From NCBI GenBank assembly GCA_021464415.1, contig CM038469.1, forward strand, positions 25,909,736-25,973,735: 64,000 nucleotides of DNA, given 5' to 3'. Position 1 is the stretch's first letter. Every line of letters starts with the position of its first letter. Origin of the DNA: Lonicera japonica (lineage: Eukaryota; Streptophyta; Magnoliopsida; Dipsacales; Caprifoliaceae). The translations under genes and the position numbers were made by a program. Below, one piece after another: positions 1 to 64,000 of the stretch. The notes beneath the pieces were generated by a model, which saw nothing but the letters and a program-made list of their open reading frames with translations, ran no database searches and was not told the origin of the DNA.

Positions 1-428
1 ATAGGGTTCATCTACTTTATACAGTGGATTGGCCATATCGTCCCTTGCAAGTCTAGCCTCACTGAACGTTCCTCTGTGTGCCATATGGTTTACGACTTTC
101 CAACCCACACCAGCCAATAGATCATCTATATAAAACACCTGGCTTGCCATCGTGGCAAGGATAAATGGAAAGTCATCGTACCAACTATTATTTGTGTTCG
201 CGGAAGTAAGACCACGATTATACTGTACACTTCTAGGAACAGCAGGGTCAGTGTTGTACCATTTACACTTGAATAACATAACTGGCATGCGTTCCGCATA
301 AGTTAGTTCAACAACTGATCGCAGAATCTTGTAGTATGTCTGATCACCAGCCACGTATGTCACTCCACTATTCTGAATCTTTTGAATCCGGTCTCGATGC
401 TTAGTAACAAATTTGACACCGTTCACCT
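1..428 (-). pseudogene. DUF4216 exon of the CACTA transposase, cut by the window edge
   Basis: The minus strand from about 428 gives VNGVKFVTKHRD, QNSGVTYVAGDQTYYKI, VMLFKCKWYNTD, NRGLTSANTNN and FILATMASQVFYIDD, the characteristic DUF4216 pattern (C-terminal part of TNP2-type transposases). It is preceded by a plausible 3' splice site (TGCAAG before the VNG codons), so the inner CACTA at 492-5058 probably landed in the intron just upstream. The exon stays open to position 1. Confidence 0.88.
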
Positions 429-529
429 TGCACTAAGAGTAAATGGTGCACAACATAACCTGAAATGCAACAATCTGTATCTCCCTGTTGTCACTACACC
501 AAAAAGGCTAAATTATAACTATTGATTTC

Positions 530-740
530 GCCGCCTTTATGACTGTTAATGACAGCCACAATGGTTGCGACGGTCGATAACAGTCACAAAGGTGTAAAAG
601 ACATATGTTGATTAAATTATCACAGTTAAGAACAGTTATAATATTTTGGACCTTTTATCACTTCCATAAGCAGTAATAAATCATTAAAATTTTCCGACTT
701 TAGTTTGTGATTATCAAAGACAGTCACAATTTATAATCAA
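530..740. repeat. Left sub-terminal repeats of the inner CACTA
   Basis: Degenerate units of the TTATGACTGTTA / AACAGTCACAA type (for example at 537-548, 577-592 and 717-731) mirror the much larger array at the right end. Such sub-terminal repeats are the usual transposase-binding regions of CACTA elements; here they are recognised by sequence pattern only. Confidence 0.6.
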
Positions 741-2810
741 AACGACCTCGTTAGCTAAAAATAATATATACAAACTCTAAAGCCCTAACTCCTCACTACT
801 ATCATTATCATCACTATAACTCCCACTGAAAACAGCGATGCTCTTCTCCCTCATCGTCTCACTCCCACATATTCACTCTCCTCATCGTCTCTATCACACA
901 ATCCCACTAGTATTGACCAATCGACATGCTGCTTCTTCCACAGTGTGCCGCTATTGAACATTACCTGTGAAATCTCTCTTCAGTGTAAGGTTTTTTTTCT
1001 TCTTTTTTTATTTTTCGTTTTTGGTTCAAAAATTCAAACCCAAATGCTTAGATCTATTCTTCTTTTTCCCTTTAAATATATTCTTCTTCAAACCTTCAAA
1101 TCTATTAAGTTCCCTAATTTTTAGATCTAATGTTTCTTTGCTTGAGATTTGGTGTTTATCTCAGATCCCTTTTTCGAAGTTCTTTTTTCTTCTTCAAATC
1201 TATCAAATATCCCCTAACCTTTTTGATGTAGGTCGAAAATCCCTAATTTTTTATATCTGGGTATTTTTGCTAACTTAAAATTTCGTGTTTATTCGAGACC
1301 TTATTTTCAAAGTTGTTTGTTGTGTAATTTGAGTTGAACATATAGTACGAGTAAGTTATCATCCATAAATTTTGAGCAGAGTAGATTATGAATTAGAAAT
1401 CTATATATGGACAACTGAGATTTTTAACAATAGGCCAGCCAAAGGAACAGAGCTTTGTTTATATATATATATATATATATGTATATATTTAAGGTTGACC
1501 ATTTTTCCCTTTTCTGGGCTGTTAATTATGTTTCCCCTTCTTTATATATTTCTTGTTTTTATTAGAGTTCAAACTATCTCAATCTTTCTTTAGCATTTTG
1601 TGTATGATTCACGGTCATATTTAATTAGTAAAATTTGGGCTATGTCATGGTACATTGACTATATCTCAAAAAGTAAGTAAAATTCTCACATGAGGTTTTG
1701 TTTAACTACAGGGTCGAGGAATAAAGCTTAAAGACATTTCAAACGGTGCGTTTTTACTCAATCTTTCAACATTCTTCTATTATTATTTGCTAGGCTATGT
1801 ATTTGATGTTCTGTTTGTGATCTTATATCCCATGCTTTTATAGATGTTCGATAAAATGTGTGAAAGCATTTAGTGCATAAAGTCCCAATTCTCATCTCTA
1901 TTTCTTCTTAGTCTTATTCTATTATAGTTTTCTCATCCGATTATATATAAATGGTACATATATGATGCAGCGCTTTGCGTTCTTATAGGTTATGTACTGT
2001 TGTGGTTTGATGAAATGTCTAAAAGAATTTATTTGGCATGAGTGCTGAACCATTTATATGTTTGTTGTCTATTAATGCATATATAGCCATAATAGGTAGA
2101 CAAGATAAGATGTGGTGACGTTTTATGGATGAGCTATTACTCTAGTCAAAAGTAATTTTATTTTAGAAGTATGAAAGTCAAAAAATATTGTGGAGGTTGA
2201 AACTTTTTTTTTTCCTGTTACTGCTGGGAGTTTCTGTTTATATGTGCCAATTTTTCTGTTATTGACTCCTAATGATTCTACCACGCAGATTCGCAAAACA
2301 TTATATTCCTATATTCTTCGATTAATTTAAGTTTATTGCTTTTTGTTTACTCCGTGAATCATTTGATGATGCGAGTACATGAAAGTATTTTGTTAAAAAG
2401 ATGTTATTTGTTACAAGTCATTTTGAATAGTTATGTACTGAAGCTTAATTAGTTTATATGATTTATTGATTAAACAAATGCAATTTATAGCTAGACTAAG
2501 TTAAAATACCAATCAAATACTTTGGTATGCCGAATTGCTAATTACACTAATGAATTTGTATATATATAATTATAAATTAGAATATTCTTTTTCATTAATT
2601 ATATACATATAAATTGCTTTTGGTGTTACTCATTGGCCAATGGGAGATTATATTTGAAATGAGTTTTGCTTTAAATTAGTCAAAAGTTTATTAAAATGGC
2701 TAATGAGAGTAACAAGGCCTTTTTGTTTCTCTAAGTTAATCAATATTCTTCCCGATTTTATGTTCCATAAATGTGGGCTAATGATGAATCTGTGAAAAAA
2801 TAAATTGAAG

Positions 2811-2908
2811 GTATCAAGGAACATTGATTTGGTGTATGGAAGGGGTAACGTTGGGTTAATGGGTTTGGTTTCACAAGCAGCTCATGATGGCAGTAGCCAT
2901 GTTATTGG
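2811..2908 (+). pseudogene. Captured exon of a LONELY GUY (LOG) cytokinin riboside 5'-monophosphate phosphoribohydrolase
   Basis: The plus strand encodes [18 protein letters not shown] and then [14 protein letters not shown]. This is the second exon of the LOG family, whose usual sequence around it is [21 protein letters not shown] enzymes release active cytokinin bases from their nucleotides. The exon stops at ATTGG followed by GTTAGT, a good 5' splice site at the position expected after HVIG, so it was captured as genomic DNA with its intron boundary. The first Gly of GGGS is replaced by Arg (YGRGN), a change in the nucleotide-binding loop that would harm activity. The PGGYGT catalytic exon is not seen. 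It is a passenger in the CACTA element, not a working gene. Confidence 0.85.
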
Positions 2909-4017
2909 GTTAGTACTACTTTCTTTCTTTGTCCATTTGTTTTTAGTTATTTATTATTATTACTACTTATTTCTCTCTATTTGTTTTAATGTTATGTTAT
3001 TAGCCTATTCTATTGGAGTTCGTTTATTTATTTATCTATCTATGTTATGTTTTGTTTTGTTTGCCCAGGATTGATTTTTTCTTGTATAATATAATATAAT
3101 ATTAGTGCATTCATTTATATTGCTCTTTGTAAGTTTGCCTAATGGATGGCCACTGTCTTTTACTTGCTTATTGGGAAAAAGATTGAATTTTGTTAATTTT
3201 TACGGGGTGTCAATTTATGATTAATCCAAATCGTTAATACTAGAATCTGGACACACACTATGCGTTTGCAATATTATACTTGATATTATATAGACTATTT
3301 AAAATACTTTAATAATATATGGTTCTCTTTGGTCAAGTAGTAAAGTGATAAATGTAGCTTGAATAAAATTATTACTTGTGTACTATCACCTCTTGACCTT
3401 AGTGTATTATAATACTTAGTTAAAAAATTAGATGTCAAAATCTTTAGCCAAAACCATGTTGTTTAACCATGATAACAATGCACCAGACTTGTATATAATA
3501 TTAGTTCTTGAAGAGATTTATATCATTTAGTATACTGTGTACTATGTACTGCTATTTGTACTAATTTTTCTTCACCTTTACTTTGTGATGTAGTTTTTAA
3601 AGAGACTTAGTTTAGAATTACTGCTTGAAGAGACTTTGTTCTTGAAGAGACCATTGAAGTACCAATCAAGGTGTGTTGAGGTGGTCTTTGATATACAAAT
3701 AAATGTTTATATTACTCTTAGCATTTGGTACATTTAAAAATGTTTTTAATTTTCTTATGATGATCAAACTCCTATCTATCTATATAAATGTCAATTATAC
3801 AACTTATCGCATGAATTGATTCATAATTTTTTAGGTAATTATGTCATGTGCTTAAAATTGAGAATGCAAGTGATTATTTTCACTTAGCTGGGCCTACTCA
3901 CATAATGCTTTGTGATGCTTTTTTTTATAACACTTGATTGGAAGAGGCTAATTTAATATGTACCAAATGAATGATGTAGTTGCCTCCATTTTTAAAATTG
4001 AAACTTACATTAATATG

Positions 4018-4098
4018 TACATTGACAAAAAACCAATTGGCTTCCTACAGGTATACATTAACATGTTAACTGCCATTGACAAAAACCATGGCTTCAAT
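4018..4098 (+). pseudogene. Possible second LOG-derived segment (weak)
   Basis: The frame at 4018-4098 reads IDKKPIGFLQVYI and then NMLTAIDKNHGF. This resembles the late LOG exon pattern DKPVGLLNV...N.L...IDK...GF, with small insertions and deletions. It lies downstream of the clear LOG exon in the correct order. The match is short and imperfect, so it may be chance; an alignment to LOG genomic sequence would settle it. Confidence 0.25.
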
Positions 4099-4455
4099 GT
4101 ACTTATGGTCTTGGAAGAGGTGAAACTAATAAAGTATATACTTTCTGAGTTCGGTATAGTTTTTTTCATTAAGTTTCTTCTTCAGACAAACATAAGATAC
4201 AAGAATGGGTTTGTGTTGTGTGATTGTAGCAATAAATATGATCACTATTACTATTGGGAATTGAATTGGATAAGCATTTTAAATATTTTTTCTACCATTA
4301 GCTTTAGTAGTTGTTAATTAGCTTGGTGTATATGATTGATTGTTGAGCTTTGTTATATGTGATTGATTGATGGTATCTACATTGCAAAATTCTGATTTTA
4401 GCAGGTAAACAAATTGGATTTTTTGTATTTTAATTTTCTTTTTTTTAAATAATTT

Positions 4456-5040
4456 TGTAGCTTGTCACTGTCTAAAACAGTGACAAATAAACCGTTACAA
4501 TAATTATGACTGTTATAAACCGTTACAATAATTATGACTGTTATAAACAGTCACAATATTTTAAATTATCAATGTTTATTCACGAAATTATGATTGTTAC
4601 CAACAGTCATAATTTTTTAATTCGTTAATGTTGACTACTAATTTATGACTGTTTGGAACAGTCACAATTTTTTAATTCGTTACTGTTGGCCACTAATTTA
4701 TGACTGTTCAGAACAGTCACAATTTTTTAATTCGATATTGTTCACCACTAATTTATGACTGTGTTAAACAGTCACAATTTAATTAATTGTGACTGTTAAA
4801 AATTGTCACAATTTTACCAAATTGTGACTGTTCTGAACAGTCATAAGTTATTAAATTGTGACTGTTTAAAACAGTCACAAGTATGTAATTCATGACTATT
4901 TGAAGGCACTCTTGGCGACAGTGACAAACATAAATTATGACGGTTTTTGACTGTCATAAAAAAAATTGTCACAGTACTATTTATGACAGACGAAAACAGT
5001 CACAAAGGCACTTTATGACAGTTTTTGGCTGTCATAAATC
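4456..5040. repeat. Right sub-terminal palindromic repeat array of the inner CACTA
   Basis: At least ten units built on TTATGACTGTT-N-AACAGTCACAA lie in both orientations, about 50-60 bp apart, each a short imperfect palindrome. They run up to the terminal repeat at 5058. The array is far longer than the left one, an asymmetry common in CACTA elements. Binding by transposase is inferred from the family, not shown here. Confidence 0.8.
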
Positions 5041-5567
5041 ACTGATTCTGGTGTAGTGTGTATTTAGGATCATGTGTTTGTAGCAAATGGAGCATCTGCA
5101 TAATAATATATATGGAACATCAGTGAAATGTAAATATGCATGCGACAAGTGAAAGTAAGTTAAGGCTGAATGTTTACCCATCTGGGGAAGTGGTCAAGAA
5201 ACGACGCAACACGATCATCATCAATGCCGTGTGGAGCTATTTTCGTAAATTGTCGGTGGTGAGTCTCTATATACCATTCTGCTTCTGTACAGTTTAGCAT
5301 CACACACCAGTGAGCCTTCGCAATTTGTGACTTATTCAAATGGATGTTTCTGACGCAACCTTTAGGCTTGACGAGGTGGGAGATAACGAAAATGTTCCAC
5401 TGAGTGTAGACACCCCGATCCGTGACCCCCGCAAGAACCCTAACGACCTCCAAGAACTACTGCTTTTTGGGCACGGGACCCACCCGAACACCCGAAACTA
5501 CCCCAAAAGGGTTTGTTGGCTAAACAAACCTGTTTTTAAGAGAGATTGTCGCACAACATATCACTGA

Positions 5568-5738
5568 TGTGCCGCGCGACAATCACTGATGTGCCGCGCG
5601 ACAATCCCTCCTGACACCAGACCATCCACTCTCTGACACATCAGTCTGTCAGAAACATCACTTCAGCCGTTTGTCGCGCGACATTGGACACTATGTCGCG
5701 CGACATATGCCCTTTTTGGGGAAGTGTCGCGCGACAAT
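5568..5738. promoter_or_regulatory. Array of TGTCGCGCGACA palindromes in the solo LTR
   Basis: Five copies or near-copies of the 12-bp perfect palindrome TGTCGCGCGACA occur between 5568 and 5738, ending about 15 bp before the TATA box at 5752. The related LTR at 11285-12625 keeps the same arrangement with decayed copies. Their position makes binding sites for a dimeric regulator a reasonable inference; the binding protein is unknown. Confidence 0.55.
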
Positions 5739-5751
5739 CTTCCCCGAGCAG

Positions 5752-5759
5752 TATAAATA
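5752..5759 (+). promoter_or_regulatory. TATA box of the solo LTR
   Basis: TATAAATA follows the palindrome array and precedes a pyrimidine-rich stretch, as expected for the U3/R junction of an LTR. The equivalent box in the related LTR is at 11516. Confidence 0.65.
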
Positions 5760-7577
5760 GGCCAGAACCCCCCAAGGGTTCAAGGCAGAAACTTGGGATT
5801 GAAGAATTCTAGGTTTTAAATCTGATTTTTTAGTCTTTTATCAAGCATTCTCTATTATCGTCTTATTTATGAAGAATTATCGAATCTATTCCCGACACTC
5901 GACGTGTCCCGTCTCTGGAATCGAATTCTCGGAAATATCTGAAGAAAGAAAAGATCATTATCGCCGGAAATCTCTCCGCCGGATCATATTTTCTTTCTTA
6001 TTATTATTCTCGTCGGGAAGGTAAAAAAAGTCTCTTCTAGTATTTAACATTAAATATCTGTGTACTTGTTTTATTTCTGTTGTTTTGCCCACATTTTATT
6101 TGAATAAACTTATTGCCAAGTTACAAATAGTCTACCGCTTTTAAAACAAAAGACCCTGATAAAACCATTTTCAAAACCGGAAGAGTAAGTACATTATCAT
6201 TCGGATAAAACCCTATTTTCAAAACCCGGACCGGTAAAACTTACTTAGGAATTAAAAACCCGATATATCCTATCTGTTTCATAGATTGTGATACATCCGG
6301 TAGAACTCCCCTCAAGAGTTCCAATTCCACATTGAATTAGTTCCACTATGAAATTCGAACTTTTACGAAAGTAGTCAAAACCCGAAAAAACCGTCATTAT
6401 CCGAGAAATAATACGGGAAACTCCCTCTCTAAGAAAAATAACCTTTGTCACTCGTATTTGCATTTCTCAAAACAAAATATCGGATCTCGGAACACAAGAT
6501 TTTCATCCCTTTTCCCGTTTTTTCCCAAAATTAGGGTTTTTACTTAGAAAGTAGTAGACTGTCGGTAAAAGCATCCAAGCTTTTCAACATAGAATAAACA
6601 TATAAGACCACTAGAGACCGAAAGGGCGGAATGGGTGCTTAACACCTTCCCAGACCGTAATATAGTTTTCGAACCCCATAGAATCCTGGTTTCGCAAACA
6701 AACGTGTAAAGAAAGGCTTGTCTATAGCCTTTCCATTTTACACAACCCATTTTGTCCGTTTTATCGTAAAACGTACTGGCGACTCTGAATGAACCCCCTT
6801 GCACCGAGAAATAGGACCTAGAACCGCCCGATATGAATCAAGAAAGACACTCCAGCAAATGGAACGACGGAATTCGTTCCGACGTTTTAGACGCCCAACC
6901 GAACGGGGACGAGACCCGGGGGGTCGCATTTGCGGATTCTCACACTGAGGTGAATCAAGTATGACTTCATCACTTGCGTTAGGATCATGCAGATAGTTAT
7001 TGATGAAAGTCACACACTCGTGCATGATGTTTCGCTCGGTAATACACCCCTTTGGGTAATGTTTATTTTCAATATATTTCTTGTATTCTCTGAGCTACCT
7101 GTAAGATTGCACAGTTATATAGTACAAATGTATACAATTATATATAGTATCCTAAAATCTAAAACCATACCTTTCGGCGAAAAACATCCAGGTACAATAC
7201 ACGGGACCGGTGAGCAGGACCTGTTCGGGCAGGTGGATGCAGAGATGGACCATGATGGTAAAGAAAGCTGGCGGAAAGATCATCCCCAGCTTGCATAGGA
7301 TCATGATAATATCGGTCTGCAACTGATGGATGTCTGATTTCTTTAACTCTTGGGTACAAATTGTCTGGCAGAATTTGAAAAACTCTACTAGCACGTCTGT
7401 GACGCCCCTTCCCAAATATGGTCGAATAACCATAAAGAGAACACGCTGAAGCATGACATGAAAATCATGAGTCTTTAATCTGAAAAACTTTTTATCAAAC
7501 GGTTTGATCTTACTCTTTGGGATTCTCGTATAACCTCTTAGATACTAAACAGCTACAATTCGATCAAATACGTCCCT

Positions 7578-9192
7578 CTAATCCCTAGGACGAACTGTGT
7601 AATCTGCCTGAGGTAACATCACTTTTCCTAATGGCGCTGTCTTCAGCCAAAGATTGCAGCATATGCCTATCTTCTTTAGAGTTAATCGAGATTTCGCATC
7701 ATCCTTAGTCTTTCTATCGAGACTTAGAACGGAGCCCAAGATGTTGTCTTGGACATTTTTTTTATGTGGATGACATCTAATACACGTCTCACACTCGATG
7801 ACTTCCAGTAAGTCAACTCTTAAAATATACTGTCGTAAGTCTAACATAGTCTCTTTTAGCTGCCTGACATTAAGTACAACACAACTTAGCAATTTACAAT
7901 ATCACTAATTAACTTACTACAATATCATAACTAATGTTAGTTCGAGTTGTACCTATTTAAAGTCAGGATGTGGATGCAAAGAATTCTGAGGGTAATAATG
8001 CCTTTTGGTAGCTTCCAGAACCTGACGTGCAAACTTTCTTTGTGGGCGAGTCTGAGCTCTAACTCCCCATTAAACCTTTTTGGTCGCCTCCGATAAAGGT
8101 GATCTTCCGGTAGCCATCTACGCGCACCCTGGTACGACATCCTTCCATTATTGTGAGTCACAACAATATTGTCCAAACATATGGGATATATGCCTTGTGC
8201 CCTTTTGTCTGAACGCCTCCTAACATCTCCAGTCCTGGAAAATCACTGATGGTCCACATAACGGCTACCCTTATGTTGAATGTCACTTCACCGTATCAAT
8301 CCCAAGTTGAAATCCTCGTCTCCCACGGCATCTTAAGATCATCAATTAGCGGCATCATAAAGACATTCATATTCATTACCAGATTCTTGGGGCCGGATAT
8401 TAGCAACACTAAAATGTTAAACTTTTTCTTCATACACAACGAAGGCGAAAAATTATAAGGTATCACAATAACAAGCCAGTAGATATAGGGAACTGCCGTA
8501 GTATAGTAAGGATTGAACCCGTCTGACGCTAGAGCAAGACGCATGTTTCTAATGTCGGCGGCAAATTGCTGTTGCGACTTGTAATATGACGAGACAAATT
8601 TCTTAATATGAAAATACTTAAACTAACAATTTAGTAAGTTGTATATGTACGAACTATAAATATATACGTCACCTGTCGAAATCCTTCCATGCTTCTCCAT
8701 CCGCTGGGTGTCTAAGATATTCAGTATCTTTTTTTTTTCGTGCCACCGTATTTCCTTTGCAGTCTATTTGCAACTGTACATATGCTACAACCTAGGTGCT
8801 AAAGGGAAGTATCGAATCGTCTTCAGGGCAATTCGTTTACCACCGCCTGTATTTTCTTTTTCCTATTTTGACTCACCGCAAATAGGACATTGATCTAGAT
8901 CTTTACCCTCCTTGTAAAACAAGTAGCAGCCGTAGTAACACCCATGGAGGACCTCATAACCCATGCCGATCTTCTTTAAGGCCTTTTTTACTGCTTTGTA
9001 CGAGTCGGCATACTTGTTCCCTTTGGGCAACAGACAATTAATTTTAGCAGCCCACTTGTTGAATGATGTGTCTGCTATATTGCAACTTTGCTTCAGCTGC
9101 AAAGATCTAAGCATTAAAGCCAATGCCGTAACTTGAGTACCCTCATACAATGGAGTCATTACTTCGTCTAAAAGACATTGATATGATGTCAA
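7578..9192 (-). pseudogene. tnp2 transposase core of the CACTA element
   Basis: Reading leftwards, 9192-8863 contains LLDEVMTPLYEGTQ, LLPKGNKYADSYKAVKKAL and LDQCPICGESK, the N-terminal tnp2 block with its C-x2-C. The 8860-8700 stretch holds IRYFPLAPRL, RWHEKKKK and RHPADGEAWKDFD in shifting frames. At 8580-8250 are RNMRLALASDGFNP, VIPYNFSPSLCMKKKF and LISGPKN, the most conserved tnp2 core. At 8250-7940 are AVMWTISDFPG and TKGHKAY. At 7890-7578 are NVQDNILGSVLSLDRKTKDD and related motifs that normally follow the D-x-MHIEKNVCDN segment. Order and spacing fit a single diverged transposase. Confidence 0.85.
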
Positions 9193-9239
9193 ATTTTCTT
9201 TGGCGACAGGGTCAACATGAACTGCACTGTCAATGCCAG

Positions 9240-9593
9240 CGGGATCATCCGATTCACGAAATGGAAAAACATCTTATATGAAGTCCATGGTCGGGTTACT
9301 CGAAGATGCCCGATTCTGTTCTGCTTGCAACCACGGCTGCCATTGCGAAAGTGTCTCTGGAATTTCACCGTGTAGGTTCCATACTGTATACAACTCCATT
9401 ATACCCACATTGGTCAAGTGGATGTACATTTCATCCAATGTCACCCGTTGGCCCATGTAAAACATCTTTTGTACGGACATGGATACAATCTAGTCGAACT
9501 GTTGCCGTTTTCTTGTACATACTCTAAGAACTCCATTACCCCCACAATGAATTCCGTTGAACCTCTTGAGCATTTAATCCAATTCTTATTCAT
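9240..9593 (-). pseudogene. Transposase-associated (N-terminal) domain of the CACTA transposase
   Basis: From the ATG at 9593 the frame gives MEFLEYVQENGNSSTRLYPC followed by PYKRC, then, after a frame change near 9480, DEMYIHLTNVGI and YTVWNLHGE. A Cys-containing segment followed by an HL...GF/GI...Y..W..HGE pattern is the signature of the transposase-associated domain at the N-terminus of TNP2 proteins. The frame change near 9480 is either a frameshift or a short intron; the sequence alone does not decide which. Confidence 0.8.
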
Positions 9594-9599
9594 TTTCGA

Positions 9600-9929
9600 T
9601 CACTGTCATATGACAAATAATTACAAACTAAAAAACTATCAAAAACTAACAATAATACTAACTTAGAGATCAAATAAGAGCAACAACTAACAACAATACT
9701 ATATCTTTAACACCAAATACACATTCTCTACACCAAACACAATATCTATATAAACACAAAAATTAGTAAAAAATAATATTAATAAAAGATAGAGTTCCTA
9801 AAGAACAAACAAGCCTTTAATGAGGGGAATATGTTGATTTTCACCTTTAAAATCGCAAAATCACCCAAACTTAACTCTAAAACACATCAACCCCGAAAGT
9901 GGAGGAGCTGTTGCTGTTATGAAGATGAT
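9600..9929. other. 5' leader of the outer CACTA, no gene seen
   Basis: AT-rich sequence between the transposase start codon (9593) and the sub-terminal repeats. No open frame of interest and no clear TATA box could be fixed. Part of it may be 5' untranslated sequence of the transposase. Confidence 0.4.
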
Positions 9930-10260
9930 AAGTTCTTAGGCGACGTATAAATTATACCTACATAGCCTAAGTATAATCTTAAGGGACGTAGTTATACAGA
10001 TTACCTCGCCTAAAGGTTGGTCAAACCCTAGTTGACCACCACTTAAAAGTGTCGGTGGTCAACAAATTTTGGGCGACGTAATCAATAGAATACGTCGCCT
10101 AATATTTCTTGGTTGAAGGAGGTATTTCCTACGTTTCCTAAGATTTTCTAGGGCGACGGAGGTAATGCCTACATCGCCTAATATTTTCTTGGGTGATGAG
10201 GAATTAGTACATCACCTAGGTTAATTTTAGGCGACATATTCTATTGACTACGTCGCCCAA
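9930..10260. repeat. Sub-terminal repeats of the outer CACTA
   Basis: Repeated inverted units such as GGGCGACGTA...TACGTCGCCTA (about 10070-10102) and AGGCGACATA...TACGTCGCCC (about 10229-10260) fill this stretch between the transposase gene start and the terminus at 10279. They differ in sequence from the sub-terminal repeats of the inner CACTA, so the two elements belong to different families. Confidence 0.75.
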
Positions 10261-10307
10261 AAGACATGCTAGTGTAGTGGACAAGTACACATAAAATAAG
10301 ACAAGTA

Positions 10308-10405
10308 TGCATGTAATAAACTTAATTAAAATAATAGAATTTGCATATAATAAACTTAATTAAAATAAAACATGTATGCAGATAATAAACTTAATTAAAA
10401 CAAGG
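10308..10405. repeat. Short tandem repeat, unit about 35-50 bp
   Basis: The core AATAAACTTAATTAAAAT appears three times with TGTATGCA-type spacers, directly outside the CACTA terminus. It is a local minisatellite-like repeat with no coding content. Confidence 0.6.
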
Positions 10406-11284
10406 AAGTAGATGATTTCTTTCTCGACGATAATATAAATACGAGAGAAGCAGACAGACCTCTAGCGTTAACAAAGTCTGACACTCCGGGTGTAAACTTT
10501 ATACTAAAAAGGTTCATGCGGGAGTCACAAATTGGGGTGTCTACATTCATAACTTAGGTTTTTGGTTGCAACACTTTGGTGAGCTTGGGCTCTATTACCA
10601 AAAGGATTTTGGTCATTGTCTCATGCTACTACAGGTATAATTTATGAATTAATTTGGTATCCTATTTGTTGGTTTCTAGTATGAACCATTTTTCCAAAAA
10701 TGTATAGATGATAGTGAAGGTGATAGAAGGATGAAGAACGATAAAAAATATCAAAAAATGTTGGAAAATAACTGGAAAGAGAGAAAGTGAATCTAGTTAT
10801 CAAAAAATGCAAAGTATGATGGCTTTCAGTTGTCGATTCCTACAAACGGCACAAATTGTTGGTGGTTAAAAGTTAACCAAGCCCAACTTGAAGAGAATCG
10901 GTACAGTTTTGAGTGATTGGCAACTGAAAAATTTGAATGATGATGGACAATATAAGAAAGCAATGAAACAATAAACAAAAGGTAAAGAGAAGACCATATT
11001 TGTTTATGGGTAGGTTCCTCCAGTGGCTTTAATTCCCAATTTGACATTACATCCTCCCTAGTATGGCGTGTTGAATATATTGGATTGAATGCTTAAAATG
11101 GATAATACAATTGTAGAGTTTTTAGGGTTCTACTAAAGGAAAAGGAAAAAGAATGTGTGGGAGTTGGTTTAAAAAGGAGATAATAAATTCTTAAATGTGG
11201 ATTTTCCCCTTATATTTATATGTATAGGATAGGGTTACATTAGGGTTGGTGAGATATGAAAATTACTATAAACGGTAAACTTAG
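10406..11284. other. Spacer with an inverted LTR-start fragment
   Basis: No gene recognised. At about 10515-10552 the minus strand reads TGTAGACACCCCAATTTGTG, matching the first bases of the solo LTR at 5405, so a short inverted scrap of that LTR family is present. The rest (10560-11284) is AT-rich sequence with no supported feature. Confidence 0.4.
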
Positions 11285-12625
11285 GTACTACTCCAAGATA
11301 ATAGTTGTTTCTAACCTTGTTCATCACTTTAGTTGTTTGTCGTGTGACATATGGGCTTAGGTACTACTCCAAGATAACAACTGTTTTTAACTATGTTCAT
11401 CACTTCAGTTGTTTGTCGTGCGGCATATGGGCATTTATCGCGCGACATATGGGCATTTGTTGTGCGACAAACAACCCACTTTTGTGGTTTGTCGCACAAC
11501 AAACACTCCCAGTAGTATAAATATCTCTACACCCCTATGGATTCTAGACAACACCTTTTCCCCTAAAAATTCTATATTCTCACCAATTTCCTAAGTCTTA
11601 AAACAATGTTAAAAGTTTGTTTCATATGTCAGCTTATTTTTGACGAATCACTCAGTCCATTCTCGATACCCGAAGTCTCTTATTTTGGAATTGAATCGCT
11701 GAAAATATCCGAAAAGGAAAAGCTAGGTTCCATAAGAGGTTTTCTCTGATATACTATATTTTCTCTCTTGTTATTATTATTATCGTCGGGAAGGTAACTA
11801 AAATCCCTTCTAGAAATTTACATTATAAATTGCATATGCATTTCTATTTATTTGCAATGTAGACCTTCTATAACTGTTGCTCTGTCTACTTTCTAATTGG
11901 ATAAACTTATTGTCATATTATTAATATTCTATTGCTCTAAAACAAATGTATTATTTCAAAAGAATGATAAAATCATTTGTGAAAATTAGAAGAAGTAAGG
12001 ATATTATCATTCAACTAAACCGTGTTTTCAAAATTCAGACTGATAATTCTTACCAAGGAATTCAACTCAGATATATTCTATTTTCCCTATAGACTGTAAT
12101 GTATCTAATACACTACTTTCAAAACTTCAATTCCAATAAATATCTGATCTTTTTCTAAATTAACCAAACGAGGTAATTGACTTTGTTATCTGAGTAAACA
12201 ATACCAAATCAATCTCATGATTCTAAAACAGATAAGAAAAACTTTTGTAACTAGTAATCAAACTTTGAAAAAACTAAAAATCGGATCATGAAATACATTG
12301 TTTTCATCATTTTTCACATTTGTTCCAAAATTAGGTTTTTATGAGACATTTTCAGAAAGCAATAGAATATCAGTAAAAGCATCCAAGTTTCTTAACATAA
12401 AATAAACATATAAATACCACTAGAGATCGAAAGGGCGGAGTGGGTGCTTAACACCTTCCTAATTTGTAACATAGATCCCAAAACTTATAAAATCTTGATT
12501 TTGCGGACAAACTACAATAAGTTAGAGGGACACATGGTATGAATTATCACCATATAGAAGCAAATAAATCAAAAGAACTCTTTTCGATGTTTTAGACCCC
12601 TAAACTTAAGGTTGGGATCTTCAAA
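11285..12625 (+). mobile_element. Diverged LTR copy, same family as the solo LTR at 5405-6944
   Basis: Long matches to the LTR at 5405-6944 occur in the same order: decayed TGTCGCGCGACA palindromes (11336-11500), TATA box at 11516, CGTCGGGAAGGTAA near 11787, the AAGCATCCAAG block near 12380, CGAAAGGGCGGAGTGGGTGC near 12428, and CGATGTTTTAGAC near 12585. The ends are not defined and no target-site duplication was found. No internal retrotransposon sequence follows it. It abuts the start of locus copy 1. Confidence 0.75.
11516..11523 (+). promoter_or_regulatory. TATA box of the diverged LTR
   Basis: TATAAATA lies just downstream of the decayed palindrome array, at the same relative place as in the solo LTR at 5752. 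Confidence 0.5.
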
Positions 12626-14017
12626 AAATATTTCTAAAAAAAGAAATAAATTAGGGAATATATATACTCATAAAAATAATTGTGAGATGGAGAGCATCTT
12701 ACCACATGCCTCATCTTATTTTGCAACTTCTCACACAAATCAGTTGGTTTTTTTTTTTTTTTTTTTCAAGTTACTATCAAACAGAATCTAAATATAATAT
12801 AACGAACACTTCGATTGTGCTATTAATTTTAATACCCGAGGCTTTCCCTAGGTATCCAATAGCTTCTATTCTTTCATTTTAAATTATTCTATACAATTAA
12901 TTAGTGGTACACATATCACATGCACCAAAGTTAAGGTACGATAAACTAAATACTTTCTTCAGAAATTTAGATTTGGCTTTTCCCCATTATTTCTTCAATT
13001 CGTTTCAATTTTTTTTGTTTGGTTAGAAAGTTAAACGGATAATTTATTCTATTAAAGTTGGTGGAAATGATTTGTATATTGAGTAGATCGAAGTAAGATA
13101 ACCATCTAAAATTTCATGGACGAAAATAAACATATGTATCAAATTCCTACCTGTCATTATCCATGATAACCCACTCTATGGCAGCCACTGGTATTAACTC
13201 GGTGGTAACCCATTTTACTGTGGTGCATTCACTCATTTACCAGAGTACATGTATTTGGTGGCTTGACATTTTAGTGTAGCTTGTAGGTCACTTCCATGTT
13301 GGATGGTCCAAGTCATAACTTGGTGTCACAAAGTCCGGTCACATACCTTGGTGATCCGCTCCATACCCGAGCTGTAGTTCAATCGCACTATGTCGAATCC
13401 CATACACAATATAGTGCCAGCAGCTCTAATACAATTTCATATGAATTTATAAGAAGACCTTGTCTCTGAATACTCGCTAGTTTGCAAGAGAAAGATACTA
13501 ATGGGTTCTTATGCTTAACAAATAGTGTTTTTGAGTGACATCATTAGTTTGGAATGTGTAGCTTGAGTGGAACGTTTAGAATTTGGCTTGGGAGATCCTT
13601 GTTTTAACTTTCAAGTATATGCAACGTTATTTTCAACCAAATAAAATACAAAAGAAAAGAAATTAAAGCTATTCTTTTCTTCTTTCCTCCTTTCTTTCGT
13701 ATTCTTTCTGTGTCTTTCGAGTACAATTGAAAGTTCATTAGGATTTTTGTAGTTGTTGGTACACCCTCACGTCAATGAAACTTACGAAGTGTTTGCTCAC
13801 AGAAGTTGACAGCTTCAACTACAACAACCAATTTCACTTTAAAAAATTGTGCCCCCACAAATGTTGACTGATAAGGTTTTTTTTCTAACATCATATACCA
13901 CTCCTATATTAAAAAATATATGTTCATGATATTTTCCTTGTAATAATTATTAGTACCTTGACTCATTGATGGAAAAGCAAAGAGAAAACAAGTTAGTGCC
14001 TTTAACCAAAAAACTGA

Positions 14018-14025
14018 TATAAAAA
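14018..14025 (+). promoter_or_regulatory. TATA box of the candidate peptide gene, copy 1
   Basis: TATAAAAA, in the context CTGATATAAAAA, lies 55 bp before the start codon. The same CTGATATAAAA is kept at 63037 in copy 3, followed by the same TTTTAAGAGCACA leader, so this is probably the core promoter and the transcript likely begins near 14045-14055. Confidence 0.6.
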
Positions 14026-14079
14026 CATGAAAAAACAGTTTTAAGAGCACACAGAGGAGTGTGAGCTTAATTTGCAAAG

Positions 14080-15018
14080 ATGAAATTTTACAAGACTAAA
14101 CTTAGTCTTATTGTTTTCTTAATTCTCTTACTTTCAGTTGGATTCATTTCAGGTACATGTGATTTTATTTCCTACTTTAGAACCTCAGGTCTCTTACTTA
14201 TATATATAATTCAGTAACAATTTTTCTCCTTTGCCTTTTCAAGTTAAGGGTCTCAATTTTAGTTTTCAGTGTCTTAAATTAAGAGTCTCACTTTTTATTT
14301 TTAGGGCCTTTGATTGTGATACCAACCCATTTTATGAAATAAAACAAAAATAAGAATGGGGAAGAGAAACCCGCTATTAGGGGGCAAAAGCTCCAAAGAT
14401 GGTTCAAGTCGAGGAGAACCAGACCTCCGTTAAAAGATCCAACAACTCTCCGCAATTCTCAAAATATATTTCAACCATTTTTTACGATGATACCTCTGTA
14501 TTAACTACACAACAAGAAACCTGCCTCAACACTACTCCTATAATATGATGTAGCTACCTAAGACCACTATTACGAATATTATTTTAAATATATATTGATA
14601 AAAATAAACCTAAGATTGGGAACGTAACATATCAAGATTTGCTTTAACCCAGCTCACAAAGATCCAAATCAATAATTTGTTTTCATGGAAGATCTAAATT
14701 TCTTCGTTTTTTGCTATAAAAAAAATACCTCTAGGCATTACTTGCTCAATACGTAAATTTAAGATAATTAAGAAAAAATTTATTATATAGACTACTCCCT
14801 TTAATATTTCAAAAAAACAAATTAAGAAAGAAAAGGAAACTACTCCCTTTACCGCCATAAAAAAAATGTTATATAAACATCTTAACTACATTTCCACGGG
14901 CACTATTAAACTCAGATTTGTTGAAATTGCAGGGTTGAATACAACTGAAAGAATATCAAGGTCGCTTCTGAATCACCGTGTTTTTGGAAGCAAACCAGAG
15001 CGACCAGGCATTCCGTAA
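14080..15018 (+). CDS. Candidate small secreted peptide precursor (52 aa, two exons)
   Basis: Exon 1 (14080-14152) encodes MKFYKTKLS, then IVFLILLLSVGFIS. This is a textbook signal peptide: short basic start, about 14 hydrophobic residues, small residues at the end. It stops at TCAG followed by the donor GTACATG. A 780-bp intron ends GAAATTGCAG, and exon 2 (14933-15018) continues in phase with GLNTTERISRSLLNH, then RVFGSKPERPGIP and TAA. The mature part would be about 27 residues, basic, without cysteine, proline-rich at its end. Exon 1 is closely conserved in copy 3 (63084), and the ERISRSL segment recurs as ERITRSL in the broken copy at 34317. Length and layout fit secreted signalling-peptide precursors, but no known family (CLE, CEP, IDA, PSK, RGF, PIP, CIF) was recognised. 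Alternative: a decayed exon of a longer gene. Confidence 0.55.
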
Positions 15019-15140
15019 TGACCTCGATCATTAAAACAAATTCTATGAGCATGTTAGGTATATCGAAATCAAGAATGTGAATTGTTATTTGAATGTGCAA
15101 CTTTTGTAATGTGCCGTGCAAGTGTGTCTTCAAATAAAAT

Positions 15141-15640
15141 TATCTATATATATAGTTATTTCCGACCCATTTCTTGTCTTTCGTTTTTTGGCGCTAGTGA
15201 AGGCATCCATTATTTTTAGTTCTCACACCCTTTGAAGGTACCAAAATAATACGATCCTAATGTCAGAAGCAAATGATGATGAGGTACTTGGAGGGCAAGA
15301 AAAGATCACCCCATTCTTTTGGTCCTACCATCACCATATGGAAGTATTGCAGTGGTTGTGAATCATATTTAAATTGTAGTTAATGTGGCGGTGATGCTAC
15401 AATTGAAAGGTGTTTTCACCGTACAAGAAAATCGATAAAGAGCTGAGGGAATTCTGGGCTTGTTGTATCCTAGGACGGTGTGGCCTTTCCAAACTGTTAG
15501 CACAAATATCAAAAAGAGTCGCAAAACGTCTTAAAAAAAGTAATCTAGTATATATGCAACTTATCTTGGTGTTTCCCTATTCCCGTATTTTGGTAACATT
15601 AATATGTTTGTAATTTTAAAGTTCTAACTTCAACAACAAT
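15141..15640. other. Spacer; MITE-related fragment at 15310-15415
   Basis: No gene seen. A segment around 15330-15415 (ATATTTAAATTGTAGT..., GGCGGTGATGCTACAATT) resembles the right part of the MITE at 15872-16403 and is probably a truncated relative. The remaining sequence is AT-rich. Confidence 0.35.
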
Positions 15641-15850
15641 AAACTATTATTTTTTTTATCATCATATACCACTCCAAGATAATTTTTCTTTTTTAATTTA
15701 CGTGAAACATACGGGTTCATCACGTTTTCCTTTGAAAAAAAAAAGTTAGTGCGTTTGATGAGCTGATATTTTTACAAATTTGTTTATAGTAAAAGTGATA
15801 TTTTAATATGCTAGATAAACATGAGAAAATAAATCCTTTTACAAACTACA
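15640..15850 (+). repeat. Fragment of the peptide-locus promoter region
   Basis: The run with ATCATCATATACCACTCC, the ACATACGGG stretch and TTAGTGCGTTTGATG resembles the region upstream of the peptide gene at 13885-14015 and 62855-63040. No exon follows. It looks like a truncated partial duplicate. Confidence 0.4.
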
Positions 15851-15871
15851 GTAAAAGTTATATATATTTTA

Positions 15872-16403
15872 GGGTGATGATAAAAGCACTCCTAAATTAG
15901 GGGAAGGATCTAAAGAGGACCATTTATTTGGTCCTTAAATGCGGATCAATCATTTTAAGGGGGTAAAAGGATGAATGTTTTTATGAAACTTGGTGAAGAT
16001 GATCTCCATGATTAGTAGATCATCTCTACCAAATTTTAATAAAAAATTCAACCGGGAAGTAGGTTACCTAAACATCTTAAATTTTAACGGCAAAAAAAGT
16101 GCATATAGATCAATTTTTTAATTAACCCTCTTCCCGATTGAATTTTTCAATAAAATTTGGTGGAGGTGCTCTACTAATCATGGAGATCATGTTCACCAAG
16201 TTTTATCAAAAAATTCATCCGTTTACCCCCTCAAATTGATTAGTCCGCATTTAAGGACCAAAAAATTGGTTCTCTTAAGATCTTTCCCCCCTAAATTATA
16301 ACCTTACTACCACATGCACGAGTTACAGTGATTGCATATTATATTTAAATTATAGTGCAAGTGGTCATGATGCCACAATTTAGAAGTGCTTTTATCATCA
16401 CCC
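15872..16403. mobile_element. MITE with TA duplication, containing a second foldback element
   Basis: The outer element starts GGGTGATGATAAAAGCAC and ends in its inverted repeat, GTGCTTTTATCATCACCC, a perfect match over the first 18 bp, flanked by TA on both sides (15870-15871, 16404-16405). A TA target points to the Tc1/mariner or a similar superfamily. Inside it a second, near-complete foldback runs from about 15898 to 16293 (TAGGGGAAGGATCT ... AGATCTTTCCCCCCTA) with arms of over 150 bp. No coding capacity. Confidence 0.75.
15898..16293. mobile_element. Long-arm foldback MITE nested in the MITE at 15872
   Basis: The two halves are inverted repeats of each other for most of their length: GGTCCTTAAATGCGGA against TCCGCATTTAAGGACC, and AAACTTGGTGAAGATGATCT against its complement near 16190. 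Only about 80 bp in the middle is unpaired. Single-stranded, it would form a long hairpin and could be a source of small RNAs; that is inference. Confidence 0.7.
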
Positions 16404-17733
16404 TATTCCATATCTTCTTTCTATTGGTTTAAAAAGTTAACAAATGTTGTTTATAAATAATTTAGAAGCAAACACAATCTCACAAAAATGCAAAGGAATT
16501 TTGTAAGGGTGGTTCTCCCGCATCAATATGGTTTACATCCATTTTGTTGGTGCGTAATTGATAATTTTATTTATTGAAAGTGATAATAAATAGATGTTGA
16601 AGAGCACAAGCCATCTAGATAGTTTATGATAATAATTACATGTTGAGTTCACGTGCTTGCACTTTTGTACTTAATTTTATACAAATTATGGTACTAGGGG
16701 TATTCATAAATTAAATGTGAAAATTTTGTGAGACACGTACCTTGTCAAAAGTTATAGTAAGTGGCAAACATAAAATTTATGAGGCAAAATAATAATTTAA
16801 ATACTCCTTACATATTTTAATATATCAAGAATTTATCACTAAAACTTTAGAAAGTATCAAAAAAATAAAAAAAATTCAAATGTATTTTTGGCCTCAAACA
16901 TTTTTTTTAAAAAGAGTTTAAAGTATTTACATTTAATTATAAACAAAGAAAATTCCACCTCAAATCTTTTTTGATGGGACCTAAGATCTCTTTGAAGTTT
17001 AAGTGAACGCCTCCCTAATTAACTAAATTATCCTGCTTGCTTGAGTCGGGCCCTCCACCATATTTTTGTGAGTTGTTGGTTTTTATCCACCACCAAAATT
17101 GTAGCACATCATACATATCATAAGAAAAAGTGTGGGATACTGAAGAAGAAGAAGAAGAAGAAGAAGAATACATGTCTCCCTTAAATTAAAGAGAAGTGTG
17201 TTTCAGCCAAACTGCCTTTTTTTTGAGCCCACTATAGACAGGAAAAATATCATAATTCAAATTAGTACTCTTTAACTTCTTTTTATGGGAACATTTTCAA
17301 TAGTCTTTTATATTTTTGTTTTGTGTAAAATTTACATAATTTGTAATTTTTTTTATCTCCAGCAATCTTTTAAAATAGAAGTTTGTGTAAAATGGTTGTG
17401 TAAAATACACTCCCATTTACAATGCCACATCATTCTTCTCTCTCTTTGTTTTTTAAATAAAATTTTAAAATATAATAACATCAAATGTAAAATACGGATA
17501 TTAATAAAAACTATATATTTGAAAAATGCTCATCAATACCTACAAATCAAGATCCATTGTGACTATAAAATTATTTATAAAAAAAATTCAAGAAAAAATA
17601 ATAATAAATTACTTAAATTGATGGTTATCAAGTGTTGAAATCTTATTGTTTACTTTAAAATTTACACAAGACCTTACAAAAGTACCATTGGAACATTTTT
17701 TTTAGTATTCAAGTTTTTTTGTAAAATTGGGCT
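16404..17733. other. AT-rich spacer, no gene seen
   Basis: Very AT-rich sequence with scattered short frames, none resembling a known protein. It holds one GAA microsatellite (17142-17168). The gypsy element begins at 17734 after the target sequence GGGCT. Confidence 0.5.
17142..17168. repeat. (GAA)9 microsatellite
   Basis: Nine uninterrupted GAA units, directly visible. Confidence 0.9.
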
Positions 17734-18695
17734 TGATGGTGTCAAAATCTACAATAGATAATTGACGACCGACCAATCAATGAATAATGGTGAATTAGAG
17801 GTTTAATAATGGATTGTAAATGTGAACAGTATCACCGTATATGTGAACAGTGATTGTGAACAGTATCACCGTATATGTGAACAGTGGTTGTGAACAGTAT
17901 CACCGTATATGAGAACAGTGATTGTGAACAGTACCACTGTATATGCGAACAGTGATTGTGAACAGTGACTGTGAACAGTGCCACTGTATATGTGAACAGT
18001 GGCTGTGAACAGTACCACCGTATATGTGAACAGTGACTGTGAACAGTACCGGCAGAAACTGATTAAAAATGAAGATGAATACGAGACATTTTTTATTAAG
18101 GTAGGTTCCCCCGGTAGCGCTTATGCTAGTCCGGCAGTACGTCCTCCTTTTGTGTGTGCTTGCTTTGTATTAGCTCAAAGGCAATCAATTTGGATGATAA
18201 TACAAGCTACCAATCTCTCTCTCTCTCTTTCTATAATTTCCTTAATTCTATTTATAAGTATAGAATTAGGATTACAAATATTTCAACAGAATAAATAATA
18301 AACTGTGTAGGAGAGAGAGCGTATAAGGATTGGTATGAAAAGAGAGAGTATAAGACCCTCGAAAATTGGCTTGTATTTATATTGCCAAAGGCTTTGTATC
18401 TCTTAGGAGAGATGGATGGATATTGGGAGAGAAGGAAGAGATGTTTTTTTGGTGTGTTTTGAATGAATGAATGAAGGGGGTATTTATAGGTAAATGTAGA
18501 ATGGCAAAAAGGTAAATTTGGTAAAAATGAGGGGCAAAAAGGTAATTTTTGGTGGAGGTGTGGTAGGTGTGGTAGGTGGGTAGGTGAGGGGTAAAAATAA
18601 GATTTTATCGGAGGTAAAAAATGGAATTTTACTGGAGGTAAAAGTATTGAATTACCTTCGTAGGCCAATGGTAAAATTAGTATTTAACCCCATCA
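17734..18695 (-). repeat. 3' LTR of the gypsy element
   Basis: 962 bp, nearly identical to 26557-27512. The promoter-type TATA box lies at 18481-18488 on the minus strand. Close to the plus-strand left end is a tandem array built on GTGAACAGT (17823-18050). Confidence 0.93.
17823..18050. repeat. GTGAACAGT tandem array in the left LTR
   Basis: A compound repeat of about 34 bp (a 21-bp unit TGTGAACAGTATCACCGTATA plus a 13-bp unit TGTGAACAGTGAT, with variants) occurs about six times. Given leftward transcription it lies well downstream of the TATA box, in the transcribed leader. The related element at 38631 lacks it. Confidence 0.8.
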
Positions 18696-18711
18696 ATTGC
18701 CCCCTATCCTT
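18696..18711 (-). other. Polypurine tract of the gypsy element
   Basis: Directly beside the 3' LTR the minus strand reads AAGGATAGGGGGCAAT. The same tract occurs beside the 3' LTR of the non-autonomous element at 48683-48698. Confidence 0.8.
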
Positions 18712-19007
18712 TATTTTTATGCTGAAAGCTGAATGTGAAGGATAAATGCCTTTTGCCAGATAAGTGATCCTGCTCAAAGCTAAGGCGTGAAAGCGGGTAC
18801 ATGTCAAGGAAGATAATCATGGGGAGAGCTCGAATAATCGACGTGTAAGATTTTGTTAACTTTTGACCGTAAGTTTATGGGGCTTGGATCATTGATGTGT
18901 AAAGTTGACTAAACTTTGATCATAAGTAGTTTGGTTCTACTTGGGCCTTTTCCAACTGTCTTTATATGTATATATACATATACATATATATATATACATT
19001 TTTTTTA
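18712..19007. other. Gypsy 3' untranslated region, no gene seen
   Basis: Sequence between the polypurine tract and the LOB cassette, including an (AT/AC) dinucleotide run at 18966-19000. Nothing coding is recognised. Confidence 0.4.
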
Positions 19008-19301
19008 AAGTCAGTATAAAAAATCTTACCACGGCAAAACATTTTACCGCAGCATCAACATCAACTCACATTTTCTTCCCCTATGGCGACATTAAAGAGG
19101 GATGTAGGGTGGTGGAGTCTAGATGCACGCGGGGGGCATTGCACGCGGGCGCTGCACGCGGGGGCGCTGTATATTCTGACTTTTTAAGAAAACAACTTTT
19201 CGTCTTCGGGATTCTTTCAATGCTAGATGCCTCTTGTCCCCTCTTTCTTGTCATCTCCCTCAAGATCCATCTTCTTCTTATACCTTTTACAGGGGATACT
19301 C
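19008..19301 (+). promoter_or_regulatory. Upstream region of the LOB-domain ORF shared with the copia-borne copy
   Basis: This stretch matches, in the same orientation relative to the ORF, positions 45293-45612 (reverse strand). Shared landmarks are a TATA-like GTATAAAAAATCTTAC (19015-19030), TTCCCCTATGGCGACAT against the same motif in the copia copy, CGCGGGGGGC repeats and TCTTGTCCCCTCTTTCTTG. Because the similarity begins near the TATA-like site and spans the ORF, the cassette may include its own promoter. In this copy the GCACGCGGG unit is repeated three times (19126-19160). Confidence 0.6.
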
Positions 19302-19954
19302 ATGAATAAAGGAAAGTAAATCACAAGTATGCTGAATGTGCCGAATACCTTCCGTTGTACAGGTTCTTCTTGTGCTGCTTGTACTTATAAACGTAAGAGA
19401 TGTCAGCCCTGGTGTGAATATGCACAAATTTTTCGAGATGTGAATAGTCGCCAGGATTATCGCACAATCTTCACTGTTTTCGGGGTGAAGAACGTTGCAG
19501 ATATTTTACAACATATTCCCGAATATCAATATCTTGAGACTCTGAATTCATTTCTTTTTGAAGCTAAGGCGAGAGTCGAGAATCCTATTAAAGGGTGTAC
19601 TGCTCTCCTTGCTTCTCTTGGACAGAAGGTGGAAGAGTTACAAGAACGGGTGACGTCATTAGAGGCTCGGTTAGAAGGAGGGCCTTCTTGTGTTAACCCG
19701 TTATGCTCCTTTGCTCCTCCTCGAGGTTCTTTTCGTCGGTAAAAAATAACACGGCTGATGTTATTCCGTCTGCTGTGAATCCGGACGATTTTTTTTCGCA
19801 ATCTTCGCAAGCTAATTTTCTTACGGAGGTTGTCGAACCAACCAGCCCTGACTGGACAGCTTTAGGGGATATTCGCCATGATTTTTCTTCTGATTTAAGT
19901 ACTATTTTGAATTTTGATGCTGATGATCTTCGGATTCTTCAGCCTTTTCTTTGA
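19302..19954 (+). pseudogene. LOB-domain (LBD/AS2-like) ORF carried antisense in the gypsy element
   Basis: The LOB zinc motif is seen as C-AA-C-TYKRKR-C-QPW-C (C-x2-C-x6-C-x3-C), followed by a GAS-type block (IFTVFGVKNVADILQ, EAKARVENPIKGC) and a short heptad coil (QKVEELQERVTSLEARL). LOB proteins are plant-only DNA-binding transcription factors. The start equivalent to that of the intact copy at 45292 is the ATG at 19302, but it meets TAA five codons later (CAA in the other copy); an ATG at 19329 is open. A frameshift near 19740 and a deletion of roughly 35 codons separate it from a C-terminal part (19760-19954) that keeps SPDWTALGD and LNFDADDLRIL. It lies between the pol gene and the 3' LTR, opposite in strand. 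Confidence 0.88.
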
Positions 19955-20876
19955 TTAGATAAGTTATCTACCCCTCCACTTTCATGTCTTTTTTTTTGCG
20001 AAGAAGGGGTCCAACACATATCTGCTTATCATTCAATAGCATACCGTTCAGCCCAGACAATGTATGCACTTCTAGTGAAGGTTTTCTTCTTGAAACAAGT
20101 GTTCCGCAAATATTCCACATGTAGCATCTCTTTTCATCAATAAATAAACAAGTTTTGTTTCAGAATTTTTTTTATATCTTCTGTGTGCTCTTTTTATGTT
20201 TTGTTTTGAGTTGTTATTGTGAGATTTGAATAAGCCATATATGAATGGTTATCCCTTTTCCCCCACACTCAAAGTAAAACAGTAAAGGCAAAAGAGAGAA
20301 AATAAATCCAGTAAAGATGCCTGTATTAGAGGTCTTTTGGCAGTTTTTCCCAAAAGGGACCTGGTGTGCAACAGGTTTTTATTGGGTCATTTGTACGTAA
20401 GGAATTATTCTTATTTTGGCTAAGTATAAGAGTTGTGCCCCCTAGACTTTAACCAAATTTTGTAAGATTCTTTCCGAACGCCAATTAGACTCCTCAGAGT
20501 GTAAGTGTGCTCATGTAAAAGAGCTGTGCACCAACAAACTGACCTCTTTAATTAGAGGAATTTCTCAGCTTTCAGCAAGTCTGTACTTAGACGTTATATG
20601 CTTGGTGGCTGACCTACATGGCGGTAGGAATTTTTTCAAGGTCGTTGGTGTATAAAAGGAAAACTTGTGCTTTTTGGTTAAGTCTACAGAAATGTCATGC
20701 CTTCTTTTGACTTAAGCAAATTATAACAGCTTTCTCAATTATGTTTATGCAACCTCTTTAGCGTATTTCCGACCTCCTTGTGAGAGTTTTGCTTCTTGTA
20801 AATAACGGTATACCAAAGTAAAATTTCATATATTTTTCTTCGGAGCAAGTCATTACAAGATTATAGAGTACTTCAG
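19955..20876. other. Non-coding stretch between LOB ORF and integrase end
   Basis: No protein similarity seen on either strand. Tat-lineage elements often have long sequence between integrase and the 3' LTR, so this is part of the element. Similarity to the copia-borne cassette stops at about 19955, near the ORF stop codon. Confidence 0.45.
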
Positions 20877-22190
20877 TTAGGGATAGTATCTCTTGAGGTG
20901 CTCTATGTTCCATGGCCTCATGAGCTCCATTCCATCCATGGTTCTCAAGTAGTAGGTACCAGGTCTGCTGACTTTGGTTACCACATATGGACCCTCCCAT
21001 TTGGCAGCTAGCTTCCCATGTTGAGAAATTTTGGTAGCTAGAATAACTTTTCGAAGCAGTAAGTTACCCACAATTAGGCTTCGGTGCCTGACCCTTTTGT
21101 TGTAACTTTTGACCATGTTCCTTTTGTAGGCTTCTTCTTTAATCCGAGCTTGTTCTCTTTTTTCTTCGAAGAGGTCTAAGTTGGCTAAGAGTCCTTCGTC
21201 ATTCCGAGCTGGGTCATGATGGTTGATTCTGTATGTTGGCATTCCCATTTCTACTGGAATCACCGCTTTAGTTCCATAGGTCAGAGAGAAAGGAGTTTCC
21301 CCCGGAGGCCCTCGGATCGTAGTCCTGTAAGCCCAAAGAACTGAGGGGAGTTCTTCAGACGAATTTCCCTTAGCATCGTCGAGTCTCTTCTCCAGCGAGT
21401 TCAGGAGAGTTCTGTTGGTGACTTCTGCTTGGCCATTTGCTTGGGGATGGACAGGTGAACTGTAGTGATTCTCTATTCCATGATCTTCACAAAAATTTCT
21501 GAAGAGATCACAATCAAATTGCCTGCCATTATCAGTGATCAGAATCTTTGGGAGGCCGAAATGACAGATGATATTTCTCCATACAAAGCTTTGAATTTTC
21601 ATAGTGCTGATGGTGGTCAATGCTTCTGCCTCAGCCCATTTGGTGAAGTAGTCAATGGCTACAACTATGAACTTGGTTTGTCCTTTACCCAAGGGGAAAG
21701 GACCAACAATTTCCATCCCCCACTGAGAAAAGGGCCATGGGCTGCTGACAGGAGTCATGAGCTCTGCTGGGAGCTATTGGACATTGGCAAACCGTTGGCA
21801 CTTGTCACACTTTTTTACCAATTCCTTGGGATCTTGTAGGATGGTTGGCCAAAAGTAACCTTGTCGTCCAACTTTGAGGGCTAAGGAACGAGCTGCCGAG
21901 TGTCCACCACACAACCCCTCATGGATCTCTAACAGGGCTTCCTGAGCTTGATGGGGGTGTAGGTAGAGTAAGAAAGGAAGAACATAACCTCTTTTGTACA
22001 GGGTTGCTTCTATGACTACATATCTGTTGGAGATGTATTTGATTCTTTTGGCCATTTTCTTTTCTTCTGGCAAAACTCCATTTGTGAGGTAGTCCAGAAT
22101 TGGGTCAATCCAGCACTTGCAGATCTGTACTGGGGTTGCATCCACTTCTTCAAGCTCATTGATGGCTTTGCTTTCCAAATATTCAATGTG
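20877..22190 (-). pseudogene. Integrase of the gypsy element
   Basis: The zinc-binding part gives HEGLCGGHSAARSL and CDKCQRFANV (H-H-C-C, near 21900-21780). A TAG near 21771 interrupts it, then the core runs from 21758 to 20877 with GMEIVGPFPLGKG, TDNGRQFDCDLF and QANGQAEVTNRTLL, and ends KWEGPYVVTKV and HLKRYYP. The second Asp and the Glu of the DDE triad are present, but the first, normally Asp in GMDIVGPFP, is Glu here, which should weaken or abolish activity. Confidence 0.92.
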
Positions 22191-22607
22191 GACACCGCTT
22201 GGTGCCTTTGTTGACGAAGCTAGTTTGGCTAGGCGGTCTGCCTTGTTATTCTGAGCTCGGGAAACTTTGATGAACACCACATTTGTAAACTTTCGAGCTG
22301 CCGTTTGAGTTTTAGCCAGGTAAGCGGCCATGTAATCTTCTTTAGCCATGTTGTGGCCCAGTATTTGGCCAACTACGACTCTAGAGTCATTGTAAACCAC
22401 CATCTGCTTTGCCCCCAAGTCTCCAGCAATCCTCAGACCTGCTATGATAGCTTCGTATTCTGCTTCGTTGTTTGATGCCTTGAAAAGGAACTTGAGGGCT
22501 ATCTCTAATGTGTTAGCCTCAGGGGTGATCAATACTAGACCAGCTCCGGAACCTTGAGAGTTGGAGGCTCCATCTGTGTGGAGTATCCACACTGGGATCT
22601 CTGGCAT
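22190..22607 (-). pseudogene. Second, archaeal-type RNase H of the gypsy element
   Basis: The open stretch from 22607 begins MPEIPVWILHTDGASNSQ and has GSGAGLVLITPE, SNNEAEYEAIIAGLRIA, VYNDSRVVVGQI and KADRLAKLASS. These show the four acidic positions of RNase HI (D in HTDGAS, E in NNEAEYEA, D in YNDS, D in KADRLAKL). An additional RNase H after the normal one is the defining trait of the Tat lineage. Confidence 0.9.
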
Positions 22608-22639
22608 TAGGCCTATTGAGGTAGAAGGGCTCGAGGTGC

Positions 22640-23318
22640 CTGGGTCTACTGTTGGCAGTAGCTTTAGAAGTTCGGCAACCTATTCCTCTGTGTAAGTAAA
22701 CTCGGCTATGAAGTCAGCCACAGCCTGCCCTTTGATTGACACCCGTGGTTTATAACTAATCACAAATTGCCCGAGTTCTACAGCCCAGATAGTTAACCTT
22801 CCTGACTAATCTGGTTTGTCAAGAATTCGTCGTAGTGGTTGGTCTGTGAGTACATCAATGGCATGGGCTTGAAAGTAGGGCCTCAATTTCCTAGAAGTGA
22901 TGAGAAGAGCGTATGCCAATTTTTCCAGCCTTGGGTAATTAAGCTCGGCCGCGTGCAGAGCTCAACTCGTGTAGTAGATAGGGAGTTGCGCCCCATCTTC
23001 GTTCCTCATGAGGGCTGAGCTGACCGCTGTTTGTGAAACAGCCAAGTAAAGGCATAGAATTTCACCCTTCTTTGGAGAACTCAATAAAGGAGGAGCTCCG
23101 AGGTATTGCTTGAGCTGTTGAAAAGAAAACTCACATTCTTCCGTCCACTCGAAGGCCTTTTTCAGAGTTTTGAAGAATGGGTGGCATTTGTCAGTAGCCT
23201 TAGAGATGAACCTGTTAAGGGCGGCCACTCGACCTGCTAAGCTCTGAACTTCCTTTGGTTTGGTGGGAGACTTCATGTCAATCAAAGCTTGTATCTTCTC
23301 GGGATTAGCTTCAATTCC
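22640..23318 (-). pseudogene. First RNase H region of the gypsy element
   Basis: In the same frame as RT: SLAGRVAALNRFISKATDKC, FEWTEECEFSFQQLK and LYLAVSQTAVSSALM, the RT-connection and RNase H segments of gypsy elements. Stops near 22959 (TGA), 22807 (TAG) and 22681 (TAG) are each one transition from an Arg or Gln codon. The part between stops keeps KPRVSIKGQAVADFIAEF, the spacer that normally links the two RNase H domains in Tat elements. Confidence 0.82.
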
Positions 23319-23321
23319 CCT

Positions 23322-24930
23322 TTATGTTACCATAAAACCCAAAAATTTGCCACATTTTACCCCAAAAGCACACTTAGTTGGATTGAGGGACATACCATTT
23401 TGTCTAAGTATAGAAAAGGCTTCATTAAGGTCGGAAACATGGCTGAAAGCCTTGAGGCTCTTGACGAGCATGTCGTCGACGTAGACCTCCATATTTCGGC
23501 CTATCTGTTCTTTGAACAGGGAGTTCATCACCTTTTGATAAGTAGCTCCTGTATTCCTCAAACCAAAGGGCATCGCCTTGTAACAGTAAGTCCCTTCATT
23601 GGTGATGAAAGATGTCTTTTCTTCGTCCTCACGGGTCATCCTTACCTGATTATATCCAGAATAAGCGTCCATGAAGCTTAGCATTTCATGCCCAGTGGTT
23701 GCATCCACTAGTTGATCAATCTTCGGGAGCGGAAAGCTATCTTTTGGACAAGCTTTGTTGAGGTCTTTAAAATCCACACACATCCTCCACTTTCCGCTGT
23801 GTTTCTTCACAAGTACCACATTGGAAAGCCATTTCGGGTAGTGGACCTCCCTAATGAAACCAGCTTGGAGCAATTTTTGGACCTCTTCTTTGGCTGCCAG
23901 ATTCCTTTCTGCTGCAAAGTTTTTCTTTTTCTGCCTTACGGGCTTAAAGGCCGGGTCAACGTTGAGCCTGTGCACCATGACCTCTGGGTTGAGCTCTTTC
24001 ATGTCATCATGGGACCATGCAAAGATATCGGCGTTAGCTCTAAGGCACTGGGAGAGCTCTCGTCTGACCTCCGAGTTGAGTTGGTTGCTGATCTTGAGCA
24101 CCCTTTCAGGCAGTGAAGGGTCCAAGAGCAAGTCTACCAGATCTTCAACGGGCTTTCCTCTGAGCTCTTTTTCTTTATTCCGGGGGTCTAGGTTATCAAT
24201 TTCCAATCTCTCAGAGGTGGTGGATTCTCCTGTATTGTTCATCCCTTCAGTAGTTGCTACCTCGAGCTTTACGGTGGCGATCTCTGTGGTTCTAACTTCT
24301 TTTAAGGTTCCAAATTGACAGTGCCTGGCCTCCATTTGGTTACCTCTGACCTCCCCGATCCCATGGAGGGTTGGGAACCTCATGGTTAAGCTGCAGGTTG
24401 ATATGGCGGCTCTGATTTCATTGAGGGTTCCTCTGCCCAAGATAGCATTGTAATGGGGAGCTGAGTCAAGAATTAGGAAATCTGCCATGGTCGTGACCTG
24501 CTTTGGAGCCGTTCCTAGAGTTACTGAAAGCTTGATTACTCGCAAGGACCTTGTCTTCTCCCCAGAGAACCCTACCAATGTGACCGGCGATTGGACCAGG
24601 TGTTCTTTAGTGAAACCCATCGCTTTGAAAGCACTGTAGTACATAAGGTTCGAGGTCGCTCCTGTATCGATAAGGATACGATGGACGTTGTGGTTGCTTA
24701 TCATCGCTGTTACTACTAACGGGTCATTATGGGGGTACTCTACCCCGTTCATATCCGCATCAGTGAAAGTGATCTCGGATGTCTCGTACTTAGCCATCTT
24801 TGAGGGCCTTGAACTAAAGAACTCTGCTTCTGAGCTCGAGAATTTAGCTTGCCTGATGTAGGCCTTTCGGGACCTGTTGCTGTTTCTAGAGAAAGATGAA
24901 CCTCCCTCAATCATGAATATTTCTTTGGCG
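23322..24930 (-). pseudogene. Protease and reverse transcriptase of the gypsy element
   Basis: The long open stretch (25148-23322, 608 codons) contains the aspartic protease site LIDTGATSNLM (near 24670) with ILGRGTLNEIRA, then reverse transcriptase with WRMCVDFKDLNKACPKDSFP, LSFMDAYSGYNQV, KAMPFGLRNTGATYQ and the catalytic YVDDMLVKS (near 23475-23490). It ends at a TAA near 23320 where FMVT is normally followed by Gln (CAA to TAA). The catalytic Asp pair is intact. Confidence 0.93.
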
Positions 24931-24989
24931 TGCTCCTTCCTATTGGCTTTTAGGGGAACATCCTTTTCTTTCTTTATGTACTGTAGGAG

Positions 24990-26480
24990 CTGACCTCGCT
25001 GGATAAGCTTCTCAATTTCTTCCTTGAGCTTCCAGCAATTATCAGTCTCGTGGCCGTGGTCCTTGTGATACCGGCAGTACTGGGTAGAATCCCTCTTCCT
25101 TTCTGGAGTGCTCATCTTTTTAGTCTTAGGTACCTTTCCTGGTTCCAATTGGGCATAGACCTCGCTCAGTGGAGCTGTAAGGGGAGTGAACTTCCGATGA
25201 ACTCTGTCTTCGCTAGATTTGAACTTTTCGGTATTCTTTTTGTTCTTCTTGGTCTCCCTCTCTTAGCGAGTAGAAGGGCTATTTTTCCCCTGGCGCTTGG
25301 AAGGGGGCCATAGAGTAGAAAACCCCGACAGGTTGCGTCCTTTGAGTGTCTCTTCCACCCCAATTTGTTTGTTGACCTCGTCTAGGAGCTCAGACATGGT
25401 CTTTGGAGCCATTCTAGCTAAGGTCATTAAGCAGTAAGGAGAGCTTACTCCGTTCATAAATGCAGCTACGGCCACACCTTCATTGAGATCGTTGATCATG
25501 AGGCTTTCTTGGTTGAATCGGCAAGCGTAGTCTTTCAGACCTTCGTTCGAACTTTGTTTGATTGTGAAGAGGTGGGTGGAGGTCTTAGACTGCTTTCTAG
25601 TCCCCACAAAGTGAGTTACGAACCTCGTACCAAGCTCGTGCGAGCTCTGAATCGAGCCTGGAGATAGGCTGTTGCACCACATCCGAGCTGCCCCCTTGAG
25701 AGTTATGACAAAAACCCTTCATATAATACCATCTGGGACATTCTGGAGCCCCATCATATTTTCAAATTGCTGCCAATGGTCCATCGGATCGGTTGAGCCA
25801 TCATATGACTCTAGAGGAGGTAATTTGAATCTGTTCGGGACTGCACAGGCTTGGATGTGCGCTGCAAACGACGATTCAGAATTTTTCACCAGAGTTGCTG
25901 CCGAGCTCCCCCCGACGTGGCCTATGGTTTTCATCATTTCGGCCAGCTGGGCTTTCATTTCTGATCTGAGCCTCTGCTCTACTTCTTCAACAGAGCTCTT
26001 GTTCGAGATCCTGTCGAACACGGACCCTCGAGGCCTAGCATCTGTCTCCAGGACTGGTGGAATGGGGGGGGGGCGGCCTCCTCTGCTCACACTTTGTCTT
26101 TGAGCCTATCCTTCAGAGTGTCTTTCTCGAATAACATTAATTTGTGGATTTCTTTTTGGAGATGATGGGGGAGCTGTAATAGAAAACTCATCATAAGAAT
26201 CTCCTTGTTCAGAACTGGATCGATCGGCATCAGACCCATTGGGCCTGCCTCGACTTCTCATATACCTCCGGCGGCGTTTCCCCAGCCTTTTAATGGCTGG
26301 GATTCGCGCAGGGGCTGGGGGAGCCGGTGCAGAAACAGGGGTCAGAGGCGATCCATCTCTTGAACTGTACGAAGGGGGTTCTCTTTGAGCTATCAATTTG
26401 TCAATCTGGACCTGGAGAGCAGTTTGTTGAGCCACTAAGGCTATCAAGGGGTCTGTTTGGGTGTTTTCTGACTGGGACAT
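24990..26480 (-). pseudogene. Gag of the gypsy element (in-frame stops)
   Basis: The frame starts at the ATG at 26480 (MSQSENTQTDPLIALVAQQ). It holds a Pro/Ser-rich and Arg-rich region (RRRRYMRSRGR), then a retrotransposon gag core with YDGSTDPMDHWQQFENMM, ITLKGAARMWCNSL and VAAFMNGV, and ends with a knuckle-like YCRYHKDHGHETDNCWKL near 25074-25025. Gag forms the particle that packages the element RNA. In-frame stops fall at 26106-26108 (TAG), about 25716-25718 (TGA) and 25260-25262 (TAA); each is one C-to-T change from CAG, CGA or CAA. No frameshift was seen. Confidence 0.88.
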
Positions 26481-26539
26481 GGTAAATGTATGGTTTTTGA
26501 CTTTTTGAGAAGTGTGTGACTTTAAGGAAATGTCTTTCC

Positions 26540-26555
26540 CACAGACGGCGCCAAA
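26540..26555 (-). other. Primer-binding site of the gypsy element
   Basis: Next to the 5' LTR the minus strand reads TTTGGCGCCGTCTGTGGG. TGGCGCCGTC is the complement expected for the 3' end of a plant tRNA-Asp, a common primer in gypsy elements; the tRNA assignment is from memory of the family. Confidence 0.7.
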
Positions 26556-26645
26556 CTGATGGTGTCAAAATCTAGAATAGATAATTGACGACCGACCAAT
26601 CAATGAATAATGGTGAATTAGAGGTTTAATAATGGATTGTAAATG

Positions 26646-26850
26646 TGAACAGTGATTGTGAACAGTATCACCCTATATGTGAACAATGGTTGTGAACAGT
26701 ACCACTGTATATGCGAACAGTGATTGTGAACAGTACCACTGTATATGCGAACAGTAATTGTGAACAGTGATTGTGAACAGTACCACTGTATATGTGAACA
26801 GTGGTTGTGAACAGTACCACCGTATATGTGAATAGTGACTGTGAACAGTA
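26646..26850. repeat. GTGAACAGT tandem array in the right LTR
   Basis: Same compound repeat as in the left LTR with a different unit count and order, so the array has changed since insertion or during reverse transcription. Confidence 0.8.
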
Positions 26851-27278
26851 CCGGCAGAAACTGATTAAAAATGAAGATGAACACGAGACATTTTTTGTTA
26901 AGGTAGGTTCTCCCGGTAGCGCTTATGCTAGTCCGGCAGTACGTCCTCCTTTTGTGTGTGCTTGCTTTGTATTAGCTCAAAGGCAATCAATTTGGATGAT
27001 AATATAAGCTACCAATCTCTCTCTCTTTCTATAATTTCCTTAATTCTATTTATAAGTATAGAATTAGGATTACAAATATTTTAACAGAATAAATAATAAA
27101 CTGTGTAGGAGAGAGAGCGTATAAGGATTGATATGAAAAGAGAGAGTATAAAACCCTCGAAAATTGGCTTGTATTTATATTGCCAAAGGCTTTATATCTC
27201 TTAGGAGAGATGGATGGATATTGGGAGAGAAGGAAGAGATGTTTTTTTGGTGTGTTTTGAATGAATGAATGAAGGGGG

Positions 27279-27286
27279 TATTTATA
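27279..27286 (-). promoter_or_regulatory. TATA box of the gypsy 5' LTR
   Basis: TATAAATA on the minus strand, followed by CCCCCTTCATTCATTC. The same box and the same downstream CATTCATTC repeat occur in the related LTR at 38878, which supports its being the element promoter. Confidence 0.65.
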
Positions 27287-27517
27287 GGTAAATGTAGAAT
27301 GGCAAAAAGGTAAATTTGGTAAAAATGATGGGCAAAAAGGTAATTTTTGGTGGAGGTGTGGTAGGTGTAGTAGGTGTGGTAGGTGTGGTAGGTGTGGTAG
27401 GTGAGTGGTAAAAATGAGATTTTACCGGAGGTAAAAAATGGGATTTTACTGGAGGTAAAAGTATTGAATTACCTTCGTAGGCCAATGGTAAAATTAGTAT
27501 TTAACCCCATCAGGGCT

Positions 27518-29560
27518 GACACGTGATTTATATCTCAATTTTTACACTACCTTTGGAGATGCTCTAAGATCTAAAATTAAAAGTAGTTTTTGCTGGTGAC
27601 ATAAATAATGTATTAAAAAATTTTCGATATTAAAAATAAGTATTTTTAACCATAAATTATTTTGAGTTTAGTTCTACAAATTGAGTATAAAAATCAAGAT
27701 CGAGAAGCAAAACTGAAATCTTGAATTACAAAAACTATATACCTATTTTTAACCTTTCTTTACTATCATTTTGTTTGTTATTGAACCTCAAATAACATCC
27801 TTGCTGTTGGAATATATTAGTTTTCCTTTCCTTATTATGTTTCCTTACTTGAGTAGTAGAGGGTTAATTAGTTTCCTTTTTTCTGTTTCATTCAAACCCT
27901 ATATAAAGGGTTCTCTGTATTAAGTTTATAATCTAATTCAATATAATATATTCTCTCAATTCTTTCTCTCTAGAATATTTGATATGATATTAGAGGAGTT
28001 ATTCGATTTTCTCATCTAAAGTTTTTGGGTTCCCCCATTTCCGGCGCGCGGCCTTTTGCCGCCTGCCAGGTCAAAGAGTTTCTTTTACATCTCCTTTTGG
28101 TTTAACATATGAGTTTCTTTCTTTTTACGTTAGCTTTCAGCTTTTATCGAACTTAAGATGTCAAATTGATTTTGGTTTAACACCTCCTTCAATTTGAGGG
28201 GGAGTATTGGAAATCATTGTTATGGTTCATCTAGTTCATCCCACAATTATACCATTGTTAGGATCAAATCGACTTCACCGTTCGAAGAACCGTTCAAAGA
28301 AACGGCCGTCGCGGGTTCACCGTTTAAAAAAATGGTTGCGGGTTCACCGTTCAAAGAAATGGTAGTTGCGGGTTCACCGTTCAAAGTTTTTGGTTTCGTG
28401 TTTTAGTCCAGAAAGTTTCAAAAGGTTTATGTTAGGGTTCCCAGAAGTTTCGGTGTTTTTCAATTTGACCCCATAAAGTTTCTGGTTTTGCGTTTTGGTC
28501 TAGAAGTTTCAAAAGGTTTATGTTATTTGCAGTTTAGCCCAAAAGTTTCTATTTGGTCCCAAAACTTCCGATTTTTTACATATTGGTCCTACACCTTTGA
28601 GAAAGTTCGTGGTTAGTCTCGTTGCATATCATCATGGGTGATGCAAGTGAATCACATGTCCAAAAGGTTGAGATATCTATTTAAAGTCAGAAGGAGGTTC
28701 TTTTGGAGGTACCAAACTCAATGGCAGAAAAGCATTTTATGACTCGCTAAGAAGGTTGAGCATGTTCGATATCCATGCATCAACTTGAGGGGGAGTGTTG
28801 GAATATATTAGTTTTCCTTATTGTATTAGTTTCCTTTCCTTATTATATTTCCTTACTTGAGTAGGAGAGGGTTAATTAGTTTCCTTTTTGTGTTTCATCC
28901 AAACCCTATATAAAGGGTTCATTGTATTAAGTTTATAATCTAATTCAATATAATATATTCTCTCAATTCCCTCTCTCTAGAATATTTGACATTTGGATGT
29001 TCATACAAATTAACCAAACTGAGTTTTTTTATCCCTCGCATTAATTTTTAGAAAAAACATATCAAATTGCACAGGCTACTCCTTGTTCGTTAGAATTAAC
29101 ATTATAAATGTATTGTGTTACGTCTTCAATATTAAAAAAAAATGAATAGATTTGGTTAGTTAGAAAGTGTAGAAGTTATTAATTTTGTTTTACTGCTTTA
29201 TTTTGATTAGGGAGTTAAATCCATGATTTTAAATGTAAAGAACACATATTATCACTACTTGACCAAATACTATTTAATGTATTTACTATATTTTAGAAAT
29301 TCATATATTATATAATAAATTACTAAATATTATATTATATAAGCATCGTGTGCCAACGATTTTAGTATAACTTAAGCAACATGTCTCCAACCCAACAACC
29401 CGAGGAATTCCATAGATAAGAATCCTATATCTTGAATCTTTTTCATATATGCTAAAATGTCATATAATATTTATTAGTGGTACACATATGATAAACGCAT
29501 AATATTATTGATTCTTATACTTTTTTATAGAGTGTTTTAATGCATTTGTTATGTAACTTT
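27518..29560 (+). repeat. Decayed copy of the peptide-locus duplication, split by a TRIM
   Basis: Before the TRIM, TTTGTTTGTTATTGAACCTC with its neighbours resembles 53155-53195. After it, GATTTTAAATGTAAAGAACAC and CTTGACCAAATAC (29210-29270) match 61235-61280, and ACGATTTTAGTATAAC followed by TTAGTGGTACACATATGAT (29355-29490) matches 61735-61830. So this is a further, heavily decayed direct copy of the locus arm. No peptide exon is left; a decayed gypsy element follows it. Confidence 0.5.
27805..28991 (+). mobile_element. Small LTR element (TRIM-like, copia-type ends)
   Basis: Two direct repeats beginning TGTTGGAATATATTAG (27805-27984, about 180 bp; 28796-28991, about 196 bp) enclose roughly 810 bp without a coding region. 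The left repeat is followed by TGATATTAGAGG, a variant of the tRNA-Met primer site TGGTATCAGAGC, and the right one is preceded by a polypurine tract TTGAGGGGGAG. The repeats hold a TATA-like CTATATAAAGGG. The interior repeats TTCACCGTTCAAAG several times. The flanking bases do not give a clear target-site duplication. Confidence 0.78.
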
Positions 29561-29579
29561 TCGGTCACAAGTCTTTAAT

Positions 29580-29900
29580 ATGTAGCCTATGCATTCTTTA
29601 ACCCAAACGGCATGACTTTATAACATTAAAGTCCCATAGTGGTTATAAATGCGGTTCCTTCCTAATCAAGCCTGAAGAGAGGAATCTGGTGGTAACTCGA
29701 ACAAGCATCCAAAAAGCTCAATCATTTGTGACCGGTTGCAAAATCCACCAACTGATCTATCATCGACAATGAAAAGATATCTTTTGGACAGGCCTTATTT
29801 AGGTTTGTGTAATCTATGCACACCCTCCATTTACAATTCTTCTTTAGAATGGATTGGACATCCATTATAGGAACTATGTTTCTTGAATCGCCCCTACCTT
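29580..29900 (-). pseudogene. Reverse-transcriptase fragment of the decayed gypsy element
   Basis: On the minus strand WRVCIDYTNLNKACPKD, SMIDQLVDFATGHK, SFLDACSSYHQI and VMPFGLK are readable with several stops. The YVDD catalytic box would follow but the sequence ends before it. Confidence 0.8.
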
Positions 29901-29926
29901 CAGTAGCCTCTAGACATCTTCTTCAA

Positions 29927-30229
29927 CTACCTTAGCATTTTCTGGGGCTGATTGGTGGGACTTCTACTTGATAGGTTTATAGCTCGAGCTGATACAAAGC
30001 TTGTGGCACATGACCTCTGCAAAAATACCGGGCATATCATACAGCTTTTGGTGGAATGGAGAGGCCACTGCCTCATCTCCCTTAACCAATTTCGTCCAAG
30101 AATTGCATTGTATGGGGAATCAATATTCATTAAAAAGAACTCCATATTCATAGCCACTTCCCTAATTCTCATTGGGACATGGACAATACAAATTGGCCAG
30201 ACAAGTTCACTGCTGAAACTGTAGATCAA
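29927..30229 (-). pseudogene. Protease-region fragment of the decayed gypsy element
   Basis: SPYNAILGRNWLREM is the conserved segment following the active site in gypsy proteases (normally ...YNAILGRPWL). It lies between the gag fragment and the RT fragment in the expected order. Confidence 0.7.
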
Positions 30230-31286
30230 TGCCTCTTGTGATCGGACGTTTTTTCTCGAAATAAAATGTCATAGTTGCAAATATTTACCATTATAATGAG
30301 AGCATCATTGTGGACAACATCAACCCCTTCCAAATATTGTTCGGTAAAAGAAAGCTCATATAACAGGTTGTTACCTCAGTTTCTTTTTGGTGGAGTCAAC
30401 ACATAGATGACTTCAATGATTAGATAGGCCTAAGCCCAGAGTTAGGCTCTAACAAATCTAGCCCTGAGATGATTTCTTGTTGAAATTAATTGGTCAGTGA
30501 TCCCATGGATGGTTTTAGTGACTGCTGTAGTTAGTCGATTTCATGTACAATGGACACATGTTCGTCAATTCCTTTCCCATGTCAGCTTCCTTACAACGAG
30601 CTTCATATACTCTGTCAAATGCCCTTGTTCTACGAACCTTTCCAAAAATTGCTTTAGCGTCTTAGAGTTTTTAGTCTAGTGTCTGTGATCCTTATGATAG
30701 GAGCATTAGGATTTTGCATCCTTAGAACTTGGATCATTTCGCATTGGTTTGGGCCAATTAAAGAATTACTTTCCCTATATCTCAAACATAATCTTGTGTA
30801 TTGTCTTTTTAAATATGGTGTTAACTAACCCCTTTATAAGCTTTGGAGCTTATTTTTTCCTTCCTCCGATCATCTTTCATGTTTTTCTTTCCCAATCCCT
30901 CTTCTCGAGTATCATTTCCCTGTCTCTCTTGAAATTTGACCTATTGGTTACTCAGTTATCATCTTCAACCTTAGATGATTAATCTTCCCTAGCCAATAGG
31001 TCATCAAAGGTCCTCAGGGGGCTTTTGGTAAAATAATTATATATGCCATTTCTATCCCATGGCAAACCAACTTGAAAGTGCTAACAGTAAATTCATATCA
31101 CAATCCTTGGTTCCCTAAAACAATTCCCAACATTTTTAGGAGTACTCTCTTGTTATTTATTTTTATTTATTCTTTAAGTGGGTCAGAACCTCAGGCCGTT
31201 TAATAACTCAACTATTTGTAACGAAACAAACAGTTAACTACTTTGCTAACTCTCCAAAACTCTCAATTTTTCCAGGCAACAATTTA

Positions 31287-31577
31287 TCAAACCATTTTGA
31301 AGCCGTGTCCCCCCAAATTGGTTAAGAACATTTTACACATGAGTGCTTCTCCATTTCTCCAATAAGCCATGACTTGCTTGTAATGTCTGACATGGTCGAC
31401 AGGATCTATTTGACCATCATAAATATTGAACATTTGTTGTCTAAATTTCTTTGGTGGAGGAGCATCCTGAATTCTCTGTGTAAAAGGAGTGCCCTGGTCG
31501 TCTCTTAGAGTTTTGCGTGCCAACTCTGTAGTGGACTTTCCATTAGCTTTCTTGTCGGTGATTGCCGAATAAATCAT
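31287..31577 (-). pseudogene. Gag fragment of the decayed gypsy element
   Basis: The frame has TPFTQRIQDAPPPKKF, MFNIYDGQIDPVDHVRHYK and MCKMFLTNLGGHG. The pattern of YDG..DP.DH...Y followed by M...F...L is the gag core found in gypsy elements. A second short frame at 31611-31817 may be the upstream part of the same gag. Confidence 0.75.
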
Positions 31578-31860
31578 CTTCTTTATATCCTGCTTGGCCC
31601 AGTTTTTTGTCTAGGCTTCTCTTAGGATCATTCCTTGGGTTACCTTGCCCCTCAGCCAATTAAAAACACTGGGGCAAGTAGTTTTATTTGGCTCCTCATA
31701 TGCCTGCCAACCATCAATACTTGCAAGTCTGGATTCTTCAGCCACCTTTTTCATTCCCTCATCACAGGATGTTAATTCATTGACATGAAGGATCACCTCA
31801 TCCCTGGTGGAGGACACATGGTATGTTCACTGGGCTTTCTTTCACTGGTTGCTGACTAAT

Positions 31861-32604
31861 GTTAATTGTTATTTGCTCCATGAGCATTTCTACCAAAACT
31901 TCTTTTTCTCACCTTAATTGTGTGAGCACCTTAACTAACTATGCAAACTAATTTCCTCGTCCCCATAGTTAGTGTCATATTAAGTTCTATAATGTTTTTC
32001 AAACTTTTACATGAAGGTTTAATATCCTAAACGAATTTGCAAATATATATGTATGACGACAATCTGACTGACATTAGGTATTTTATCACCCTGATTTTTG
32101 TAAATTTGATATCTACAAAATTAAAAACCCGATTCCTTAATTCCAAAGCTATGATACTTTTAACTCATAATATTAACCTATATATTTTTCTTAGATTTAA
32201 TAAAATCATATAACTGAGATTTATCATCAAGAAACTTACATTCAATCGAACACAATACCATAAAGCATCTTTCATAGAAATTAGGTAAAAGTAAGTCTAA
32301 AATAATATGCATACATAGAAATAATGAGATAATGGTGAGATTCACTCAACTTAAATTATTAATAAATGGAAAAAGATGTCTTGAAACTACGAAAGAAAAC
32401 CGATCATTCGTAAGTGGTATGGTCTCCTTATACGCCCTGCACCACGTCGTCTCTCCCCTCTTGTTTTTATTTTCTATGTACACTCATTTATTTCTATTCT
32501 TTCTTCTAATATAACTTAACCATTATTATTAAATAAGTAAGGGATTACATGTTGAATATGGAAAACCAATTAAACTAAGATATAAAGACCTCTAATTCAT
32601 TCTA
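31861..32604. other. AT-rich spacer, no gene seen
   Basis: No recognisable coding, RNA or repeat feature, apart from very high AT content. Confidence 0.45.
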
Positions 32605-34150
32605 GGATAATACAAAAATAACATTATATTGTACCCACCCAACTCATGAAAGTAGAAAATAAAAATAGTAACTATAACTATGTAGATACTTTAGAATTAC
32701 TATAATACCCATGTAATACTAATAGGGAAAATTTCACTTTGCCCACTTGAACTATTGCTCAAGTAGCACTTTGCCTACCAAGCTATTAATTTTTGCAATT
32801 TTTACTATAAACTACTAATTTTGCCGCAGTTTACCTCAAATTGCTAACGAGGTTAAAAAATAGATGGAATTTGAAGGTAAATTTAGAAATTTACAAAGGC
32901 TAAATTGCACTTTACCTCCAAACTATTGTTCAAGTAACATTTACCCTACCAAACTATTGATTTTAGCAATTTTTATTACAAACAACTAAATTTGTTATAG
33001 CTTATCTTAAATGCTAATGGGGTTAAAACATATAATTTAATTAATTAAGTTTATAGAAAATAAAATCTAAAGAAGATTAAGAGAATAATATTGAAAACAC
33101 AAATCTTTCAGTAAATTAATAATTTATTAATTTATCGATAAATTAGAATCTCGTTTAATTAATAAAATTGGCCGGTCTTGACCTTATTAATTTAAAGAAT
33201 TTTTACTGTACAAGTTTAGATCCTTTTTAAGATAAAAGGCTTATATTTGTTGCAAGAAATTAAAGAAGATAGGTTCAGATTTGATTCAACAATGTGGTCA
33301 CCATTAATGGATGGGAGAGAGTTGCCGGCGAGACAGGTGAAAACGGTAATTCATAAAGAGAGAATCGTTGAAGATGTGGTACTTAGAGAGAGGAATTGCC
33401 AGAGAGAGGTGGAAGTTTATTAAATGTAAATTTTCATATTTGCCCTTCCCTCCGTTTTTTTAATCCCGTCAACAACTTGGGGTAAATTTTAACAAAATTA
33501 ATAGTTGGTGGTAAAAATTGTTACTTAATAGGTAAAGTGTTACTTTGACAATAGTTTAGGGGCCAAAGTGCCGTTTAACTTTTATAAATTTCTAATTTTA
33601 CCCTCAAATATTGTCTGTTTTTTAATTCCGTTAGCAAATTAAGATAAAATGAAACAAAATCAATAGTTTATAGTGAAAATTGCTAAAATTAATATTTTGG
33701 TAGGCAAAGTGCGATTCGAATAATTAATAGTTCACGTGGGTAAAGTGCAATTTACCCATATTAATAAGTAAAGGTTAGAAATTAAGGGTGTTACAGAAAA
33801 AAGTTACACTTCACGTGTTAATTCATTCTATAATAAGTGGGTTTGTGAAAAAACTAAAATAAAGGGGGTTGGTAAAGGCAAGGTATATACCTTCATATCC
33901 TAAAACTTGGCTAATCTCAACAAAGTTTAACAAAAATAATAGTATATTGTACCCACTCAACTCATGAAAATAGAAAAAAAAAAAAAAAAGTAGTAACTAT
34001 AACTATGTAGATACTTAAGAATTACTATAATACCCATGTAATATTAATAAGTAAAGGTTAGAAATTAAGGGTGTTACATAAAAAAGTTACACTTGACGTG
34101 TTAATTAATTCTATAATAAGTGGGTTCATGAGAAAGCTAAAATGAAGGGG
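32605..34150 (+). repeat. Local direct duplication, first half split by a MITE
   Basis: Positions 32610-32724 plus 33758-33875 match 33935-34150: TATTGTACCCACCCAACTC, GTAACTATAACTATGTAGA, ATACCCATGTAATA, TAAGTAAAGGTTAGAAATT and GTTACACTTGACGTG. The second copy has the uninterrupted sequence at the point where the first holds the MITE at 32725-33757. Confidence 0.85.
32725..33757. mobile_element. Mutator-like MITE (9-bp duplication)
   Basis: The element starts GGGAAAATTTCACTTTGCCC and ends in the inverted form, GGGTAAAGTGCAATTTACCC. It is flanked by ATACTAATA (32716-32724) and ATATTAATA (33758-33766), a 9-bp duplication with one change; the empty site in the neighbouring duplicate reads ATATTAATA. 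Nine bases is the Mutator-superfamily size. A second, inner pair of the same kind of inverted repeat is seen (about 32900-32960 and 33525-33580), so it is either a nested insertion or a doubled terminal repeat. No transposase. Confidence 0.8.
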
Positions 34151-34316
34151 GTTGGATCTATTATTTTATATATACTATGTAATTTTTATTAAGGTAAAAG
34201 GTGCACTTCTTTTTTTAATCAAAAGCGAGAAATATTTAAATAATTATATTTAATTAAAGAAACACTTAAAATGGCATGAAACAAAAGTCGCACTTTAAAT
34301 AACACTTGTTAAGAGT

Positions 34317-34817
34317 TTAAAGCGACCTTGTTATTCTTTCATTTGAATTGAGTCCTGCAACTGTTATAAATATGAGTTTAATAGTGTCCATAAAAGTGTA
34401 GTTGATTGGTATGTTTATAGCAATTTAAAATAGTATAGAAAGTAGTTTATATTATAATTATTGTTTGCTACAAAGTGAGCGAGTGAGTTAGACTAGAGTT
34501 GTTTTGTTATTTGTACTAATAAAAAATTGAAGAAACTTACAACTTATGTATTAAAAAAAATAAAAAATATTGCATGGTTAAAGATAATCTTGATGCTAAT
34601 CAAGGCTGGAAAGAGACAGAGAGTATGAAATAATTCTTTTTTCTTTTTAATTTATTAAAATACTTAAAGAGAGGGGAGATGTTAATTAAGTAGGGGAGAA
34701 TTGCAAGTGTGTGATTGAATTATATATTTAAGAGAAGTGAGGTTGTAAAGCAAGAAATGAACTCACCTCTTCCATAAATGAATCCAACTGAAAGCAAGAG
34801 AATGATAAAAATTTCAT
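34317..34817 (-). pseudogene. Broken copy of the candidate secreted-peptide gene
   Basis: Exon 1 (34817-34767) keeps the start MKF and the end of the signal peptide but has lost about 28 bases of the hydrophobic core, which shifts the frame. Exon 2 (34354-34317), behind the acceptor TTGCAG, reads in the homologous frame LNSNERITRSL and then TAA; the complete copy at 14933 continues past this point. The intron is about 410 bp against 780 bp in copy 1. So both exons and both splice sites are recognisable but the product would be wrong. Confidence 0.6.
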
Positions 34818-34859
34818 CTTTGCAAAAGCTAACAACCCTCTATGTTCTCTTAAAAAAAT

Positions 34860-35153
34860 AGTTTTCCTTCTTTTTCTTCTTCCTTTTTTCTTTCTTTCTT
34901 GAAAGATGATATATAGTGTGTTATGATTTGGCATTTTATTTATTTATTTTTATCATGTTTTATAACTGTATTAGGTCAAGCCACCAACCCACTAATTTCA
35001 TCTTTCGTCTTCTTTTTGCCTTTCCGGGCCTAACACACTAACGAGGATGGAAACATGAAACTTAGTGGGTGAGATTTGTGCAGGCACAATTTCTTAGTTT
35101 ATATTAAAATTGGTGGTACCTTGATTTTTGTGCACCATGATGTTTAATAAATT
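34860..35153. other. Region upstream of the broken peptide copy, no gene seen
   Basis: Pyrimidine-rich and AT-rich sequence. Weak resemblance to the region upstream of the other peptide copies (CTTTCT runs, CAAGCCACCAACCCAC), nothing else. Confidence 0.35.
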
Positions 35154-35564
35154 TAGGGTGGTATTATTTATACCCTTATTTCTGTGACAAATATCACTTT
35201 TGTCACAAAGACCCCTCAAAGGTAAATTTCTAATCACTAGCACCTCTAAGACTCGCCTAATGAGAGGTGAGTGTAGATACACACACTCGCCCCACTTAGG
35301 GAGAGTTTGTTTATGATAACTTGCCTATCATCAGGAAATGGATTACTAGAGCGTTTTTCAAATAAGACCCACCTAATGAGAGGTGAGTGAATTTACATAA
35401 ACTCAACTTATATCAGGAGAATGTGTAGCTAAGCACTCACATAATATTAGACAATGGATGGGGGTGTTTGTGACAAATAAAGTGTTGTTAAAATGTGTTT
35501 TTAGTGAAATTTTGGAAGGCGGCGTTTGTGAAAGATTTGCGGGGTGTAAATAATATCATCCTTA
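35154..35564. mobile_element. Foldback MITE-like element
   Basis: The ends are inverted repeats: TTAGGGTGGTATTATTTATA at the left against TAAATAATATCATCCTTAA at the right, with further pairing of GTGACAAA with TTTGTGA. An internal segment CCTAATGAGAGGTGAGTG is directly repeated (35250-35275 and 35371-35390). The target-site duplication is uncertain (possibly TTA/TAA), so the superfamily is not assigned. Confidence 0.55.
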
Positions 35565-36386
35565 ATTCATTATAATAGCCACTAGGTATGCCAGTGATCG
35601 CGACATTGAGATCAATTGTTGTTCGACTGAAAGATCTCCATCTTGAATCCTGCCAGTTTCAAAAAAAAATATGGTGGACAATGGCATGCTCTACTGCAAG
35701 TATATAGATTAGACGCGTAAAAGCTGGTCCAGATACTTTGTGACTTATACCTAAAAAAAATATTTCATCATATTATGTATATCAAATGGTATTTGGATAA
35801 GAAGTAATTGTTGTGTGTATATACATGTACTATTTCTAAATGAAATTTGTTTGGGGTACATTGATGTGCCAATAAATTAGTACATTGTAACTCACTAATA
35901 TATACTTTGGAGAGCATATATTTTTATATTTTTATTATTTTTAAGTGCTTAAAATTAAATTAAATGAAGAATATTAACTTTTTGAAATGAATGATTCGGA
36001 TTTAAAACAAAAAAGTTATGGCAAGAAGAAATTTAGTGTAAGAAATAAAGTAGCAGTTTTTCGGGCTTAAAAGAAAAAGAAGTGAAATTAATTACCAAAA
36101 AAGTGCGTAGCTATGTTGGTCAATGTATTGAATATCCACAAATGGAACAAGCCCATAAGCCCACCACAACAACAACAGCAACAGCAGTCGCCAACTTAAT
36201 TTTTTTCTCTTCTTCCTACACACGGTTTTCGAAAGAAGCGGCCTTTATTTTTTCCCTCTTTCTTTCTTCCTTTTCGATAAGTATATTTATTCGGAAACAT
36301 TAATTTAGATTTATTCTTTTTTTTAATTTATTTACGCACGCTTAAGTAAAAATATAATTTATCTATTTATGTAATTTTTAATTATG
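35565..36386. other. AT-rich spacer, no gene seen
   Basis: No supported gene. It lies between the MITE and the hairpin. Confidence 0.4.
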
Positions 36387-36445
36387 TATTTTATTTTAAT
36401 TATAAGCATGCTGCTACTCAGCATGCTTATAATTAAAATAAAATA
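36387..36445. repeat. Perfect 27-bp hairpin with 5-nt loop
   Basis: The left arm, ending AATTATAAGCATGCTG, and the right arm, CAGCATGCTTATAATT and onward, are exact complements over 27 bp around the loop CTACT (36414-36418). It is too short and too perfect to be a typical MITE. Its role is unknown. Confidence 0.85.
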
Positions 36446-36744
36446 ATTATTTAATATTATTCAAGTCGATTGACTTTATTAATTTAATACTTTTATATTA
36501 AAAAATAATTCTTTTTATTAAATGTCTAATTTTAATTGATAAAAAATAAGATTGTATTATTATTATAATTTGTTGGATTTAACTTCTAATTTGTTAAAAA
36601 CGGATATAAATTATGATTTGATGTGTATAATGAATGTTTTGATCTTATATGCACGTTTGGCTGTGAAAGAAATAATATTTAGAATTTATAAATTAATTGG
36701 ATTTAATTAAATATTAAAAACATGATATTAAATATATGACTCAC

Positions 36745-36823
36745 CTCTTCCATAAATGAATCCAACTGAAAGTAAGATAATGATAAAAACAATAAGACTA
36801 ATTTTACTCTTGTTAAATTTCCT
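36745..36823 (-). pseudogene. Signal-peptide exon of the candidate peptide gene, start codon lost
   Basis: On the minus strand the exon reads KFNKSKISLIVFIIILLSVG and then FIYGR before the donor GTGAGT. The codon at the start position is AGG instead of ATG. The hydrophobic core is intact and in frame, unlike the copy at 34767-34817, but like that copy it ends GGAAGAG|GTGAGT rather than TCAG|GTACATG. No second exon was found to its left. It belongs to the left arm of the inverted duplication. Confidence 0.6.
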
Positions 36824-38179
36824 CTTTGCAAATTAAGCACACAGCCCTCAATGTGCTCTTATATAAAAAAATTTTGTTCATGCTTTTATATTTGTTTTTT
36901 GGTTATAACCATCGAGGCACTAACTTCTTATCTCGCTTTCTCTTTGCTTTTCCATCATTGGGTGTCAAGGTACTAATTATTATTACAAGGAAAATGTCAT
37001 GAACCATTCAGATAAATATTTATATATATTTTAATCTAGAAGTGGTATATGATGCTAGAAAAATAAATAGTTAAGTATTGAGAAACACGAAAGAAAAATT
37101 GTACTAGCACAATTTCTTAAAGTGAAATTGGTTGTTGTATTCGAATTGTAAATCTTCGTGAGCAAATACTTCCTAGGTTTCAATGACTTAAGGTTCTACC
37201 AACAACTATAAGAACCCTATTGAACTTTCAATTGTACTCCAAAGATACAGAAAGAATAGGGGAAAAAAAAGAAGGGGATAAAATAATAGCTTTAATTTCT
37301 TTTTCTTTTTTGTGTATTTTATTTGGTTGAAAATAACTTTGCATATACTTGAAACAACGACCTCCCAAGCCAAATTCCAAACTTTCCGGTTGAGCTACCC
37401 ATCCCAAACTAATTTTTTCATTCAAAAACACTATTAACTAAGCATACGAACCCATTAGTATCCTTCTTTTGCAAACTGCCTGGTTTTAAGAGATAAGTTC
37501 TTCTTATGAATTTGTATCAAAGCATCCGGCATTATATTGTGTATGGGATTAGACATAGTGTGATTGAACTACAGCTCGGGTGTGGAGCAGATTGCCGAGG
37601 TATGTGATTGGATTTGTGAGACCAAGTTATGACTCCGAAGATCCAACATGGAAAAGGTGACCTACAAGTTACATTAAAATGACTTGATATTTATAATGCC
37701 AAGCCACCAAATGCAGGTAGTCTGGTAAATAAGTGAATGCGCCATAGTAGAAAGGGTTACCACCGGGCCAATGCTAGTGGAGTGGGCTGCCATAGAGTGG
37801 GCTGTCATGGACAACGACAATAATATTTTGATACATATGTTCATTTTCGCCCATGAAATTTTGTAAAGATGATCTCTCATTATAAAAATAATATCTACCA
37901 AGTTTCATAAAAAAAAATCATCCGTTAAATTCTCTAACTAAACCCCAATAAAAGAAATTGGAGCGAAGAAATAATAAAGAAAAGCCAAATCCGAATATGT
38001 GAAGATAGTATTTAGTTTATTGTACCTTAGCTTTGGTGCGTGTGATATGTTTACCACTAATAAATTGTATATAATAATTTAAAATGAAAGAACATAGGTT
38101 ATTGGATACCTAGGGAAGACCTCGGCTATTAAAATTGGTGGCACACCCGATCTGTGTGTGACATGATCAATACTTACCC

Positions 38180-38465
38180 TCTATTTGATAATAACATGAA
38201 AAATAATAGAAAAATAATTGATTTGTGTGAGAAGCTGCAAAATAAGTTAAGGTATATAGTGAGATACTCTCTATCTCATGTTCATTTTTATGAGTATATG
38301 TCATCTATCATTCTTTATTTTATGTTCTTTCCCACCCCAAAGAAAAATTCTCAATAGAAAAACTCAAAAAGTAAGTGTTAATATCGCCTCACCTCATTTT
38401 TCAACTTTTCACACAAATCGGTTATTTTTCCTACGATTTTTCATGTTGTTATTAAACAGAGTCAT
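38180..38465. mobile_element. MITE inside locus copy 2
   Basis: Inverted-repeat arms of about 100 bp: CTATTTGATAATAACATG, AATTGATTTGTGTGAGAAGC and AAAATAAG on the left pair with the complementary segments at 38390-38455. The same MITE is seen at 61390-61705 in copy 3, and its right half at 12680-12790 in copy 1, so it was present before the duplications. Confidence 0.6.
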
Positions 38466-38630
38466 AATAAAGGATAATGACATTATCAATCCACATAATT
38501 ACTCGAGCACTCCAAAATCATTTTAAGTGATACTTTATAGGATCTTTTAGGACACTTTTTATACATTGGAGACACTTTTTGAAGTGTTAAAATACTCTCA
38601 TAGATTGCAACTATCAACCGTGATGGGGTT

Positions 38631-39459
38631 AAATATTAATTTTACCATTAGCCTACAAAGGTAATTCAACATTTTTTACCTTCGGTAAAATTCCATTTTT
38701 ACCCTCGGTAAAATCTCATTTTTACCCTCCACTAAAATCCCACTCAACTCCACTCAAATTCCACTCACCTCCATTAACTTCCACTCAAATTCCACTTACA
38801 TCCACTCACCTTTGTAAAATTACCTTTTTACCCCTCATCTTCATCAAATTTACTTTTTTACCATTCTAGATTTTACCTATAAATACTTCTCTTCATTCAT
38901 TCATTCATTCATCCAAGATCATCTTTCTACAATCTAAACACACCAAAAACACACAATTCTTCTTATCTAAGATTCATCCATCTCATCAAAGAGATATAAA
39001 GCCATTGGTAATATAAATACAAGCCAATTCGAGAAGAAATAGAAGAGTCATATACTCTCTATTTTCATACCCCAAAAAATAGAAGGGTCTTATACTCTCT
39101 ATTTTCATACTCCAAAAAATACCAACAACCTTTATACACTATCTCTCCTACACAGTTTATTATTTATTCTGTTGAAATATTTGTAATCCTAATTCTATAC
39201 TTATAAATAGAATTAAGGAAATTATGGAGAGAGAGAAGTTGGTAGCTTGTATTATCTTCCAAATTGATCGCCTTTGAGCTAATACAAAGCAAGCACACAC
39301 AAAAGGAGGACGTACCACTGGAATAGCATAAGCGTTACCGGGGGAACCTACCTTAAAAAAAAGTCATGTGTTCATCATTGCGCCGCATTTATTTTTTTTA
39401 TTCACCGATATTCACTTATTGATTGGTTAATTATCTATCTCTAGATTTTGACGCCATCA
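38631..39459 (+). repeat. 5' LTR of the non-autonomous gypsy element
   Basis: 829 bp. TATA box TATAAATA at 38878-38885 followed by CATTCATTCATTC, as in the Tat-element LTRs. It lacks their GTGAACAGT array. Confidence 0.9.
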
Positions 39460-39480
39460 GTTGGCGCCGTCTGTGGGAAC
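39460..39480 (+). other. Primer-binding site of the non-autonomous gypsy element
   Basis: GTTGGCGCCGTCTGTGGGAA follows the 5' LTR directly, identical in its core to the site of the element at 17734-27512. Confidence 0.75.
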
Positions 39481-39554
39481 GACAAGCTCTCTAAAGCTCT
39501 CGTTCTTTAGAAATTACAAGTGAATTTTCGGTGAAAAGTTTGAAATCCCGCGGG

Positions 39555-39960
39555 TATACGTAGCTCAATATTCTCGGGGGCATAACTTTGTGCTCAGAAC
39601 TCCAAATCATGCGATTCTGGAGTCCATTTTGAAGAACATTTCAAGAGCTACAATTTTTCAGTTCAAGCCATTTTCAAATTCGGCCATCTCGGGGTTCCAA
39701 ATTTCGATACAAACTTTCTGGAACGAAATTCGTGGGCCTATGGTGACTCAATATTATCAGGCGCGTAACTTTGTGCTCAAAACTCCAAATCATGCGATTC
39801 TGGAGTCCATTTTGGAAACAATTTCAAGATCTACAACTTTCCAGTTTAATCCTTTTTCAAATTTGGCCATCTCGGGGTCCAAAATGGGGATACAAAGTTG
39901 CTACTACAAAAAATGCAAAAATCCGGCAAGCCTACACTTGCTCAATATTTACGAGCGCAT
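39555..39960 (+). repeat. Tandem leader repeat, unit about 180 bp
   Basis: Two clear units and a degenerate third: each has CTCAATATT, the CGTAACTTTGTGCTC motif, CCAAATCATGCGATTCTGG and GGCCATCTCGGGG. The first starts about 39555 and the second about 39740. It lies in the untranslated leader of the non-autonomous element. Confidence 0.75.
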
Positions 39961-40510
39961 AATCATTCAAAATTTCAGTTACCCAAGGGGATAAAACCCA
40001 AAAGAAGAGTTAAGTTATTTTTTAGTAACTCATATATGATTTTTCTCTTTATTTTAATATATCTAAAGTTGTATCATTTTTTTTACGATCAATAATCTTT
40101 ATTGTAAGAAAAATTGATGAGCTTCCAAAAAATTACAATTGAATGTAATTTTCATCAAGTTCGTCCAACAAACCACAAGAAAGAAATTAAAGAAATTTTC
40201 AGCGGATATCAAACTTGCACAAAGCTAAATGCGATTTTGAAATCCGTCAGACAACCGCTGGACCACCCCAGCCCAAAGAGATCTCGCTGAAAATTGGCCG
40301 ACAACAAATGCAGGCCTCAAAAAAAATAGAATAAGAAGAAAGAAAGAAAGAAATTTGAGAATTTGATGACAGTTGAAAAATGCCCGAATATAATCAAACT
40401 ATTTATGACCAAGAGTATAGCGAGCTTTACATATTAATGTTCCAAGCTCTACGACTTGCATCCAATGTCTAACGAGTTCTACACATTGATGTTTCGAGCT
40501 CAACGACTAG

Positions 40511-42089
40511 TGTTGACCTTGAAGGTCTTAATCTTATTTTGATAATAACAATAAATTAATCATGTATAATTTAACATGTTCTTGATATAAGATTATAGAT
40601 TTCTTATTTGAAAAATCAAGAATAGCATGATTGCTCAAATGAAGTTTGACAAGGATCATTCAATCAATATCCGATCAAGTCAACGAAGCATTCGACTAAA
40701 ACCGATCTACCTGAATTCAGATCATTCTTCTACAAGCGTTGGACAAGACAAGAAGATCAATCTCATCACCCACAAGCTAGCAATGCAAATCCATGAAGCA
40801 CAAAGATCAAGAATCATATGCAAAAGTTTCAAGGGAAAAGCTTCAAGTGAAGAATCAATTTGAAGAAACAAATCGAAGCATTCAAAGACTCATCTATTCG
40901 GTAATTGAGTGTTTGCTTAGGATTAATGTAAAGTTTCTTAATTAATTAATTATATAGCTCAAACATACTCTTACATCTTTTAAAGATTGATTCAAACTAG
41001 CTTGAAATTGAATTTATTTGAAAAACATCATTTTACAAAAACCGAGTTTCAAAATAAATTCATATTAATTTTAAATGATCATATTTTAAGCTATAATAAA
41101 AATGGGTATCTTAGAAAAATATATTTGAGGTTCAAAAATAATTAGAATTTTATTTGGAACTAAATTATTAAATTGGAAAAATATTTTTATTTTTCGTTTA
41201 AAATTCGCTTAATTTTTGCCCAGTTTTGATCTAACGGTAAAATGGAGGCCTTCCCGAACTCCGATCATTTTGAAAGTTTTGCAGTAGTTAGACAACATCT
41301 CCTGTCAATTTGTACTAAAATTTGAGCATGATCCAACGGTCAAATTGGGAGAAATTAACAAAACAATTTTGAATTGTTTTGTCAAAACTATCTGTTGGAA
41401 AGTTTGAAAATGTATACCTTGGAGCCAAAACCTCTCTTAATCATCCCCAATGGCCATATGATTTTGTAAGCTATAAATATGATGTCTTAGACATGTTTTA
41501 ATACACTTGAATCATTCTACAAACTTATTTTACATATATACAAAGTTATTCAAGTATTCAATTCATTTTATTGATCATATTCTTCATTTTTGAGCTATAT
41601 ATTTTGATCAATTTTGATATCTCTAGTGTGAGCTTCAAATTGTATTCTTTACACACTTGAGAGAGTTATTGTAAATTGGTGTGAATCACCAAACAATTTT
41701 GAATTCAATTGTGAGAGGTAAATCTCATAGGAAAAACAAGAAGGTAAATTCTTGTTTAGAAATTGTGAAAGGTAAATTTCACAAAGTTAGCAAGAGGGTA
41801 TCTTGTGAGAGTATTGTAGTGTTTCAATACTTGTAAGAGTGTGTGAGAAGAATACACTTGTAGAGGTTTGATCTTCACCCAGAAGGAGATCGGTTATAGT
41901 GAAAATTCTCGGAGAACTAACCGAGCGCGGAGTAGGGGGAACAAGCCGAACCGTGTGGACAAAAAATCATTTTTTGTTCTTGATTGCCTGATAAATATAG
42001 ACATCAAATATTTTTAAATCATTTTTAAAAATACGATTAAGTTTTAAAAACCCTATTCACCCCCCCTCTAGGGTATTTTCCGACCTACA
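40511..42089 (+). repeat. 5' LTR of the young copia element
   Basis: 1579 bp, TGTTGACC...CCTACA, followed by ATTGGTATCAGAGG, the usual tRNA-Met primer site of copia elements. A TATA-like GCTATAAATATG lies near 41470. Confidence 0.92.
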
Positions 42090-42090
42090 A

Positions 42091-42104
42091 TTGGTATCAG
42101 AGGT
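42091..42104 (+). other. Primer-binding site of the young copia element
   Basis: TTGGTATCAGAGGT directly after the LTR, the usual initiator tRNA-Met complement, with GG where GC is more common. Confidence 0.8.
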
Positions 42105-42145
42105 TGTACTCTTGTTTTGATTTAACAATCTTTGAGTTTACGATC

Positions 42146-43900
42146 ATGTCTATTTATCGAGGAACCGGAATTAACGAAGGTTCTTCCACCACTAGACCAC
42201 CTCTATTTGATGGCAAAAATTATAGTTATTGGAAAAGTCGTATGTGTACTTTCCTTCAAGCTAGTGATTTTGAACAATGGAGAGTTATACTTGAAGGATC
42301 CCATGAAATTACCAAAATAGATGATAGTGGAAAAATTGTTCCTAAGAAAATGTCCGAGTATGATGAAAATGATATTAAGAAAATTCAATATAATGCTAAA
42401 GCCTTAAATGCTTTAAATTGTGCATTAAGCATGGACGAATATAACAAAATTTCTAGTTGTAAAACGGCCAAAGAAATTTGGGATAAACTTGAGGTTAGCT
42501 ACGAAGGAACCACTCAAGTTAAAGACGATAACATAAATATGCTTGTTCATGATTATGAATTATTTAAAATGGAGCCTAATGAATCTCTTGCTTCCATGTA
42601 TAGTAGATTTTCTATTATTACTAATGATTTGGATCTTCTTGGAAAAGTTTATTCTAATGAAGATAAGATAAGAAAAATTCTTAGGATTCTTCCAAAGAAG
42701 TGGCGTCCAAAAGTGACGGCGATTCAAGAAGCAAAGAATCTCAAAACACTCAGCATGGACGAGCTCTTGGGTTCACTTAAAACCCATGAGAAGGAATTGG
42801 CGAGAGAAGAAGAAAGTGACTCAAAAGCCAAAAGGTCACTAGCTCTCAAAGCAACTCAACTAGATGATGATGAGGTATTGATGATAGAAGATGAAGATAT
42901 GGCTCTTCTTTCTAGAAAATTCATAAAATCTCTAGCCAAGAAGAAGAAATTTCAAGGAAAAGGAAACAACTTTGATCCTTCATCAAGGAGAAACAACGAT
43001 CGATCTATTCAACCAAGAGTTGAAAATGAAGAAGAAAAGAAGTGTTTCCATTGCCATGAACCAGGGCATTTCAAAACAAATTGCCCGGTTAGAAGAAAGG
43101 AAAGAAGAGACAAAAGAGACAAAGCCTTCAAGCAAGTACGACACGCCCTCAAAGGTACTTAGAGTGATTCCGAAGAAGGTGAATCCAATACCGATTCTAG
43201 CGACGAGGAAACGGCAAATCTTTGCCTTATGGCAAGAGACGATGAGGTACACTCTTCTTATGACTCATCTAGTGATGATAATGCATCTATTAATAATGAT
43301 ATACATGATGAGAATGACTATGAATAATTATATGATATGTTTGATGAATTGCATAAAAAGTTTAAAAAATTATCTAAAATGTATGCTAGCCTCAAAAAGG
43401 AAAATTTGATTATTTCTAGCAAGTGTGAAAATTTTGAGAAAGAAAATGTATTTTTGAAAAATGAAAACAAAACGTTGAAGAAAGGAAAAGAAAAAGAAAC
43501 TCCAAACACACTTGTATTAGAGAATATCAAATTGAAAGATCAAGTGGATGATCTAACTAATAGTCTAGCCAAGTTCACCAAAGGAAAAGATAACTTGGAT
43601 AAATTATTAGGAATGCAAAGGTGTGTTTTCGACAAAGCCGGTTTGGGCTATAACCAAATTGACAACCAAAAGGATTACAAAAACCTTTTTAAAACATACA
43701 CACCTCATGATCCCACTCATGTTTGCTCATATTGTGGTAGAAATACTCATTATGTGGACCATTGTTTTTATCGAAATGAAAGTTTTCCTAAAAGGAAGCT
43801 TGCTTGGATTTCTAAAGGAACCATTATGTACACTAACCCCAAAGGACCCAACTTATTTTGGGTACCAAAAGAAAAGTTGCTTAAGATTTTGGTATAGATC
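42146..43900 (+). pseudogene. Gag and gag-pol linker of the young copia element
   Basis: From the ATG at 42146 (MSIYRGTGINEGSSTTRPP) the frame gives the copia gag pattern: FDGKNYSYWKSRMCTFLQA, WDKLEVSYEGT, LVHDYELFKMEPNES, FSIITNDLDLLGK and a zinc knuckle CFHCHEPGHFKTNCP (43050-43094). A TAG at 43160-43162 replaces a Trp codon, and a TAA near 43325 follows. The same frame then continues with a long coiled coil (ELHKKFKKLSKMYASLKKEN onwards) and a second knuckle-like CSYCGRNTHYVDHC. It would form the particle; the stops mean only the first part could be made. Confidence 0.88.
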
Positions 43901-43908
43901 TGCATGAG

Positions 43909-44455
43909 AGCAAAAGCTAGCAAAATAAAATGGTTATTGGATAGTTGATGCTCGAAACACATGACGAAAAAACAAATAAAATTGAGTCTCACTCCTAAAC
44001 AAGGAAGCAACGTCACATTTGGAGATAACGCCAAAGGTAAAATTATTGGTATAGGTAAAGTTTATAAGAAATGTTCTTATATTGATAATATTCTACTAGT
44101 TGATAGTTTAAAACATAATTTGCATAGTATTATTCAATTGTGTGATAAAGGTTATGAAATTATTTTTAAATCTGAATGTTGCATTGTTAAAAATAATAGT
44201 GATAATTATATCTTGTTTGTTGCTTATAGATCTAATAACGTATATACTCTTGAACTTGATGATTTGTCTCAACAAGATGTTAAATGTTTATCCGTATTGA
44301 ATGATGTTTCTTGGTTATGGTATAGAAGATTAAGTTATGCTAATATGGATTTAATTCACATGTTATCTAAAAATGAATTAGTTAAATGATTGCCAAAAAC
44401 TTAATTTGTTAAAAATAAAATTTGTGATGCTTGTCAACTTGGTAAACAAACATAA
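43909..44455 (+). pseudogene. Protease and GAG-pre-integrase remnant of the young copia element
   Basis: The protease start reads WLLDS-stop-CSKHMT, where the family has DSGCSKHMT, so the residue after the catalytic Asp-Ser is a TGA. It continues with TFGDNAKGKIIGIGKV and LLVDSLKHNL. The GAG-pre-integrase part reads WLWYRRLSYANMDLI; the first zinc-binding His of WHRRLGHA is Tyr and the second (GHA) is also changed to Tyr. CDACQLGKQT closes it at about 44455. The integrase core that should follow is missing; the LOB cassette starts within about 70 bp. Confidence 0.85.
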
Positions 44456-44521
44456 GTCTTCATTTTGCATGTTATTATAAACTAACAATAATTTTGCAGT
44501 CTAAAAATTATTATTTATCAT

Positions 44522-45292
44522 TCAAAGAAAAGAAGGGAACAGAATCTGAAGATCATCAGCATCAAAATTCAAAACACCATCGAGACTAGAAGAAGAATAA
44601 TCAACAAAATTATGCTCCATACCTAATAGAGCTGTCCAATCAGGACTCATTGGCTCGGCAACCTCCGCAATAGTACCACTTTGAGAAAATTGTGATGAAT
44701 GGCCTTCCAAAGCAGCTTGGTAATCTAACATAGTCGGATATGCCGGCAAACCCACATTAGTTAGAAAAGCACTATAGTCTAAAATATTTCCGGTAGTCGG
44801 AAGAATTTCAGGTGCAACATTTTCTGCTAACGATAGGAGCCCTGTAGAACTTATAGGATGAGCAAAAGAAAAGCTTTGGTTAGCGCTAGAAGACTCTCTT
44901 AATCGAGCCTCTAATGTTGTCACTCGTGACTGCAAAGCCTCTAACGCTGTCACCCGTGATTGTAACTCTTGTACCTTTTGTTCAAGAGAAACAATGAGTG
45001 CAATACAGCCTTTACTAGGATTCTCGACTCTCGCCTTAGCTTCAAAAAAAAATGAATAGAGAGTCTCAAGATATTGATGTTGAGGAATTTCTTTTAAAAT
45101 ATTTGCAACACTATTTACCCCAAAAACGGTGAAGATTGTACGATAATCTTGACGACTAATCACATCCATAAAAATTTGTGCATATTCACACCATGGCTGA
45201 CATTTCTTGCGTTTATAAGTGCAAGCAGCACAAGATGAACCGGTACAACGGAAGGTATTCGGCATACTTTTGATTTGCTTTCCCTTACTCAT
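44522..45292 (-). CDS. LOB-domain (LBD/AS2-like) transcription-factor-like ORF inside the copia element
   Basis: An intact 256-codon frame begins MSKGKQIKSMPNTF. Cys21-x2-Cys24-x6-Cys31-x3-Cys35 is the LOB zinc motif. Residues about 50-100 form the GAS-type block (IFTVFGVNSVANIL, EAKARVENPSKGC), and residues about 101-132 form a heptad coil in which LQSRVTALEA is duplicated as LQSRVTTLEA. The C-terminal part ends with SPDWTALLG and VLNFDADDLQILFPSFL, acidic and hydrophobic like an activation domain. LOB proteins bind DNA and regulate plant development. It is antisense to gag, takes the place of integrase-RT-RNase H, and shares about 300 bp of upstream sequence with the gypsy-borne copy at 19302. 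It may be a captured host gene or an element accessory gene. Whether it is expressed is unknown. Confidence 0.85.
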   Translation of the reverse strand: MSKGKQIKSMPNTFRCTGSSCAACTYKRKKCQPWCEYAQIFMDVISRQDYRTIFTVFGVNSVANILKEIPQHQYLETLYSFFFEAKARVENPSKGCIALIVSLEQKVQELQSRVTALEALQSRVTTLEARLRESSSANQSFSFAHPISSTGLLSLAENVAPEILPTTGNILDYSAFLTNVGLPAYPTMLDYQAALEGHSSQFSQSGTIAEVAEPMSPDWTALLGMEHNFVDYSSSSLDGVLNFDADDLQILFPSFL

Positions 45293-45612
45293 GGGTACCT
45301 CCTATAAAAGTTATAAGAAGAAAATGGATCTCGAGGAAGACAACAAGAAAGAGGGGACAAGAGGCATCTAGCAATTAAAAGAATCCCGAAAACGAAAAGC
45401 TGTCATCCTAAAAGGTCAAAAATACAGCGCCCCCCGCGTGCATCTAGAGTCCACCGCCCTAGCATGGTCTAGATCCCTCTTTGATGTTGACATAGGGGGA
45501 GAAAATGTGCGTAATGTTGATTCTGCGGTAAAAGGTAAGATTTTTTTTGCTGCAGTAAGATTTTTTTTTTTTCCTGCTGTAGTAAGATTTTTTATACCGA
45601 CTTTAAATATTG
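45293..45612 (-). promoter_or_regulatory. Upstream region of the copia-borne LOB ORF
   Basis: Reading leftwards from about 45612 there is a TATA-like GGTATAAAAAATC (45585-45600), then ACTACAGCAGG and poly-A tracts, then a GC-rich CGCGGGGGGCGC (45427-45440) and the start codon at 45292. The whole stretch matches 19008-19301 of the gypsy element. It also holds CATAGGGGGAGAAAATGTG (45491-45510, plus strand), which recurs at 45819-45838 in the copia 3' region. Confidence 0.55.
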
Positions 45613-46103
45613 TGGTAAGACTTTTAAATGCTTTATGTCTTTAATATTCATACTTGTTTTATTTTGCATGTTATATTTCGTGTTTTGACGTTTTATTGAG
45701 CCACTAAAAAAAACAAAAATGGCAAAAGATGGAGAGGCATTCACACCTTGGCCTCATAGATGAAGCACTCTTGGAGTTACCATTTTCTCTCCGTGGCCTT
45801 GATCCCTTTTTGATGTTGCCATAGGGGGAGAAAATGTGTGTTGGTGACAATTAATGTTGGTAAGACCATTAATTGTTTTATGTCTTTAATATTGACAATT
45901 GTTTTCTTTTGAAAACCTTATTTGAGATCAAAATTCTTTTATTAATTTTTAAAACTATCTCAAATATTTGTAATGCTTTTAATAATCTTTTATTTTATCT
46001 ATGCATAAATTGAGGGGGAGCATATTTCAATTATTCATATGCTATTTCTGCTTGTTATTGAAAACACACATTAATTTATTGTCATCATCAAAAAAGGGGA
46101 GAT
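45613..46103 (+). other. 3' untranslated region of the young copia element
   Basis: It contains TTTTTGATGTTGCCATAGG followed by GGGAGAAAATGTG (45809-45838), TTGAGGGGGAGCAT (46011-46024) and the polypurine tract AAAAAAGGGGAGAT. These are the usual closing motifs of SIRE/Maximus-like copia elements; the lineage assignment is inferred from them. Confidence 0.55.
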
Positions 46104-47682
46104 TGTTGACCTTGAAGGTCTTAATCTTATTTTGATAATAACAATAAATTAATCATGTATAATTTAACATGTTCTTGATATAAGATTATATATTTCTTAT
46201 TTGAAACATCAAGAATAGCATGATTGCTCAAAGGAAGTTTGACGAGGATCATTCAATCAATATCCGATCAAGTCAACGAAGCATTCGACTAAAACCGATC
46301 TACCCGAATTCAGATCATTCTTCTACAAGCGTTGGACAAGACAAGAAGATCAATCTCATCACCCACAAGCTAGCAATGCAAATCCATGAAGCACAAAGAT
46401 CAAGAATCATATGCAAAAGTTTCAAGGGAAAAGCTTCAAGTGAAGAATCAATTTGAAGAAACAAATCGAAGCATTCGAAGACTCATCTATTCGGTAATTG
46501 AGTGTTTTCTTAGGATTAATGTAAAGTTTCTTAATTAATTAATTATATAGCTCAAACATACTCTTACATCTTTTAAAGATTGATTCAAACTAGCTTGAAA
46601 TTGAATTTATTTGAAAAACATCATTTTACAAAAACCGAGTTTCAAAATAAATTCATATTAATTTTAAATGATCATATTTTAAGCTACAATAAAAATGGGT
46701 ATCTTAGAAACATATATTTGAGGTTCAAAAATAATTAGAATTTTATTTGGAACTAAATTATTAAATTGGAAAAATATTTTTATTTTTCGTTTAAAATTCG
46801 CTTAATTTTTGCCCAGTTTTGATCTAACGGTAAAATGGAGGCCTTCCCGAACTCCGATCATTTTGAAATTTTTGCAGTAGTTAGACAACATCTCCTGTCA
46901 ATTTGTACTAAAATTTGAGCATGATCCAACGGTCAAATTGGGAGAAATTAACAAAACAATTTTGAATTGTTTTGTCAAAACTAGCTGTTGGAAAGTTTGA
47001 AAATGTATACCTTGGAGCCAAAACCTCTCTTAATCATCCCCAATGGCCATATGATTTTGTAAGCTATAAATATGATGTCTTAGACATGTTTTAATACACT
47101 TGAATCATTCTACAAACTTATTTTACATATATACAAAGTTATTCAAGTATTCAATTCATTTTATTGATCATATTCTTCATTTTTGAGTTATATATTTTGA
47201 TCAATTTTGATATCTCTAGTGTGAGCTTCAAATTGTATTCTTTACACACTTGAGAGAGTTATTGTAAATTGGTGTGAATCACCAAACAATTTTGAATTCA
47301 ATTGTGAGAGGTAAATCTCATAGGAAAAACAAGAAGGTAAATTCTTGTTTAGAAATTGTGAAAGGTAAATTTCACAAGGTTAGCAAGAGGGTATCTTGTG
47401 AGAGTATTGTAGTGTTTCAATACTTGTAAGAGTGTGTGAGAAGAATACACTTGTAGAGGTTTGATCTTCACCCGGAAGGAGATCGGTTATAGTGAAAATT
47501 CTCGGAGAACTAACCGAGCGCGGAGTAGGGGGAACAAGCCGAACCGTGTGGACAAAAAATCATTTTTTGTTCTTGATTGCCTGATAAATATAGACATCAA
47601 ATATTTTTAAATCATTTTTAAAAATACGATTAAGTTTTAAAAACCCTATTCACCCCCCCTCTAGGGTATTTTCCGACCTACA
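46104..47682 (+). repeat. Second full LTR of the young copia element
   Basis: Same length as the first and nearly identical. It is preceded by the polypurine tract AAAAAAGGGGAGAT (46090-46103), as a 3' LTR should be, but it is followed by primer site and gag start instead of target DNA. Confidence 0.92.
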
Positions 47683-48154
47683 ATTGGTATCAGAGGTTGT
47701 ACTCTTGTTTTGATTTAACAATCTTTGAGTTTACGATCATGTCTATTTATCGATGAACCGGAATTAACGAAGGTTCTTCCACCACTAGACCACCTCTATT
47801 TGATGGCAAAAATTATAGTTATTGGAAAAGTGTGTGAGAAGAATACACTTGTAGAGGTTTGATCTTCACCCGGAAGGAGATCAGTTATAGTGGAAATTCT
47901 CGGGGAACTAACCGAGCGCGGAGTAGGGGGAACAAGCCGAACCGTGTGGACAAAAAATCTTCGACTTCGATCGGTTCAATCTTTCTATCTCTTGCTATAT
48001 TATATTGTTCTATTTATTCATTGTGTTTGGAATTAACTTTGTTCTTGATTGCCTGATAAATATAGACATCAAATATTTTTAAATCATTTTTAAAAATACG
48101 ATTAAGTTTTAAAAACCCTATTCACCCCCCCTCTAGGGTATTTTCCGACCTACA
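47683..48154 (+). repeat. Extra leader/gag start and partial third LTR
   Basis: 47683-47830 repeats the primer site and first gag codons of 42090-42237, then joins at 47831 to the last part of an LTR, ending CCTACA at 48154 beside the target duplication ACTAG. The partial LTR contains about 90 bp near 47960-48040 that both full LTRs lack, so it came from a different sub-lineage of the family. Confidence 0.85.
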
Positions 48155-48159
48155 ACTAG

Positions 48160-48450
48160 CATCCGAGATCTAGCATCATTGGACTACGACTCGAGATCAA
48201 CGTCTAGCCAGCCTTACACAATGATGTTCTGAAGCTCTAAAAGCTCTACACATTGATGTTTTGAGCTCAACGACTAGCATCCGAGATCTAACGTCCTTGA
48301 ACTAAGACTCGAGATCAACGTCTAACCAGCATTACACAATGATGTTCTGAAACTCTAAGACTAATGATCAAAGTCTAGCTAGCTTCACACATTAATGTTC
48401 TAAACTCCACAAACTTATGGTCAAGGGTTAACAAAGTCCTACACATCGAT
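48160..48450 (+). repeat. Tandem repeat of the non-autonomous element, unit about 125 bp
   Basis: Units contain CATCCGAGATCTA, CGAGATCAACGTCTA, ACACAATGATGTTCTGA and ACATTGATGTTTTGAGCTC. The first unit begins before the copia insertion (40440-40510) and continues after it, which shows that the copia element landed inside this array. Confidence 0.7.
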
Positions 48451-48698
48451 TACTCGAGCTCTCTCCATGATTATCTTTCTCGACAAGTGCCCTCTCTTAC
48501 GCTTCAGCTTCGAAAAAGATTTCTAATAAAGACAAAAGACCTAATACAGGCATTGAATTGTCGACCTTGTTCGCCTATGAAGGATTCGGGCCTAAGACAT
48601 CATGAACATCAGAGCTCAGAGCTACTACTAACTCCCGGATTGAAGGATATCCTCACCAATCAGCTCATCCAAGCTAAATGATAAGGATAGGGGGCAAT

Positions 48699-49520
48699 TG
48701 ATGGGGTTAAATATTAATTTTACCATTGGCCTACAAAGGTAATTCAACATTTTTTACCTTCGGTAAAATTCCATTTTTACCCTCGGTAAAATCTCATTTT
48801 TACCCTCCACTAAAATCCCACTCAACTCCACTCAAATTCCACTCACCTCCATTAACTTCTACTCAAATTCCACTCACCTCCATTAACTTCCACTCAAATT
48901 CCACTTACATCCACTCACCTTTGTAAAATTACCTTTTTACCCCTCATCTTCATCAAATTTACTTTTTTACCATTCTAGATTTTACCTATAAATACTTCTC
49001 TTCATTCATTCATCCAAGATCATCTTTCTACAATCTAAACACACCAAAAACACACAATTCTTCTTATCTAAGATTCATCCATCTCATCAAAGAGATACAA
49101 AGCCATCGGTAATATAAATACAAGCCAATTCGAGAAGAAATAGAAGAGTCATATACTCTCTATTTTCATACTCCAAAAAATACCAACAACCTTTATACAC
49201 TATCTCTCCTACACAGTTTATTATTTATTCTGTTGAAATATTTGTAATCCTAATTCTATACTTATAAATAGAATTAAGGAAATTATAGAGAGAGAGAAGT
49301 TGGTAACTTGTATTATGTTCCAAATTGATCGCCTTTGAGCTAATACAAAGCAAGCACACACAAAAGGAGGACGTACCACTGGAATAGCATAAGCGCTACC
49401 GGGGGAACCTACCTTAAAAAAAAGTCATGTGTTCATCATTGCGCCACATTTATTTTTTTTATTCACCGATATTCACTTATTGATTGGTTAATTATCTATC
49501 TCTAGATTTTGACACCATCA
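48699..49520 (+). repeat. 3' LTR of the non-autonomous gypsy element
   Basis: 822 bp, nearly identical to 38631-39459. It is preceded by the polypurine tract at 48683-48698. Confidence 0.9.
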
Positions 49521-50290
49521 AACAGTACCCTCATCATAATTTTTTGTCAGTGCATCGAAATGGTATTTGGTCAAGCACCAGTCATATGTGTTCTTTAAAT
49601 TTAAGAGCATAGGTTTAGGTCATATTTAAACATCGACAGTTTTATAATTTTACAAACCTTCCAAAACATTTCTTTGTGCTTTATTCTTTACGCTTTATAG
49701 ATAGCATAGATTGTAAACATATTTTTTTAAAACAATATATAATTTAGTGGAGCAGTAGGTTTAAAGTCTCAGTTGTTGCCTATGTTCTTTTCTTTCGCGC
49801 GAGAAGAAAGGTGGTGAGATTGAAAATTAAAAATTCTAATATAGTTTCATTGTGGTTAAATTTTCTCTTAGCCTTTTTGATACATTACATTATTCTGCAC
49901 ACTTATCTAAAATTAGAAGAAACTAACTTAGATTGTTTGGTGGTGAGAGTTTGAGTCCGGCAAGAAGCATATTTTTATGAAAAATAAAATTAAAAGGAAA
50001 AATTAAAAACCAAAAGTCTGACACAGTTTCATAGCAGTCAAAATATGTCTACCCCTTATATATAATAGTGTAAATAATTAAATCCTACAATAAATAAAGA
50101 GATTTTATAAAGGATCCATAATTTAATAAGAGGTTCATTGACAAACTAAAATTTATAACAAATGCAATCTTTACCATATTTTTTCAAGTGCAAGGCATAA
50201 AATAAAGTATATGATTGCGAGTTGTACGTTATTTGAGGTTCACCAACAAACCACAAAATGACAGCAAAAAAGGTTATACATCTACGGATT
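49521..50290 (-). repeat. Peptide-locus duplication, copy 2 (inverted), outer part and inverted-repeat arm
   Basis: On the minus strand 49780-49545 reads CCTACTGCTCCACTAAATTA, ATATGTTTACAATCTA, AAATTTAAAGAACACATATG and CTTGACCAAATACCATTT, matching 61035-61290 in copy 3. 50290-49810 matches 53145-53661 in reverse (CACAAAATGACAGCAAAAA, GGATCCATAATTTAATAAG, TTTGGTGGTGAGAGTTTGA). Together with 36740-38630 it forms the left arm of the large inverted duplication. Confidence 0.8.
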
Positions 50291-51354
50291 CTGGCTATGC
50301 TAATTTAGTCGCTTTTAAGTGCAAGTGGTAAAAAATGTGAATATTTATATAAAGGATAAAAGTTCGAGTTCTGGGTTCGAACCCCCTTACCCCCCTCCCC
50401 CCTCAAACCGCCCGAATTTACACATTTTTTGTTAAAAAGAAAAAAGATATACTCATTTAAATATAAATTATTGTTGAATTAACCGGAAAGTAAAGCACAT
50501 GCGATTCATACGCAGGATTTCTTTCTATATATATGAATTTCAAAGTTAAAATTAAAATTGAAATTGTAGCTCAATGCATGGTAGGTCATGTTCTTTTTAT
50601 TGAGGCATCTTTGGTTAAAATCCCGTTAAATAAAGTTTATTTTAAAAAAAAATATGCATGGGCTAAATAGGAAAATGATGCACCATACTTTGGAGTTATT
50701 TTGTGTCATAACCGAATATAGTAAATTGCAATTTAGTAAATTAATGTTTAGTAAATTGTGTCATAAGCGAATTTAGTAAATTGATGTTTATAATAGTATT
50801 GAAGAAAAAAATATTTTCCGTCTAATGGTGGGGCTCAAAAGAGACACTTTGGGATGAATTTTTCTTTATTTAGGGGACACGTGATGTATTTAGTATCCCG
50901 AACATTTGTTTTTATACAAATGGATGAATCTATAACACATTCTTTTTTATACAAATTATAAATTTTATAATCACCACAACGAAAGTGAACATAAAATTAC
51001 AAATAATATACTATTGTAATAGATTCAACAATCATATTTATATGAGTCAAGCTTAAAACTTTTTTATTATAAAAACAAAAGAGATGCCAACAAGCTTAAG
51101 TGGTTTGGGTTGGGGTGGGGTGCAGGAGCAGACCTAGAGAGATAGGGTGGGTTTCAGCACAAGGAGGAATTTTGAAAAACTTACTACCACTTGTTAAAAA
51201 AAATTAATTAATTTAAATACACTATTTTGTTAAGTTTTAACCCACTCTTTTCCGCAGCTCAAATATTATAAGTCTACTAATTTATGACTCTTTTAAATAT
51301 TATATATATATATAAGAGGAGTTTTGATTTCATATTTATTTTAAATTTAATGAA
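50291..51354. other. Spacer at the centre of the inverted duplication
   Basis: No gene recognised. A short GGGTTCGAACCCCC at 50372-50385 looks like a Pol III B-box and may be a SINE scrap, but no full tRNA fold was found. Confidence 0.35.
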
Positions 51355-52094
51355 TAACATTATGAAAATCACCGGCATACTTTGCCAAATTTTGCAACGT
51401 AAATCTCAAGGTGTTGTGAATGCAATGAAATTAGTCTTAACAACAAAAAATCTTCTCTAGCAATTTAGAGAAGTTGGTTGGGACAATTTCCTTGCACATG
51501 TGTTATAATTTTCCACTAGGAACATATTGATGTATTGAATATGAGTTTTCTATAGAAGAGGGTACAAGTTGTCGTTGCCAACAACATGATCAAATTACGA
51601 TTGAACATCACAACCATTTTGATATATTCAATGCCACAATAGATTTTCAATTGATGGAGAGTTGAAAAATATATTTGATAATGTCGTAATGGAACTTCTA
51701 ACTCTTAGCATAGTTTTGGATACTAATGACTCTTTTAGATCATTTGACGAGGACAAGATTTTTGCTACAAAATTCTATCTAACTGATTTCAGGATGTTCA
51801 GTATTGAGATCTCAACATTACAACGTTATTTGTAATCCTGAGTTTCATAAGATTTCTATCATTACCGAGTTATTTCGAGAACTATTTGTGAGAAGAAAGT
51901 TGGAGCATTATACTATGCTTTACGGATTGATTCGTCTTATATTGACTATTTCTGTTTCTACGGCAATTACAGACAAAGCATTTTTCAGTATGAATAACAT
52001 TAAAACATATATACGCATGTCAATAGGGGATGCAATTCTTACTGATTGCATGTTGCTAAACATAGAACGAGATCGCAGTTTGAAAATTGATTGA
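51355..52094 (+). pseudogene. hAT-type transposase remnant (TTF/ZMYM-like)
   Basis: At about 51363-51500 the plus strand reads ILCQILQRKSQGVVNAMKLV and REVGWDNFLAHV, as in the central part of TTF-type hAT transposases (usually LQRKDQDIVNAM...). At 51640-51790 come RFSIDGELKNIFDN and FATKFYLTDF. At 51880-52094 the C-terminal dimerisation domain gives YGLIRLILTISVSTAITDKA, FFSMNNIKTYIR and LLNIERD (normally LPVSTATTERAFSAMKIIK). Several frameshifts and stops separate the blocks. No hAT terminal repeats were identified. Confidence 0.82.
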
Positions 52095-53144
52095 AGATAT
52101 GTAATAGATGAATTTAAATCATTAAAAACTCGTCGTGCTCAACTTTGTTAGATACTTTTCGTTATTTATGAATTCAATTATTTAAATTATGCTATTAAAT
52201 TTTCTTTTTACTATATGGTTATCTTTTTATATATATATACATGACTTTTTTTACATGTTACTATTAACTCAACTCTCGAAAAATTTATGAGTCCATCACT
52301 TGTAGAGTGGGATGGGTGGGTGGGTGGGGATGGACTAGACACCAACTCAAAAAGACAAAATGGAAGCCAAAAGTGCTTTTCCACTTTCTTTACCACTTTG
52401 CCCGTGGGAAGCCAACACATGCGCACAATATTTACCCTAATAATAGAGCATGATCGTTGTTTGCAAAATAATTATTGCAATATATTGATCATTGTAGAAT
52501 TTTGTAAAAATGCGTTTGTATTTGTACCTTTTGTAATTCAATTATATATTGATCATTGATATTTTAAGTGTTTGATTGAATATTAACGGATGTACGATAA
52601 CGTACTTATTGTATTGAAAATATTTTCTTCTTCTTCTTCTTCTTCTTCTTCTTCTTCTTCTTCTTCATCATCATCATCATAAATATATATATATATAACT
52701 TGTTAAATCTACAAACAACATATAAATTTTCCTTTCCTTCTTAAAAAAAGCATTATTATCTTTCTGTTTAATTTGTTGAATCTACGAACATTTTTTTTTT
52801 CTTCTAAAAAATATTGTTTATCAACAAAATTTGGTTATGTATGGTCATAACTCGTAAGATAATATTTATCTTCCTTGTTTGATTTAAATATACAAATTAG
52901 GTTTTTTTTTGGGTCTAAAAGACTAAAGAGTATTTTGGAAAAATATTAAAATTTTCATTCCAATGGTAACCAAACACTAACATAAGAATGTAAATCTTTT
53001 CTTAACCTTTATTCCAATATTGTTCCAAATGCCGGAATGAAATTATAAAAGCCATTTCATTCTGCAATGAAAAGAGAAATAAATTAAATTCTTATTTTCA
53101 TTATTACATTTCGACCAACCAAACGCGGCTTATATCTTTAACTA
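52095..53144. other. AT-rich spacer right of the hAT remnant
   Basis: Holds a compound microsatellite (52627-52690). The stretch 52920-53120, with CCAATGGTAACCAAACAC and CGACCAACCAAACGCGG, has the look of a MITE but its ends could not be defined. No gene seen. Confidence 0.4.
52627..52690. repeat. (TTC)n(ATC)n microsatellite
   Basis: About fourteen TTC units followed by five ATC units and an AT run, directly visible. Confidence 0.9.
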
Positions 53145-53661
53145 TTTTTGCTGTCATTTTGTGGTTTTTAGTTTTTTGGTGAACCTCAAATTTAATAACG
53201 TAGAACTGGCAGTCATGTACTTAATTTTATGTTTTACACTTGAAAAAATATAGTAAAGATTGCGTTTGATGTAAATTTTAGTTTGCCATGAGCCTTCAAT
53301 TAAATTATGGATCCTTCATAAAATTCCTTTATATATTTTGGGATTTAATAATTTAATTATATATATGCTCTTATATAAAGGTAAGAGATATTTGACTGTT
53401 ATGAAGTTGCGTCAAACTTTCTAATTTAAAATTTTGCCTTGTAATTTTTTTCCATAAAAATATGTTACTTGCGGGACTCAATCAAACTCTCACCACCAAA
53501 TAATCTAAGTGCATATTTAACCACTTGGGCACTTATTATTTTTATTAAATTACTTTTTTCTAATTTTAGATGCCTTTGCAGAGTAATATAATGTATAAAA
53601 AAGACTAAGAGAAAATTTAACCACCAATGAAATTGTATTAGATTTTTAATTTTCAATATTA
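53145..53661 (+). repeat. Right inverted-repeat arm
   Basis: Reverse complement of 49810-50290 with about 500 bp of matching sequence, for example TTTTTGCTGTCATTTTGTGG, CTTATTAAATTATGG-like and TCAAACTCTCACCACCAAA blocks. The arm leads into locus copy 3 after the insertions at 53662-61026. Confidence 0.8.
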
Positions 53662-53859
53662 TGACCTTGAAGATTGCTACCGACGAGGACGTCAGTTTCT
53701 TTTGGTGGGGGTAGCTTGTTAGACCTTAACAAAGTCACATTCAAGTTTGGCGCGTTTTGGTTGCACCAAAGGCCAAGGCGTGCCCGGTAAAAATGAAAGG
53801 TGCAATAATTTAGAGGCTTCCTGTGTTGGACGGGTTGCGGTGTGAAAAGCCTCCGCAGG

Positions 53860-54040
53860 CAGTTTGCGGTAGGAGCAATCAGTTATGCGGTAGGTGCAAA
53901 TGGTTTGCAGTGCACGCGGGCAGTTTGCGGTAGAAGCTGGCAGATTGCGGTAGGATCTGAAAGTTTGCAGTAGGAGCTGTAAGGTTGCGGTAGAATCTGA
54001 CAGTGTGCAGTAGGAGCTGGCAGTTTGCATTAGCAAAATT
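53860..54040 (+). repeat. Short tandem repeat, unit about 20 bp
   Basis: About eight imperfect copies of TTTGCGGTAGGAGCTGGCAG with variants, richer in GC than the surroundings. It lies upstream of the TATA box of the solo-LTR-like block. Confidence 0.75.
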
Positions 54041-54626
54041 GGCTAAGTATATGGGAACTTAGGCGATGCCAACTTCTAAAGGTTAATGTGTACTGCTACC
54101 ACTTTGGAAATTTAATTAATTAACTGGTATTATAGGGAAGCTATATGAGTGCATGTTAAATTAAATTGGGGCCAAGTGTTGGAACGCGATAGGCATCCGG
54201 TAACGCAAGTTTGGCACACGAGTTGCAATATGGGAAAATTAATTTGGAGGAATTAATTTATCGGGCGAGGCTTAATTTTGTGGGAATCCGAGATTGCTAA
54301 AATTACGTTGGTTCGGAATAGGCCTGGGATGGCTAAATTATGTAGTTTTGTTGAGCATGGATTATGGGATAATGCAGGATTTTGTAGTGCATGGCTGGTG
54401 CATGGCTTTGTTCAAATTTGAAATTCAAAATAGCAATCATTGAGGGTTGCTTGTGGGTTCAGATTGGTAGGAAGCATGCTGCCTGTGTTGCAGCTGTGTG
54501 GGCTAATAAAATTGCATGCAGCTGGCAGGAAAGTCAGGTTCATGGCTGCAAGAAATGGGTTGCTTGTCCCAGCACAAAAAGTGAGTTGTCCTGTCCCTAT
54601 TGGCTATTGTGGTGGTTGAACTTGTG

Positions 54627-54634
54627 TATAAATA
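54627..54634 (+). promoter_or_regulatory. TATA box of the solo-LTR-like block
   Basis: TATAAATA in the context TGTGTATAAATAGAGGG, followed by a leader-like sequence into which the copia element inserted. Confidence 0.5.
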
Positions 54635-54710
54635 GAGGGTTAGAGCTGGAGTTCTAACACACAGCGTTCTTTCTATTGAGTTAATTAGAGAGAAAACAGT
54701 TAGAGTGGAG

Positions 54711-55186
54711 TGTTGGAATTAAATCACTTAAGTCATCATGTCAAATCATCAAGAACTAAATTAAAACAATGATTAAACCGCGTACCTGGATCCATGACAA
54801 ACAAATGCGGAATACGAGGATCGATCACAATAACAGCACGGATCGAGCGGGTACGTGGTCTTCCTCAACCAAATCGCCTTAGTGTCTTGATGGGAATTTT
54901 GGTTCTCTTCTAGATGGGGAGAAGGGAGCCGTAATTTGATTTGGTGTATTGGGGACCATAACCCTAATATCAACTTTATATACAAACTAGTTGGAGTTCC
55001 CATTAAACCCTAATAAGCTCATATGAGGTATCTACACATTTGACCCACATTAATTTTAGTAGTCTATGGGCTTCACTAAAAATTAATTAGACCACTAAAA
55101 AATTAGCCCATTAATTAAATAGCAAATATAATTGAAATATTATAATATGTTGCCCACATAAATTAGAAAATATAAATTTTCTAACA
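54711..55186 (-). repeat. 3' LTR of the old copia element
   Basis: 476 bp; on the minus strand TGTTAGAAAATT...CAACA. Nearly identical to 60370-60845. Confidence 0.92.
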
Positions 55187-56042
55187 ATCTCCCACTTGGG
55201 CTACATATTAATCCTGAAACAATTATATCACAGAATTCTTTAAGCGCGGATCCATATGCTATTTATCCTTAGACTTCTCCTTAAACAATCTGGTCTATCT
55301 CATGTACGAGTAATGGAATTACCGCAGCTTTTATCACAGTAAGGTAGTGACTAAACCACGATTATCACCATACTAATACACTTAATAACATAGATCAAAT
55401 GTGGATGAGTAGCATGAAAATTACATGCAATGTGATCTTAGACATGCCTATTTCCAACTGGCCCAACTTTAATGAGATCAACATTAACCGTCCAAACTTT
55501 ATGTTAAACCACAATGGAAGGAAATAAAACAAATATTCAGAGTTAAGACGAAAATAAACCATCTTCTTTATTCTGCAGAAAATTTGCGTCTAAATAAAAG
55601 AGCATCCAGAATACAAACTCCCACTAAACCAGCACTTTATTAGATAACACAAAACCCAAATGAGCAATATACTCATGAAATACCTTATGTGTTAAGCCTT
55701 TAGTGAACGGATTCATAATCATGGAGTTTGTACTTATATGCTCTATAGACACGATAACTCTGAACTTCTTTTTTTTTCAACAACAAAAAAAAACTTAATA
55801 TCTATGTGCTTTAGATTTTCAAAAAATTTCTGTTGTTGTCGAATATAGCAAAATTAATTATTGTCACAAAATATCTTTAATGATCTTTCGACACTATCTA
55901 CAATTCACAGCCTAGTGACAAAATTGTGCAGCTATATCCCATCCAAAAATCGAAATCAGAACACCATATGATCTCCAACTGATCTGATTTTCGATACGTA
56001 AGTATATAATCCTTTTGTTCTCTTTAACTAGCGTATAACCCT

Positions 56043-56449
56043 TTAATTGGCTGCTTTCCGAAGATATATCATAGGGTTACTTAAATATCTATCAAATATT
56101 TTTACTATGAACGCTAAACCCAAATGCCTACATACTTTATGATACATCAGATTCCTTATAACTGATGCATAAGGAATCTTTTGCATCTCTTTCTTTTCAA
56201 CAATTTTTTGGGCACTTGTTGTGACATAAATTGTCTCCTTTAACATGAGAGTATTCCTGAATGACAATCTTTCATGCCAAATCTGGTAAGAATTTTTTCG
56301 ATATATCTCTTTCGTAAAAACCCTAAGTATAAATAATGATGATAATGTATTATATTCCTATACAAAGATATATCAACAACATAATAATAATCCACAGATA
56401 ATGTTACTCCCACTGAACTTATGATATAATAATCATCAACCGAAGACAA
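56043..56449 (-). pseudogene. Reverse-transcriptase C-terminal fragments of the old copia element
   Basis: GFLRKRYIEKILTRFGMKDC (56449 frame) and KEMQKIPYASVIRNLMYHKV followed by LGLAFIVKIFDRYLSNP (56267 frame) are the end of copia RT, where the family has L.Q..YI..VL.RF.M and IPYASAVGSLMYA...SRY..NP. The two overlap in different frames, so a frameshift separates them. RNase H should lie between 56040 and 55190 but is not clearly readable. Confidence 0.85.
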
Positions 56450-56669
56450 AACCTTACGAGAATAAATTCTTAATTGTAATGAAATATAAATGACAAAATT
56501 CTTAAGGCTATGAAGATTTCTTTAATTTAACGATTCTTGAGATTGATTTTTAGTTGCTATTATAGAAATTTTTATATGCCTTGATTGCTTAAGTCAAACA
56601 ATATTGAAACTCTGATGAATAATTTCTTGTCAATGTCAGAACTTCATAATTGAAGATATCAATTCATTT

Positions 56670-56867
56670 TCAATCAATGTTTCTAACTTTATTTCTCCTT
56701 TCAAACTCAATAATCTCAAAAAATTTGGCATTTTCCGTCTTAATAAAGGATTTATTCAAGGGATCATAAAATTTATAATCTCTCGATCTTTCAGTGTATC
56801 TAACAAAGTAGCAGCTTATTATTTGAGTCCAATTTCTTTTCTTAATGGCCTTACCACAGCTGGACAA
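56670..56867 (-). pseudogene. Integrase C-terminal fragment of the old copia element
   Basis: CYFVRYTERSRDYKFYDPLN and then IKTENAKFFEIIEFE match the copia integrase tail (usually GYSERSRGYRFYDP...ETGNARFFED). Upstream integrase core sequence to about 58000 is too decayed to delimit. Confidence 0.8.
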
Positions 56868-56999
56868 CCTATTTTAGCAACTGCTTTGAATAACACTGCT
56901 TAAAAAATATGCTGCTGTCTTAAGTGTTTCTTCCTAGAGTCATCATGGTAGAGAAGAATGATTAATCACGCTCCTTACCATATCCTTAAGCTTCTACTT

Positions 57000-58700
57000 T
57001 ATGTCTTAGCAACACTGTCCATACTTGGTTTGCCTAGCATGGTGTACTGTGAGACGATTCTGCATTTCTCTAAGAATTTCACAAAGGTCCAGAACATTGT
57101 TTACCTTATCCGTTATATCTACTGTAATATTTAACACCACAATCAGATTTCACGGCCTCAGCTTTCTTGCCTAGTTGATTTTCAACTCCAACTATGAAAG
57201 TCATAACAACGTTTAAGGATTGTAACTTCTCATTAATTGAATATAGGTACCCTTAATAATTGTCATGAACATAATAAAATACTGTTAACCATTCCAGAAG
57301 GCCGTATAGAACAGTTCACAGATATCGTCATGAATTAGTTCTAAGACAATTAAATTCCTTATGGCACCTAGTTTCCTTATGTTTGTCCATTCCCCCTTTA
57401 CACATTAAATACAGATTTTAAAATCTGTTAAATCAAGGGATTTTAAGAATTCCACAAGTCTCTTAATTCTCTATTTAGAGATTTATCCCAAATGCTTGTG
57501 CCATAACATAGAAGAATTCTTATCAGTTAATTTATGCTTTGTATCACATGAATCAATTTACAAGGTCTCATTATATGAGGTGGTTGTATCCGTATATAGG
57601 TTATCAATTAAAGAAATAGTAGCAAAATATTTGAATTTTGAAAAAGACTTAATTTTATTATTTTCAAATGAACAATAATAACCGTATTTGTCCAAATAAA
57701 AAAAATTATGTCTAAATGACAATACCATATAAGTCTCTCCCAAATTTAAAAGTAATTAGTCTTTAATGATAACTTAAAATTCCTTAGAACCTCAACTGTA
57801 ACTGTTTTGCCACTGCCCTGATAGATGAATATTTCAACATTAATTGGCTTTTGGCTCCACATATAACCTCTAAACACACTTAGGTGAGTAGTGTTACCAA
57901 AATCTACTCACAAAGTAATCACATGTACATAAGTTAAACTAACCACCGAACAAACCATAATGAGAAGTATATCCTACTTTACACGCCAAATGACGTATTT
58001 GAAACATTACTACGTCTATCCTTCTTGCAAAATTAATTGACAAATTCTTTATCATGTTTCTTTTGCAATTACTAAAGTGTTGTTCTAACTGCAGCTTCTT
58101 AATTTTTATCCTTTATCCTTTCCTTTAGAGGTGTTTGCTAGATGAGTAACCACTGTATTTTATCGCTAAATCTTTTATTCTTCTTGCACACTGTAAAATA
58201 TGAGCTCATTAAGAGATCATTAATTTATCCTTATGAGTATTGTAACTCATTATAAACTAACTGTATTGTGCGGGAAGAGAAATAAAGAACTTGATACACG
58301 AGCAAGTCATTAGACAGCCCTAACTTTAGTGCATTTAGTTTGAAAGCGATATCAGACATTTTCATAATGTACTTCCCTTATGTTCCTTTTCCTTATACCT
58401 TATTGAAACAAGACTAATCAAAAGGTTACTTGTTTCAGCCTTTTTTTTTATTTTGGCAAAAATATTTCTATATTTTCTTTAAGGAACTAAGTAGCATTTT
58501 TCTCATAAAGCCCCAAAAATTCTTGGAATAGAAGCGTTTTATTTCCAATTCTTAAAATTTGTGCCGTTAAGCACCGATACCGAATTTATGTTGGCAGATA
58601 TATAAAGCATAACTTAAAATTGAATAGAGAACAAATTATAAAAATTACAAACTTACAATTAATATAAATGTCATAATATATTAACAAACAATAAATATGA
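57000..58700 (-). other. Decayed interior of the old copia element
   Basis: By position this should hold gag, protease and integrase core. Frames are broken too often for a confident motif call. Confidence 0.4.
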
Positions 58701-58739
58701 ATGACACAATTATCCAAATTATCAATAGTGGTCCCCATC

Positions 58740-59520
58740 ACAAGATACCTAGCACAACTTTGATATTTAGTCTTTGGACAGAAACATCAACTTGTAATTG
58801 GTCATCTCAACGCAGTAATCAAATATAAATAACAAATCCTGTCAAATAATAAGACTTCCTTTGGGCCGACGTATTATTCACATGGAAAACTTGATTGTCA
58901 TATTATATTTATTACCACAGGTGTATGTATTATTCGGCCAAACAATAACCTTCCTTTGGGCCGATTATTATTCGCATAAATAACAAATACACACATCTTA
59001 ATATTCCAAAACAAACAAATTTACTTGATAGAGGTTACTTTGGTAACTTATCGTTTCAATTCATCTATTTCAAAATATCAGACAATTTGTGCTTCGCATC
59101 CTTATAATCTAAAAAAAATAGATTTTCTGTATTAATGAGATTTGCAAAGCATAAACCTTATCTTTCCCACATTAACGCGTACTGCAATTTTGGATTACTA
59201 GCAGTCTAGCGTTTTCGTGCCCAAATAAGACTGTAATAAGTACTCTCAATACAAGAATCAAATGTTGATAATAATTTCTGTCAAACAAAAAGCCTTTCTT
59301 TGGACTGACTTATTGCTCACATGAAAAACTTGAGAATTACCATACATTTATTCTCATGCGTGTGTTTATTATTCTGCCAAATAATAATCTTCCTTTGGGC
59401 TGATTATTAAATGCATGAATAATAATCACACAAATATCGAAAGAAAATAATGTCTATTATTTGGCCAAATAATAACTTTCCTTTAGGCCAATTATTATTT
59501 GCATAAATAATAAATATTAA
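58740..59520 (-). repeat. Leader repeats of the old copia element
   Basis: The motif CTTCCTTTGGGCCGATTATT and variants occurs five times (58853, 58951, 59293, 59389, 59477) with surrounding AAATAATAA and CACATGAAAAACTTG. The spacings 98, 342, 96 and 88 bp show a unit of about 440 bp duplicated in tandem, each with an internal pair. It lies between the primer site and gag. Confidence 0.7.
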
Positions 59521-60355
59521 TATCTAAATAGATAATAAGCTTAATCCATACCCTTAATCACAATAAATGTAAGAATAAATTCTTTAATCTTAATATATAT
59601 ATGGCACATAAATTAAAGCCGAATCCATAAATAAAAAATTATGCAGGAAGCTAGCAAACATTGGTAAACTTACACCAATATTAATACATATATATATATA
59701 TATATATATTAACCAAACATATATCTATATGTAAACCAACAGTAATATATATACAAAAACACATAACAACCATGTATATATATTATATAAATATGAAACC
59801 TACCTGTTCTTTAAATCTTTCGTCCTTTTATATATATATAAAATTACTTTAGTCAAATCAAACTCATAGATATATGAATAAACCTATATATATATATAAA
59901 GCCTTCATGTCCTTTGCGGCAACATCCCTTTTTTTTTTTTTTTTTTTTGAAACCAAAAAACCATACAACATCCACAGGACCATCAAATCGGATTAAAAGA
60001 TTTATGTATGCTCTGTCTTTAAACTGGATCCATATGTACATGTAGGGTCAAAAGGTTTTCATACATATATATGTTAAATAAAGAAACCTCACGGTCAAAT
60101 CGTAAAAAATAAGAAAAATGACTTTAGTTTAATTCTTATGCATAATTACATCCACTTATACATCATGGTCAAATCAATCGAGAGTTTCATCTATATGTAT
60201 AAAGGTCAAATCGCAACTACTATACTATTATCGTAACTTAGATCACTGCTACATGCAACTGAAGTTATATCCGTTTAATAGGTAGCCTTAATTGTATATA
60301 GCTGAACCCTTATAATAATAAATCTCACATAAATTTAATGATTTAACATGAAGTT

Positions 60356-60369
60356 GCTCTGATACCACT
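60356..60369 (-). other. Primer-binding site of the old copia element
   Basis: AGTGGTATCAGAGC on the minus strand directly follows the 5' LTR; this is the standard initiator tRNA-Met complement of copia elements. Confidence 0.85.
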
Positions 60370-60845
60370 TGTTGTAATTAAATCACTTAAGTCATCATGT
60401 CAAATCATCAAGAACTAAATTAAAACAATGATTAAACCGCGTACCTGGATCCATGACAAACAAATGCGGAATGCGAGAATCGATCACAATAACAGCACGG
60501 ATCGAGCGGGTACGTGGTCTTCCTCAACCAAATCGCCTTAGTGTCTTGATGGGAATTTTGGTTCTCTTCTAGATGGGGAGAAGGGAGCCGTAATTTGATT
60601 TGGTGTATTGGGGACCATAACCCTAATATCAACTTTATATACAAACTAATTAGAGTTCCCATTAAACCCTAATAAGCCCATATGAGGTATCTACACATTT
60701 GACCCACATTAATTTGAGTAGTTTATAGGCTTCACTAAAAATTAATTAGACCACGAAAAAATTAGCCCATTAATTAAATAGCAAATATAATTGAAATATT
60801 ATAATATGTTGCCCACATAAATTAGAAAATATAAATTTTCTAACA
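60370..60845 (-). repeat. 5' LTR of the old copia element
   Basis: 476 bp, differing from the left LTR at only a handful of positions by eye. It contains a TATA-like TTTGTATATAAAGTTG on the minus strand near 60645. Confidence 0.92.
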
Positions 60846-61389
60846 TGGAGTTCTAGCTTAGAGAGAAAAACTATTCCAGGAGGGAACTGAGTGGAAGAAA
60901 TACATACAAATAGAGAGAGGATAGGGTGAGGAGTACTCAGGTCCTGTTGTATTGATAGAGTGTTAATAATATAAAGGTTGGGGAATTTCCCTGTATAGTA
61001 TGTGTTTGTTTGTTCTTTATTGAACATTTAGACTTGAAACCTACTGCTCCACTATATTATATTTTAAAAAAAATGTTTACGATAAAAAAATATATGTTTA
61101 CGTACAATCTAGCTACACTATATATAAAGCTTTACTTCAGAAATTTTACTAGGTCCGTAAAATTACGAAACTATCTTTTACGCTTCTAAAATTTTAATAT
61201 AATTAATGTTTAAATGGGACTTAAACCCATGATCTTAAATCTAAAGAACACATGTGACCAACGCTTGACCAAATACCATTTGGACGCACTTATAAAATCT
61301 TATACATAATATGATGAGGGTGATGATTAAAAACGATTTTAGAGTGCTCGTGTAATTATGTGGAGTGCTAATATTATTACCCTTAATTT

Positions 61390-61705
61390 CTTAAGATTCT
61401 GTTTGATAGTAACAAGAAAATAGTAAGGAAAACAATTGATTTGTGTGAGAAGTTGGAAAATAAGTTGAGGCATGTAGTGAGATTAATCCTTACATTTTAT
61501 ATTTTTCTATGAAATATTTTTCTTTGGGGGTAGGAAAGAAAAATATTTCATAAAAAAATAAGCAAGGATGTAATATATATGATCATAAAAATAAGTATTA
61601 GATGGAGAGCATCTCACCATATGACTCAACTTATTTTGCAATTTCTCAAACAAATCAATTATTTTTTTCTATCATTTTCTATGTTATTATCAAACGGATA
61701 CTAAA
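61390..61705. mobile_element. MITE inside locus copy 3
   Basis: Inverted arms: TCTGTTTGATAGTAACAAG and AATTGATTTGTGTGAGAAG on the left pair with their complements near 61655-61700. Same element as at 38180-38465. Confidence 0.6.
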
Positions 61706-63036
61706 TATCATATCACAAATACATCAAGTGTGCCACCGATTTTAATACACGAGGCCTTCCCTAGGTATCCAATAACTTCTTTTCTTTCATTTTAAATTAT
61801 TCTATATAATTCATTAGTGGTACACAAATCACATTCACCAAGGTTTGGGTACGATAAGCTAAATACTATCTTCACAAATTTGGATTTCGCTTTTCTTTAT
61901 TATTTCTTCATTTCTATTTATTTTATTATATTGGGGTTCAGTTTGAGAATTAAATAGATGAATTGATCTTTTTATAAAACTTGGTGGAGATAATTTTTAT
62001 ATTGAGTAGATCATGTTTACAAAATTTAATTAAAAATTCAATTTAGAAGTAAGATAATCACCTAAAATTTCATGTACGAAAATAAATACATGTATCAAAT
62101 TTTTACATGCATGTCATTATCTGTGATATATGCTCATGCTGCTCTCCTCTACTACTAACTGGCCCGGTGGTAACTCTTTCTACTGTGGCACATTCACTCA
62201 TTTACCAGACTACCCGTATTTGGTGGCTTGGTATTATAAATTTCAAGTCATTTTAATGTAGCTTGTAGGTCACCTCTTCCATGTTGGATGGTCGGAGTCA
62301 TAAATTGGTCTCATAATGTCTGATCACATACCTTGGCGATCCACCCCATACCCGAGGAATAGTTCAATAACACTACGTCTAATCTCATACATAATATAAT
62401 GCCCGTTGCTTTGATACAAATTCTTAAGAATTCATAAGAACTTGTCTCTGAAAACTAGCTAGTTTGCAAGACAAAGATACTAATAGGTTCATATGCTTAA
62501 TAAATAATGTTTTTGAATGAAATAATTAGTTTGGGATGTGTAGCTGAAGTGAAAAGTTCAAAATTTAGCTTGGGAGATCCTTGTTTCAAGTATATGCAAC
62601 GTTATTTTTAACCAAATAAAATACACAAAAAAAGAAATTAAAGTTATCCTTTTCTTCTTTCCTCCTTTCTTTTTTTTTGTATTCTTTCTATGTCTTTGGA
62701 GTACAATTTAAAGTTCAATAGGATTTTTATAGTTGTTGGTAGACTCTCATGTCCTTGAAATCTAGAAAGTGTTTGCTCACAAAAGCTGAGAGCTTCAAAT
62801 ACAACAACCAATAATCTTGACCGATAAGTTTTTTTTTTCCTCTACGTAACTATTATTTTTTCTAACATCATATAACACTCCTAGATTAAAAAATTATATT
62901 AAAATATTTATGTGAAACACGGGCCATGACATTTTCCGTGTAATAATTATTAGTACGTTGGCACACAATGATGGAAAAGCAAAGAGAAAACGAGAAAAAA
63001 ATTTAGTGCCTTGATGGTTATAACACAAAGAACTGA

Positions 63037-63044
63037 TATAAAAC
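63037..63044 (+). promoter_or_regulatory. TATA box of the peptide gene, copy 3
   Basis: TATAAAAC in the conserved context CTGATATAAAA, 47 bp before the start codon; it corresponds to 14018 in copy 1. Confidence 0.55.
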
Positions 63045-63083
63045 ATGAAAGGAAAAAGTTTTAAGAGCACAATATTTTACAAG

Positions 63084-63156
63084 ATGAAATTTTACAAGAC
63101 TAAAATTATTTTATTGTTTTCTCTCATTCTCTTACTTTCAGTTGGATTCAATTCAG
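63084..63156 (+). CDS. Signal-peptide exon of the candidate secreted-peptide gene, copy 3
   Basis: This 73-bp exon encodes MKFYKTKIILLFSL and then ILLLSVGFNS before TCAG|GTACATG, exactly the length and splice phase of copy 1 (14080-14152). Differences from copy 1 fall mostly in the hydrophobic core and stay hydrophobic, apart from one Ile-to-Asn near the cleavage site. The second exon, expected about 780 bp downstream near 63940, was not found up to 64000, so it is either further right or lost. Confidence 0.5.
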
Positions 63157-64000
63157 GTACATGTGATTTTATTTCCTAATTAACAACCTCATGAGGTCTC
63201 TTGCTTATATATTCAGTCACAATTTTTTTCTCTTTTGCGTTTTCCATTTAAGGGTCTTTATTTTGCTTTTTGAATTCTCTCAAATCAAGAGTCTCAATTT
63301 TTACTTTTAGGCGGCCTTTGATCGTGACATGGACTCTTTTTACAAAATCCAAAAAAAAACAGGAATGAGGAAGAGAAACCCGCTTTGAGAGGGCGAAAAC
63401 TTCCAAAGATTGTTTATGTCGAGGAGAACCGGACCTTCGTTAAAAAGCCAACAACTCTATGCAATTCTCAAAATATATTTCAACCCTTTTTGACGTACAT
63501 GATACATCCTTATATGGAATATTATTAACTACCCACCAAGAGATCCATTTCAACTCTACTCCTATAATCTTATGTAACTACCTAAGACCACTATTACAAA
63601 TATTGTTTAAATTAGACCACATATATGCACACGCAATGCGTATGTTACTCGTATGTATTCAATTTGGGGAGTAATACTTAACAGAAGAGAAGGATGGTCT
63701 ACTAGTTAGGAAGCCCGGTATTCATTTGGAATGCTAATATATTCTTATTCCATAGTAAAACATATTAACATCTCCGCGCTTCTTAAATAGTTTAAGAAAA
63801 AAAATTATTCGAGATGCTATCTTACCAACCCTAGATTTTGTCCGTCTATCAAGATTCTCTAGATAATTTTGAAGTACTCTGGTATTCATTTGGAACGCTA
63901 ATATATTCTTATCCCATATATATAAAACATACTAAAAATTTGCTTCTCACTCTATTAACATCTCAACTGTCCTTAAATAGTGTAAGAAAAAATTTTATTC

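Follow-up and report, generated by a model that had tools for sequence, protein, structure and literature searches.

The window, that is, the whole stretch of 64,000 nucleotides of Lonicera japonica (honeysuckle) analysed here (C7:25909736-25973735), contains two unrelated LTR retrotransposons, each carrying a gene for a LOB-domain protein. The first is a gag-only copia-type element at 40511-48154 (+), delimited by repeat comparison and sequence reading and bordered by the target-site duplication ACTAG (40506-40510 and 48155-48159). It forms a chain of LTR, internal region, LTR, partial internal region and partial LTR. LTR 1 (40511-42089, +) is followed by a tRNA-Met-type primer site, TGGTATCAGAG, at 42092; LTR 2 (46104-47682, +) is preceded directly by a purine tract (46090-46103), and a partial third LTR occupies 47822-48154 (+). 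The repeat 40511-42238/46104-47831 is 99.1% identical over 1728 bp and extends into the start of gag. The internal region (42090-46103) consists of gag, a pol remnant, the LOB cassette and the 3' end. Its gag frame (42146-43162, +; Pfam Retrotran_gag_2, E 7.5e-28) is shorter than the 583-aa frame found in 7 of 20 fetched relatives, and the pol remnant (43961-44471, +) matches beta-barrel and gag-pre-integrase domains at 43961-44389. No reverse transcriptase or RNase H was found among the scanned frames of this region. The whole copia element is nested in a second, Tat-type element without pol (38621-49520, +; LTRs 38621-39459 and 48699-49520), which corrects the earlier description of the site.

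The LOB cassette of the copia element (44510-45652, -) contains an intact LOB-domain frame of 256 aa at 44522-45292 (-; Pfam PF03195, E 1e-22). Upstream of it, 45293-45652 (-) includes a TATA-like TATAAAAAAT at 45587-45596 (-) and a CACGCG motif at 45435-45440 (-). A 15-bp direct repeat, ATTTTGCATGTTATA, read by eye at 44465-44479 and 45662-45676, brackets the cassette.

The second carrier, element A, is a Tat-type gypsy element at 17734-27512 (-), with LTRs 93% identical, the target duplication GGGCT (17729-17733 and 27513-27517) and a primer site, TGGCGCCG, at 26553 (-). Pfam domains define its pol at 20877-25148 (-): protease and reverse transcriptase at 23322-25148, RNase H at 21774-22607 and 22962-23285, and integrase at 20877-21758. 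The LOB cassette (18965-19967, +) lies antisense between integrase and the 3' LTR, and its gene is broken into a 137-aa LOB-domain frame (19329-19742, +; Pfam LOB, E 1.5e-24) and a C-terminal piece without a Pfam match (19703-19954, +), with a stop inside the span 19302-19742. Tail-to-tail with LOB lies a short poly(A)-binding-protein (PABP)-like fragment (19971-20069, -; E 0.0099 to 6r5k), for which the next four matches are likewise PABP (E 0.05-0.14). Elsewhere, the window holds a further LTR element (54711-60845, -), with a primer site at 60367 and LTR repeats that are 98% identical over 476 bp, and a dispersed repeat of about 2 kb at 12624-14590, 36741-38524 and 61330-63614, with 76-77% identity among the three places.

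The two cassettes are homologous at the DNA level over about 1.1 kb: 19018-19667 corresponds to 45566-44936, and 19821-19962 to 44670-44515. The shared stretch includes about 350 bp upstream of LOB with a conserved GTATAAAAAAT. Thus the original prediction, which described an intact 256-codon LOB frame, a broken homologue in a Ty3/gypsy element, antisense orientation of both to gag-pol and about 300 bp of common upstream sequence with a TATA-like site, was accurate for both window elements. Upstream sequences were aligned from both window loci, the seven fetched Tat copies and 12 of the 20 fetched gag-only copies (13 gag-only and 8 Tat rows in all); the blocks kept in both families include GTATAAAAAAT, a pyrimidine-rich leader and ATGCACGC. 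In Tat elements the first ATG belongs to a five-codon frame, with LOB itself beginning at a later one; most gag-only copies use the first ATG for LOB, and their LOB has nine more residues than that of Tat. Moreover, a stretch resembling the copia 3' end, GATGTTGCCATAGGGGGAGAA, lies inside the cassette of both elements, with 3 matches in the window and 0 expected. A Helitron, retrogene or MULE origin of the cassette was rejected, as neither poly(A) nor terminal inverted repeats were seen by eye at its ends.

The L. japonica assembly that was searched comprises 886,079,548 bases in 967 sequences. With the 256-aa protein as query, 148 of 2226 first-look candidates were scored and ranked by match, which gave at least 148 copies, the window copy included, of 86-100% identity over nearly the whole length. 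By hand count, 101 of these best 148 copies lack internal stops and 47 have them. Twenty gag-only loci of about 10 kb each were fetched from these matches. LOB lies antisense beside the pol remnant in all 20, and gag is whole or nearly so in most, being partial or missing in L009, L026 and L027. In the nine copies inspected, the frames longer than 150 aa belong to LOB or to an intact or fragmented gag; L028 has gag pieces only, and L020 has a second gag frame within a chained unit. The chained arrangement (LTR-internal-LTR-internal) thus occurs both at window 40511-48154 and in L020. Three of the 20 copies have a premature stop in the LOB frame and 17 do not; in L017 the frame extends beyond the compared stretch as an open frame of 262 without a stop. 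Eleven LTR pairs longer than 1 kb, a limit that left out two shorter repeats (L022, 93.3%; L026, 98.6%), are 97.25-100% identical, and a simple rule identified exact 5-bp duplications at 8 of the 11. Five copies with LTR pairs at least 99.69% identical (L018, L019, L020, L021 and L024) have a common finger change, QPWC to KPCC, which is absent from the other 16 rows.

A genome search with PF03195, in which 150 of 1605 candidates were scored, gave 24 host-like places at 110-148 bits and, after a gap, 126 places at 87.3 bits or less, which include gag-only copies; one of the latter, C2:62442782, matches profile positions 1-69 only and may be a host exon. Eight low-scoring places selected for open frames were fetched, and seven of them are Tat copies with LTR, cassette and adjoining region. 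These Tat copies were thus selected through their LOB match; in six of the seven, as in element A, LOB lies antisense between integrase and the 3' LTR, and L054 has part of this region followed by another LTR. No TRP28 domain (PF04195) was found by Pfam in the scanned LOB frames or in the 80-aa frame at 20758-21000.

A third kind of carrier, missed by the original prediction, is a short LTR element in which LOB, in sense orientation, is the only recognisable gene. The eighth fetched PF03195 place, L056, shares with L057 and L058 a common unit of about 1.5-1.7 kb, consisting of a sense LOB, a purine tract and an LTR-like end. L057 has an LTR-like repeat pair of 90.7% identity with a target duplication that is inexact by eye, and no LTR pair was found within the fetched stretch of L056, L058 or L060. 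When P0075, a 370-aa relative, served as the query, 443 matches were returned and 111 of the 2574 candidates were scored; dozens of rows have identical scores, and many have a 505-aa open frame. Among these, L059 is a complete LOB-only element of 3.07 kb with all the marks of an LTR retrotransposon: 297-bp LTRs 98.3% identical, the target duplication CTAAT, the primer site TGGTATCAGAG and a purine tract. When three LOB-strand frames of L059 were scanned by Pfam, LOB was recognised and two other long open frames gave no match. L061 has a primer site and a purine tract, and its LOB is part of a 505-aa open frame; the fetched stretch is cut at the LTRs. The two LOB-only subfamilies have a common LTR stretch of about 80 bp with 81-85% identity, and for this reason they are counted here as one kind. 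Because LOB is read in sense in these elements, antisense orientation, presented originally as a common feature, does not hold for all carriers.

Several LOB-only elements lie beside gene frames. For instance, an RNase III-like frame (L059:3-485, +; Pfam E 4.7e-15) stands beside the complete element, L056 adjoins an alpha/beta-hydrolase frame, and L058 adjoins a RING-finger frame, so that short LOB-only elements may favour genes. Additionally, a 30-bp minisatellite at window 28289-28385 resembles the left end of the L056 and L058 units.

A link between Tat and LOB-only elements comes from the PABP-like fragment. A 33-aa PABP-like stretch adjoins the Tat LOB stop and recurs next to the stop of LOB in L056-type units and, judged by eye, in L059; it has no match in the fetched gag-only loci. 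Tat copies and the L056-type unit share an identical 26-bp piece of it (L050, 27 bp; L054, 24 bp). This suggests that LOB and the PABP-like fragment seem to have moved together between Tat and LOB-only elements.

The upstream regions of all three kinds contain the motif CACGYG, found in 19 of 20 gag-only copies (within 360 nt), all seven Tat copies (420 nt) and all six LOB-only loci (800 nt). For comparison, the motif occurs in 8 of the 177 360-nt tiles of the window and, across the 20 loci, in 27 of 540 tiles, upstream ones included. L061 has CACGTG 16 times within the 800 nt, and L059 and L060 have eight CACGCG each; at L061:399-743 the CACGTG boxes form a tandem array in the leader. The CACGCG count was matched in 0-2 of 100 dinucleotide shuffles for a gag-only row, four Tat rows, L057, L059 and L060, and in 5, 7 and 52 of 100 for L056, L058 and L061, the array of the last being CACGTG. 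Because the motif was picked after inspection, and rows within one family are related and not independent, this enrichment is a lead only. GCGGCG, a known LOB binding site, is absent upstream in the counted gag-only, Tat and 370-type rows; L056 has one and L057 two.

The encoded proteins are recognisable members of the LOB family. Against a curated cut-off of 24.2 bits, PF03195 scores are 80.9 for the window copia copy, 86.8 for the window Tat copy, 69.6 for L059, 72.5 for L061 and 82.8 for L053. The C-x2-C-x6-C-x3-C finger is present in the printed copia, Tat and LOB-only rows with two exceptions: in L060 the last two cysteines are one residue closer together, and in P0005 from L. macranthoides the last cysteine is replaced by Y. 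Where most fetched host LBD genes have a DPVYGC-like stretch, most element copies read NPxxGC. In a structure model (mean pLDDT 47), a coiled coil in blocks 101-130 (pLDDT 77-91) is the sole confident part. Element LOBs are like plant LBD factors in their PF03195 match, zinc-finger spacing, coiled coil and a GAS-like block, and unlike them in forming a separate clade on a long branch and in having their frame inside LTR elements.

This separation is seen in both trees. The first contains 48 rows, including nine gag-only and eight Tat rows of this genome and 20 of the 24 host-like genes, which were fetched for it; in the second, of 53 rows, the host gene L047 was dropped (19 host rows) and six proteins were added. 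All retroelement LOBs stand opposite the host LBD genes on a 100/100 branch of about 1.6 changes per site, and they do not group tightly with any one host gene; such tight grouping was part of what the original prediction had named as the sign of a chance capture. A recent copy of a host LBD gene is thereby ruled out. The gag-only LOBs form a clade (100/100 in the 48-row tree, 97/92 in the 53-row tree), and Tat LOBs do not form a supported clade (53/6). The nearest host gene is L037 in the 53-row tree (98/97) and is not so resolved in the 48-row tree. With about 100 alignment columns, the order of capture is not rootable. The proposal of a mobile LOB cassette spread across unrelated families is well supported by its many copies, the same cassette and upstream region in copia and Tat elements, and this single clade separate from the host LBD genes. 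The alternative that had been set against it, a chance capture confined to two loci, is ruled out by copy number, as the genome search found far more than two loci.

Three protein searches, one of them limited to scoring the 7996 candidates with the most words in common, listed relatives from Lonicera macranthoides, the only exceptions being P0013 (ena) and P0074 (lgn). These two, of 1351 and 1650 nt, were rejected as expression evidence, being short contigs of unstated kind. A further LOB type of 275 aa, P0020, has 22 member sequences in L. macranthoides.

Selective constraint was estimated by the Nei-Gojobori method from nine gag-only rows and three Tat types of 3, 3 and 1 rows, at dS of 0.3-0.4. 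For the LOB domain, dN/dS between gag-only and the three Tat types is 0.23, 0.34 and 0.30; for the middle of the frame it is 0.72, 0.83 and 1.18, and for the C-end 0.91, 0.48 and 0.50. Codon bootstrap of four gag-only/Tat pairs gave 0.24-0.33 for the domain, with intervals inside 0.11-0.70 (all below 1), and 0.66-0.88 for the rest of the frame, with the intervals of all four pairs including 1. Domain values involving 370-type LOB-only elements are 0.28 against Tat and 0.40 against gag-only. In six copies with both genes intact, gag gives 0.247, the LOB domain 0.249 and the whole LOB 0.47. Within the gag-only family, where synonymous changes are few, pN/pS among 19 copies is 0.64 for the whole frame, 0.31 for the domain and 1.6 for the C-terminal part, the last reaching 1.9 among nine copies. 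A value close to neutral (0.72 on 3 pairs) was obtained for the 265-aa LOB-only subfamily, and intervals for L056 against gag-only or Tat copies reach 1 in three of four tested pairs (L014-L056, window-L056 and L049-L056, not L054-L056). All of these ratios come from copies chosen as LOB matches, often the best ones, which biases them toward intact conserved frames. Synonymous divergence in the same copies is lower for LOB than for gag (0.044 against 0.127), a gap that we cannot explain otherwise than by recombination or regional rates. Judged by these ratios, the DNA-binding domain of LOB shows the conservation expected under purifying selection, with much weaker constraint on the remaining parts of the frame. 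A ratio near 1 had been proposed as an argument against function: the domain lies well below 1 between families, and the middle and C-end lie near or above 1 in several comparisons. Constraint on the domain supports the earlier suggestion of an accessory gene of the elements. The companion suggestion, that the elements serve to place a transcription factor at new loci, is a conjecture on which these data weigh neither way.

On balance, we lean, with some reserve, towards the reading that the divergent LOB gene found in at least three kinds of LTR retrotransposon, its domain conserved as if by purifying selection, is likely the elements' own accessory regulator. The sequence facts are strong, and a regulatory role of LOB is what we infer from them as likely. 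The cassette would have passed between element families by template switching or insertion. The LOB protein would be made from the element gene and is predicted to bind element DNA in the nucleus through its C-x2-C-x6-C-x3-C finger; its acidic C-terminal motif LNFDADDLQIL may activate, and the upstream CACGYG motifs may be regulatory. The expected effect would be to raise transcription of the elements or lift their silencing, and the gag-only and LOB-only elements would be mobilised by a putative autonomous partner. A wider version is tentative and, in our judgement, not particularly likely: autonomous Tat, gag-only copia and LOB-only elements might be linked by one shared LOB factor that acts in trans, through the elements' CACGYG arrays, to activate them jointly or counter their silencing. 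If true, even an element whose sole gene is a transcription factor would prosper.

The constraint data bear most directly on the rival possibility that LOB was captured once and has been carried without benefit by recombination between elements, its frames being intact since the copies are young. The copies are indeed young, with LTR pairs up to 100% identical, middle and C-terminal dN/dS is near or above 1 in several comparisons, the 265-aa subfamily stands at 0.72, and plant LTR elements are known to capture host genes according to PMC7264820. However, the domain values of 0.23-0.34 between families at dS 0.3-0.4, with all four tested intervals below 1, and a domain as constrained as gag in six copies count against it, and retention of the same gene in at least three kinds of element already strains this account, which we regard as unlikely. 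That constraint falls on the amino acids of one domain also weakens the idea that the antisense transcript matters, not the protein, through dsRNA with genomic RNA or shielding of the genomic RNA. This idea would suit the antisense LOB of gag-only and Tat elements, and dsRNA roles have been proposed for such frames (PMC7264820), but LOB is sense in LOB-only elements, which leaves it little probability.

LOB proteins are developmental regulators, and element LOB might instead interfere with the host's own LBD proteins, in meristems or germline precursors for instance, thereby aiding transposition or transmission. The confident coiled coil (pLDDT 77-91) of the model would make dimerisation with host LBD proteins possible, yet the element LOBs are very divergent from them (branch of 1.6 changes per site), and we consider such interference highly improbable.

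The favoured reading, of an accessory regulator of the elements, has parallels among known systems. Tat/Retand elements have extra antisense ORFs, such as Grande gene23, RIRE2 and Retand ORF4, between pol and the 3' LTR; an own promoter was reported for gene23, and a nuclear or DNA-binding role was proposed for such frames (PMC7264820 and PMC11963269). Honeysuckle LOB likewise lies antisense between integrase/pol and the 3' LTR, but it encodes a LOB domain, not TRP28, and its carriers include copia-type elements as well as LOB-only elements, where it is read in sense. PMC7264820 states that, save for an SMC domain and TRP28, aORFs-3R have no described clear resemblance to other proteins. The main text of PMC11963269 treats antisense frames and TRP28, with LOB, LBD and DUF260 occurring 0 times. 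TR-GAG elements are non-autonomous and consist of gag between two LTRs, the rest of pol being absent (PMC9784723). Gag-only honeysuckle copies similarly have LTRs and gag as the only retroelement gene, with a persisting pol remnant, but add an antisense transcription-factor-like gene. HBZ, a bZIP protein of an animal retrovirus, is mentioned here with no homology to honeysuckle LOB claimed. PMC11963269 cites HBZ of HTLV-1, a nuclear retroviral protein, as an example beside antisense-encoded retroviral genes.

VANC of Arabidopsis VANDAL is a transposable element-encoded DNA-binding protein whose targets are fast-diverging noncoding tandem repeats (PMC10398659). By analogy, the honeysuckle CACGYG motifs, noncoding, upstream of LOB and arrayed in some families, are candidate targets. 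VANDALs, unlike the elements described here, are DNA transposons, and VANC is not known to be a LOB protein. LOB is best read as a shared accessory gene, probably a self-regulator resembling VANC anti-silencing proteins, and LOB elements would offer a retrotransposon parallel to transposon-encoded anti-silencing.

Among titles and abstract beginnings of open-licence literature, in which subscription papers are mostly missing, no report of LOB genes in retrotransposons was found; PMC12581244 treats LOB and retrotransposons apart. So far, few relatives have been recognised for the antisense extra genes of plant retrotransposons, and none of these genes has had its function tested (PMC7264820). 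Honeysuckle LOB combines a recognisable DNA-binding domain, measurable constraint and presence in unrelated families, and it is the only recognisable gene of a high-copy element. With such a recognisable, constrained and shared domain, whether these genes regulate the element becomes directly testable. Additionally, LOB matches from elements could inflate LBD gene counts in Lonicera, as 126 of the 150 scored PF03195 places belong to the low-scoring group.
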